Below are positions 1 to 64,000 of a stretch of 64,000 bases of DNA, piece after piece. The notes under the pieces were generated by a model. The model was not told the origin of the DNA and made no database searches. It saw only the letters and a list, made by a program, of their open reading frames with translations. The first letter of the stretch is position 1. Every line of letters starts with the position of its first letter. Position numbers and translations under genes: made by a program. The stretch spans positions 20,790,828-20,854,827 of the forward strand of contig NC_091141.1 in NCBI RefSeq assembly GCF_041381155.1, read 5' to 3'. The stretch is from Argopecten irradians. Its lineage: Eukaryota; Mollusca; Bivalvia; Pectinida; Pectinidae.

Positions 1-139
1 CAAAATTAATATTCCCTTTTTCAGTGAAAGTGGGGGATAATAAGCGAACTTGAAGAAAAGAAATACAGATGCATAAAGTTTAAATGTCTCATCAAACTAC
101 ACATTCAAATGTAGAAATACATTTCTATCTTATCCTCTG
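1..139. repeat. Left copy of a ~135-bp direct repeat
   Basis: This segment recurs almost base for base at 3065-3204. Both copies hold a small hairpin (a CCC run, then TTTTTCAGTGAAA, then GGGGGATAATAA) followed by about 95 bp of the same flank. Sequence after the two copies differs. The pair brackets about 2.9 kb of transposon-like DNA, which suggests a duplicated element plus flank later split by an insertion. Confidence 0.75.
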
Positions 140-140
140 T

Positions 141-2033
141 GAATAAGTTTTTTGACCACTTGTCAATCAGTTTAAGCAACAAAAACAACAAAAACCAATG
201 TTAACATCGTATAAGTTCCGGTTATGACGTCATCAAGATGGCCACCATCTCGAATTTCACTGAAAAATCAAAAATAGTCATAACATTGACATTTTTCAAC
301 CGAAGTAGACAAATGAGGTATCAAAATGACCACAATAGAACAACAAATACATGTCAGGACCAAATAATCCAATATATATAGTGATTTGAACGCAGGAAAT
401 GAAAAAAAAATATTTTAAGCTCAAAAATGGTAATTTTTCAGCATTTTTTCATATTTGGCTTGACGCAGCAAAATTGTTTCCCAACAACAAATTATTATTC
501 ACAATCAGTTATTTGACCTCTTATCAATCTGTTAAAACAACATCAACAAAAATATATAGAAATGCAAAAGAGAAATGTTATACCATCATTTGGTTTACAA
601 AACATCACCGGATGCGGCACATGATTGTTATTTTTTCCAAACCGCTAACACTAAAGTTTCCTGGTGTCTTGGAATTTCCTGAATATAACATTGGCTATTG
701 ACGATTTATATCTTAACAAATTTGAATTTGAAGTTGGCTTAATATCTAAGTGGGACTTCAAAATAATCCATTTTCATGTTCGAAATTTTGTAGACTAGTA
801 GCCTCTCAAACTGAATTATTACAGCAAAACGCTAACTAATAGCTATAGGGTATCAAATTAAAGTTCCGTAAATACCATGACACTTTTCGAAACATATGGT
901 GTCTTTTAGAATGAGCACATCCATTGTTTATTTCCTGTGTATAACGCAAGGAAATATAAGATGGTTACTACAGTGTCACATATTTCTTTCACTAGTTCTT
1001 AATGCTAATCATTTTCGTTGTGCGTGCTTTCTCGCCAGAGTGTCGTCTTCGACCTCGGTGACCTGATGTGACATTACATTACCGGGTTACCATCGTGGTT
1101 CTAACTTGTCAACTGTCCATGGTCAGAGTTAAGATCAGAAACATCGGCTTCAGGGATGTGGGAGCTCTTCCTGTTTCCAACCTAGTTTCACCTAGATTCA
1201 CATATCTTATATTATGTTCCAGACTTCCCCGGCATGATGGAAAAGACACCAGATCAACATTCTGCGGAGGGTTGAGTTGGTTCTCCTTAATTCGTATGAA
1301 GCACAATTCCTCATTCTTGTGAACCTCAGTGACCATAGGTGGCAAAGGCGGATTCTTTGAGGTCATAAATGAGGTCATTTTGATAGTAACCATCTGACAT
1401 TTTGCTTATGCTATGCACAGGAAATAAACAATGAATGTGCTCATTTTCAAAGACACAAACACTTTGGGAACTGTTAATGATATTAACGGAAACACAGGCT
1501 TAGCTTAGGTTACATTTGTTACGCTATCAGTAGGTGTTGTGTTATTTTTTGAGACGATGCTAATCTACAAAATTGAGGGTATAACAATAATTCTTTTTTT
1601 TTGCATTTCTATATATTTTTGATGTTGTTTTTGAATTTACTGATTGATAGGAGTTTAAATAACTGATTACGGGTAATAATTTGTTGTTGGGAAACATTTC
1701 TGCTGCGTATGAAAGTATGAAAAATTTGCTGAAAAATCACCATTTTTGAGCTTAAAAGATTATTTTATTTATTTCTTCCGCACAAATCACTACACATATT
1801 GGATTATTTGGTCCTGATATGTATTTGTCGTTTGTGGTCATTTTGATACCACATTTGTCTACTTTAGTTGAAAAATATCAGTGTTAGGACTATTCTTCAT
1901 TTTTTTTTTTTGAAATTCGAGATGGTGGCCATCTTGATGACGTCATAACCGGAACCTATACAATGTTAACATTGGTTTTTGTTGTTGTTGTTGTTTAAAC
2001 TGATTGATAAGTGGTCAAAAAAAACTTATTAGA
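141..2033. mobile_element. Foldback (long inverted repeat) transposon-like element
   Basis: The left arm (141 to about 960) and right arm (about 1400 to 2033) are inverted copies. The outer end GAATAAGTTTTTTGACCACT at 141 is mirrored by AGTGGTCAAAAAAAACTTAT near 2010-2030. GAGCACATCCATTG near 913 is mirrored by AATGAATGTGCTC near 1430. GACGTCATCAAGATGGCC near 226 is mirrored by GGCCATCTTGATGACGTC near 1928. The spacer of about 440 bp has short ORFs on both strands that match no family I recognise. The arms are diverged and no transposase is visible. Confidence 0.75.
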
Positions 2034-2345
2034 AATAATAGATTGTTGTTGGGAAACATTTTTGCTGCGTCAAACAAAATATGAAAAATTTGCTGAAAAA
2101 TCACCATTTTTGTGCTTTAAATCCGTTTTTTTTCATTTCCTGCGTAGAAATTACTACATATATTGTATTTTTTGGTCCTGATATGTATTTGTTGTTCTAA
2201 TGTGGTCATTTTGATACCTCATTTGTCTTCTTCGGTTGAAAAATGTTAATGTTATGACTATTTTTCAATTTTTAGTGAAATTCGAGATGGCGGCCATCTT
2301 GATGACGTCATAACCGGAAGTTCATCCCAACTTATGCAATGTTAA
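2034..2345. repeat. Extra tandem copy of the foldback right arm
   Basis: This repeats the terminal part of the foldback right arm (compare about 1676-1985): TTGTTGTTGGGAAACATTT, a TTTGCTGAAAAATCACCATT segment, GGTCCTGATATGTATTTG, and a GATGACGTCATAACCGG end. The copies share order and orientation, so the right arm is duplicated in tandem. Confidence 0.7.
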
Positions 2346-3110
2346 CATTTGGATTTGTGATCAGTGGGTCATAAGGGTTCAGAAAAATATTGGTTCGGAG
2401 GTTTGGGGGGGGGGTGTGCATGTGGGACCCTCCTAGCCCATGGCCTACTTGGGCTGGAGTCCGATAACACTATCACAAGAGGGCACAAACATGCGATCAC
2501 TTGGCGATGTACAAATTGTAAAACAAAACAACAAATATATAAACAAGTAAACTCGTGGAATATATACCCCCGCGTTCGTTAATCAAAGGCCCATAACTCC
2601 GCCAAATAGGATTCAATGATCGAACTTGGTCAAGGAACCAGAGACATTTAACCATGTTACCAACTTTGGAGAAAATCCGGTAATATTTGCGAGAGTTATT
2701 GAACGGAAACAGACGAAAATATCTTTTTTCATTATTCAAAGGGCCACAACTCTGCCAAATAGGGTCCTATGAAAGTGTCGATCAGACTTGGCCAAGGCCC
2801 CGAGATATTTAACCATGCTGCAAATTTCCAAACATTTGCGGAAGGCATTAAACGGAAGCAGCCGAAATGCTGTTTTTCGTTAACCAAAGGGTCATAACTC
2901 CGCCTAATAGGGTCCGATGAAAGTGCCGAGCGACCTCATCTGAGCCATTGGCACATTTGACCATGTGACCAAGTTACAAAGAAATCGCTTCAGATTTTTT
3001 GAAGTTATTGCACGAAAACCAAGCGTTACAGACAGACGGACGAACGGACGGACAGACAGACAGACCAAACTTAATATCCCCTTTTTCAGTGAAAATGGGG
3101 GATAATAAGC
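2346..3110 (+). mobile_element. Non-autonomous element with three ~150-bp core repeats and 3' hairpin
   Basis: Three tandem copies start near 2581, 2735 and 2883, each with a GGGCCATAACTCCGCC-like motif followed by CAAATAGGG or similar. They are followed by GACAGACGGACGAACGG simple sequence and a hairpin (ATCCCC, then GGGGGAT) near 3076-3104. A short tandem core, microsatellite tail and terminal hairpin resemble Helitron-like non-autonomous elements of bivalves. The family assignment is inferred. No coding capacity is seen. Confidence 0.55.
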
Positions 3111-3204
3111 GAACTTGAAGAAAAGAAATACAGATGCATAAAGTTTAAATGTCTCATCAAACTACACATTCAAATGTAGAAATACATTTCTATCTTATCC
3201 TCTG
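3065..3204. repeat. Right copy of the ~135-bp direct repeat
   Basis: Near-identical to 1-139. It overlaps the 3' hairpin of the element ending near 3110 and continues for about 95 bp of identical flank before the sequences diverge at 3205. Confidence 0.75.
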
Positions 3205-5590
3205 ACCTTTATTGCCCCCTACACGGCCCGTCAGGGTCGCTACTGGGAAATACAGATATCAACACCCTGACCCATTGTCAAACTCTAGTGTATTGTTAAC
3301 AAAATTTCTGAAGAATACAAAATGAAAAGTGTGATTTAATTCACAAGATTGAAACCGATTCCCCGTCAGCAGTTAAAAGCGACACGTTTAAATAAATATG
3401 TTTGCGCAACCTTTATACGATATCGCACATAAAGATGCTTCAACTTATTTATGTGTACCTCGGAATCCACTCGTATAGCAATTACACAGTATTAAATACA
3501 TTTTAATTCTTGAATTACACTCCCGTATTATGCATAGAATTCACATATTGTGCCCTTTAAAACGCCAGACTGCATGGGTCGGTTTCGCGACAGAGGACAG
3601 ACGTGATTTGAATCCGGAACAGTGGATACGGACGTATTCGCTTTAGAAATTAGTATACGAGCTACATCAAACATAATAAACGTTTCAGCGACGCATAGCA
3701 TGGTTATGCTTTTTATTTATTCTTCTTCGGATATGTAAATGGGTCACATTCCCGAGGTGTAAATGTGTGTCGCTCTTATAAACTTTATAAGATTTCTATT
3801 CCACGCCTTGGGCAGATTTCACAATCAAAACTCCACAGCAGAGGACAAGGTTTTATATTAAGATCAAACTGGCGCTCAGTACAAAATAAGCCATAAAATG
3901 TATCCAAGAGGCTTTGCAATTGTCTTTACCATCCGATGTTTTGAATTGTATTTTGTATTGTTTCATGGTATCTTCTTCCAAGTAGTACACAAGTTTTATT
4001 TTAAACAGATTACAGTCTCGTGTATCCAAAGAGATTTCAAAAAGTGATGGAACATTTTTTTCCGTCTAGAGAATGAATATCTCTCTCCAATGTATGAATT
4101 CGTTTATGTTTCAGGGGAAACGCTTAATCATCTTAACAATGTCAGAGTGACGTTGTGGATAATCTAGGGATTTCGGGGAAACGCGTTTTCATAATAATTG
4201 TCGGTAGGATTCGAACTCCGAATAGAGATAAAGATCGCAAGGTCAACGAATGTCAGATACTGTTATCGCCGGTTTTTTACAAGTCTATCGTTTTGTTTTA
4301 GTAGGAAGATCTGTCAGAAACACATATTGTTCTTCAGCATTACGAACTGGTCATTTACCAAACTCTCTCTTCATTGTCTCCCCATTTATAATATATACGA
4401 TGTTTATTTACTCCAATATATAGATGGTAATAATATGTAGTAATACATATCCACATGATTCCCATAGTTTACAAATTAAACACGTTAGACTTCAGACATC
4501 ATCACGGACTTCCGCTGTATACATACCGTGCATGTGTACATGCAGAAACTATCGGTAATTGGTAGGTTACAGATGAATATGATCCCGTAATTACTAGTCG
4601 GGTAGGTAGGAGGAATATCGGATATAATGATAGACGTGTGAACATGGAGATATCTAGATAGGTATGAAAACTCGTGCACATAACAAGTCTTTTTTTGACC
4701 GGCATTGTGATATGAGCAGAAGACTAGTTATCCTTCCAGTATCCTCCCCTTTCATTGGTGCCTTCTTTGCGTTGCAATTCGGACTAATCTTGAGGGTATC
4801 GTTGCTAAGAACTTGACTTGCGAGCTTCTTTTTATTCATCTATTTCTTGAAGGACAAACATGAAGCGATGAAAACAGTTTCCAGACGACAAACAAGAAGC
4901 GATGGAAGTTGTTTAAGATGACAAAACAAGCATGGAATAACATTGTTCCCAGAGGGCAAAACAAAAAGAGACGAAAGCTGTTACCAGTGGTCAAACGAGA
5001 AGCAACGAAAACTGTTTCCAGAGAAAAGCTGTCCGGGTCATATAATGTTGGGGAATATGTCCTCGTTACCTCGCATTGGTTAACACATACCCAGGGATGT
5101 GACTCTAATAAAGGTTCAATTCAGTGGATTTCCACGACCAACATACCCGTATGGCCAAGTGAAGACTATGGCGGTTTGGTGATGTATTTGTATTTGGTGT
5201 GACAACAAACTCAATGTGATTTTCATAATGTTTAGTCAGTTCCATGTTGAGAAGTCTTGTGTGATCATGTGTGTTCCCGCTTGGTCTTCAAACGAATGAC
5301 ATTCCACCATGTAAATAATGTACTATGCGATACGTTTATACCGTCCAAGACACGATTCGGAGGCAGGAGAATTATATATATCCATGTAAAAGAGGACATT
5401 TTGAAAGAAGAACTGCTGCATAGAATTGAAACAAAAAGCTTACGAAGGTATCTTTACGACAAATGTAACTTGAACCCTTACCACGTGGACATTAAAAAAA
5501 ACAATTATAATATTCTGTTTATGGCTTCAATACGATTACCATTAATCCGATTGTGTTACTTTTAGAGAAAATAAACCAATGTGTTCTGTT
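3205..5590. other. No supported gene
   Basis: Only short ORFs (up to about 100 codons) without recognisable domains, splice context or coding bias. A diverged repeat of roughly 38 bp around GACAAACAAGAAGCGATG lies near 4850-5030. A tRNA-like box B (TTCGAACTCCGAA on the plus strand, antisense orientation) lies near 4208 and may be a SINE relic. Confidence 0.5.
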
Positions 5591-5599
5591 GATGACACT

Positions 5600-5856
5600 A
5601 TCGAGGTCAGTCATGACCTATTGCTCTCGGGGTCAGTCATGACGACCTTTTGGTCAGTCTCTGAAGTCTGACCTATTTCTATTGAGGTCAGTCATGTAGT
5701 TTTGATCAGTCTCTGAAGTCTGACCCTTACAACCTTTTTCTATTGAAGTCAGTCATGTCGTTTTGGTCAGTCTCTGAAGTCTGACCCTTACAACCTATTT
5801 CTATTGAAGTCAGTCATGTCGTTTTGGTCAGTCTCTGAAGTCTGGCCCTTAAGCGT
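5600..5856. repeat. Tandem repeat, ~62-bp unit, about 4 copies
   Basis: Units contain GGTCAGTCTCTGAAGTCTG and CTATTGAAGTCAGTCATG. The last two copies are nearly identical; the first ones are partial and diverged. Confidence 0.8.
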
Positions 5857-8560
5857 CCTTCGGATTGCCTTGGATCCATTGATACACGTGATCCATCATT
5901 CGTTTTGTTCATACGACTTATCCCTGCTCTTGCAAGCACGACATTGTGTGGGATCTCGTCTTGCGAAATAATACTAGTACTGAAGAGTCTACACAGAATC
6001 ACATGAGTCTACACAGAATCACATGTTTCCAACCAAGATGTACTATCCAGGATACTGTGGGTAGATTTGGTGTTCACGTATCGTCCACTGCACGTAGTGT
6101 TGTACAACTACAGAGATGTCACTTTTGAGATTGATCTTGATAAGGCGAAAAGACTATGATGGCGTGTGTAAAGGGACATAACTCCTTTAATGAAAAGAAC
6201 TATCTGAAAATGTCGATATAAACGCAAAATAGAAATTTTCAAAGTTAATTAAGGAATTTCATCAGATAACTGAAATGTTTTCTGGGAACAAAATTAGACT
6301 TGGGGTCATACAGGACAAAAGCCAGGGCCGATACCAGCACATTGGACCGTGTCGGCGGTTTGTGATATATATTTGGACTAAATCTAAAGCACAATCACTG
6401 AAGATTTTATTTATAATCATGTTTTTAAAGGTTACGATGTTGTTACGAGTGTGGCCTGATCTATTACCTTTGTTATCACAATGTCATCCCCAGAATTCTA
6501 GGGGTCGGCGGAGGGATACTGATTTACGACAAAAATAGTCCACTTATAAACCTTACATCTGGCTGTTTACCGAGAAAATTATACACCGTGTACGTACAGT
6601 ACTTAGAGGTTACGTCGCTTCAACGAACGCAGCAGGAAGTTTATGAATGAATATATCACATGAATGGATATAAAAAAAACATAAAGGAGAATAAAATGCA
6701 TACAGTGTAAAATTAGAGAAAAATATACTCAAGTTTGACCGGATCTTAGATCACGGGCACTTGGATTCTGACAGCTGTTTCTGTAGTAACATACAATGTA
6801 TACATTTGTATAAGACCATTATATTATATATATTATTATCTTTCGTAAAGGTGCTCCACTAATTTTGCTTTTGGTACACAGGCCATAGTGCCATGGATTT
6901 ATTTTTCGGGACGCAATTAATCATGTTTTAGTATTAATATTTTTATCTTGAAGTACAATTAGAAAAATACTTATTCGTCTGCTCCTGTTTTTTGATAGAG
7001 AAAAATACCATTCTTCGGCACCATATACCATCAGTGGCACCAATATCGCAAGTTAATGACAGATTATCTTTATCAATTAGACAAGGGCAATAAAATACAG
7101 TGTAGATTTGTGTGGAGATTCCGGAAAATCGTAATGAAAACCAAACCTCTTGGAGAGAGAAGGGCATTAGTACATGTAGCTTAAAGCATGTGTCAATCTA
7201 TGCAAGTAGTTAGCGAAGTTCTAGAAAAATACAAATATAGTCTCAGAAAATAGTCTTACAAATGATCAAATCTCTACCGGGGAAAAATCGCGTGTTTTAC
7301 TTGACTCTACTGGTAAGTCCTATAAAGGGGAAATAGTCCAACCCGAAAAACAGGCCTTCTAGAAAACAAAGAACTGGTGAAATGCTACTACTAAAAAAAA
7401 AGCCCAACTAAAATATTGACCTGTCGGGGGAAATGTTCCCCTCCGTACAACAAGCTGAACTGTAATAGTGAAATCAGTCTACTAGGTACCTTGGTGTCTG
7501 TTCGTTGCCGTATACAATTTATGTACTTTATGAAATGATTGACAGTTATAGTCTTAGCCACCCGACAAAGTGAGCATGACCTATCGGGTAGGTCTGACAT
7601 ACATTTCACACCCTCCCCGGGCTATGGAGGACACTGACCCCTCGGAAGTAAAGGAATAAAAGGCTGACCTTCTGACAAGTGTCGACTGGTGATTTGACAA
7701 AGATAACGAACTAAAGAGCACCTGTCATCTTCAATCCTGGTAGTTAGGGACCGGTAGATAGGGTAGATAATTAATCAATTAACTTAATACTTGTAGAGGT
7801 ACATCATTTTGTGTAATTTACAGCACACATGTACATATTACTACAGTTTCTACATAGTATGTATGTACATGTAGTACAGGAGCTGACCATATGGTTTGGC
7901 TCCCATTGTAGCCTATAAAGAGTATGATGACCATCAGGGAGTAACTTAGATCATGATAACCTATAACTTTACGCTCCAGTTACGCTTTCTCTTTATTTAC
8001 ATACCAATTGAATAGCATTAGTGAAAGGAAACATCTTAAAAACTGAAGTCCGGGGGTCAGTGTCCGAGTCGTTGCTCTGTGTACGTCCCTAGAAAGGCTC
8101 AATCCAATATCTCACTATTCAATTACACGTGCGTACTAAATATAGAAATCGACAAACAATTTCCCCTTTAATTAATTTTCGGAGTTGTGGATTCCTTTCT
8201 GGTAGTTTACGAGGATGTAAGTTGGAAGTGATGAGGTCTATAAGTTACAACCCGAGGATATAGGACTATCAGGTTTAGCAGCTGTACTTTATAGAGAACA
8301 CAGTCCAGATGGTAGGGTTCTCCATATAATTATTACAAGGTTCAAAAATCAGAAGCTGGTGCATATAGGTAATGAAACCTACATTGGTAAACTTTGTTAA
8401 CAATGACGTCTTTTATCGATATAGGACTAGGTAACTCTATATGTATACCTCTCGGTGACTCTTCCAGTTAATATCATATCTCTGTATCAGAATAATTTAA
8501 CTAAGTCTAGGGAATATACAGAAAGTTTTACATATGCAGAGCTCACTCCTTGCCAGAGAG
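5857..8560. other. No supported gene
   Basis: AT-rich, unstructured DNA with only short random ORFs. A small direct duplication (GAGTCTACACAGAATCACAT) lies near 5986-6023. I see no convincing exon, RNA gene or mobile element. Confidence 0.45.
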
Positions 8561-8566
8561 AAAGTA

Positions 8567-8673
8567 CCACAGGGACCTGGCACGAAATTTTTTAACCAAC
8601 AGAATACATATATATATGTTATAGTATAATGTGTATACTGTTAGTTTAAAAAAATCGTGCCAGGTCCCTGTGG
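8567..8673. mobile_element. Short hairpin MITE
   Basis: Perfect 19-bp terminal inverted repeats: CCACAGGGACCTGGCACGA at 8567-8585, and its reverse complement at 8655-8673. The centre is A/T-rich. Less perfect complementarity extends outward through AGTAC on each side. Confidence 0.75.
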
Positions 8674-8679
8674 AAAGTA

Positions 8680-9586
8680 CGTGTAACATTTCTTTGCTTT
8701 AACAATGTCGACAACATCACCTTTTGTTCTCGTCACGTAACCATACCAATAGTTAGACCACAAAATACTTTAAGAAATAACCATGCGGGTGTGTATATTC
8801 TCACAAATCTTCATCAACTTGGATTTTTCATAAGGATTCGGCTTTTGTCATGGAAATCATGGTCAACTGCGAAAAAACGTCTTATAAGATACAGAATGAA
8901 TACCTTATGGTATTTATAACAATCCAGTCTGCATTCATGTACGTTATGGTTACATACAATAACATAAAACCGAATAAATGTTATTGTTTGGCAAGGTCAC
9001 ATAATATTCCGTGCATGGCTGTGCATGTGATTGTCCCTTCCGGGGACCAGCGAAATATTGGTACTGTATGTTAAGATTATGGCGGTCCCGCCTTTCGGAG
9101 ACTCGGGTATGATACAAATATTTAAAGTCCCAATATCCGTATCTGTCTTTTATTTTTTGACGATTTAGAAGAATTTTGAAAAAAAAATCTGTTGTAAATC
9201 ATGCAGAGACAGGACTAAATCGAAGTCAAGATGAGCCATAATGATTCGGAAACCTTTGATAAAAAATCAATTAAATATTGAACATCGCTAGGTGGGTCCC
9301 ATTTAGTTAAACAAGCCGAAGTTAGCTTACATAACTAAACGTCGTTGTCGAGAAGTCATCTGACTACCGTAACTACGTAACGTCTGTCCGAATTTTTCCG
9401 AGAACGGGTCATGAACTTTCCTAAGTACAAGTAGACCTATCGACTTTCAAAAACATGCTGTATGTAAGTTATTAATAAATCAGTATAATATTCCTTTGTA
9501 TAACTTAATTTCTCTGCATCTACATATACTAACAATCCCGGGGTCGAATCTATCTTGACTTTTTGCTGATATACGTATAGACCTAG
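8680..9586. other. Upstream region of the Asp-rich precursor gene, no other feature
   Basis: No exon, RNA gene or repeat recognised. The core promoter of the next gene starts at its distal end. Confidence 0.4.
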
Positions 9587-9594
9587 TATAAATA
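9587..9594 (+). promoter_or_regulatory. TATA box candidate of the Asp-rich precursor gene
   Basis: TATAAATA lies about 140 bp upstream of the start codon at 9736. The next gene in this direction is the signal-peptide gene, so a 5' UTR of about 110 nt would result. No transcript evidence was available. Confidence 0.45.
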
Positions 9595-9605
9595 CGAAAC
9601 AATGG

Positions 9606-9658
9606 TGACGTCGCAAAGCCTCATTATTCGTGACGTCATAATCAACTATTTGACGTCA
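9606..9658 (+). promoter_or_regulatory. Cluster of three CRE-like TGACGTC(A/G) sites
   Basis: TGACGTCG at 9606, TGACGTCA at 9631 and TGACGTCA at 9651 lie between the TATA candidate and the start codon. The palindrome TGACGTCA is the consensus bound by CREB/ATF bZIP factors. The same octamer also occurs in MITEs elsewhere in the window, so it may be transposon-derived. Confidence 0.4.
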
Positions 9659-9735
9659 CAGTAGCGTTTTGAACGACGTGATTCTGGAGACACCGTATAC
9701 TTTCGCAACTTCTGTGGCCAATTTTACCAACAACT

Positions 9736-9937
9736 ATGGTAAGATTTGTCGTATTTCTTTCCATTATTTCTCTCCTGTTGTTATCCAGTTTGGCGGCTCC
9801 GTTGAGTAGTGAGGGCGATGTTATAGAAGATGTAAATGACCAGATTGAACAGACGCTCAGTCAGATTCTTGATTCGAATACCGGCGATGCTGAATTCGAG
9901 GATGACAGAAAAAAGAGAGAGACCTCTTCAATAGAAG
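9736..9937 (+). CDS. Asp-rich precursor exon 1 (signal peptide)
   Basis: Starts at ATG in MVRFVVFLSIISLLLLSS, a clear signal peptide, and reaches the first RKKR site at residues 58-61. The donor is GAAG|GTAAAT, leaving phase 1. The start is chosen because it is the only Met ahead of the hydrophobic core. Confidence 0.8.
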
Positions 9938-12900
9938 GTAAATTGACTATATACTCTATCAAAAGAGTAAAATTCAAGTGAATTATTTTCGATAAATGTT
10001 CTTGCACTGAATATTGCTGAATTGAAGAAAACGTACAGCAGATAGGCCTACTTACGTTGGGTATTACTTACTATTAACTCACAACATATATCATGATATG
10101 AAGGCCTATTTATATCACTACGAGGACTAGTACAGACTGTAGTTGGTTGCTGTTACTTAAGCTTTGATTGCACTTTCTTACAAGTGTAATCTATCATTTG
10201 ATATGATCGACAAAGTTTATTATCATTAATCAGTCGGCACAACTGAGTTGGGATAATTTAAGTCAACAGTTAGTCCGTTGACTTTTGGCTTGAAATGTGT
10301 ATTTTAATCAGTTTTAACTAGAAGTCTAGTATGAGGTCGAAATGATTTTCTTTAACTGGCTTTTTTTTCAGGCGATGGCAATGACGAAAATAGCGAAGAA
10401 AATGATGAAGATTCTCCGGACGAAGTTCGCAAGAAGAGGAGTATCTTTGATGAGGTAAAGGAACTAATGAAGTAACGTAATGAACGTTAATGGCAGGCGA
10501 TCAGTTATCGCTGAGTACCAATATAATTCTCGCCATCGCATCTGTATCAGTACGATATCCACGCAAATATAGAAAATAAAGCCTTTTTCTGATAGAAGAT
10601 ACTACGATGCTGATTTCCACCAAAAATATCTCAAAAGTCGTCTGTGATCATACACCATAAATGCGATGGCGAGCCTGGGAATTGGTACTCGGCGAGAAAT
10701 GGTCGCTTGCCAGTTTAGGATTATCTACCAGAACCCTATACTACAGTATTTGGGCACAATTCATTTGTTGAAGAGATGATAAGCTTAATCCACAATAGTA
10801 TGACGTTCTGTCAATATATAGTATAATGATATGAAAAAACCTATATAATATAAAGACACCTGGTGTTTTATATAGTTTATAGGGGTATTTTTTATATATT
10901 TATACTATATATTATTGACAGAACGTCAAACTCCTGTGTTTAATCCAAGCTTTCATCCATTGATATAGATACTGGCAGGCGACTTATTCAAGTACCAACT
11001 CTCGCCATCGCATACATGTGTCGTCATCTCATCATGTGCACTTGAATGGTGAGTACCCATTCTCGCCTTCGCATGTGTACGTGGATGGTGAGTACCCATT
11101 CTCGCCATTGCATGTGTTCTTGCATGGTGTGTACCTATTCTCGCCATCGCTTGTATTCTTGCATGGTGAGTACCCATTCTCGCCAACGCATGTGTCGCCA
11201 TCGCTTGCGCACTTAATTGGTGAGTACCCATTCTCGCTATCGCATGTGTACTTCTTGCAAGTTGAGTAGCCATTCTCGCCATCACATGTTTATTTGGATG
11301 GTGAGTACCCATTCTCGCCAATGCACGTGTCGCCTTCGCATGTGTTCTTGCATGGTGAGTTCCCATTCTGGCCACCGCATGGTACTTGGATGGTGAGTAC
11401 CCATTCTCGCCATCGCATGTTTATTTGGATAGTGAGAACCCATTCTCGCCAACGCATGTGTCGCCATTACTTGTGTTCTAAATTGGTGAGTACCCTTTCT
11501 CGCCATCGCATGTGTTTATGCATGGTGAGTACCCATTCTTGCCATCGCATGTGTACCTGGTTGGTGAGTATCGCCGTCGCATGTGTACTTGGTTGGTGAG
11601 TATCCATTCTCGCCGTCGCATGTGTACTTGCATGGTAATTCGTCATTCTCGCCATCGCATGTTTATTTGGATGGTGAGTACTCATTCTCGCAATCGCATG
11701 TGTACGTGGATGGTGAGTACTCATTCTCGCAATCGCATGTGTACGTGGATGGTGAGTACTCATTCTCGCCATCGCATGTGTACGTGGATGGTGAGTACTC
11801 ATTCTCGCCATCGCATGTGTACGTGGATGGTGAGTACTCATTCTCGCAATCGCGTGTGTACGTGGATGGTGAGTGCCCATTCTCGCCATCGCATGTGTAC
11901 ATGGATGGTGAGTATCCATTCTCGCCATCGCATGTGTTCTTGCATGGTGAGTACCCATTCTTGCCATCTCATACTTGTATTTGGATGATGAGCACCAAAT
12001 CTCGCCATCGCATGTGTACTTGGATGGTGAGTATCCATTCTCGCCATCGCGTGTGCACTTGGATGGTAAGTCCCCATATTCGCCATCGCATGGCGAGAAT
12101 GGGGATGGTGAGTACACATTCTCACCATCGCATAATTACATGGATGGTGAGAACCCATTGCATGTTTATTTGGATGGTGTCGCCATTACTTTTGTTCTAG
12201 ATTGGTGAGTACCCATTCTCGCCATCGCATGTGTACGTGAATGGTGAGTACCCTATCTCGCCATCGCATGAGTTCATGCATGGTGACCGTGAGTACCCAT
12301 TCTTGCCATCGCATTCGACTTGCATAAGTTGCATGGTGAGTACCCATTCTCGCCATCGCATGTGTACTTGGATGGTGAGTATCCATTCTCACCATCGCAT
12401 GTGTACATGAATGGTGAGTAACCATTCCCGCCATTGCATGTTTATTTGGATGGTGAAAACCCATTGTCGCCAACGCATATGTCGCCATCGCTTGTGTTCT
12501 GAATTAGTGAGTATCAATTCTCGCCATCGCATGTGTACGTGGATGGTGAGTACCCATTCTCGCCATCGCATGTGTACGTGGATGGTGAGTACCCATTCTC
12601 GCCATCGCATGCGTATTTGGATGGTAAGTACTCATTCTTGCCATAGGATGTGTATTTGGATGGTGTGTAGCCATTCTGGCCACCGCATGCGTATTTGGAT
12701 GGTGAGTACTCATCCTCGCCATAGGATGTGTATTTGGATGGTGAGTACACATTTTCGACAAGGCATGTATACCTTAGATTGTGAGTACTCATTCTCGCCA
12801 CCGCATGCGTACTACTACATTTTGTATGATCACACTCGAAATTTCAGGCATTTTTTGAGGAAATTAGCGTTGTAGTGTCATTTATCAGAATATGACAATA

Positions 12901-15900
12901 CACAACGTCAATATGTCTATCATGACGTCACGATAACGTATGGATTTCGCGCCATTCTCGGTTTTTCTCATAGTTGTATGCAAAAAGTATTGGCCAATCA
13001 TATAGCTATTTATTTATTATTTCTTTGTTTTCATGTACTAAATCTGGCATTCTGATTACCACTAGGACAAAAAATCCGAGAATGCCGAGAAATGCCGACT
13101 TTATCGTGACGTCACAATAGAAACAGTGACATTGCGTTTGTGGAGAAATAATCCCTTGGAAAATCAATGGAATTGTACGTGTAAACGTATTTTATTTAAT
13201 TAAGTAGTCTAGAAAATTAATTATGAACTTTTATATTACTATATTTTATTATTTCATCGTGAGAGAAAAATTGTTTACAAACTGTAAAAGTCTTGTCTGT
13301 AAAAGTTCCACCTCCTCCACCATCAAAACTATAATTTTCAACTCCTAGTAGTATCCGTGTATGTTGAACAACAATGCTATCCATCGTATTCCATGTATTA
13401 CTAAAATTCTAAACTCGTAACATATTTTTCCCCAGATTTCATCGATCGGGAATCTGGACGACAATGCACCGACATCAATACAGCTAGCAAACGAAGCCAA
13501 AAATGACGACGTCGAGGAGAACAGTGATGACGATGATAATGACGATGACAAAGACGATGAAAATGATGACAGGAGGAAGAGAGATGTCGATTCACAGATA
13601 GAGGAAGAGGATGAGGACGAAGACGATCAGCTGCTGAGTAGAAAGAGGAGAGACACGGAAACGGAAGATAGTGATGATGAAGAAAATGATGACGACGATG
13701 ATGACGATGAAAACATTGTATCAATTCGAAGAAAGAGAGATACGGGCATTAGTGATGATAATGAGTCAAATGAAGACAAACCCATTGCTAATGTCAAGGT
13801 AGCCCCTGTTGATGCCTCGGGCCACGCGCTAATTACTCGTAAAGTGAGGGATGTAAGTAGCAGTGCAGACAGCGATGATAATGACGACGACGATGAGGAA
13901 GACGACGAGGACGAGGACGAGGACGACGATGGCAATGATAAAAGCTCTGTCAGGAAAAAGAGGGACGCAGAATCTAATGAGAAATCGACAGCTGAAAACA
14001 AGCCTACGCACAGTGTCGATGATGACTTGATTGAGAGTGAAAAGGAGAGAACAAGGAGGGATTTATCAACAAAGAAAGACAATGAAAACGAAGATGATGA
14101 TTCTGAGGAGGACGACGACCAAGACGATGATGATGATGCTGATGATGATGATTCCAAGATAGTCAGAAGAAAACGCGATGTAGGTGACGATTCAGATAAC
14201 GAGGAATATGATAATGACGATGATGACGATGACGATTCTTCAGAGAGACGAAGACGTGAAGCAATTGATGAATTGATAGGTTTCGATGATGGTGACGATG
14301 ATGACGAAGGCGATACTATAAGAGTAAGAAGGAAAGCCCCAGTAAAGCCCACATCTACTGCCCCATCATCCTCTAACACGACTGCTCCGACCGCTTCTCC
14401 ATCTTCGGATAGCGCTCTCCAGGCCCTCCTGAAAAAGTCAGATGCCACTCCGTTCACTGCATCTTCATCAAACGGCGATGATGATGATGAAGATGATGAC
14501 GACGACGATGATGATGACAATGCCGACGACGATGATGATGACGATGATGAAAATGATGATGACAACGATAATGACGATAAATCGTCAGATAAGAAAAAGG
14601 AACTAGAAAAAGAACTCCGATCCCTGGTTACTGGCATGAGTAAACAGAAAAGAGAAGCTCCAGGTAGGTACACCTACAATTCTGTAGTTGTAAGCTTGTT
14701 GGTGGCGTTTGCGATCAAGGGCCAGTTGTTCAAAGGATGATTAGTTTAATCACAAAATTTTAATTTTTTCAATTACTGCAAAACGTGATTATATCTGCAC
14801 CAAAATCAGTAAGTATGTAAAGAAATGAGTTCTTAAGAATCTTGTAAAAGTTTCTAAAATTTCTATTACCAGAAATTATTTTATCTTGATTTGCAAATTG
14901 TCGCTAAACCAAGATTAGCCTAATCAGCTTTTGAACACCTGGGCCCAGAATGACGTGCCGAGTTCGTGGTTAGGGGTGACTTGGAGATGGTAGTGTTTGA
15001 GGTGACGCAAATATACATATTAATGTTCGGTATTATATTGGGATCATAAGTTTAAACTAAAAACGTTAATACATCGCGGTGGGGGCGGGCGAGATGGACA
15101 TGACTCTGAGTAATACTCGTGCCACGGCGTACCGATTTTTACAGGGTTCAGTACATGAGACGGGATAGTTTTGAGGATATCGTCAGATTCTAGGTAGGGG
15201 ATAACATCGATATTTTGTTACGGATACAGTAGAGATGTGGGTATAGGATGACATTTATATATTTGGTTACGGTTACAGTAGTGATTTTAGGGTATGGGAT
15301 GACATCGATATATTTGATTACGGATAAAGTAGAGATTTAGTGTATTGGATGACATCGATAATGTATGTTACGGATACAATAGATATTTAGGGTATGGGAT
15401 GACATCGATATATTTGGTAACAGATACAGTAATGATTTTAGGTTATGGGATGACATCGATATTTTTGGTCACGGATACAGTAGAGATTTTAGGGTATGGG
15501 ATGACATCGATATTTTTGGTCACGGACACAGTAGAGATTTTAGGGTATGGGATGACATTGATATTTTTGGTCACGGTTACAGTGGTAATTTTAGGGTATG
15601 GGATGACATCGATATTTATTTGTCACGGATACAGTAGAGATTTTAGGGTATGGGATGACATCGATATTTTTGGTCACGGACACAGTAGAGATTTTAGGGT
15701 ATGGGATGACATCGATATTTATTTGTCACGGATACAGTAGAGATTTCGAGGTATGGGATGACATCGATATTTTTGGTCACGGACACAGTAGAGATTTTAG
15801 GGTATGAGATGACATTGATATTTTTGGTCACGGTTACAGTGGTGATTTTAGGGTATGGGATGACATCGATATTTGTGGTTACAGATACAGTTGTGATTTT

Positions 15901-16343
15901 AGGGTATGAGATGATATCGATATGTGTTTGTTTTGGATAGAGTGGTTATGTTAAGGATACGAGTCACGTGGATACCTTAAGTGGTTTTCGTTACAGGTTA
16001 TGCTCCCAGATATACTGATGCAGACGATCTTCAGGAAAACGATTTCCTTATCGAAAAACCGCAGCCGAACAGAAACAATACACAAAGACACACACATATA
16101 TATGTCGATGAAAAGTCCGACTTTAGTATCGATGGAAATTCCCAGAAATCTTCGTCAAATACGATAGATGTTCATCCACATGCTCCGGAATTAACCGAAC
16201 GCACCAGTAGTAATGACGTATCACTAGCTACCACCAAACACATGGGCGGAGAACCATCCGGACCCATAGCTGTAAAGCGTAGTCTTGACCAGCGATACTC
16301 TACGTTTTTCACGGAAAACGCAAAAAGTTTGTATATGTTTTAG
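9736..16343 (+). CDS. Secreted Asp-rich multi-cleavage precursor, four-exon gene model
   Basis: Joining 9736-9937, 10372-10454, 13436-14663 and 15997-16343 gives 1860 nt, 619 residues plus stop, with GT/AG boundaries and consistent phases (1, 0, 1). Residues 1 to about 20 form a hydrophobic signal peptide ending in LAAPL. The rest alternates Asp/Glu runs with basic R-X-K/R-R sites ending near residues 61, 90, 144, 167, 196, 233, 271, 303, 342, 369, 501 and 599, most followed by D or E. No cysteine-rich or enzymatic domain is present. Furin-type cleavage would release a dozen acidic peptides. Asp-rich secreted proteins are known from mollusc shell matrix (Asprich and Aspein types), but repeated dibasic cleavage also fits a peptide precursor; I cannot choose. 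A further 3' exon is possible. Confidence 0.75.
10372..10454 (+). CDS. Asp-rich precursor exon 2
   Basis: The acceptor TTTTTTTTCAG precedes GC GAT GGC. The exon encodes 27 residues rich in N, D and E, with RKKR at residues 87-90, and ends GATGAG|GTAAAG in phase 0. It continues exon 1's composition and cleavage-site pattern. Confidence 0.75.
10491..10712. mobile_element. MITE with ~50-bp terminal inverted repeats
   Basis: The left end TGGCAGGCGATCAGTTATCG with GAGTACCAAT and CTCGCCATCGCAT (10491-10541) is mirrored at 10661-10712. It lies in intron 2. The same terminal sequence starts the minisatellite at 10973, so the array appears to derive from this family's end. Confidence 0.75.
10801..10928. 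mobile_element. Hairpin MITE, 128 bp
   Basis: TGACGTTCTGTCAATA at 10801 is mirrored by TATTGACAGAACGTCA ending at 10928. The inner arms are A/T-rich and also largely complementary (TATAGTATA and TATACTATA). It has a transposon-like foldback structure without coding capacity. Confidence 0.7.
10973..12815 (+). repeat. Minisatellite, 39-bp unit, ~46 copies, in intron 2 of the Asp-rich gene
   Basis: Units read GGATGGTGAGTACCCATT then CTCGCCATCGCATGTGTAC, with substitutions and several longer variants. The array starts with a copy of the MITE terminus seen at 10491 (TGGCAGGCGA, AGTACCAA, CTCGCCATCGCAT). The sense strand carries ATG|GTGAGT, a good 5' splice-site match, in most units. A 39-bp period equals 13 codons, which explains the long spurious ORFs on both strands. 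Confidence 0.9.
12897..13138. mobile_element. MITE, family member 1
   Basis: Imperfect inverted ends: CATGACGTCACGATAACG plus CCATTCTCGG (12921-12960) against CCGAGAATGCC plus TTATCGTGACGTCAC (13076-13114). The interior, with GTATGCAAAAAGTATTGGCC, is shared with 47121-47250, so this is a dispersed family. Confidence 0.65.
13436..14663 (+). CDS. Asp-rich precursor exon 3 (main acidic exon)
   Basis: The acceptor CATATTTTTCCCCAG precedes ATTTCATCG. The exon is open for 409 codons (residues 96-504) and ends GCTCCAG|GTAGGT in phase 1. It carries nine basic sites, including RRKR, SRKRR, RTRR and ERRRR, separating Asp/Glu/Ser blocks, plus a Ser/Thr/Pro/Ala stretch at about residues 400-440 and a nearly pure Asp block at about 442-480. 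Mixed GAT/GAC codon use argues against simple trinucleotide slippage alone. The Ser-rich reading frame on the opposite strand is a shadow. Confidence 0.8.
14664..15182 (+). other. Start of intron 3 of the Asp-rich gene, nothing else seen
   Basis: AT-rich intronic sequence after the GTAGGT donor. No exon or mobile element is recognised before the 51-bp array begins. Confidence 0.4.
15183..15955 (+). repeat. Minisatellite, 51-bp unit, ~15 copies, in intron 3
   Basis: Units read GTATGGGATGACATCGATAT, TTTTGGTCACGGATACAG, then TAGAGATTTTAGG. The period is 17 codons and produces a spurious repetitive ORF. The array ends about 40 bp before the exon 4 acceptor, and several units contain GGTTACAG, like the acceptor CGTTACAG. 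Confidence 0.9.
15997..16343 (+). CDS. Asp-rich precursor exon 4 (C-terminal)
   Basis: The acceptor TTTTCGTTACAG precedes GT TAT GCT, completing the split Gly codon, and the exon runs to TAG at 16343. It encodes 114 residues, less acidic than exon 3 and rich in Ser, Thr, Asn and His, with a final KR site at 598-599 releasing a 20-residue C-terminal peptide that starts SLDQRYSTFF. I see no canonical AATAAA close downstream, so transcript end and any later exon are unknown. Confidence 0.65.
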
Positions 16344-16394
16344 TCTCAAACCTGCTCAATTTAGATTGATGAGATGTTTTACTTTTACAAATGT

Positions 16395-16455
16395 ATCGGT
16401 TGAACGTCAGACTAGTAATTCAGAGGTCCCGAGTTCAATCCCTGGCAGAGGATTA
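16395..16455 (+). repeat. tRNA-like box B relic, possible SINE fragment
   Basis: GTCCCGAGTTCAATCCCTGG resembles a box B. A related motif occurs on the minus strand near 46200. No complete cloverleaf can be drawn, so it is not a tRNA gene. Confidence 0.35.
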
Positions 16456-16811
16456 AATTTATTGTAAATCCTGCACCCTGTTACACAAAACTCAAATGAT
16501 AAACTCGTCACATCTTTTATTCTACTTTTATCTTAAAAAAGAGCTTGTTCGAATATCATTTCCAAAAGTTGAAATAACCATAACAATATTTGATTGTAAC
16601 TTCGATACGATTTTGATAAATAACTACGCGTTTATATATCGATAGGTCGTGTGCCGTGGGTCGAGCCGAAGATGATGAAAAACTGCTGGGCCCAATCCAT
16701 GCTGGCTTCACGTTTTGGATACTCACCTAGTTGTAATAACGATGGCTCATTCTCGCCCAAGCAGTGCTTCCTTGAGAGGTTAGTGCCTCATTAGAACTGT
16801 TCTATGACGGT

Positions 16812-17470
16812 ATAGTCAGCATAACTGGCAAAATGTAGAACAAGTTAGAAAGAACGTTTGCCATTTATAGGCAAGAAAGGCGAATATTGTGAAATGTAGA
16901 ACAGGTTAGGCCGAACGTTTATATATAGGCAAGCAAGGCGAATACTGGCGAAATGTAGAACAAGTTAGGTGGAATGTTTGCCATGTATAGGCAAGAAAGG
17001 CGAATTTTGGCGAGATGTAGAACAGGTAAGGCCGAACGTTTATGTATAGGCAAGCAAGGCGAATACTGGCGAAATGTAGAACAAATTAGGTGGAATGTTT
17101 TCCATGTATAGGCAAGAAATGTTAATCTTGACGAGATGTAGAACAAGTTAGGTGGAATGTTTTCCATGTATAGGCAAGAAATGTTAATCTTGGCGAGATG
17201 TAGAACAAGTTAGGTGGAATGTTTTCCAGTATAGGCAAGCAATGTTAATCTTGACGAGATGTTATACAAGTTAGGTGGAATGTTTTCCATGTATAGGCAA
17301 GAAATGTTAATTTTGACGAGATGTAATACAAGTTAGGTGGAATGTTTGCCATGTATAGGCAAGAAAGGTTAATCTTGGCGAGACGTAGAAAAGGTTAGGT
17401 GGAATGTTTGCGAAAATTATGGTAACTAAGGCAAGTCGTGGCGAAATATAGGACAAGTTTGACAGAATTT
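16812..17470. repeat. Minisatellite, ~62-bp unit, ~10 copies
   Basis: Units contain GAAATGTAGAACAAGTTAGG, TGGAATGTTTGCCATGTATA and GGCAAGAAA. Copies fall into two subtypes (GCGAATACTGGC and GTTAATCTTGAC) and decay toward the right end. Confidence 0.85.
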
Positions 17471-19193
17471 TCGAAAATAAAGAAGTTGAGTGAAATGTCT
17501 GCTAAATGAGAGACGATTTAGTTTGGTGTCAAACACATTTGGTGGCGGAGGCAATACAGACGTATAAGGTACATGTCGAGCGGTAGTAAAATCAGCAAAA
17601 CTTTTCAGTTATCACGACAAAGTTGTTCTGTGAAAATCACCTTCTACATGTATTTATATACAAACATGGTGATCCAAAGCAATGGCACATGGAATACAAA
17701 AACACGCTATTTACAGACGTAAAAGACAAAATGATAGTTTCGCAGTTTTCAACTAGTCGCGGTATAGGTTGAGGGCTACATTAACGTGGAGATAGCAGAT
17801 CCGGAATATCTCGGATATATCCAGGTTACCCGTCCGGAGGAATGTCCGATATCTTTACAATTAGCATTATCCTCTTTAATCAACTCGTGTCATCGATACG
17901 GCGCGACTTAACTGTGTGACAAACACCATCTATCATCTGGTCAGGGCAGTCCGGCCTCGCCTCTGTCCACTGACCACTAAGTTTGTGTTTGAGTGTGGAT
18001 TATCAATATGATTACTGACCAGTCCATCATGTGTCCTCATAGAGAGACAAATCTCTCAGTAAACAAAATCAATAGATTGGCTAACATCCCGGGGTCTCCT
18101 TTACCCAATATCCATAGGACCCCATATATCACAGAGATAAAGGTGACCGGAAGCTGCTCTGGTCAGGTCTCACAGCCAGCAGTGACCACGTGCACGTGTT
18201 ATCGCGCGAAAGAAAACCACAGTTGACCGAAAATATAGATATGGTACCAATGATAAAAACATAACACCGCATCATGTTAAATCTGTAGAAACAATCAAAC
18301 AAATGGACAAACACAGCCAATCGCATCACTGTTCATGGTCAAAGATCTCACGTTTTCTTTTTCTTTTTTTTTATTTTGCGTATTGTAATTATGTAATTAT
18401 GTAAATTAACACCGTTGTAAGCTCAATGGCTTCTGGAGGCGTATCCTTGTATACAAAAGAGAGCAAAGAGAAGAAGCTGCCAGTTTGTAAATTGCAAGTG
18501 TGAGTAGGACAAACATTAGATTGTCATGCGCACAACTCAACACGTGTGCAACATTCATAAATGAAGTTACAACATAGACAAATTAATAAGACACATGGTA
18601 TAAGAAGCAAGTGACAGTTGACAAAAAATTGCGATTGGCGTGCGTGCTTTTTTTCTTGAGGAAAAGGGGTTGTTTCCATAACCGTTGTTTATTTGCGTGT
18701 TCAGTGTTTTGCGGGAACGACAAACTTGCGTGCATAACATTTTTTTATGTAAACTAGTTTCAAAACGAGATCAGCGCAGGTATGGGTGTTGAATCATGTA
18801 TCTGACAACTCACCAAATACTTTAGAACTTGAGTTTTTGAAGTCCAACATCGTATTTCATAATGGTACTAATAATTCTTTTCACATGAGGATGTTCTATA
18901 AGCTATTATATCATATGAGTATGCGGATTTAGTGTGGTACAACATTAGTTTATATGTCAGCAGGCGTGGTCACTGTTCGACAAAGACCCTTTGACCCCTT
19001 CCTGCCTTAGAAGGCATGCAAACAAAGAGTTAACAAGACCAGATAAAGGGGATAATCCAGTGTTTAATGGTGGCGACAGTAACATCCTTCTCTTCCTAGG
19101 GTCACGTGTCCTGACACAGCTTCACATGAGGTCACTATTATACAATTTCAAAGTTAATCATGTTAATCTTATTCGCCTTTCTCTTCTCCACAG
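17471..19193. other. No supported gene
   Basis: Unremarkable DNA with only short ORFs. A strong pyrimidine-rich acceptor-like sequence appears at the right end (see 19194). Confidence 0.4.
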
Positions 19194-19240
19194 ATGCTGG
19201 TGTGTCCACAAAGACGGAAGTCCCCAGGACTCGAACATAA
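19194..19240 (+). CDS. Possible short 3'-terminal exon
   Basis: CGCCTTTCTCTTCTCCACAG at 19174-19193 is a textbook acceptor. In one phase the following codons read AGVSTKTEVPRTRT and stop at 19238-19240. It could end a gene on this strand, perhaps an alternative end of the Asp-rich precursor, but nothing ties it to a specific upstream exon. Confidence 0.15.
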
Positions 19241-19267
19241 ATACCCGCTTTGTCTACTCTACCGCTG

Positions 19268-19560
19268 CAATTATGATGGAGTGTGCGCAAAACCCATAGA
19301 CAATGCACGAACGCGTACTCTGGAAACCTTTGACAATGTACGTGTGTGCTAGAAACCATTGACAATAAACGCGTAGTCTAAAACCCATTGACAATGTACG
19401 TGTGGTCTAGAATTAATCATTGACAATGTAAGTGTATTCTAAAAACCATTGACAGTGCACGTGTTCTCTAAAACCATTGACAATAAACTCGTGCTCTAGA
19501 AACCATTGACTATAAACTCGTGCTCTGTAAACCATTGACAATGTAAATGTGCTCTAGAGT
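19268..19560. repeat. Minisatellite, ~29-bp unit, ~9 copies
   Basis: Units contain AACCATTGACAATGTACGTG followed by a CTCTAGA-like motif, with considerable variation. Confidence 0.85.
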
Positions 19561-20465
19561 AGATTTACCTTACTGTGATAAAACAAAAGAAAAAGAAAAT
19601 TATCCATGTATTTATATCATTTTGGTGTCGTTTTTCATATTGTTGTGATCTTTTCTTTCCTCCGAAAGTTGGCCATGAGCAGACTTTTTCGATACATGCT
19701 CGGGCTAACAAGGTGAAGATATTGTGTAATGTCTTCAAACGTGCCAATGTAGCACTAACATGTTTGTCTAAATCAGTGTAATGTGTTGTCCTGAACTGAA
19801 ATCCTTACGAGGATTACTTTAGAATGTAACACTACTGTTAATATAGCAGTCCTCTTATAAAACCGTTTACTTTTCACTTTAGTTCGGTAACAAAGGTAAG
19901 ACATTAACAAAATACGGTAACGACTTTACGGACGAGATTGTGTGGAGGCCAACAATTGTTTATCGGATGTTTGTTTGGTAAGGAGACCAAATTCAACATT
20001 CCTTGTGTGTGAACGACTATAGGTGTTAGACCAGAGACAAGCGTGGACAGGGCTGACCGGAGGTGTCGGGCGAGCCGTCAAGTGACCGATACTGGTCATT
20101 CAACACAGCAATGTGAAGAGATAGTGACCATCACTATACCTGATGTTCCTGCTCGGCAACACAGTCAACACCAGGGTACTTTCATCTCCACTAGCGTATT
20201 GGCGGGGCAGTGTGAATGGTGATAGTTATATCGGCATCCATCTAAATCACTGTCTCCGTACTATCGCAGGAAACTACTGTTGATGTTAAAACGATTCAAT
20301 GCGACAAATTGGTACACAAAACAACATACTACACAAAGCAGAGATGTTTACAACCATATACACACAAAACAGGACTGTCCGCAAAACATTCATAGAAAAC
20401 ACACAATCTACGATCTATATACAAAATAGTTCATATTAACATTCTATCAAATCAAAACAGAACTG
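19561..20465. other. No supported gene
   Basis: Nothing recognised apart from short non-coding ORFs on both strands. Confidence 0.4.
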
Positions 20466-20467
20466 TC

Positions 20468-20745
20468 TATAAAACACATCTGTTCGAAGAAAACAGAAAT
20501 GTTCCAAAAAAAGAACAGTTCCCAAAACCAGAACAGTTACCAAAAACAGAACTCATCCCAAAAACAGAACTCGTCCCACAAAACAGAACTAATCCTAAGA
20601 ACATAACTATTCCAAAAACAAACCAGTTCCCAAAAAACAGAACTGCTTCCAAAAACAGAACAGTTACTAAAAACAGAACTGTTCCCCAAAAAAACAGAAC
20701 TTCTTCCAAAAAACAGAATAGTTACTAAAAACAGAACTGCAGACT
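20468..20745. repeat. Minisatellite, ~19-bp unit, ~14 copies
   Basis: Degenerate units of CCAAAAACAGAACTGTTCC. The repetitive aromatic ORF on the minus strand here is a by-product. Confidence 0.85.
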
Positions 20746-21980
20746 GAATGTATTCCAGCTTACAACGTAAAATATAACGTAAGATACAGTGTAACCGATA
20801 CCTTACAAAAAATGTGTTTGACGCCTCATAAGACCAACAAGGAACGTCAGACGGGATGTAACGATTACTAGCTAAAGCTTATTGTTTATATAATTCGTCC
20901 TCGTAAGAATTTGAAAGCAAAACAATAACGTGAACCATATAACTACGCAATTTGATTTTACTACTCTGTAAACATCCCATCATCGATACTCCAGGCGTTC
21001 CAATCTATCTCATAGTAAAACTGAAGGCAGCTCAGGGGAACAAATCTCAACCGATCATAGGCCTCGAATATTTTCTTTGAAGACTACAGAGAGAGCGACG
21101 CCCAACTTCAAAACCACACAGTCATTTGATGTACATCAAAGGACTTAATTACTTGTTCTGTTCTGTTGCCTCCAATTTTTTCTATGAGATAGTACAGGGG
21201 TGTAGAGATCGTAATTGATCGGAACCCCTGGAGTATCGAGGGTGTGACCATCCAAGCAACTCTCGTACAAGAAGTCATTGCTGAACTGGGTCGTTAACAT
21301 TTTAAGGTCCAATGACATCTCATTTGTTCGGACTCTTTTTTGCCGAAATGTTACCAAACCACATATATCTGATGACATTTACTTGGTTTCGGTTCATTGT
21401 AAATCTTCACGTTTATTCCAAATGTCTGTATTGACAATTTGCGCAAAAGAGTAATGGCCTACCAATTTACAATGTATTGAACTGTTCGCTCTTCTGTCGA
21501 TTTTTGTTGTATCTCCACCAGAAGAAAACAAAAAGAAAACAAAGTTTGATGATGTTGGCGTTAACGCAGATTAGAAGTGTATATCGTCATCCTAGTGTAT
21601 TACGTCACAGGTGCTATCAGTGACGAGAGATATTGATGTGTACACTGTAATCCCTCGTGTTACATCACACTGATAGCTAGCCGGCAATGATACCAGTTCC
21701 CACGGTACCCCGAGTACCCATGCTCTCAATTCATGAAAATGATACGTGTTAAATGTTTATTTCTACTCAAACTTCATCTTAATGAGTGCTCAAGGTGTAG
21801 TTATTTCGTCAGTTTCAACAACAACTTATTTCCGTCGTTTTCTGGCAAAATGCAACTTTCTTATCAACATAACTTCGCTCGCTGGATACAAGTTTCGAGT
21901 ACATAATACATAATTATGTACCAATATTAGCTAATTTCTGCATTCGTATGGTCTCACTGAGACATAGTAGGTATACATAA
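20746..21980. other. No supported gene
   Basis: No exon recognised. A short imperfect inverted pair (GCTATCAGTG near 21614 and CACTGATAGC near 21669) is the only structure seen. Confidence 0.4.
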
Positions 21981-21982
21981 TA

Positions 21983-22110
21983 TATGGGACAAAGAAGTCA
22001 TTCCAACCGTGTGGACAAAGAAAAATGTCAAATTTTCGAGTCGATCTGCCCCTTCATCAAGACATGCACATTCTTTATCCACACGGTTGGAATTACTTCC
22101 TTGTCCCATA
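21983..22110. mobile_element. Hairpin MITE, ~128 bp
   Basis: TATGGGACAAAGAAGTCATT with CCAACCGTGTGG at the left is mirrored by CCACACGGTTGGAAT and CTTCCTTGTCCCATA at the right; arms are about 40 bp. Confidence 0.7.
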
Positions 22111-22215
22111 TTTACCATTTGAAGTAATTCGTATCCAACAGACTTACGTTTGATTGGATCCCGTAGTCATCTGGAAAATCCTGTTGATATTACTTCCTTG
22201 ACCTCTATACATAAT

Positions 22216-22750
22216 ATATACATTTGTATGTGTTTGTGGCAGTGGGCACATAAGGAAATTAAAACATTTGTATGTGTTTGTGGCAGTGGGCACATAAGGA
22301 AATTAAAACATTTGTATGTGTTTGTGGCAGTGGGCACATAAGGAAATTAAAACATTTGTATGTGTTTGTGGCAGTGGGCACATAAGGAAATTAAAACATT
22401 TGTATGTGTTTGTGGCAGTGGGCACATAAGGAAATTAAAACATTTGTATGTGTTTGTGGCAGTGGGCACATAAGGAAATTAAAACATTTGTATTTGTGCA
22501 GTGGGCACATAAGGAAATTAAAACATTTGTATGTGTTTGTGGCAGTGGGCACATAAGGAAATTAAAACATTTGTATGTGTTTGTGGCAGTGGGCACATAA
22601 GGAAATTAAAACATTTGTATGTGTTTGTGGCAGTGGGCACATAAGGAAATTAAAACATTTGTATGTTTTGTGGCAGTGGGCACATAAGGAAATTAAAACA
22701 TTTGTATGTGTTTGTGGCAGTGGGCACATAAGGAAATTAAAACATTTGTA
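22216..22750. repeat. Minisatellite, 44-bp unit, 12 copies, highly homogeneous
   Basis: Units contain ACATTTGTATGTGTTTGTGG and CAGTGGGCACATAAGGAAAT. Nearly all copies are identical; one carries a small deletion. Homogeneity implies recent expansion or gene conversion. Confidence 0.95.
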
Positions 22751-23467
22751 ACATCATGAGGATGAAAAAGCATTAAAAGTAGGAAATATAAAGCTGGTAG
22801 ACATTTCGAGGTACACCTATATTTGTCCAGTGATTAAGATATACATGTAGATATCTCTGACCACTCTATCAGCATTGGTTGTAATCTAACATGTTGAGCC
22901 TTGACCAAACCATTAAATGAAACACATGTCAATTTGAGGTTTATTGATGGCCAGTCCAGGCCAGTATTAAACCCCCACAGGTTAATAAATTATAAGTTTG
23001 GTCAAATCTAAAGGAATTAAGCTATCTCATACAGCTCATAGCAAATATACAGGCAAATCTCTTTAAACTAATGACAAATATACAGGTAACCAGTAACTGG
23101 TCAACTCCGGCCACTACAATGTATGTACGTACATATGTTCGTATATATAATAGGTATGTCAATGGTCAGTCAATGACCACTGGTATTGATATTGGACTTC
23201 TTTGATCACAATTTACGGCTTTAAAACTGAAGGCCACGCAAGTTTTCATTTTGATGTTTGATGTATTTCTTTGTTTTATAAGTACCAATATACATGTAGG
23301 TTATTTGATGAAGTGAGCACACAGATTATTGTAGTAAGGGAGGTAACTCCCACACAATCATAAGCATAATGATAATAACTAACTGGTGATTGTTGGATGC
23401 TTGAATGATCATATACAATGTGATTCTATCTTGCTTGTAACAATTATTTTCTTTCGCTAAAAGATAA
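22751..23467. other. No supported gene
   Basis: AT-rich spacer between two arrays. Nothing recognised. Confidence 0.4.
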
Positions 23468-26400
23468 AGATAACTAAGATCTACATGTATATATGATATA
23501 ATGGACAACTAAGATCTACATGTATATAGGATATAATGGACAACTAAGATCTACATGTATATAAGATATAATGGACAACTAAGATCTACATGTATATAAG
23601 ATATAATGGACAACTAAGATCTACATGTATATAAGATATAATGGACAACTAAGATCTACATGTATATAATGAAACTATATAAGATATAATGGACAACTAA
23701 GTACATGTATATAAGATATAATGGACAACTAAGATCTACATGTATATAAGATATAATGGACAACTAAGATCTACATGTACATGTATATAAGATATAATGG
23801 ACAACTAAGATCTACATGTATGTATATAAGATATAATGGACAACTAAGATCTACATGTACATGTATATAAGATATAATGGACAACTAAGATCTACATGTA
23901 CATGTATATAAGATATAATGGACAACTAAGATCTACATGTATATATGATATAATGGACAACTAAGATCTACATGTACATGTATATAAGATATAATGGACA
24001 ACTAAGATCTACATGTACATGTATATAAGATATAATGGACAACTAAGATCTACATGTACATATATAAGAAATAATGGACAACTAAGATCTACATGTACAT
24101 GTATATAAGATATAATGGACAACTAAGATCTACATGTATATGAGATATAATGGACAACTAAGATCTACATGTATATATGATATAATGGACAACTAAGATC
24201 TACATGTACATGTATATAAGATATAATGGACAACTAAGATCTACATGTATATAAGATATAATGGACAACTAAGATCTACATGTATATGAGATATAATGGA
24301 CAACTAAGATCTACATCTACATGTATATAAGATATATGAAACTAGATCTACATGTATAAAAAAACTAAGATCTACATGTATATATAAGATATAATGGACA
24401 ACTAAGATCTACATGTACATGTATATAAGATATAATGACAACTAAGATCTACATGTACATGTATATAAGATATAATGGACAACTAAGATCTACATGTATA
24501 TAAGATATAATGGACAACTAAGATCTACAACATGTATATATGATATAATGGACAACTAAGATCTACATGTACATGTATATAAGATATAATGGACAACTAA
24601 GATCTACATGTATATATATGATATAATGGACAACTAAGATCTACATGTACATATAATATAATGGACAACTAAGATCTATATTATATATATATATAGATAT
24701 AATGGACAACTAAGATCTACATACATGTATATATGATATAATGGACAACTAAGATCTACATGTATATAAGATATAATGGACAACTAAGATCTACATGTAT
24801 ATATGATATAATGGACAACTAAGATCTACATGTATATAAGATATAATGGACAACTAAGATCTACATGTACATGTATATAAGATATAATGGACAACTAAGA
24901 TCTACATGTATATATGATATAATGGACAACTAAGATCTACATGTATATAAGATATAATGGACAACTAAGATCTACATGTATATATGATATAATGGACAAC
25001 TAAGATCTACATGTATATAAGATATAATGGACAACTAAGATCTACATGTATATAAGATATAATGGACAACTAAGATCTACATGTATATAAGATATAATGG
25101 ACAACTAAGATCTACATGTATATAAGATATAATGGACAACTAAGATCTACATGTATATATGATATAATGGACAACTAAGATCTACATGTATATAGGATAT
25201 AATGGACAACTAAGATCTACATGTATATAAGATATAATGGACAACTAAGATCTACATGTACATGTATATAAGATATAATGGACAACTAAGATCTACATGT
25301 ATATAAGATATAATGGACAACTAAGATCTACATGTATATAAGATATAATGGACAACTAAGATCTACATGTACATGTATATAAGATATAATGGACAACTAA
25401 GATCTACATGTATATAAGATATAATGGACAACTAAGATCTACATGTATATATGATATAATGGACAACTAAGATCTACATGTATATATGATATAATGGATA
25501 TAATGGACAACTAAGATCTACATGTACATGTATATAAGATATAATGGACAACTAAGATCTACATGTATATATAAGATATAATGGACAACTAAGATCTACA
25601 TTACATGTATATAAGATATAATGGACAACTAAGATCTACATGTATATATGATATAATGGACAACTAAGATCTACATGTATATAAGATATAATGGACAACT
25701 AAGATCTACTGTACATGTATATAAGATATAATGGACAACTAAGATCTACATGTACATGTATATAAGATATAATGGACAAACTAAGATTACATGTACATGT
25801 ATATAAGATATAATGGACAACTAAGATCTACATGTGTATATAAGATATAATGGACAACTAAGATCTACATGTACATGTATATAAGATATAATGGACAACT
25901 AAGATCTACATGTATATAAGATATAATGGACAACTAAGATCTACATGTATATAAGATATAATGGACAACTAAGATCTACATGTATATAAGATATAATGGA
26001 CAACTAAGATCTACATGTATATAAGATATAATGGACAACTAAGATCTACATGTATATAAGATATAATGGACAACTAAGATCTACATGTATATAAGATATA
26101 ATGGACAACTAAGATCTACATGTATATATGATATATAATGGACAACTAAGATCTACATGTAATGTATATAAGATATAATGGACAACTAAGATCTACATGT
26201 ATATAAGATATAATGGACAACTAAGATCTACATGTATATAAGATATAATGGACAACTAAGATCTACATTACATGTATATAAGATATAATGGACAACTAAG
26301 ATCTACATGTATATATGATATAATGGACAACTAAGATCTACATGTATATAAGATATAATGGACAACTAAGATCTACTACATGTATATAAGATATAATGGA

Positions 26401-27060
26401 CAACTAAGATCTACATGTATATAGGATATAATGGACAACTAAGATCTACATGTATATAAGATATAATGGACAACTAAGATCTACATGTACATGTATATAA
26501 GATATAATGGACAACTAAGATCTACATGTATATAAGATATAATGGACAACTAAGATCTACATGTATATAAGATATAATGGACAACTAAGATCCACATAAA
26601 TTACATGTATATAAGATATAATGGACAACTAAGATCTACATGTATATAAGATATAATGGACAACTAAGATCTACGTGTACATGTATATATAGATATAATG
26701 GACAACTAAGATCTACATGTACATGTATTAAGATATAATGGACAACTAAGATCTACATGTATATATGATATAATGGACAACTAAGATCTACATGTATATA
26801 TGATATAATGGACAACTAAGATCTACATCTACATGTATATAAGATATAATGGACAACTAAGATCTACATGTATATAAGATATAATGGACAACTAAGATCT
26901 ACATGTATATAAGATATAATGGACAACTAAGATCTACATGTATATATGATATAATGGACAACTAAGATCTACATGTATATAAGATATAATGGACAACTAA
27001 GATCTACATGTATATATGATATAATGGACAGCTAAGATCTACATGTATATCAGATAATGG
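23468..27060. repeat. Minisatellite, 35/41-bp unit, ~97 copies, 3.6 kb
   Basis: Units contain ATGTATATAAGATATAATGG and ACAACTAAGATCTAC. Two length classes alternate irregularly: 35 bp, and 41 bp with an extra ACATGT. ATATAAG and ATATATG variants intermix. The array lies downstream of the OGFR stop codon, outside its coding region. Confidence 0.95.
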
Positions 27061-28244
27061 TTTATTGGGAAAAAAAGAGGAAAAAGTCTTTCTTGAAAAT
27101 TAGGAATTCAATAGGATTGTGTTAAGTAGATATTATTATAAGGGGATACTTTTTATAATGGAACTACATTATGTATAACTTTAATTTGTTTGGAGATGGC
27201 TAATCCATTTGCATCTTATTTGCAATAGTTGAAATGAATTAACTAAAACCAGAAGGACTTGAGCACCTCTATTCAATATGACGGAGTAAATTTCAAAATG
27301 TTAGTAAGTATACAACCTTTAAATAAAGAAAGAAAATTAGAAACATGATAATGGATCTGCAGTATGTTGCTTTGATGACCTATAGCGTAACAAGTTTGTT
27401 CACATGGATGAATCTTTATTCAAGGTCATGGTACCAAATATGGTAAAAAAACTAATAACCCCAGAGCTACCTTAATGAGTAATTTTTATAATGTATGTGG
27501 TGGTAATGCAAGAAAAAGAATTGTTAACACTTGCTAGAAGATCAAGTTTTTATTTAACTAAAATAGATTAGAACAGACATGATAATTTGGTCAAGTGCCA
27601 GCCTTACACATATGTTTGGATACAACCATAGAAACGAAATAGAAATATCACATTCATACATACTTTGTTACAAAATGGTACAGATTTAGTGCTCAATTAG
27701 TGTTATGGCTAATTCAAACAGTTTTTTAGCTGTGAATTGAACACTATTTAACCATTGAACTTGAAATGTAAGTTTAATAGCAAGTTCTGGTGTAATCAGA
27801 GAAGCTTTGATTTAGAATTCCAATCTGATTATAAGAAACATTTCCTTCAATACAGACAATATGTTATGGGGTGTCAGGTCTAGATAGTGATTCAAATTTA
27901 CAATAAACTTTGTCCTAATTACAGTGTCATTCATAAAATTCCAGTCATATCAAGTTTTAAATATCAGTTTAACATGTAAATTATGTCATCTTTCTCTTCT
28001 GTTAGTGAACTTCCATTGATAAAAGGATATATGGCAGGCTTTGTAGGAGGAGAAAGTCCTGAGCACCCAGATAAAAACCACATAATCTAATCCTTTGTTT
28101 TTAATCACTGTGATAGATTAAATGACTATTTTGTACAAATCTTTCACTGATCCATTACCCTCATACCTAAAACATAAAGATGACAGTTACTGATGTCTCA
28201 CAATGTACATATTATTGTTGTATGATTTATAATGAGGATATGTT
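27061..28244 (-). other. Downstream region of OGFR, probable 3' UTR
   Basis: No other gene is seen. On the minus strand an AATAAA signal (TTTATT on the plus strand at 27549-27554) lies about 690 nt beyond the OGFR stop and could set the transcript end. Confidence 0.35.
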
Positions 28245-28809
28245 TTAGATTTTACTAAGATCATAGGACTGTGTGTCATCCCCTTTGGGTTTTGTGTTGG
28301 ACTCCCCCTCCGTACTGTTTTGCTCTATCTCCATGTTTTCCTCCACACTTTCCTTGTCTCCCCCTGAAACCCCAGACGGATCTCCATTTCCGACTTCCTG
28401 ACTCCTGGAAGGACCCTCCTCCACAACTCCATCAGCTGATTGATTCCACACTCCCGCTTCCTGTGAATCGACTGAAAATTCATTTGAATTTAGATTTGAA
28501 TCATTTACTCTTGATGTCCTTGTTTCCTTATAAACACCCAGCATCTCTTCGTCTTCGTCGGAGGGTTCACTTTCCATGTGCTTTCCTGTCTGCACTTCCC
28601 TAACATAATCTTTAAGATATTTACGTGCACCATCATCCTTAATTGTACCGATCCAGTAGTTCATACAACTCTCAAGGGTATTGGATAGCTCACCAGTCTC
28701 CAACGCCTCTTGTAAAACAAATTCTACAAATGGTTGCTTTAAGTGTTCGTAGCCGAATTCCCCCAGGGACTTGAGAATACGTGTGATTCGTAGGTAGTTA
28801 TGGTATGAA
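28245..28809 (-). CDS. OGFR: OGFR exon 7 (end of OGFr_N domain and acidic tail)
   Basis: The acceptor TTTTTTGTTTTTCAG precedes T TCA TAC CAT. The first residues give SYHNYLRITRILKSLGEFG, the most conserved part of the family, followed by EHLKQPFVEFVLQEALETGE. After about residue 245 the sequence is an E/S/N/G-rich disordered tail. The upstream in-frame Met codon is intronic and is not the start. Confidence 0.93.
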
Positions 28810-31800
28810 CTGAAAAACAAAAAACATCAGTATATCAATTCAGGAGAGTGACTAAAAAAATTCTATTTGCTCAAGTATCATACATACATTAATATTTTTT
28901 ATTATTAGGAATATTGAAAAAATATTGAATTTTGCATAAGTTTTGTTAATCATGTTTGTATGTTTATAAGCACAAGGATTTCAGGTAAAAGACAATTTAT
29001 TGATTAACAGTTCTGCATCTTACCAATATTTCAAAAATTCCTTACAACTTTTTTCTTTGATACAAGCTCTAAGGTTAAAATATGTCACTGTAACCTATTT
29101 TCAATATAGGACACATCCATTCACCTAGATAAATACTGCAAGTATGAAATTCTAAGAACAAGTACAGTTAAGAATAAAGCACAAACAACAGTTTTCTTTG
29201 ATGTAGGCCAAAGATACTTATATAGGTCACAGTGACCTTCATTTGATACATGACAACCCAGTGTACTGATTAAAAAAAAAGATCAGTAAGGAACTGTAAT
29301 TGATTGTTAGAAATAATGTCCAATTATAGCCTGGTTACTGTGACCTTGTTACTCAACCCTGAAAGTTTTTGACCTTTACATTTTGCACTTAAGACAGTGA
29401 AATTGACCATCCATTGATTATACTGTACAAATTCAGAAAGAAATGTGAATAAAACATGCCTGGTGTCTACTCTGTATACTGTGACTTTGACATTCAGCCC
29501 TGAACACAATGACCTTGACCTTCCATTAATTATACAGTAGAGATTCAGAAAGAAATGTTGATAAAATTTGTTTGGTGTCTAGTCTGTATACGGTTACCTT
29601 GATGTTTTATAAGTAACACAGTCAGAGAGGAATTATGATGGTTGGAGATGACCTTGAACTGTTCACCTGACATGGATTATGACAATACATGTAATAGTTT
29701 TTGATTTACATTGTTATATATTAACCATAACTACACACTACTAGAACAGATTAAAGGGAAACGACACAGTTATCCAGTACTAACTCATCAAGGATGGCTT
29801 AAAATCAGGGATTTATAAAATATTCCCGGATTACCATAAAACCCCTTCAATTTGACAGTGTTTATAAAATAAAAAGGGAGAAAGGATAAACAACTTGAGT
29901 TTCTGTACACAAGTCGGCTTAGTGTGACCCTTATAGCAGGCTTTGTGGTACTCCCCGGGAGGATAGTTAGAGAGCATGTTTGTTACATTGTTCAGGGACA
30001 CGTAATTCTCTGGTCACTGGGATAAACAGTTATGGGAAACTTTGGCAGATATGCTCTTGAGATGAGTCAACTTTTGCCTGATTTACATAAATCTGTCTTC
30101 TCTCATACTCATGTCATTGGATGATATATCTTCTATAACAGATACTCACAGAACATTAGGAGCCATGTAAGGTAAAGGAAGAAAATTGTTTGTACATTTA
30201 TTTATTGACAATTTTCTCTTCCAATTTTTGTCTCCCTAAAAGTTTGTTCTCTCTCTATTTACAAATCACAGTGTTATAATTAGATGCTTGTGATATATTT
30301 TCATTGTCAATTAAAACACACTTAATCTTCAGGGTTCAGCATTTTTGATATTGTGACTTTGGTCCATTATACCATGTATGTAGTAAACTTTCTCTGTGGA
30401 GTCATGTTCAGGTTCAAAAGTTTGTTCAAAGGTCCTTGTTAGATCAATAACTTCATACCCATACAGTGATTCCCCCCTGTACCACTGAGGAGGCAGCCGC
30501 ACCCCCACTCATGAGGCAAAGGTATTGGGGCATTATGTACAGCAATCTGAGGCAACGGTGACTTCCTTCAGATTTCTTATTTACAAATAAATGTAACTAT
30601 AAACAATATGTTCTAAACAATTGTAAGCATCTGTAACGGCCAGGTTCCACAGTACAGATAAAGTTTTTTTGCACATTTAAACAGAGTAGGAGGCTTTTGA
30701 TGTTGAATTAAGAATTTTGGAGTATAAAACTCTGACGTTTTGTAACATTCCCACTATGATACAGCAGTTCTCCACCAAGGCGTTACCCAACACATGACTC
30801 ACAATTAACCAAACACATGATATCTGGGTGGATATTTTATCTGTTTTAAAATAAAAACATTTCTAAAAAAGAACCATCAGAATTAGTGTAGACACTGGTG
30901 TCGCCGATGTCTGTGAGAATTGAGGGGGCGGGGTACTTAGCGAGCCCAGGTGTGATATCATTGGGTCTTCACAACAGTCAGAACAGAGAGAAATCTCAAT
31001 CGTTTTAGTACTTTATCAAAGTTTAACCTTCAGAATACTGACTGTGATGATTAGGTAATACATACATACCGTATTCAACCCAATAAGCGCCCCTCCCCCT
31101 TTTTGAGGCCTCAATTTCAATTGCCCAGGCATAAATAAGGACTAAAACTACATAAAACGGTATAAATTTGCAATAATTTTGACTTATTAGCACCTTCTCA
31201 TTTTTATCAATTTTTTAAGCGCAGGGCGCTTATTGGGTCGAATACGGTACCTGTATATGCTCTTTGTACACAGGTCTAATTGTATTAAAATTGGTCATTT
31301 GGGACCACAAGAAATTGCAGATCTAATTAGTCAGGTGCTCACTGTACAATTGCTATAAAAACTCAGCAACATTTTATCTTAAATCTCATAAACAATTGAC
31401 ATTAACTGTTCAGCTAGGTCTGCTTTTTAAATTATTAGTTTTAGTTCCAAAAGTTTTTAAAGTATGAAAGTGTTAAAGCCTTTTAAACAACTTTCCCTGA
31501 CCATTAAAACACCTTTAGGAAGTTCCTGATATTGAAAAATTGGTACAAGAATGCTATCTGGCTGTCGTATCAGAAAAGGTAAGTTCAACAAAGTGGGCTG
31601 TTGGTTAATCTCGACGGTATACGTATCAAATACCCTCTATCATCGAGGTGTCAATTGATATTTTATCAAATTGATAAAATTGACGATCTATTTGCTTTAA
31701 ACAAGCAGGTATGTGACTGCCATCTTTGTTCCCCGTAGATCTATAGCTCTCCATTTCAATTAAACATCCTAAAATGACACAGCGGCCATCGTAAATTTCA

Positions 31801-34800
31801 GACTCAAGGTGCCGTGCTGTGAAAATTGGAATTTCTATCAAACATGATAACATGAACATGCAATAAACATTTCTGCACTTGCGTCCATGACAATCAGTAA
31901 AGTATACCTACATGCACTGCATCCGGGAGCTCATACAGCCATGTATGCTATACATCTGTTTATTTCCCATTTCTTGATAGTTAAGTTCATGCATTCACTG
32001 CCTTCATATACATGACTCAAGTGATAGATGTTGATGGAATAACACAGAATCAAATAAGTAACATCTATGTGGAAGTTTTATCAGTGGGCAATACCATCTG
32101 GGGAAAAAAAGTTAAATTTAAATTTTTAGATCCAAGATGGTTGCTGCTTGACAATGTTGTTTTCTGTTCAGTTCTAAAATAGCGAAATTACAACAAAGGC
32201 ACAAAGAGGAACCCACATTTAACAAGAGGCCCAGATGGCTTGTATCGCTCACCTAGTTATTGTAATGCCAAATAATGTTCTAAATACAGGATCATTGTTT
32301 CTTTTCTCAAGGAATTTAAAGATTTGCCTCTAATTTCCCTATTGGGACGCATTCTTTCCACTCTAGGGGGTCAGAGCCAATGGAATAGATATGATAGGAC
32401 CAGTATTTGGCCTTAATTTTTCAGGCCGAAAAATATTAACTCTGAATCACATCAATTTCACATCAATAAATACTCTCATACTTGCCATTCATCAATACAT
32501 AACTTTTTATAACCATGTACACGATGTGCTCCACCTATGACGTCATCAAATTGATGATTTTCCTCTTCTCGCCAAATGTTGCTAGAAATTCATCATTTTT
32601 AGGTTAGAAAAGGCTTGAAATGGATTTGGCCACCACCTTGGAGCAACTTTATATTTGCATGGATATGCGTAAATACACGATACACAACGTGTGAAAATCT
32701 CTTTCTGCTCCACGAAGGCGGCCACATTCATTTTTAGAGAAAACCACTCAAAAAGTATATTTTTCAAGGAGTTTTGTGAAAAATGGTGGGAAACTGCATG
32801 TTGATGACGTCATAGTGAACATAATTGGCACATGCGGGATACTTTCGGGATGTAATGTGTTAGCAAATGTATTCAACTGTTATATAGCAAAATATGTTGT
32901 TCTTTACTGGAGAATTGATTTTGCGGCCATATTCAAGTCTTAACGTACCTTCTCCTTTATATAAACTCTGGTTAAATTCTATGGTGAACTCTATGATTAG
33001 TGGTGATTTAAAGAATTAACCTCTATTTCCCGTATTGGGCACCCTCCTGCCCCCGGGGAGTCAGAGCCAAAATTTTTACAGACTCTGTTCCCCTTCTCCA
33101 AAGGATGTTTCTTGCCAAATTTGGTTACAATCCATGCAGAATTCTATGACAAGTAGCGATTTAAAGGATTAACCTCTATTTCCCCTATTGGGCGCTGCCC
33201 CTCCTGCCCACAGAGGGTCAAAGCCAAAATTTATACAAACTATTTTCCCCTTTATCCAAAGATATTTCTGGCCAAATTTGGTTACATTCCATACAGAACT
33301 CTATGACAAGTAGCAATTTAAAGGATTTACCTCTATTTCCCCTATTAGGCCCCGCCCCTCCTGCCCCCAGAGGGGGGGGGGGGGGGGTTAGAGCCAAAAC
33401 TTATACAAGCTCTGTTCCCTTCCCTAAAGGATCTTTCAGGCCAAATTTGGTTACATTCTATGAAGAACTCTATGACTAGTAGCGATTCAAAAAATTTACC
33501 TCTATGTCCCCTATTTGGGCCCGCCCCTCCTGTCCCTGGCGGGTCAAAGCCAAATTTTATACAAACCCTGTTCCCCTTCCCTCAAGGATGTTTCTGGCCA
33601 AATTTGGAAACATTCCATGCAGAACTCTATGACTAGTAGCGATTTAAAGAATTTACCTCTATTTCCCCTATTTGGGCCCGCCCCTCCTGCCCCTGGCGGG
33701 TCAAAGCCAAATTTTATACAAACTCTGTTCCCATCCCTCCAAGGATGTTTCTTGCCAAATTTGGTTACATTCCATGCAGAACTCTATGACTAGTAGCGAT
33801 TTAAAGAATTTACCTCTATTTCCCCTATTGGGCCCTGCCCCTCCTGCCCCCAGGGGGGTCTGAGTCAAAATTTATACAAAATCTGTTCCCCTTCCCAAAG
33901 GATGTTTCTGGCCAAATTTGGTTACATTCCATGCAGAAATCAATGACTAGTAGCGATTTAAAAAACTTACCTCTATTTTCCCTATTTGGGCCCCGCCCCT
34001 CCTGCCCTTGGCAGGTCAGAGCCAAAGGATTTTATACAAACTCTGTTCCCCTTCCCCCAAGGATTTTACAAACTCTGCCAAATTTAGTTACATTCCATGC
34101 AGAACTCTATGACAAGTAGCGATTTAAAGAATTTACTTCTATTTCCCCTATTTGGCCCCACAACTCCTGCCCCTGGGGGTTCAGAGCCAAAGGATTTTAT
34201 ACAAACTCTGTTCCCCTTCCTTCAAGAATGTTTCTGGCCAAATTTGGTAACATTCCATGCAGAACTCTATGACTAGTAGTGATTTAAAGAATTTACCTCT
34301 ATTTCCCCTATTTGACCCCGCTCCTCCTGCCCCCGGGGGGTCAGAGCCAAATTTTATACAAACTCTGTTCCCCTTCCCCCAAGGATGTTTCTGCCCAAAT
34401 TTGGTTACATTCAATGCAGAACTCTATCACTAATAGCGATTTAAACAATTTATCTCTGTTTCCCCTATTGGGCCCGCCCCTCCTGCCAGCAGGGGGGTCA
34501 GAGCCAAAATTTATACAAACTCTGTTCCCCTTTCCCAAGGATCTTTCTGCCCAAATTTGGTTACGTTCCAAGAACTCTATGACAAGTAGCGATTCAAAGA
34601 ATTTACCTCTTTTTCCCCTATTGGGCTCCGCCCCTCCTGTCCCCAGGGGGTGGTCAGAGCCAAAATTTATACAAAATCTGTTCATCTTCCCCCAAGGATG
34701 TTTCTGGCCAAATTTGGTTACATTCCATGCAGAACTCTATGCCAAGTAGCAATTTAAAGAATTTACCTCTTTTTCCCCTATTGGGCTCCGCCCCTCCTGT

Positions 34801-37800
34801 CCCCAGGGGGTGTTCAGAGCCAAAATTTATACAAAATCTGTTCCCCTTCCCCCAAGGATGTTTCTGCCCAAATTTGGTTACATTCAATGCAGAACTCTAT
34901 GACTAATAGCGATTTAAATAATTTACCTCTATGTCCCCTATTGGGCCCCGCTCCTCCTGCCCCTGGCGGGTCAGAGCCAAAATTTATACAAGATCTGTTC
35001 CCCTTCCCCCAAGGATGTTTCTGGCCAAATTTGGTTTTATTCCATGCAGATCTCTATGACAAGTAGCGATTCAAAGAATTTACCTCTTTTTCCCCTATTT
35101 GGCCCCGCCCCTCCTGCCCCTGGGGGGTCAGAGCCAAAGGATTTTATACAAACTCTGTTCCCCTTCCCTCAAGAATGTTTCTGGCCAAATTTGGTAACTT
35201 TCCATGCAGAACTCTATGACTAGTAGTGATCTAAAGAATTTACCTCTATTTTCCCTATTGGGCCCCGCCCCTTCTGCCCCCAGAGACTCAGAGCCAAAAT
35301 TTATACAAAATCTGTTCCCCTTCCCCCAAGGATGTTTCTTGCCAAATTTTGTTACATTCCATGCAGAACTCAATGACTAGTAGCGATTTAAAGGAAATGT
35401 TGACAGACGAACGGATGATGGATAGACGGACGGATGGACCGACGACGGACGTCGCACCATGACAAAAATTGTGATGGATCTATTTGTACCAGAATCTTTG
35501 GTATAATGGTAAAAATTCAAAATGGCTTCCTGTTGGCAATGTTGCTGCTTTGAATTTTTTTTTTATATAAATGCTATTGACTTGTACCAAAAAGGGATAC
35601 TTACAATTGTTGGAGATGGTTGGATCTTTTCAATACATTGATTATAAGCAATGATTATCTGTAATATTTGGAATTGTCAATATTTAAGATATATAGCTGC
35701 ATCTTGGCCAAATTGCTTTTATGATCTTAAATTGGAAATATTAGAAATTTGAGAAAGATGTTCTTTTTGCAGTCCCTGAGAAGAAGCAAAATACACACAT
35801 TTTCTGTTGGACATAAGAACATATTAGTTAGGTAAGGTGATTCTGTTACAGTGAAAGTGTTACGGTAAAACACCACCAGGTGTCACTGTAACAGACAGCC
35901 ATTTACAATCCTCCCCACATGGTTACATGATGCCAAACACTGAGGACCTAAAGGTCAGGTAAACTATTTGAAGACAATCAGAAAGTTATTAGGGCCCAGT
36001 TTGTAAGTAGAAGGTATAAGAGGAGCCTGAGTTCGGGGATATCCCACCGTCTGGTGGCTATGTATACCACACAATCTACACTAACCTTACACACAGTTTA
36101 TTAATCCCCTGCCTTACAACACAGGCATTTTCAGGTTCAGGATTGTGTCAACTCCTGCAGATCATGAGAATGTTTGTTTGTATAAGTTTTATTAAAGAAC
36201 ATTAAAGAGCCTTTTCCACCCGGTTATCTGATTAGAGGTCACCTTGAGGAATGTCTAGTGAAAGTTTTGGAATTTCTGCCTGTCTGTAGGGTATTCACTC
36301 TCGCTAGCAGGTTAAGGTTCTGACGGAATAACGATTCGTTAACGACTCGTTAACAATCTCAGATTGAAGGACTGATCAAACACTACACCTCTCTCTAAAC
36401 GGCCTGCATGGCCGCTTTAGTTTGCAGCAGGTCATACAAGTCACAGTTAGTCTTGATACAATCTAGGGAATGTGACGATCTGATGTAAGACCTCCTTACA
36501 TGTACATGTATGTTGGAGGGGAAACGTGACAAACTAGCTACTGTTTTTTTTAAAAACATTTCTTAGATATATGCCATCATACCATGTTATTGACGTATCT
36601 CTAAAAAAGGGTTAAAAAATCAAAAGACCCAGTGGGCCTGTATTGCTCAACTACCTTCACTTTCCTAGCTCTTAGGTCAGAGATTTTGCCAAAGATGATG
36701 ACAACGATAGCAAAAAATAATTATGTCAATTTATATCAATCACTATTGTGGACCTGTTCGGAAGCCGGCAAAGGGTCTTAATGGGAGGAAAGCTAAACCA
36801 AACGGTCCACCATGTGACAAACAATGTAACCAACACTCTAGGTCAAGGTCGTTCATCATAACAAACTTGATATCCCTACATATTAAAGGATACAACAGTT
36901 TAACCAATAGCACAACTGTTTGACCCATGGTACATGATGAAGCTGGGTAAACTGAAACACTGACCCGATACAGTATACGCTCGGATTGAGTCAATAGCCA
37001 TGTGACTTTGATATGTGACCACCATAATTCATCAAAAGATATACATAATCAGGACACAGTCCTGCACCGTCATTATATGAGTATAATGCTCAGGTTCTAT
37101 ACGTGACAGTAGTCCTAGCTTCTCAACACTATACAGGAATGCTGACAAGCCAAGAGAATTTAGATTTGATTTTTATAATCATCTTCTTATCACATATTAT
37201 CATCAAATCATACCTTCTTAACACCCGCTGAGAAAATATTTTACAAATGCTTGTCATAAAAGAGATATTATCCCAAAATATTGATATACGCAATAGTGAT
37301 TTAATGCGGAGTCAGTCTGGGTCAGCTTAGCGTTTGTATAGAAGGCGATGTCTGTACGACCTACCTGGGAGTCTCTACCACAGCTACGCTATCTTAACAG
37401 GTGAAAAAAGCACCAGAATAGCTTACACAAGGGTTAAAGAGGATAACAAAATCAATTGTACAAAACAATTTGTCCATTACGACCCAAGCCATAAATTCCT
37501 TCACTTATTTGGACTTTGGACAAAGATATCAATACCAATTTGTATGGTAAAGGTGTAAAACATACATCATTATACTTGGAATGTATAATTACCAAACAGT
37601 AAACAAATAAAGTCAGCTTCCATTATCTAACATTTGGGACAATTGAGTTAAACTTTGAGTTCTACAATTCTTTGAGCTAGGTTCTCAAGTCTATGGTGTT
37701 AATTAGCTAAAATTCACCAGGGTTATTGAGTTCAAATGAAAAAGTTTCTAATGGCCCGTATTTATATCTTAATTAAAATCATCCCATTATTACACCTAAA

Positions 37801-40800
37801 TTAAATTTCACATACACTATAGGTATTTGATTTTAAAAGTAGCTTGAAATTCATAATACATGACAATATTTTGTAATGATCAGAACTTTATATGAGCCAG
37901 TTTGTTTGAAGTTAATAGTGATCAGAAAAGAGCCCTAAAAGTCTGCATCATTTACTTGTTCTGCACGCAGCCTAAATATCACATCAGCATGTTACCTTCA
38001 TTGAATTTGTTTCAAAAATTCTCCATGGTAATTTTATTTCCTTAGATACATTTGTATAATGAAATCCGAATAAGCCCACAAGTTACAGAATGTGAGAAGC
38101 ATTACTTAAGGTTTTTTTTCTTTTTTTTTTTTCAAAATCCAAATAAAAATAACTTCAAAACACATAACCTATGAGACGTTGATCAATCAGGCACACTGCT
38201 GATTGTGTTCTAAGGGAAATAACTCACTAAAACAGGTGATTGCACAGTCTTCCAAACGTTCTGTTACATATGTAAAATTTTAATAATCTCTGATAAAACT
38301 CTTGGACAAATAATTAATGAGTTGATGAAGCTAAATTAGTTGATAAATGATGTATATTGATTCTGTACTTTGTTAGTTGATAAATGATGTATATTGATGT
38401 CTGTACTATGTTAGTTGTTATGTTAGTTGTTATGATAAATGCTTTATATCAATATATTCTGTACTTTTTCTCTTTACGGATGCATGTGAGACAGAACTTT
38501 TGAGACATAGTGTACATACATTGTACTATCAATGCTAACTTGTCTATTCTGGCCAATAAATGTTCCTAAACTGTTAACTTTCCATAGACAGTATCACAGA
38601 ACTTAAGGAAAGCTTCTTATTAGAAGATGTTTTCCTTGAAGGGCCACAACCTTTCTGAAACCATTTCTGACTTTTAAAATGGGATTGGAGAACGAAATGG
38701 ATAATCTATAGAGTCACAAAAGTTACTAACTTACCGTTAATACTACACTAGCTAAAATGCTAACCAGATACAAACTCAAACCAAATTGTGAACCAGTTAT
38801 CCGGTTGCCCGTTTATTCCACCCTAGTACTAGAGATGATTAGCAGAGTATGTGTCATGATTACCTGAAGATGTGACATGATTACCTGAAGATGTGACATG
38901 ATCATCTGAGGAAGTGACATGATCATCTGAGGATGTGTCATGATTACCTGAGAATGTGACATGATTACCTGAAGATGTGTCATGATTACCTGAGGATGTG
39001 ACATGATTACCTGAGATGTGTCATGATTACCTGAGGATGTGACATGATTACCTGAGGAAGTGACATGATCATCTGAGGATGTGTCATGATTACCTGAGAG
39101 ATGTGACATGATTACCTGAGGATGTGACATGATTACCTGAGGAATGTGACATGATTACCTGAGGATGTGTCATGATTACCTGAGTGACATACGAGATGTG
39201 ACATGATTATCTGAGGATGTGACATGATTACCTGAGGATGTGACATGATTACCTGAGGAAGTGACATGATTACCTGAGGAATGTGACATGATATACCTGA
39301 GGAATGTGTCATGATTACCTGAGAATGTGACATGATTACCTGAGAATGTGACATGATTACCTGAGGATGTGACATGATTACTGAGAGTGCATGATATCTG
39401 AGGATGTGACATGATTACCTGAGGAAGTGACATGATATCTGAGGATGTGTCATGATTACCTGAGAAGTGACATGATCATCTGAGGATGTGTCATGATTAC
39501 CTGAGAATGTGACATGATTACCTGAGGATGTGACATGATTACCTGAGGATGTGACATGATTACCTGAGGATGTGACATGATTACCTGAGAAGTGATACTG
39601 AGATGTGTCATGATTACCTGAGGAATGTGACATGATTACCTGAGGATGTGTCATGATTACCTGAGGATGTGACATGATTACCTGAGGAAGTGACATGATT
39701 ACCTGAGATGTGTCATGATTACCTGAGGATGTGACATGATTACCTGAGGATGTGACATGATTACCTGAAGATGTGACATGATTACCTGAGGAAGTGACAT
39801 GATCATCTGAGGATGTGACATGATTACCTGAGGATGTGACATGATTACCTGAGGATGTGACATGATTACCTGAGGATGTGACATGATCATCTGAGGATGT
39901 GTCATGATTACCTGAGAATGTGACATGATTACCTGAAGATGTGTCATGATTACCTGAGGAAGTGACACGATCATCTGAGGATGTGTCATGATTACCTGAG
40001 AATGTGACATGATTACCTGAGGATGTGTCATGATCATCTGAGGATGTGTCATGATTACCTGAGGATGTGACATGATTACCTGAGGATGTGACATGATTAC
40101 CTGAGGCCATTACCTGAAGATATGACATGATTACCTGAAGATGTGTCATGATTGCCTGAGGAAGTGACACAATCATCTGAGGATGTGTCATGATTACCTG
40201 ACAATGTGACATGATTAACCTGAGGAAGTGACGATCATCTGAGGCCATTACCTGACAATGTGACATGATTACCTGAGGAAGTGACATGATTACCTGAGAA
40301 TGTGACATGATTATCTGAGAATGTGACATGATTTACCTGAGGAAGTGACATGATTACCTGAGGATGTGACATGATTACCTGAGGATGTGACATGATCATC
40401 TGAGGATGTTACATGATTACCTGAAGATGTGTCATGATCATCTGAGGAAGTGACATGATTACCTGAGGAAGTGACATGATTATCTAAGGATGTTACATGA
40501 TTACCTGAAGATGTGTCATGATCATCTGAGGAAGTGACATGATTACCTGAGGAAGTGACACGATCACCTGAGGATGTGTCATGATTACCTGAGGATGTGA
40601 CATGATTACCTGAGGATGTGACATGATTACCTGAGGATGTGACATGATTACCTGAGGATGTGACATGATCATCTGAGGAAGTGTCATGATCATCTGAGGA
40701 AGTGACATGATTACCTGAGGAAGTGACATGATTATCTGAGGATGTGACATGATTACCTGAGGATGTGACATGATCATCTGAGGATGTGTCATGATTACCT

Positions 40801-43800
40801 GAGAATGTGACATGATTACCTGAGGATGTGACATGATTACCTGAGGATGTGACATGATTACCTGAGGAAGTGACATGATTACCTGAGGATGTGTCATGAT
40901 TACCTGAGGATGTGACATGATTACCTGAGGAAGTGACATGATTACCTGAGGATGTGACATGATTACCTGAGGATGTGACATGATTACCTGAGGATGTGAC
41001 ATGATTACCTGAGGATGTGACATGATTACCTGAGGATGTGACATGATTACCTGAAGATGTGACATGATTACCTGAGGATGTGACATGATTACCTGAGGAT
41101 GTGACATGATTACCTGAGGATGTGACATGATTACCTGAGGATGTGACATGATTACCTGAGGATGTGACATGATTACCTGAGGATGTGACATGATTACCTG
41201 AGGATGTGACATGATTACCTGAAAGTGACATGATTACCTGAAGTGACATGATTACCTGAGGATGTGACATGATTACCTGAGGATGTGACATGATTACCTG
41301 AGGATGTGACATGATTACCTGAGGATGTGACATGATTACCTGAGGAGATGTGACATGATTACCTGAGGAATGTGACATGATTACCTGAGGATGTGACATG
41401 ATTACCTGAGGATGTGACATGAATGTGACATGATTACCTGAGGATGTGTCATGATTACCTGAGGATGTGACATGATTACCTGAGGATGTGACATGATTAC
41501 CTGAAGATGTGACATGATTACCTGAGGAAGTGACACGATCATCTGAGGATGTGTCATGATTACCTGAGAATGTGACATGATTACCTGAAGATGTGTCATG
41601 ATAACCTGAGGAAGTGACACGATCATCTGAGGATGTGTCATGATTACCTGAAGATGTGAACCAGTTATCCGGTTGCCCGTTCTAGCACTAGAGATGATTA
41701 TCAGAGTATGTGTTATGATTACCTGAAGATGTGACATGATTACCTGAAGATGTGAGATAATGTGACATGATTACCTGAGGATGTGTCATGATTACCTGAG
41801 GAAGTGACATGATCATCTGAGGATGTGTCATGATTACCTGAGAATGTGACATGATTACCTGAAGATGTGTCATGATTACCTGAGGAAGTGACATGATCAT
41901 CTGAGGATGTGTCATGATTACCTGAGAATGTGACATGATTACCTAAAGATGTGAACCAGTTATCCGGTTGCCCATTCTAGCACTAGAGATGATTTGCAGA
42001 GTATGTGTCATGATTACCTGAAGATGTGACATGATTACCTGATGATGTGACATGATTACCTGATGATGTGACATGATTACCTGAGGAAGTGACACAATCA
42101 TCTGAGGATGTGTCATGATTACCTGAGAATGTGACATGATTACCTGAAGATGTGTCATGATTACCTGAGGAAGTGACACAATCATCTGAGGATGTGTCAT
42201 GATTACCTGAGAATGTGACATGATTACCTAAGGATGTGAACCAGTTATCCGGTTGCCCGTTCTAGCACTAGAGATGATTTGCAGAGTATGTGTCAAGATT
42301 ACCTGAAGATGTGACATGATTACCTGAGGAAGTGACACAATCATCTGAGGATGTGTCATGATTACCTGAGAATGTGACATGATTACCTGAGGATGTGACA
42401 TGATTACCTGAGGAAGTGACATGATTACCCTGAGGAAGTGGACATGATTACTGAGGAATGTGTCATGATTACCTGAGGATGTGACATGATTACCTGAAGA
42501 TGTGACATAATTACCTGAGAATGTGTCATGATTACCTGATGATGTGACATGATTACCTGAAGATGTGACATAATGTGACATGATTACCTGAAGATGTGTC
42601 ATGATTACCTGAGGAAGTGACACAATCATCTGAGGATGTGTCATGATTACCTGAGAATGTGACATGATTACCTGAAGATGTGTCATGATTACCTGAGGAA
42701 GTGACACAATCATCTGAGGATGTGTCATGATTACCTGAGAATGTGTCATGATTACCTGAGGATGTGACATGATTACCTGAGGATGTGACATGATTACCTG
42801 ATGATGTGACATGATTACCTGAGGATGTGCTATGATTACCTGAGGAAGTGACATGATAACTTTAGTAATAAGATTACCTGTTAAGATGTCTGAATCTTGA
42901 CTTCCAGTCCTCCCCCCTTTTGATGATGCCTGTCTCTTTACTTGTCAGCTCCATTCCGTAAAAGTGCAGCATCATCTCGTAAGACTTGAGTACACGTGCA
43001 TGGGCTTCCTTATCTGCCATGATTTTCTAAATAATTGAACAGAAATGCCTTAAAACTGTGTCCACATGTTGAGCTCAACAGTACTCCTCGAGAAATGCTA
43101 AATTAAAACTATCCTGATGGATACTTAGTAAGGGTGGCCATGTGTACTGCTATCCTGATGGATACTTAGTATGGGTGGCCATGTGTACTGCTATCCTGAT
43201 GGATACTTAGTATGGGTGGCCATGTGTACTGCTATCCTGATGGATACTTAGTATGGGTGGCCATGTGTACCACTATCCTGATGGATACTTAGTATGGGTG
43301 GCCATGTGTACTGCTATCCTGATGGATACTTAGTATGGGTGGCCATGTGTACTGCTATCCTGATGGATACTTAGTATGGGTGGCCATGTGTACCACTATC
43401 CTGATGGATACTTAGTATGGGTGGCCATGTGTACTGCTATCCTGATGGATACTTAGTATGGGTGGCCATGTGTACCACTATCCTGATGGATACTTAGTAT
43501 GGGTGGCCATGTGTACTGCTATCCTGATGGATACTTAGTATGGGTGGCCATGTGTACTGCTATCCTGATGGATACTTAGTATGGGTGGCCATGTGTACTG
43601 CTATCCTGATGGATACTTAGTATGGGTGGCCATGTGTACTGCTATCCTGATGGATACTTAGTATGGGTGGCCATGTGTACCACTATCCTGATGGATACTT
43701 AGTATGGGTGGCCATGTGTACTGCTATCCTGATGGATACTTAGTATGGGTGGCCATGTGTACCGCTATCCTGATGGATATGTGGTATGGGTGGCCATGTG

Positions 43801-46800
43801 TACCACTATCCTGATGGATACTCAGTATGGGTGGCCATGTGTACCACTATCCTGATGGACACTTTGTATGGGTGGTCATGTGTACAACTATCCTGATGGA
43901 AACTTAGTACGGGTGGCCATGTGTACTACTATCCTGATGGATACTTAGTATGGGTGGCCATGTGTACCACTATCCTGATGGATACTTAGTATGGGTGGCC
44001 ATGTGTACTGCTATCCTGATGGATACTTAGTATGGGTGACCATGTGTACTGCTATCCTGATGGATACTTAGTATGGGTGGCCATGTGTACTGCTATCCTG
44101 ATGGATACTTAGTATGGGTGACCATGTATACTGCTATCCTGATGGATACTTAGTATGGGTGGTCATGTGTACTGCTATCCTGATGGATACTTAGTATGGG
44201 TGGCCATGTGTACCACTATCCTGATGGATACTTAGTATGGGTGGCCATGTGTACTGCTATCCTGATGGATACTTAGTATGGGTGGCCATGTGTACTGCTA
44301 TCCTGATGGATACTTAGTATGGGTGGCCATGTGTACTGCTATCCTGATGGATACTTAGTATGGGTGGCCATGTGTACTGCTATCCTGATGGATACTTAGT
44401 ATGGGTGGCCATGTGTACCACTATCCTGATGGATACTTAGTATGGGTGGCCATGTGTACTGCTATCCTGATGGATACTTAGTATGGGTGGCCATGTGTAC
44501 TGATATCCTGATGGATACTTAGTATGGGTGACCATGTGTACTGCTATCCTGATGGATACTTAGTATGGGTGGCCATGTGTACTGCTATCCTGATGGATAC
44601 TTAGTATGGGTGGCCATGTGTACCACTATCCTGATGGATACTTAGTATGGGTGGCCATGTGTACTGCTATCCTGATGGATACTTAGTATGGGTGGCCATG
44701 TGTACTGCTATCCTGATGGATACTTAGTATGGGTGGCCATGTGTACTGCTATCCTGATGGATACTTAGTATGGGTGGCCATGTGTACTGCTATCCTGATG
44801 GATCCATGTGTACCTACTGATGGATACTTAGTATGGGTGGCCATGTGTACTGCTATCCTGATGGATACTTAGTATGGGTGGCCATGTGTACCTACTATCC
44901 TGATGGATACTTTAGTATGGGTGGCCATGTGTACTGCTATCCTGATGGATACTTAGTATGGGTGGCCATGTGTACTGCTATCCTGATGGATACTTAGTAT
45001 GGGTGGCCATGTGTACTGCTATCCTGATGGATACTTAGTATGGGTGGCCATGTGTACCACTATCCTGATGGATACTTAGTATGGGTGGCCATGTGTACTG
45101 CTATCCTGATGGATACTTAGTATGGGTGGCCATGTGTACTGCTATCCTGATGGATACTTAGTATGGGTGGCCATGTGTACTGCTATCCTGATGGATACTT
45201 AGTATGGGTGGCCATGTGTACCACTATCCTGATGGATACTTAGTATGGGTGGCCATGTGTACTGCTATCCTGATGGTTACTTAATATGGGTGGCCCTGTT
45301 GTATGAAGGGAAATTTTATGTTATTTTAAATTGTAAATTTACTGAACAAAGATCTACATTAGGTTCGGATAATGTTAAGAATGAAACAGTACAATACCAT
45401 ACCGGTATCAATGAAATGATACTGATATTCAAGGATACCCATACTGATCGATACTTTTGAAGAAATACCCTGGTTGTCTAACATAGTACATAAAGATTTT
45501 ATTTGTTATAACGTTTAAATTACACAAGAAAGTATACAAGTTGTGCAGACAATGTATTTTTTTTATTATAAAACAGAATTGCAAGAATCAAGACCATGCA
45601 TGTTCTTACACACAGTGCTTTTTCTTCTTCATTTTGTTACTTTTACTTGCGGATCTTCTTAAAGAATAATGTCTTTATTTTTTTCAAACAGAGATAAGAG
45701 TACTTTTTAAAATAGGTATGCAGCAGTGTTTTATTAAAACGGGTAACAATACCTTTGAATAGTGAGTATGATATCCAAACCTAACGTATAAGTTCTATAA
45801 TCACTACTTGTGAAATGCAGCAGGTCATCACAAATTATCCTCTACTAAAGGTTACAGTAACACCTTATGTTGCTGATTTACCTACCTTGATTTCATGAAG
45901 CTGTAGTTCTTGTGAGTAAAAGTTCATGCCTGATTCTCTGATGGGAAATAACCTACACAGGAATAAAATGAAATGGAGTTACTTCCCTTTGAACATACAG
46001 TTACAATTCAGCCCTTACCTGAAGCATGATTTAAACGAACTTCAGGAACTACATTAGATAATGTTTATTAGTGGTATTTATGGAGATTGGGAAAAATAGC
46101 ATTTAATCCATCTTTTGTTTGAATAGGAGATCTTTACATAATTATTTAGAGAAATGACGGAAACAGAGTAAATGATTTCATATAATTATATATGATAGCC
46201 TTCGCCAGGAATCAAACTCGGGACATACATTGTTTGACATACTTATAGTCTTATGTACGGCCAATCAACCTATAGAAGTTCTCCAAGAGGTACACTGTGG
46301 CAAATGTTCACCAGGGTTTCATAATGATGAAACAACGCTTCACTATATCATATTTATGGTAAAACAGCAGCCACATCCAAGGAACATTGAGCAGAGTCAT
46401 AGGAACAACCTTACAGATATAGATATACAGTAAAACATGTTTGTAATGAACACGCTTACAACAAATACATGGTTATAACGTTGTAATTTTCATTCCCGTA
46501 ATGATTCCTATTGTATGTTAACAATATGTGTATAGCAAATTATGTTTATAACCAAGTTATTTCTAAGGTCCCCAGAGGTTCGTTATTAATGTTTTTTATT
46601 GTATAAATATAATTACCATTGAATGTATCCATGGTGAGTTTCCAGCAGTCTAAAATTTCCCCACCAATCCTCATGGATGTTTTTGATGTAATCTCCTATA
46701 AATGAAAAAGAGTCAGAATACAGAATGGAAGAGGACCTGTTATCAGGCAGGTTTTGGTTTTGTATGTAGACAAAGCCAAATACATGTATACATATACATT

Positions 46801-49800
46801 TATATGTGTCTACAAATAAAAGCAACAAAACTGTGGTTTCACACTAAACTTTACACTGACTTTAACTCAGTCAATTAAGCATTGATGTCACTATTTTTCT
46901 AATTTTATCGGGGTATGAAAAAAAAATGTTTGCAAACTGTGTGAATCCGCTATGCGGATTCTCACAAAAGTTTGTGAACTATTTTTTTTTCATAACCCGA
47001 TAAAATTAAAAAAATAGTGACATCAATACTTATGATTAATTTTATACTCTATTTGATGAAATGAAGTATGTGTAAATGTAACATTATAGTGGTTTTTCAA
47101 GGGATTCTTTTTTCAGAATCAATACACAACTTCAATGTCTCTATTGTGACATCACGCTAACGTCGCGGTTTCGCACCATTCTCGGATTTTTTTTCCATAG
47201 TGGTATGCAAAAAAAATATTGGCCAATCAGAAACCCAGATTTGGTATGAAAACAAAGAAAAATTAATTATTTATAATTAATATCAAAATCTAGGTCAAAA
47301 TATATTTAAGTCTTTGAATTAACTCAAAACACATGTACAGTACAGTAACTAAAAAATACATAATTTTCAAAATTTGAACAGTTGTTGTTCAACATTTTCT
47401 GAAAACTTTTTTTTTCCCAGCAAATTTTATTGACAATGATTTTGAATGCCAAATGAATTGAACAACAAGCAAAGCCTATATAAGTTCACTCTCTGTTTTC
47501 TGTCATTCTATAACCTAGGAATCAATTTAAATTAAACCCCACATGAATGCTTAAATGTTTATGATACAAATGAGCACAACTGGGCTCAGTTTCACAAACA
47601 TTCCTTCAATTAAAAGCATTACAGATTCTAAGGAAAGTTCCTTAACTTAAGATTTTTCCTTAACTTCTGAGTAATGCTTTCCTCTAGGGAATTTTAAGTG
47701 AAGTAATGTTTGTAAAACTGGGCCCTGGTGGGCTTTGACGACAGGAGTTAGACATCAGTGAACAATTCTAGTTATGTTGATGTTTTAGTTGTAGCCTTAC
47801 CGTCTGGGTGGGACTTGATCTTCCCGGTATAAAACATTAGGTTCTCTGTTAGCTCCGGATGGTCTTTTTTCCCCTGTAACAAGGTGTATTGAAAGGTTAA
47901 AACAGATATTCACCACACTTTTTAAAATCGTCCATTATGTATATTTATCACATTGAAGGACACCCAATATTTATTGATCTATCCAACAAAACAAATATCC
48001 ATCACTGATTTCTATCATAGGTTCTAAATTCATTGACGTTTAGAACCGACTTTCACACAGGTAGGTATGATTTATATAAATACAATGTATAATAACTTCA
48101 TGTATTTCTAATCATTACCTCACTGTCGCAGTGAAAGCTGAATTGGTGTAGAATCAGATTTCATAACACTGTGTCACAACTGAAATTTCTGTGTTGTCAA
48201 ACTGCATAATCCAATTAAATGAAATCTTTCAAACCTTCTGTTTCAATTATTATCCTTTTCTGTAAAGTTTAAAAGATTTTACTTACTAGATACTCTTTTC
48301 TGTAAAGTTTAAATAATCATACTTACTAGATTTCCTTTCCTGTAAAGCTTATACAGATAATACTTACTGGATTTCCTTTTCTGTATAGTTTATACAGATA
48401 ATACTTACTGGATTTCCTTTTCTGTATAGTTTATACAGACAATACTTACTGGATTTCCTTTTCTGTATAGTTTATACAGATAATACTTACTGGATTTCCT
48501 TTTCTGTATAGTTTATACAGATAATACTTACTGGATTTCCTTTCCTGTATAGTTTATACAGATAATACTTACTGGATATCCTTTCCTGTATAGTTTATAC
48601 AGATAATACTTACTGGATATCCTTTCCTGTATAGTTTATACAGATAATACTTACTGGATATCCTTTCCTGTTTATAGTTTATACAGATATACTTATGGAT
48701 TCCTCTGTATAGTTTATACAGATAATACTTACTGGATATCCTTTCCTGTATAGTTTATACAGATAATACTTACTGGATATCCTTTTCTGTATAGTTTATA
48801 CAGATAATACTTACTGGATTTCCTTTCCTGTATAGTTTATACAGATAATACTTACTGGATTTCCTTTTCTGTATAGTTTATACAGATAATACTTACTGGA
48901 TATCCTTTCCTGTATAGTTTATACAGATAATACTTACTGGATATCCTTTCCTGTATAGTTTATACAGATAATACTTACTGGATATCCTTTCCTGTATAGT
49001 TTATACAGATAATACTTACTGGATATCCTTTTCTGTATAGTTTATACAGATAATACTTACTGGATATCCTTTCCTGTATAGTTTATACAGATAATACTTA
49101 CTGGATTTCCTTTCTGTATAGTTTATACAGATAATACTTACTGGATATCCTTTTCTGTATAGTTTATACAGATAATACTTACTGGATTTCCTTTTCTGTA
49201 TAGTTTATACAGATAATACTTACTGGATATCCTTTTCTGTATAGTTTATACAGATAATACTTACTGGATTTCCTTTTCCTGTATAGTTTATACAGATAAT
49301 ACTTACTGGATATCCTTTTCTGTATAGTTTATACAGAGTAATACTTACTGGATTTCCTTTCCTGTATAGTTTATACAGATAATACTTACTGGATATCCTT
49401 TCCTGTATAGTTTATACAGATAATACTTACTGGATTTCCTTTTCTGTATAGTTTATACAGATAATACTTACTGGATATCCTTTTCTGTATAGTTTATACA
49501 GATAATACTTACTGGATATCCTTTCCTGTATAGTTTATACAGATAATACTTACTGGATTTCCTTTCCTGTATAGTTTATACAGATAATACTTACTGGATA
49601 TCCTTTCCTGTATAGTTTATACAGATAATACTTACTGGATTTCCTTTCCTGTATAGTTTATACAGATAATACTTACTGGATATCCTTTTCCTGTATAGTT
49701 TATACAGATAATACTTACTGGATATCTTTTCTGTATAGTTTATACAGATAATACTTACTGGATATCCTTTTCTGTATAGTTTATACAGATAATACTTACT

Positions 49801-52800
49801 GGATATCCTTTCCTGTATAGTTTATACAGATAATACTTACTGGATTTCCTTTCCTGTATAGTTTATACAGATAATACTTACTGGATATCCTTTCCTGTAT
49901 AGTTTATACAGATAATACTTACTGGATATCCTTTCCTGTATAGTTTATACAGATAATACTTACTGGATATCCTTTTCTGTATAGTTTATACAGATAATAC
50001 TTACTGGATATCCTTTCCTGTATAGTTTATACAGATAATACTTACTGGATATCCTTTTCTGTATAGTTTATACAGATAATACTTACTGGATATCCTTTTC
50101 TGTATAGTTTATACAGATAATACTTACTGGATATCCTTTCCTGTATAGTTTATACAGATAATACTTACTGGATATCCTTTCCTGTATAGTTTATACAGAT
50201 AATACTTACTGGATATCCTTTTTCTGTATAGTTTATACAGATAATACTTACTGGATATCCTTTCCTGTATAGTTTATACAGATAATACTTACTGGATATC
50301 CTTTCCTGTATAGTTTATACAGATAATACTTACTTGATATCCTTTCCTGTAAATTATACAGATAATACTTACTGGATATCCTTCCCTGTATAGTTTATAC
50401 AGATAATACTTACTGGATATCCTTTTCTGTATAGTTTATACAGATAATACTTACTGGATATCCTTTTCTGTATAGTTTATACAGATAATACTTACTGGAT
50501 ATCCTTTCCTGTATAGTTTATACAGATAATACTTACTGGATATCCTTTCCTGTATAGTTTATACAGATAATACTTACTGGATATCCTTTTCTGTATAGTT
50601 TATACAGATAATACTTACTGGATATCCTTTTCTGTATAGTTTATACAGATAATACTTACTGGATATCCTTTCCTGTATAGTTTATACAGATAATACTTAC
50701 TGGATATCCTTTCCTGTATAGTTTATACAGATAATACTTACTGGATATCCTTTCCTGTATAGTTTATACAGATAATACTTACTGGATATCCTTTCCTGTA
50801 TAGTTTATACAGATAATACTTACTGGATATCCTTTCCTGTATAGTTTATACAGATAATACTTACTGGATATCCTTTTCTGTATAGTTTATACAGATAAAC
50901 TTACTTTTACTAGTTTATACAGAAATATTACTGGATATCCTTTTTCTGTATAGTTTATACAGATAATACTTACTGGATATCTTTTCTGTATAGTTTATAC
51001 AGATAATACTTACTGGATATCCTTTCTGTATAGTTTTATACAGATAATACTTACTGGATATCCTTTCCTGTATAGTTTATACAGATAATACTTACTGGAT
51101 ATCCTTTCCTGTATAGTTTATACAGATAATACTTACTGGATTTCCTTTTCTGTATAGTTTATACAGATAATACTTACTGGATATCCTTTCTGTATAGTTT
51201 ATACAGATAATACTTACTGGATATCCTTTCCTGTATAGTTTTATACAGATAATACTTACTGGATATCCTTTCCTGTATAGTTTATACAGATAATACTTAC
51301 TGGATATCCTTTCCTGTATAGTTTATACAGATAATACTTACTGGATATCCTTTCCTGTATAGTTTATACAGATAATACTTACTGGATATCCTTTTCCTGT
51401 ATAGTTTATACAGATAATACTTACTGGATATCCTTTCCTGTATAGTTTATACAGATAATACTTACTGGATATCCTTCCCTGTATAGTTTATACAGATAAT
51501 ACTTACTGGATATCCTTTTCTGTATAGTTTATACAGATAATACTTACTGGATATCCTTTCCTGTATAGTTTATACAGATAATACTTACTGGATATCCTTT
51601 CCTGTATAGTTTATACAGATAATACTTACTGGATATCCTTTCCTGTATAGTTTATACAGATAATACTTACTGGATATCCTTTCCTGTATAGTTTATACAG
51701 ATAATACTTACTGGATTTCCTTTTCTGTATAGTTTATACAGATAATACTTACTGGATTTCCTTTTCTGTATAGTTTATACAGATAATACTTACTGGATTT
51801 CCTTTCCTGTATAGTTTATACAGATAATACTTACTGGATATCCTTTCCTGTATAGTTTTTATACAGATAATACTTACTGGATATCCTTTCCTGTATATTG
51901 TTTATACAGATAATACTTACTGGATATCCTTTCCTGTATAGTTTATACAGATAATACTTACTGGATATCCTTTCCTGTATAGTTTATACAGATAATACTT
52001 ACTGGATATCCTTTTCTGTATAGTTTATACAGATAATACTTACTGGATATCCTTTCCTGTATAGTTTTATACAGATAATACTTACTGGATATCCTTTCCT
52101 GTATAGTTTATACAGATAATACTTACTGGATATCCTTTCCTGTATAGTTTATACAGATAATACTTACTGGATTTCCTTTCCTGTATAGTTTATACAGATA
52201 ATACTTACTGGATTATCCTTTCCTGTATAGTTTATACAGATATATACTTACTGGATATCCTTTTCTGTATAGTTTTTATACAGATAATACTTACTGGATA
52301 TCCTTTTCTGTATAGTTTATACAGATAATACTTACTGGATATCCTTTCCTGTATAGTTTATACAGATAATACTTACTGGATATCCTTTCCTGTATAGTTT
52401 ATACAGATAATACTTACTGGATTTCCTTTCCTGTATAGTTTATACAGATAATACTTACTGGATATCCTTCCTGTATAGTTTATACAGTTAATACTTACTG
52501 GATTTCCTTTCTGTTTAGTTTATACAGATAATACTTACTGGATATCCTTTTCCTGTATAGTTTATACAGATAATACTTACTGGATATCCTTTCCTGTATA
52601 GTTTATACAGATAATACTTACTGGATTTCCTTTCCTGTATAGTTTATACAGATAATACTTACTGGATATCCTTTTCTGTATAGTTTATATACAGATAATA
52701 CTTACTGGATATCCTTTCCTGTATAGTTTATACAGAAATGTATTACTGGATAATCCTTTCTGTATAGTTTATACAGATAATACTTACTGGATATCCTTTT

Positions 52801-55800
52801 CTGTATAGTTTATACAGATAATACTTACTGGATATCCTTTTCTGTATAGTTTATTACAGATAATACTTACTGGACAATCCTTTCCTGTATAGTTTATACA
52901 GATAATACTTACTGGATATCCTTTTCTGTATAGTTTTATACAATATACTGTTATCCTTTCTGTATAGTTTTATCCGAGATAATTCCTGGATATCCTTTCC
53001 TGTATAGTTTATACAGATAATACTTACTGGATATCCTTTCCTGTATAGTTTATTACAGATAATACTTACTTACTGGATTTCCTTTCCTGTATAGTTTATA
53101 CAGATAATACTTTACTGGATATACTGGATTTCCTTTCCTGTATAGTTTATACAGATAATACTTACTGGATATCCTTTTCTGTATAGTTTATACAGATAAT
53201 ACTTACTGGATATCCTTTCTGTATAGTTTATACAGATAATACTTTTACTGGATATCCTTTCCTGTATAGTTTTTATACAGATAATACTTACTGGATATCC
53301 TTTCCTGTATAGTTTATACAGATAATACTTACTGGATATCCTTTCCTGTATAGTTTATACAGATAATACTTACTGGATTTCCTTTTCTGTATAGTTTATA
53401 CAGATAATACTTACTGGATATCCTTTTCTGTATAGTTTATACAGATAATACTTACTGGATTTCCTTTTCTGTATAGTTTATACAGATAATTACTTACTGG
53501 ATATCCTTTTTTGTATAGTTTATACAGATAATACTTACTGGATTTCCTTTCCTGTATAGTTTATACAGATAATACTTACTGGATTATCCTTTCCTGTATA
53601 GTTTATACAGATAATACTTACTGGATATCCTTTCCTGTATAGTTTATACAGATAATACTTACTGGATTTCCTTTCCTGTATAGTTTATACAGATAATACT
53701 TACTGGATCCTTCCTTTCTGTATAGTTTATACAGATAATACTTACTGGATTTCCTTTTCTGTATAGTTTATACAGATAATACTTACTGGATATCCTTTTC
53801 TGTATAGTTTATACAGATAATACTACTTACTGGATTTCTTTTCTGTCCTGTATAGTTTTATACAGATAATACTTACTGGATATCCTTTTCTGTATAGTTT
53901 ATACAGATAATACTTACTGGATATCCTTTCCTGTATAGTTTTATACAGATTAATACTTACTGGATATCCTTTTCTGTATAGTTTATACAGATAATACTTA
54001 ATACTTACTGTTTATAAGTATATCCTTTCCTGTATAGTTTATACAGATAATACTTACTGGATATCCTTTTCTGTTTATACAGATAATACTTACTGGATAT
54101 CCTTTCCTGTATAGTTTTATACAGATAATACTTACTGGATTTCCTTTCCTGTATAGTTTATACAGATAATACTTACTGGATATCCTTTTCCTGTATTTTT
54201 ATACAGATAATACTTACTGGATATTTTCCTTTCTGTATAGTTTATTACAGATAATACTTACTGGATATCCTTTTCCTGTTTAGTTTATACAGATAATACT
54301 TACTGGATTTCCTTTCCTGTATAGTTTATACAGATAAGATAATACTTACTGGATTTCCTTTCCTGTATAGTTTATACAGATAATACTTACTACTGTTTAT
54401 ACAGATAATACTTACTGGATTTCCTTTTCTGTATAGTTTATACAGATAATACTTACTGGATATCCTTTTCTGTATAGTTTATACAGATAATACTTACTGG
54501 ATATCTTTTCTGTATAGTTTTTATACAGATAATACTTACTGGATATCCTTTTCTGTATAGTTTATACAGATAATACTTACTGGATATCCTTTCTGTATAT
54601 ATTTTTATACAGATAATACTTACTGGATATCCTTTCCTGTATAGTTTATACAGATAATACTTACTGGATTTCCTTTTCTGTATAGTTTATACAGATAATA
54701 TTTACTGGATATCCTTTTTTGTATAGTTTATACAGATAATACTTACTGGATTTCCTTTCCTGTATAGTTTATACAGATAATACTTACTGGATTTCCTTTC
54801 CTGTATAGTTTATACAGATAATACTTACTGGATATCCTTTTCTGTATAGTTTATACAGATAATACTTACTGGATATCCTTTTCTGTATAGTTTATACAGA
54901 TAATACTTACTGGATATCCTTTCCTGTATAGTTTATACAGATAATACTTACTGGATATCCTTTTCTGTATAGTTTATACAGATAATACTTACTGGATTTC
55001 CTTTTCTGTATAGTTTATACAGATAATACTTACTGGATATCCTTTTCTGTATAGTTTATACAGATAATACTTACTGGATATCCTTTCCTGTATAGTTTAT
55101 ACAGATAATACTTACTGGATATCCTTTCCTGTATAGTTTATACAGATAATACTTACTGGATATCCTTTTCCTGTATAGTTTATACAGATAATACTTACTG
55201 GATATCCTTTTCTGTATAGTTTATACAGATAATACTTACTGGATATCCTTTTCTGTATAGTTTATACAGATAATACTTACTGGATATCCTTTTCTGTATA
55301 GTTTATACAGATAATACTTACTGGATATCCTTTTCTGTATAGTTTATACAGATAATACTTACTGGATTTCCTTTCCTGTATAGTTTATACAGATAATACT
55401 TACTGGATATCCTTTCCTGTATAGTTTATACAGTATAATACTTACTGGATATCCTTTTCTGTATAGTTTATACAGATAATACTTACTGGATTTCCCTGTA
55501 TAGTTTATACAGATAATACTTACTGGATATCCTTTCCTGTATAGTTTATACAGATAATACTTACTGGATTTCCTTTCCTGTATAGTTTATACAGATAATA
55601 CTTACTGGATATCCTTTCCTGTATAGTTTATACAGATAATACTTACTGGATATCCTTTTCCTGTATAGTTTATACAGATAATACTTACTGGATATCCTTT
55701 TCTGTATAGTTTATACAGATAATACTTACTGGATTTCCTTTTCTGTATAGTTTATACAGATAATACTTACTGGATATCCTTTCCTGTATAGTTTATACAG

Positions 55801-58800
55801 ATAATACTTACTGGATTTCCTTTTCCTGTATAGTTTATACAAATAATACTTACTGGATATCCTTTTCTGTATAGTTTATACAGATAATACTTACTGGATA
55901 TCCTTTTCTGTATAGTTTATACAGATAATACTTACTGGATATCCTTTCCTGTATAGTTTATACAAATAATACTTACTGGATATCCTTTTCTGTATAGTTT
56001 TATACAGATAATACTTACTGGATATCCTTTCTGTATAGTTTATACAGATAATACTTACTGGATATCCTTTCCTGTATAGTTTATACAGATAATACTTTAC
56101 TGGATATCCTTTTCTGTATAGTTTATACAGATAATACTTACTGGATATCCCTGTATAGTTTATACAGATAATCTTACTGGATATCCTTTCCTGTATAGTT
56201 TATACAGATAATACTTACTGGATATCCTTTTCTGTATAGTTTATACAGATAATACTTACTTATCCTTTTCTGTATAGTTTATACAGATAATACTTACTGG
56301 ATATCCTTTCTGTATAGTTTATACAGATAATACTTACTGGATATCCTTTCCTGTATAGTTTATACAGATAATACTTACTGGATATCCTTTTCCTGTATAG
56401 TTTATACAGATAATACTTACTGGATATCCTTTCTGTATAGTTTATACAGATAATACTTACTGGATATCCTTTCCTGTATAGTTTATACAGATAATACTTA
56501 CTGGATATCCTTTCCTGTATAGTTTATACAGATAATACTTACTGGATATCCTTTTCTGTATAGTTTATACAGATAATACTTACTGGATATCCTTTTCTGT
56601 ATAGTTTATACTACTTACTGTATAGTTTATACAGATAATACTTACTGGATATCCTTTCCTGTATAGTTTATACAGATAATACTTACTGGATATCCTTTCC
56701 TGTATAGTTTATACAGATAATACTTACTGGATATCCTTTCCTGTATAGTTTATACAGATAATACTTACTGGATATCCTTTTCTGTATAGTTTATACAGAT
56801 AATACTTACTGGATATCCTTTCCTGTATAGTTTATACAGATAATACTTACTGGATATCCTTTTCTGTATAGTTTATACAGATAATACTTACTGGATTTCC
56901 TTTCCTGTATAGTTTATACAGATAAGGACACCCTAATTATACAGATAATACTTACTGGATATCCTTTCCTGTATAGTTTATACAGATAATACTTACTGGA
57001 TATCCTTTCCTGTATAGTTTATACAGATAATACTTACTGGATATCCTTTCCTGTATAGTTTATACAGATAATACTTACTGGATATCCTTTCCTGTATAGT
57101 TTATACAGATAATACTTACTGGATATCCTTTCCTGTATGTATAGTTTATACAGATAATACTTACTGGATATCCTTTTCTGTATAGTTTATACAGATAATA
57201 CTTACTGGATATCCTTTCCTGTATAGTTTATACAGATAATACTTACTGGATATCCTTTCCTGTATAGTTTATACAGATAATACTTACTGGATATCCTTTC
57301 CTGTATAGTTTATACAGATAATACTTACTGGATATCCTTTCCTGTATAGTTTATACAGATAATACTTACTGGATATCCTTTCCTGTATAGTTTATACAGA
57401 TAATACTTACTGGATATCCTTTCCTGTATAGTTTATACAGATAATACTTACTGGATATCCTTTCCTGTATAGTTTATACAGATAATACTTACTGGATATC
57501 CTTTCCTGTATAGTTTATACAGATAATACTTACTGGATATCCTTTTCTGTATAGTTTATACAGATAATACTTACTGGATATCCTTTCCTGTATAGTTTAT
57601 ACAGATAATACTTACTGGATATCCTTTCCTGTATAGTTTATACAGATAATACTTACTGGATATCCTTTCCTGTATAGTTTATACAGATAATACTTACTGG
57701 ATTTCCTTTCCTGTATAGTTTATACAGATAATACTTACTGGATATCCTTTCCTGTATAGTTTATACAGATAATACTTACTGGATATCCTTTTCTGTATAG
57801 TTTATACAGATAATACTTACTGGATATCCTTTTCTGTATAGTTTATACAGATAATACTTACTGGATATCCTTTCCTGTATAGTTTATACAGATAATACTT
57901 ACTGGATATCCTTTTCTGTATAGTTTATACAGATAATACTTACTGGATATCCTTTCCTGTATAGTTTATACAGATAATACTTACTGGATATCCTTTCCTG
58001 TATAGTTTATACAGATAATACTTACTGGATATCCTTTCCTGTATAGTTTATACAGATAATACTTACTGGATATCCTTTCCTGTATAGTTTATACAGATAA
58101 TACTTACTGGATATCCTTTTCTGTATAGTTTATACAGATAATACTTACTGGATATCCTTTCCTGTATAGTTTATACAGATAATACTTACTGGATATCCTT
58201 TCCTGTATAGTTTATACAGATAATACTTACTGGATATCCTTTCCTGTATAGTTTATACAGATAATACTTACTGGATATCCTTTTCTGTACTGCTCTGTAT
58301 CCTTATCACTCCATTTCCTGAAGAACGATGCACCAAACATGTGTCTATTTCCCTGAAATAAACAGAGATGTTATAAATTTACTGCTACATGATTATCAAC
58401 TTATACATAGGTACAATGTTGTTAGAATTAAAGTAAAGAACGATTATTGGCTATCAACACCAGCAGCAAGAATATAGAATTAACTGGGAGATAAGATTTG
58501 TTACACAGAGAAGGGGAGGGGGGGTGGAACCAAATATATCACATAAATATTACATTGCAGTGTAACAGGAGAGGAGAAAATATAGCGGCCAGACCAGGAT
58601 TCGAACTCAGGACCCCCCAAACACTAGCTGAGTGCTCTACCGACTGAGCTACCTGGTCACCGATGATCGACCCAGTCCAATCCCGCTACACTCCTCCTTC
58701 CTTTCTGGAAGTCTTCGCCCTCAAAGACATACAAGACCCTTCCAAACACCACCACCGTGGATTATTTAGTTGGGCGCCAATTTTGTAACAGGGGAGGAGA

Positions 58801-59744
58801 AAATGTAGCGGTTAGACCAGGATGTGAACAGGAGTAGTTAAACATTTTTATCATTTAAAAAAAATAATTATAACACTTTGAAAATTAAAAGCTATGGAAT
58901 GCAGTCAAAATATCCATCAAGCAAAGCAATCTCTCCCTGGGAGAGATTGCAAGCAAAGCAATCTCTCCCTGGGAGAGATTGCAAGCAAAGATGAGCACAA
59001 GGAACCATGACATCACATCACGTAAATAAATGGAATGAAATCATAGGATTCACATATGCGGCACTCCAGGCCTTGCATGGACACGGAGAAATCCAAATCT
59101 TTGAGTTTATGTTAGACAATTATTATATCATACACTTTTATAGTTTTAAGTACATCTTTTTATTTCTAAAATATGTCTTTTACATAAATAGAAAATAAGT
59201 AAAATAAGTAGGCCCAGCGCTAAATTGCTCTTCCCATGCTGTGCATGATTCATATTAATTATATCTCATAAATAGATTACGTCTTTTAAGTATTTTCATT
59301 TCAAAATATTTTATTAACGAATACAAGATATACATACTTTTAAGTATTTCACCATGTAATGGTAATTATGCTTCAACAATACAATTTATGTTACATTGTT
59401 TGTACAGTGTATATTGTACGTTCAAACAATTTTGCAGTTTTGAAAAGCATAATATGATATACATTATTTTAGAATTATTGTTATTTCAGACGTCTATAAA
59501 ATATTAAAACTCGCCTGTATGCTGTCTATCGCTTGCAGTAGTTATGGCTATAAGACAAACAACTTTCGGTTTGACGGATCGATAAACGATGAGATATCGA
59601 TGTACAATGTGTATTTACCCCACGTTTTCTGTGAGTTGGCGAATCTTCATCACTCATGTTGTTGCCCATTTTTGTCTGTTTGTCACGGTATGAGACTGCT
59701 TCTTCAGTCGAGGAAGTCTTATTTCTTTTGCTAGACTTTGACAT
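28245..59744 (-). CDS. OGFR: Opioid growth factor receptor homologue, seven-exon gene model
   Basis: Joining seven exons (59744-59619, 58352-58272, 47873-47801, 46695-46617, 45952-45886, 43026-42878, 28809-28245) gives 1140 nt, 379 residues plus stop, all with GT/AG junctions and matching phases. The conserved OGFr_N region covers about residues 47-245. Key family motifs are HHGYIQWLFP at 114-123, KSYEMMLHFYGMEL in exon 6, and LRITRILKSLGEFG at 198-211. The vertebrate protein is a nuclear-envelope-associated receptor for met-enkephalin that restrains cell proliferation; whether a mollusc protein binds opioid peptide is unknown. The C-terminal third is low-complexity, acidic and Ser/Asn-rich, without the 20-residue repeats of the human protein. 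Introns 2, 5 and 6 are dominated by tandem arrays. Confidence 0.92.
28810..32224 (-). other. 3' part of OGFR intron 6
   Basis: AT-rich intron. A diverged direct repeat of about 130 bp occurs two or three times between about 29216 and 29600 (shared TTCAGAAAGAAATGT and GGTGTCTA). One MITE lies at 31067-31249. No exon is recognised on either strand. Confidence 0.5.
31067..31249. mobile_element. MITE, 183 bp
   Basis: TACCGTATTCAACCCAATAA with GCGCCC at the left is mirrored by GGGCGC and TTATTGGGTCGAATACGGTA at the right. It has an A/T-rich interior and no ORF. Confidence 0.8.
32225..35470. mobile_element. Non-autonomous element containing a ~158-bp tandem core
   Basis: It begins with ACAAGAGGCCCAGATGGC and TTGTATCGCTCACC, a start I associate with abundant mollusc repeats. 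It has a diverged core copy near 32310, about 550 bp of unique sequence, then about 15 tandem copies (32985-35395). It ends in a GACGAACGG / GGACGGATGG tail with GTCGCACCATGACAAAA. The layout is like the element at 2346-3110. No coding capacity beyond repeat artefacts. Confidence 0.6.
32985..35395. repeat. Tandem core, ~158-bp unit, ~15 copies
   Basis: Each unit has TTACCTCTATTTCCCCTATT, GCCCCTCCTGCCCC, TCAGAGCCAAA, CTCTGTTCCCCTTCC, GCCAAATTTGGTTACATTCC and ATGCAGAACTCTATGAC. It is more G/C-rich than its surroundings. A 16-base G run begins at 33372 inside one copy. The unit length is close to the ~160-bp bivalve satellites of the BIV160 type; homology was not tested. Confidence 0.9.
35471..38785 (-). 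other. Middle part of OGFR intron 6
   Basis: No exon seen. Contents are a 12-bp-stem hairpin at 35843-35894 (CTGTTACAGTGA and its complement), another element start near 36617 (AAAGACCCAGTGGGCCTG) without a visible core, and a ~38-bp tandem triplet at 38336-38469 (TTAGTTGATAAATGATG). Confidence 0.45.
38850..42866 (-). repeat. Minisatellite, 21-bp unit, ~190 copies, at the OGFR exon 6 donor
   Basis: On the OGFR sense strand the unit reads TCACATCCTCAG|GTAATCATG, so each copy joins an acceptor-like CAG to a donor-like GTAATC. The true exon 6 donor, AACAG|GTAATC at 42877, lies about 11 bp beyond the array edge. Three stretches of single-copy flank (GAACCAGTTATCCGGTTGCC) are embedded at about 41656, 41952 and 42236, giving a higher-order period of about 285-295 bp. 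The 7-codon period makes long spurious VIMSHPQ-repeat ORFs. Confidence 0.95.
42878..43026 (-). CDS. OGFR: OGFR exon 6
   Basis: The acceptor TTATTTAG precedes AAA ATC ATG GCA, and the exon ends CTTAACAG|GTAATC in phase 2. It encodes 49 residues, including RVLKSYEMMLHFYGMELTSK and GEDWKSRFRHLN, matching the helical OGFr_N segment just before the LRITRILKSLGE motif. Confidence 0.92.
43095..45285 (-). repeat. Minisatellite, 41-bp unit, ~53 copies, in OGFR intron 5
   Basis: Plus-strand units read CTATCCTGATGGATACTTAG and TATGGGTGGCCATGTGTAC followed by TG or CA. TG (TACTG) and CA (TACCA) variants intermix. On the sense strand each unit has CATACTAAG followed about 10 bp later by CATCAG, resembling a branch point and acceptor, and the array ends about 70-85 bp before the exon 6 acceptor. 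Confidence 0.95.
45290..45885 (-). other. 5' part of OGFR intron 5
   Basis: Single-copy AT-rich DNA between the exon 5 donor and the array. Nothing else is recognised. Confidence 0.4.
45886..45952 (-). CDS. OGFR: OGFR exon 5
   Basis: The acceptor CCTGTGTAG precedes G TTA TTT CCC, completing the Trp codon. The exon encodes LFPIRESGMNFYSQELQLHE plus IK, the segment following HHGYIQW in OGFr_N. It ends ATCAAG|GTAGGT in phase 0. Confidence 0.92.
46190..46225 (-). repeat. tRNA-like box B relic, possible SINE fragment
   Basis: The minus strand reads GTCCCGAGTTTGATTCCTGG, related to the motif at 16395-16455. It is too short and degenerate to be a tRNA gene. Confidence 0.3.
46617..46695 (-). CDS. 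OGFR: OGFR exon 4
   Basis: The acceptor ATTTATAG precedes GA GAT TAC, completing Gly from exon 3. The exon encodes DYIKNIHEDWWGNFRLLETH and HGYIQ, with the Trp codon split as TG|G. The HHGYIQWLFP signature is characteristic of OGFR. The donor is GTAATT. Confidence 0.93.
46881..47027. mobile_element. Near-perfect hairpin MITE, ~147 bp, in OGFR intron 3
   Basis: ATTGATGTCACTATTTTT with TAATTTTATCGGG on the left is mirrored by CCCGATAAAATTA with AAAAATAGTGACATCAAT on the right. The arms meet at GAATCCGC-TA-TGCGGATTC, so the element is almost wholly palindromic. Confidence 0.85.
47121..47250. mobile_element. MITE fragment, same family as 12897-13138
   Basis: Shares AATACACAAC, TCAATGTCT, GTGACATCACGCTAACG, GCACCATTCTCGG and ATTGGCCAATCA with the copy in the Asp-rich gene intron. 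The right inverted end is not evident, so it is probably truncated. Confidence 0.6.
47251..47800 (-). other. 5' part of OGFR intron 3
   Basis: AT-rich intronic DNA between the MITE fragment and exon 3. No additional exon is recognised. Confidence 0.4.
47801..47873 (-). CDS. OGFR: OGFR exon 3
   Basis: The acceptor CTTGTTACAG precedes GGG AAA AAA GAC. The exon encodes GKKDHPELTENLMFYTGKIK plus SHPD and ends GACG|GTAAGG in phase 1. NLMFYTGKIKSHPDG aligns with the NLSFYRNEIRFLPNG stretch that I recall from the vertebrate family. Confidence 0.9.
48256..58271 (-). repeat. Minisatellite, 41-bp unit, ~240 copies, 10 kb, starting at the OGFR exon 2 donor
   Basis: On the OGFR sense strand the unit is GTAAGTATTATCTGTATAAA then CTATACAGAAAAGGATATCCA, with A/G and C/T variants. 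The exon 2 end and donor at 58271-58272, AAAAGGATATCCA|GTAAGTATTATC, is itself the first unit, so the last ~17 exon bases and first ~24 intron bases have been amplified. Each unit has two palindromes: GGATATCC, and CTGTATA-AAC-TATACAG. Copies at 48256-48345 are decayed and indel-bearing copies cluster at about 52200-54700. It fills nearly all of intron 2. Confidence 0.97.
58272..58352 (-). CDS. OGFR: OGFR exon 2
   Basis: The acceptor TTTATTTCAG precedes GGA AAT AGA. The exon encodes 27 residues including MFGASFFRKWSDKDTEQYRK and GYP, corresponding to the family's N-terminal R-x-Y-P region. It ends GGATATCCA|GTAAGT in phase 0; this junction is repeated throughout intron 2. Confidence 0.88.
58561..58830 (-). 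mobile_element. tRNA-derived SINE-like element
   Basis: On the minus strand 58660-58587 reads GTGACCAGGTAGCTCAGTCG, then GTAGAGC (box A) and GAGTTCGAATCC (box B), a tRNA-like head. The anticodon and T stems are mispaired, so it is not a functional tRNA. A second partial copy of its end (GAGGAGAAAATGTAGCGG) lies at about 58794-58820, and TGTAACAG occurs at both 58561 and 58785. Confidence 0.6.
58926..58982. repeat. Two tandem copies of a 25-bp palindrome
   Basis: GCAATCTCTCCC-T-GGGAGAGATTGC occurs at 58926-58950 and again at 58958-58982, separated by AAGCAAA. The copies are identical, with 12-bp arms and a one-base centre. Confidence 0.9.
59619..59744 (-). CDS. OGFR: OGFR exon 1 (start codon)
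   Basis: The first in-frame ATG at 59744-59742 gives MSKSSKRNKTSSTEEAVSYR, 42 residues in all, ending HRKRG before GTAAAT in phase 0, which matches exon 2. The basic clusters SKRNK and HRKRG could act as nuclear localisation signals (inference). This exon is less conserved than the rest and is placed by phase, donor and composition. Confidence 0.7.
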
Positions 59745-60089
59745 TGCACCATCAATCGACAAAACGAAACCGGAAGTGAACCATTTTACCTTGGATAAAA
59801 TTTTCGTACTTCGTTAGCATTAGGTATCGAGTCATTTGCAATTCAATAAGTAAATGAATAGCCAATTTCTTCCACTGGTAGGTCAGTTAATCTTTTTTAA
59901 CACATATTAATGATTAACAACGTCATGGCAACCGAATAATGTAACTGTTAATATTGTAGTTTCGTATTTCGTGATAGCTTTTAAATATGGCGGCCTCCAT
60001 GTTTTAGAGGTTATAGATTACGCCGGTAGGACCATAGGACTACACAGGGTCACGGGTTAATTTGGTTTGATGACAAGTTGTCATACACG
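59745..60089. promoter_or_regulatory. Putative bidirectional promoter, OGFR / ABCB8-like
   Basis: About 345 bp separate the OGFR start from the candidate start of the plus-strand gene. No TATA box is evident. AAATATGGCGGCC at 59983-59995 resembles a YY1 site, which is common in TATA-less promoters. The assignment depends on both first exons being correct. Confidence 0.35.
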
Positions 60090-60187
60090 ATGTATTCGAG
60101 TAGTATACAGTTTTTACATCGTACTCTGATCAGCGGATATACGACATGTCACTTAGTTCCGAGGTCTGTATTGCAGTGTACAAAAAG
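60090..60187 (+). CDS. Candidate first exon of the ABCB8-like gene
   Basis: ATG at 60090 opens MYSSSIQFLHRTLISGYTTC, rich in Ser, Arg and hydrophobics with no acidic residue, as expected of a mitochondrial targeting peptide. The next exon needs a phase-1 donor. Phase-1 GTs exist (for example near 60176 and 60187) but are weak, and a MITE begins at 60189, so the exon end is uncertain. Confidence 0.3.
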
Positions 60188-60188
60188 T

Positions 60189-60679
60189 TACAGTCGTGTG
60201 CCAAAAGTCTTCGTATTTTTTATTTTTTCCCTATATATTCTATGTATTTTTACATTTTTTCTTTGATTTTTCCTCATCTCGTCTATTGGGGAAATTTAAT
60301 CAATTTTGGTATACTTGTAGAGAATTATCTACACTTTCAGCTCATAATATTTGTATAATTTTCCGATATTTTGTTTTCAAAATATATAATTTTCTGTGCA
60401 CTACTTAAACCTATGACGTCATTTCCTTCTTTGTTTTTACCAAAATGGCAACGAAAAAGTTTTGTGTGGTCATGAAATACGGTTTTCTCAAAAAGTGCAT
60501 GAAGGAAAATTATGTAAATATTATTAGCTGAAAGTGTAGATAATTTTCTACAAGTATGTCAAATTTGATTAAAATCCGCGCCTAGATGAGATCAGGAAAA
60601 ATCTAAGAAAAAATGTAAAAACACATAGAATATATAGGGAAAAATAAAAATTACGAAGACTTTTGTCACACGACTGTAC
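60189..60679. mobile_element. Foldback MITE, ~490 bp
   Basis: TACAGTCGTGTGCCAAAAGT plus CTTCGT at the left is mirrored by ACGAAGACTTTTGTCACACG plus ACTGTA at the right. The arms stay complementary for over 150 bp (CCCTATATATTCTATGT against ACATAGAATATATAGGG; GAGAATTATCTACACTTTC against GAAAGTGTAGATAATTTTC). TA at both ends suggests a TA target site. Confidence 0.85.
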
Positions 60680-61632
60680 ATAACGGTAGTTGTCAGGTGA
60701 CATGAGTAGCATATGACGATGATATGTCCCCAACTTGTCAATTAAGTATTCATCTCACTCGAAAAGCCAGTCTAAAACCGTTTCGATTATATGGTTTTAC
60801 TGCTTGGACCTATAGTTGTTCGTTTATGAATTAAAGACGGATCAGGTGATTTGGTATTGTTTTCAGACGAGCCTTGGCAAAGCCCGCATAGACTTGTATA
60901 AAAAGCTGCAGGTCCGTCAGGATTTATACTTGAAAGAATGACTTTAACAAACGGTCGAACTGGTTGTTCCAAATGAACAAAAACGGCCTGGTCCAGAGCC
61001 GTTTTCGCCCCAAAGACTCTGCAGGGTCGGATCAAGAATCTGCAACCTGTAGTAACTCAATCAGTAGAGATTTTTTTTTTTATTAACAAGAGTGCAGCTC
61101 TCTGCATGGTCAAAGGCTGCATTGGATTAAGCTCTACTAACCATAGCATAGATTCCAATGCATTCCAGTACCCCTTGGACTTTGAAATCGTATCCTGCGG
61201 AAAAGTCTTGTGCCACCATGTAGGCATATATGCAGCTAAATGTTTTAATTCTTGTAATCAGCACGACAAGATTTGAATTTTTCTGTATTGACAAAACGTA
61301 TCGTCAGGATACACTTTGAAATTACTGTAGTTTTAGATATGAGTGCACATAGAGAAGAATGACACAATAAATGATATATTTAGTGTGTGTTCTCAAGCGC
61401 ATGGCATCGTTAGCAGTGACGTCACGAAACCTGACCCCAAAGATGACAGCACAGATTCCTGCACATTTTTGATAACATGGCATGTTATCCATAATCGTTG
61501 ATCATGAGTTAGTTCTACTAGTCAATGTTTGGTGGGGACCAGAAAAATTAATCTGTTTATATTAATGATATTAATAGAGTTATTAATGACTTTGAAATGA
61601 AGTTCTTTATTGAAATGATGTGATGCTTTCAG
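60680..61632. other. Probable intron of the ABCB8-like gene
   Basis: A minus-strand ORF at 60787-61035 contains FVHLEQPVRPFVKVILSS but matches no family I know and has no supporting splice context. Nothing else is recognised. Confidence 0.35.
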
Positions 61633-62044
61633 GTTCAATCAGGGAATTCAATATGGAAGGCAGCTCATCCACAGCGGAACAAACTGCCAACATTGGGCGG
61701 TTAGATATGTCAAGTTACACACCAAATGTGGGACAAGTCTGTCAAGGACGGCACAGAGAGCCGCCTCTAGTGGACATAGAAGTTACTCCATAAATACTGT
61801 GATTAGGAGACTGTGTGATATAAAAGACAGCCATGTGAACTGTTTAGTAGGATTATCATCACTTACCAGTTATGTGGCATGGACTCTAAATAATACAAAA
61901 GTTTATTGTAAAGTTAAAAACCAGAAGTCTCGATTGATTGGCTCTAGGAACATTGACAAATCATGTGAACAACCTGATTTTGATTGGAGAACATTTTTCC
62001 GGTTATTAAGACCAGACCTGTTGTATCTAATTTCAGCTGTTGTG
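61633..62044 (+). CDS. ABCB8: ABCB8-like mitochondrial ABC transporter, N-terminal exon (partial gene)
   Basis: The acceptor GATGCTTTCAG precedes an exon open for 137 codons and ending GCTGTTGTG|GTGAGT (phase 1 in, phase 0 out). It has no Met, so an upstream exon is required. The N-terminal half is basic and Ser/Arg-rich (SLSRTAQRAASSGHRSYS), like a mitochondrial presequence. A mildly hydrophobic stretch follows (VNCLVGLSSLTSYVAW). The end, FDWRTFFRLLRPDLLYLISA, matches the FNWKLFW...HPHLL segment that begins the transmembrane domain of ABCB8. ABCB8 belongs to the inner-membrane ATP-sensitive K+ channel complex and supports iron export. The rest of the gene lies beyond the window; ABCB10 or another ABCB half-transporter is possible. 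Confidence 0.6.
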
Positions 62045-62127
62045 GTGAGTCAGAGTTATGGTTGCATGTAAATCATGAAGTATTTAGTACTAAACAATAT
62101 ATACCATATGTATTGTAGTTAATTTAT

Positions 62128-62338
62128 AGTAAATGTCAATATAAAAATTTATGGTAAAGGTAAATACAGATTAGATCTACGTAATTACGTTAATTTGTAC
62201 AGCTGTACAAGTTAGTTTGACAGTAGTTAAATGTCTTTTATACATTTTAGTAAATGTCAATATAAAAATTAATAGTAAATACAGATTAGATCTACATAAC
62301 TATGTTAATTTGTACAACTGTACAAGTTAGTTTGACAG
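62128..62338. repeat. Direct duplication of ~95 bp
   Basis: TAGTAAATGTCAATATAAAA, ACAGATTAGATCTAC, TTAATTTGTACA and CTGTACAAGTTAGTTTGACA occur in the same order at about 62128-62222 and 62249-62338. Confidence 0.75.
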
Positions 62339-62391
62339 TGAAATTGTTTCTGTTTGACTGTGTAGTTGGTTTTGTTTCCCATAAATGTAAA

Positions 62392-62955
62392 TACTGTGAA
62401 ATCATTAATTTTCGTGAGGGTTTAATTTTCGTGGATTTCGTTTTTTGACCAATATCAACGAATTTACATCCCCACGAAAATATATATACATATACCAATG
62501 TCATGTAAGTTTATGCGTTCATACATTGTAGGATGTTTATTACCTCACTACACAAGGTCTATTTCGGGGACAAGCATGACAAGTTCAAAGTTGGAAAATC
62601 TTGTTCAAACAAAGATAGTTTTCAGAATTTCATAGACTTCATCTACATGTACCAACAAATAATTGATTGAGTATATCATGACTCTATCAATGTGACACGA
62701 TAATTGTTTGTTGGACACATCTGTAAAAACACTGGCTGAGTACCGACTATTGATTGTGATTGTAACTGTGTTGTGTGGTAGCTAGAGCTTAGTTCCGCTT
62801 GAGCGATCAAACAGTACATGTACAGGTGACAGTGTTGACTGTGTATTTTAACGGTAATGTGTAAGGTCTTCTCCACGAATTTAAGTGCCAACGAAATTGT
62901 AAAATTTTTGAATCCACGAAAATTGAGCCCAACAAAAATAAATGATTTCACAGTA
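62392..62955. mobile_element. MITE, ~564 bp, TA-flanked
   Basis: TACTGTGAAATCATTAATTT then TCGTG and AATTTTCGTGGATT at the left; AATCCACGAAAATTGAG and AAATGATTTCACAGTA at the right. The terminal inverted repeats are about 45 bp. TA at both tips fits a Tc1/mariner-type non-autonomous element (inference). Confidence 0.8.
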
Positions 62956-63014
62956 AAGTTATTTCGACTGTTTTCACAAACAATTGCTTAAAAATCATTA
63001 CAAATATACCAATT

Positions 63015-63095
63015 CTCAGAAGCTATTGACCAGTCAATAGTTTGACAGTTGACCGGCGTGGACCGGTCAATAGTTTGACTGTTGACCGGCGTGGA
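63015..63095. repeat. Short tandem duplication
   Basis: GGTCAATAGTTTGACTGTTG with ACCGGCGTGGA occurs in two to three near-identical copies. Confidence 0.7.
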
Positions 63096-63256
63096 ATTTT
63101 TGCATGCGCTTAATATTGTCCGGGAGCCGGACCCAGCTATTCTTTCGATGAAAGTCTTTCTCACCAGAAGCTATGATAAGTTTAAGATTTCGCTTCAGAT
63201 AACAAAACAGTTGTGTCATGCCATTTTAGTCAACAGTCAAAACTCATACTCTACAG

Positions 63257-63752
63257 TAGGGCTGGGTATTGGAAGGTCTAAAACGATATGATACGTATTG
63301 ACAATACACTGAAACAATACACGATACGTATTGACGATACAGTGGACCTCTTTTTCAAATTCAGTTGACCCTTGTATTTCGAATATTATGACAATAAAAG
63401 ACAATTTTGATAAAATATTCTATAACCAGGAAAAAAATCTACCAAACATTTGATTGGGTTTATCATCTGTGTTAATTAATTTCTGTCAATTCGTATTCTT
63501 AGTTATGAAAAGGCATTTCTAATCCATCTAGGTGACACAGATGCTTTAAACACTTCCTTTTGATTGAAATGCTGTTACTTGAATGATGTTTTAGAATGAA
63601 TTTTGTTTGGAATTTCCTATGTCTTTAACGAAAACAGTAGGATGAGTTGTTAAAACGATACAGCGATATACAGCATGTTTGTGTATCGATATTCGATACA
63701 CTGCCGAAAACCGATACGTATCGGTATATCGATATATAATGATCCAGCCCTA
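63257..63752. mobile_element. hAT-like non-autonomous transposon with perfect 8-bp target-site duplication
   Basis: TAGGGCTGGGTATTG at the left and CCAGCCCTA at the right form terminal inverted repeats. The flanks CTCTACAG at 63249-63256 and 63753-63760 are identical, matching the 8-bp duplication of hAT elements. Subterminal GATACGTATTG / ATCGATA repeats are present. No transposase ORF. Confidence 0.88.
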
Positions 63753-63760
63753 CTCTACAG

Positions 63761-64000
63761 TGTAGGTGATTTTTAATTTTACAGTGTAATTGTTTAGATT
63801 TGACAGTGTAATTGTTTAGATTTGACAGTGTAATTGTTTATATTTGACAGTGTAATTGGTTATATTTGACAGTGTAATTGTTTAGATTTGACAGTGTAAT
63901 TGTTTAGATTTGACAGTGTAATTGTTTATATTTGACAGTGTAGGTGATTTTTAATTTGACAGTGTAATTGTTTAGATTTGACAGTGTAATTGTTTAGATT
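63761..64000. repeat. Minisatellite, 22-bp unit, ~11 copies, running off the window
   Basis: Units read GACAGTGTAATTGTTTAGAT then TT, with a TTATATTT variant and a longer GTAGGTGATTTTTAATTT variant at 63763 and 63941. The hAT element sits at its left edge. Confidence 0.95.

Follow-up and report, generated by a model that had tools for sequence, protein, structure and literature searches.

In the bay scallop, Argopecten irradians, an intron of an OGFR-like gene consists almost entirely of a minisatellite that repeats the 5' splice site at its own start, which raises the questions of how such an array arose and how the authentic donor is chosen among its copies. We examined this array, designated array M, in a window of 64,000 nucleotides (contig NC_091141.1, positions 20,790,828 to 20,854,827), that is, the whole stretch of DNA analyzed; positions given below are those of the window (Table 1).

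Host gene and anatomy of the array

The host gene lies on the minus strand and is OGFR-like, as a sequence-only reading had named it. The predicted product matches Pfam OGFr_N (4e-69), is 100% identical over 379 aa to an NCBI protein of A. irradians, and shares 65% identity, with a query coverage of 100%, with a Pecten maximus protein, placing it with OGFR/OGFRL1 by both orthology and domain. In the NCBI A. irradians protein, which is possibly a gene prediction, the junction of exons 2 and 3 is the one expected from the first donor, with no insert.

Table 1. Positions of the OGFR-like gene and arrays M and K in the window
Feature	Positions	Strand	Description	Method
Array M	48251..58289	-	minisatellite with a 41-bp unit; 245 full units and one partial unit; 235 AGTAAGT donors	TRF, wrap-around alignment
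Distal units of array M	48251..48376	-	degenerate, up to 8 differences	
Exon 1	59619..59744	-	coding part	
Exon 2	58272..58352	-	OGFR-like, 81 nt, phase 0, GNRHMFGASFFRKWSDKDTEQYRKGYP; the final 18 nt form the exon portion of unit 1	
Authentic exon 2 donor	58271..58271	-	CCA|GTAAGTAT; position of the first intron base; leading donor of array M	
Intron 2	47874..58271	-	10,398 nt, nearly all array M	
Exon 3	47801..47873	-	GKKDHPELTENLMFYTGKIKSHPDG; last codon split with exon 4	
Exon 4	46617..46695	-		
Exon 5	45886..45952	-		
Exon 6	42878..43026	-	donor CAG|GTAATC	
Array K	38835..42857	-	in intron 6, 21-bp unit, 136 copies of CAGGTAATC	
Exon 7	28245..28809	-	includes stop codon	

TRF reported a period of 41, 244.3 copies, and 92% matches, and the wrap-around alignment resolved 245 full units and one partial unit, in good agreement with the approximately 240 copies counted by the sequence-only reading. 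The span of 48256..58352 given by that reading locates the array correctly, except that its end coordinate takes in exon 2. The unit combines 18 nt from the 3' end of exon 2 with the first 23 nt of intron 2; exon 2 runs directly into the array, and unit 1 is the exon 2/intron 2 junction itself (58272|58271). On the minus strand, array M contains 235 AGTAAGT, 229 GTAAGTAT, 215 CCAGTAAGTATTATC, and 246 ACAG motifs, while GTAAGTAT occurs only three more times in the window. AGTAAGT is missing from 11 of the 245 units and kept in the other 234, so that the hundreds of equal donors anticipated behind the authentic one are indeed present. The 12 units nearest the exon show no differences outside two common variant columns. 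A 123-bp higher-order repeat, suggested by TRF, was rejected, as unit-to-unit identity was flat across lags 1–15.

Origin of the array and strength of its donors

The exon sequence bore out the claim that the 5' splice site of exon 2 itself is the source of the array. The exon 2 tail is identical to the unit at 17 of 18 nt, and the exon 2 coding sequence alone scored 31 against the unit, exceeding all 2000 random non-array segments (maximum 24). The tail encodes YR.GYP, a motif conserved out to Acanthamoeba; in an alignment of 20 rows (19 relatives, out of 120 listed, and the scallop protein), Y64, R65, Y68, and P69 are invariant, and G67 is conserved in at least 90%. This conservation of the coding tail indicates that the exon seeded the array and not the reverse. 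The uniform units beside the exon and the decayed units at the far end also speak for birth at the junction. An exact-match search of the 845.8-Mb assembly found 91 copies of the unit, all within array M; judged by exact copies only, array M thus does not have the copies elsewhere in the genome that mark a dispersed satellite or transposon. The unit was also searched for in viral contigs and was not found there. Array M does share two features of a junction-spanning donor VNTR of the CBS type, with an exon tail and a 5' splice site in the unit and the junction as unit 1.

Taken together, these data make it quite probable that array M arose as a minisatellite from the exon 2/intron 2 junction and that the first donor is used by position; the array most likely plays a passive part. 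A tandem duplication would have taken in the donor together with the 18 nt of exon before it and the 23 nt of intron that start with it, perhaps via slippage between short identical stretches, for example TACAG, which is present in the exon and again 41 bp further into the intron. As the exon tail codes for protein and the exon would still be defined by the first donor, the copies behind it would have become intron, and duplications across the exon end would be tolerated for the same reason. The intronic copies could then multiply freely by unequal exchange or slippage, the array growing as passive intron. Splicing would take the first donor by its position (exon definition, transcription order) rather than by its strength, and about 234 equal decoys would be ignored.

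The strength of the donors is consistent with this proposal. The array M donor is complementary to U1 over +1 to +8, as noted before, but mismatched at −1 and −2, and the exon 2 donor is therefore of middling strength, with a PWM score of 7.5 (range over the six OGFR donors, 5.5–10.2) and a U1 duplex of −7.5 (range, −5.1 to −11.9). Across 11 junction-born arrays, the authentic donor was never stronger than the array consensus donor, which was entered by hand from each array, being equal in eight and weaker in three; this fits the idea, put forward by the sequence-only reading, that position decides in favor of the first donor. The predicted fold revealed no difference in accessibility, with an unpaired value of 0.82 for the first donor and 0.82–0.85 for the next 12; the 14th donor, which lies where the folded stretch ends, had a value of 0.57. 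Titration of U1 by array M, a further suggestion, lacks support, since U1 snRNP is abundant and a single gene would add no more than a few hundred sites.

Donor-motif arrays beyond array M and alternative explanations

We read the upstream ends of 15 donor-motif arrays outside OGFR. Ten start at an exon and have the donor of that exon in their unit 1, and no exon was present at the start of the other five inspected. In four of the ten, the exon is backed by protein-family or structure matches; among them, a Na/H-exchanger exon was called from its match to PDB sequences (1e-5), its Pfam match (E 0.049) falling below the cut-off. The other six exons were called by eye from an open frame, an acceptor, and a shared tail, with no Pfam match for any, and for one of them (C2:15.5M) the acceptor was not defined. 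These observations show that array M is one member of a class, ten other arrays beginning likewise at an exon end.

Acceptor-type motifs were counted as triples, giving 22 versus 143 reversed for TTTTGCAGG and 596 versus 482 for TTTTACAGG. Single TTTTGCAGG sites were not enriched (7399 versus 8107), and TTTTGCAGG is therefore a poor proxy for acceptors; donor-specific seeding relative to acceptors, as judged from motif triples, was set aside for this reason. In a sample of all five TTTTGCAGG-type arrays and seven among the TTTTACAGG matches listed, three of 12 were junction-born by eye, and a fourth (C1:2.62M) adjoins an acceptor with a unit that contains no exon. With these by-eye calls among the matches listed, the junction-born fractions of donor-motif (10/15) and acceptor-motif (3/12) arrays differ at a one-sided Fisher p of 0.038. 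We tentatively propose, as a generalization that may well not hold, that minisatellites in the bay scallop arise preferentially at exon ends with their 5' splice sites, that many genes carry their own donor in as many as some two hundred copies with the first still spliced, and that introns grow outward from the donor.

Within the window, array M alone was clearly junction-born among the seven intronic arrays tested. A junction origin of array K is only suggestive: its CAGGTAATC motif is identical over −3 to +6 to the exon 6 donor, 20 nt upstream of the array, and the junction-origin test gave p = 0.0115 with 20 nt of intron included and p = 0.46 on the exon alone. The same origin was rejected for arrays C, D, J, L, and N by the junction-homology test (for N, on the donor side only); C, D, and J contain donor-like motifs without junction homology, and intronic array L contains no donor.

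A different account sees 5' splice sites as hot spots where minisatellites are born, through transcription-linked breaks, R-loops, or donor pausing, so that mutational bias would act beyond tolerance. Triples of CAGGTAAGTT number 264 versus eight reversed, while single sites number 5964 versus 1653, an approximately 9-fold excess of triples per single site, and an excess over the reversed form was likewise seen for CAGGTAAGTA (731 versus 37), CAGGTAAGT (2119 versus 59), and AAGGTGAGT (808 versus 20). Within the window, six intronic arrays also showed an excess of sense donors (Fisher p = 0.0008; 0.002 with M left out; 0.012 with both K and M left out) and none of antisense donors (p = 0.70), in a test designed after arrays M and K had been seen. 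However, matches clump by array, control motifs vary widely (TCAGATAGG, 763 versus 399 reversed), and tolerance alone could yield the same pattern; we regard a mutational bias as rather unlikely. In two control-motif arrays, no exon was found at any of the three ends read out of four.

Selection might instead keep the decoy donors, for example if U1 along the long intron blocks premature polyadenylation (telescripting). Such a role would suit the retention of donors in 234 units, the 13 of 14 donors examined that are 82–85% unpaired in the predicted fold, and the scarcity of polyadenylation-type motifs in intron 2 (four AATAAA, no ATTAAA). In several arrays, the 9-column donor window ranks toward the low-divergence end (C 1/39, K 2/21, M 6/41, J 10/157, D 23/51), leaving room for a functional role; for array M, the rank is not decisive as to extra constraint on the donor columns. 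Against selection, recent homogenization can account for the uniformity of array M, many units of array K no longer carry the donor (136 CAGGTAATC and 19 CAGATGATC among about 196 units), and array L has none; we consider selection improbable.

Regulation of OGFR splicing by array length, with later donors or 13-nt pieces leading to frameshift and decay, appears very improbable. Reading on from exon 2 reaches a stop within two units, splicing at donor 2 would add 41 nt and shift the frame, and ACAG lies 13 nt ahead of GTAAGT in 196 cases. The 13-nt microexons conceived on this basis lack support, however, as no clear pyrimidine tract precedes ACAG by eye and the deposited protein has no insert. 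Finally, a coincidence in which a satellite with a chance donor landed beside exon 2, as arrays C, D, and J might suggest, is already contradicted by exact units private to the OGFR locus and by the conserved coding tail within them, and its probability is negligible.

Comparison with known systems

To our knowledge, the choice of a 5' splice site among near-identical neighbors has been tested mostly in minigenes with two or few sites. The scallop genes offer natural cases with up to 235 identical donors, in several genes of a farmed animal from which RNA is easily obtained. If the first donor is indeed the one used, the decision must fall to position or exon definition alone, and if exon ends are birthplaces of minisatellites, every gene of this kind puts positional choice of the donor to a natural test. 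Donor-born arrays also suggest a route by which introns lengthen without harm to the message, and are possibly hypervariable markers at exon ends.

A precedent for array M, the human CBS VNTR carries a donor in every unit, as the name of the variant is read. This 31-bp VNTR, c.1444_1467+7(16_21), comprises by name 24 nt of exon and 7 nt of intron in 16–21 copies (PMC2630376), lies at the exon 13/intron 13 boundary (PMC1395315, PMC5188458), and is associated with an activity that falls as copy number rises (PMC5188458). Its unit, like that of array M, spans an exon end and an intron start; it differs in being a human polymorphism of 16–21 copies with a reported effect on activity, whereas array M has 245 units in one assembly. 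CBS 844ins68 duplicates the intron 7/exon 8 junction and yields normal mRNA after splicing (PMC2630376). It shares with array M the duplication of a junction, normal splicing being the feature of CBS, but is acceptor-side by position (the source says "splice donor sites"), has one extra copy, and favors the distal site.

Scallop genomes are rich in tandem repeats (PMC10225492), and intronic minisatellites are described in worms (PMC4039745), as is an intron repeat in fish that is not donor-born in the passages available (PMC3045353). We found no description of a genome-wide class of donor-born minisatellites in titles and the starts of abstracts among the papers listed, in a search outside which most subscription journals lay. 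Human segmental-duplication genes contain internal tandem repeats at exon-intron boundaries, proposed as a source of new introns (PMC2812944). These resemble array M as minisatellite variation at such a boundary, but have units of approximately 30 bp in four copies on average, and donor-first arrays are not described in the passages available. Intron gain by tandem duplication (PMC4974935) likewise involves duplicated splice-signal sequence that is absorbed by splicing; it makes a new intron, whereas array M enlarges an existing one.

An array built from the exon 2 junction of the OGFR-like gene

The OGFR-like gene was read from the window as seven coding exons on the minus strand, encoding a 379-aa product with an OGFr_N domain (Pfam, 4e-69); this product matches the NCBI entry 'opioid growth factor receptor-like protein 1 [Argopecten irradians]' at 100% identity. 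Intron 1 contains a tRNA-Thr-like sequence (anticodon AGT; 58585-58658, minus strand), perhaps the head of a SINE.

Coding exons of the OGFR-like gene, read from the window, and tandem arrays of the window (window coordinates; a slash marks the donor junction)
Feature	Position	Strand	Description
Coding exon 1	59744-59619	-	
Coding exon 2	58352-58272	-	
Coding exon 3	47873-47801	-	
Coding exon 4	46695-46617	-	
Coding exon 5	45952-45886	-	
Coding exon 6	43026-42878	-	
Coding exon 7	28809-28245	-	
Array M	48251-58289	-	OGFR intron 2; TRF period 41, 244.3 copies
Array L	43109-45299		OGFR intron 5; unit 41 bp, like M
Array K	38835-42857	-	OGFR intron 6; 136 copies of CAGGTAATC
39-bp array	11033-12813	+	ATG/GTGAGTAC donors; 35 sites scoring >=7 in about 44 units

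By wrap-around alignment, array M, the minisatellite of intron 2, comprised 245 full units and one partial unit. In gene sense the unit reads TACAG(A/G)AAAGGATATCCA/GTAAGTATTATCTGTATAAACTA, that is, 18 nt of exon 2 tail and 23 nt of intron, and its exon part was identical to the exon 2 tail at 17 of 18 nt with the commoner G. AGTAAGT occurred 235 times in the array (it was lost in 11 of the 245 units), GTAAGTAT 229 times, and CCAGTAAGTATTATC 215 times. The exon 2 coding sequence by itself scored 31 against the unit, above all 2000 of 2000 random segments (maximum 24), and an exact-match search of the 846-Mb assembly found 91 exact units, all inside array M. The first donor (5' splice site) of the array is exon 2's own, at 58271. 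Taken together, these data uphold the sequence-only reading that the array is real, is derived from the splice site of its exon, and is headed by the authentic donor.

The 12 exon-proximal units showed no differences outside two common variant columns, and the last units at the far end carried up to 8 differences each. Numerous small indels were observed in the units at about 52,750-56,200, which could be assembly noise. The exon 2 tail codes for YRKGYP. In an alignment of 20 rows, comprising the scallop protein with 19 relatives that range from bivalves to Acanthamoeba (chosen from 120 listed), Y, R, Y, and P were invariant and conservation of G was 90% or higher; exon 2 therefore predates array M.

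Donor arrays in the window and genome-wide

In array K, CAGGTAATC is exon 6's own donor, letter for letter, from -3 to +6. Comparison of the array with the exon 6 junction gave p=0.0115 including 20 nt of intron and p=0.46 with the exon part only, which is only suggestive of homology; its 27 exact unit dimers genome-wide all lay at array K. Neither donor nor junction homology was found for array L. The 39-bp array appears, by eye, to be intronic in a gene at about 9.7-16.3 kb for an acidic, dibasic-rich protein, and its donor window was the least divergent of 39. Sense-strand donors were enriched across six intronic arrays in the window (Fisher p=0.0008 for all six, 0.002 with M omitted, and 0.012 with both K and M omitted) in a test devised after M and K had been noticed and omitting array N, a seventh, short array at the window end with a donor score of 2.1; antisense donors were not enriched in the six (p=0.70). 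A tandem repeat of 157-158 bp, present at several unrelated loci (window 32969-35393; L033, L036, and L043), is a dispersed satellite.

The whole genome was scanned for three identical donors at minisatellite-like spacing, in comparison with the reversed motif. Triples numbered 2119 against 59 reversed for CAGGTAAGT, 808 against 20 for AAGGTGAGT, 264 against 8 for CAGGTAAGTT, and 731 against 37 for CAGGTAAGTA. Because such matches clump by array, and an unrelated control motif gave 763 triples and its reversed form 399, counts of arrays outweigh counts of matches: the first 16% of the genome already held 8 arrays of CAGGTAAGTT, whereas its reversed form had no more than 8 genome-wide (P=0.0017). 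Single CAGGTAAGTT 10-mer sites were 3.6 times commoner than reversed ones (5964 and 1653).

The upstream ends were read for 15 arrays, all the separate ones among the matches listed for the four donor motifs. Ten start on an exon and have that exon's own donor as their first unit, with family or structure support for four: mitofusin (Pfam, 4.7e-9), guanylate cyclase (Pfam, 8.7e-7), ryanodine receptor (RIH domain; Pfam, 1.5e-8), and a Na/H exchanger 6-like exon (PDB, 1e-5; Pfam only 0.049). The other six, which gave no match in a Pfam search, were called from an acceptor (3' splice site), an open frame, and a shared tail, C2:15.5M lacking a defined acceptor. No exon was visible at the upstream end of the remaining five (C2:42.6M, C2:61.1M, C2:35.1M, C1:58.6M, and C1:67.4M). 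The array at L042 (C2:42627190) starts with TTTTCTTGCATTTACCTCAG/GTAAGTT, resembling a zero-length exon (recursive splice site).

Acceptor-like triples, a weak proxy for acceptors, were not enriched over their reversed forms (22 vs 143 and 596 vs 482). Among 12 acceptor-motif arrays read at their downstream ends, three were judged by eye to be junction-born, one of them at an ABC-transporter-like exon, as against 10 of the 15 donor-motif arrays (one-sided p=0.038). The acceptor-born arrays L059 (C3:55570095), L054 (C2:68767231), and L051 (C7:41383210) carry exon heads in their units, and their authentic acceptor comes last. The excess of donor-born arrays may have a simple reason: transcription would reach the authentic donor at the start of a donor array, but the authentic acceptor at the end of an acceptor array.

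Donor strength and choice

The complementarity to U1 proposed from the sequence for +1 to +8 held; -1 and -2 are unpaired. The M donor scored 7.5 with a donor table, the six donors of the gene spanning 5.5-10.2, and its predicted U1 duplex was -7.5 (range, -5.1 to -11.9). When the stretch holding the first 14 donors was folded in silico, 13 of them were predicted to be 82-85% unpaired and the 14th, at the edge, 57%; the authentic first donor was no more unpaired than those following. Among 11 junction-born arrays including OGFR, a set found via strong motifs and hence biased to strong consensus donors, the authentic donor equaled the array consensus in 8 and was weaker in 3, so that strength would not be what selects it. 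Splicing from donor 2 of array M would lengthen the message by 41 nt, causing a frameshift, and read-through past exon 2 would meet a stop codon within two units. The likeliest role of array M is none, the intron most likely growing passively, protected by position. At the guanylate cyclase array (L015; C1:5148435), the 48-bp unit is in frame and open for units 1-2, with a stop in unit 3, so that splicing from donors 2 and 3 would insert 16-residue repeats.

Relation to known boundary repeats

A literature search found no such arrays at this size, in this species, or across many genes. The worth of array M lies in its class and in the opportunity which that class gives to test how donors are chosen. 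The kind itself is already known from the human CBS VNTR and from boundary repeats in human duplicated genes. Lievers 2001 is reportedly the original report on CBS VNTR copies and activity. Repeats at boundaries of human duplicated genes are described in PMC2812944. For the CBS VNTR, more repeats were reported to lower activity, according to PMC5188458, and its name, given in PMC2630376, denotes a 31-bp unit of 24 nt of exon and 7 nt of intron in 16-21 copies. Judged by that name, its design is that of array M, the unit joining an exon tail to the start of the intron.
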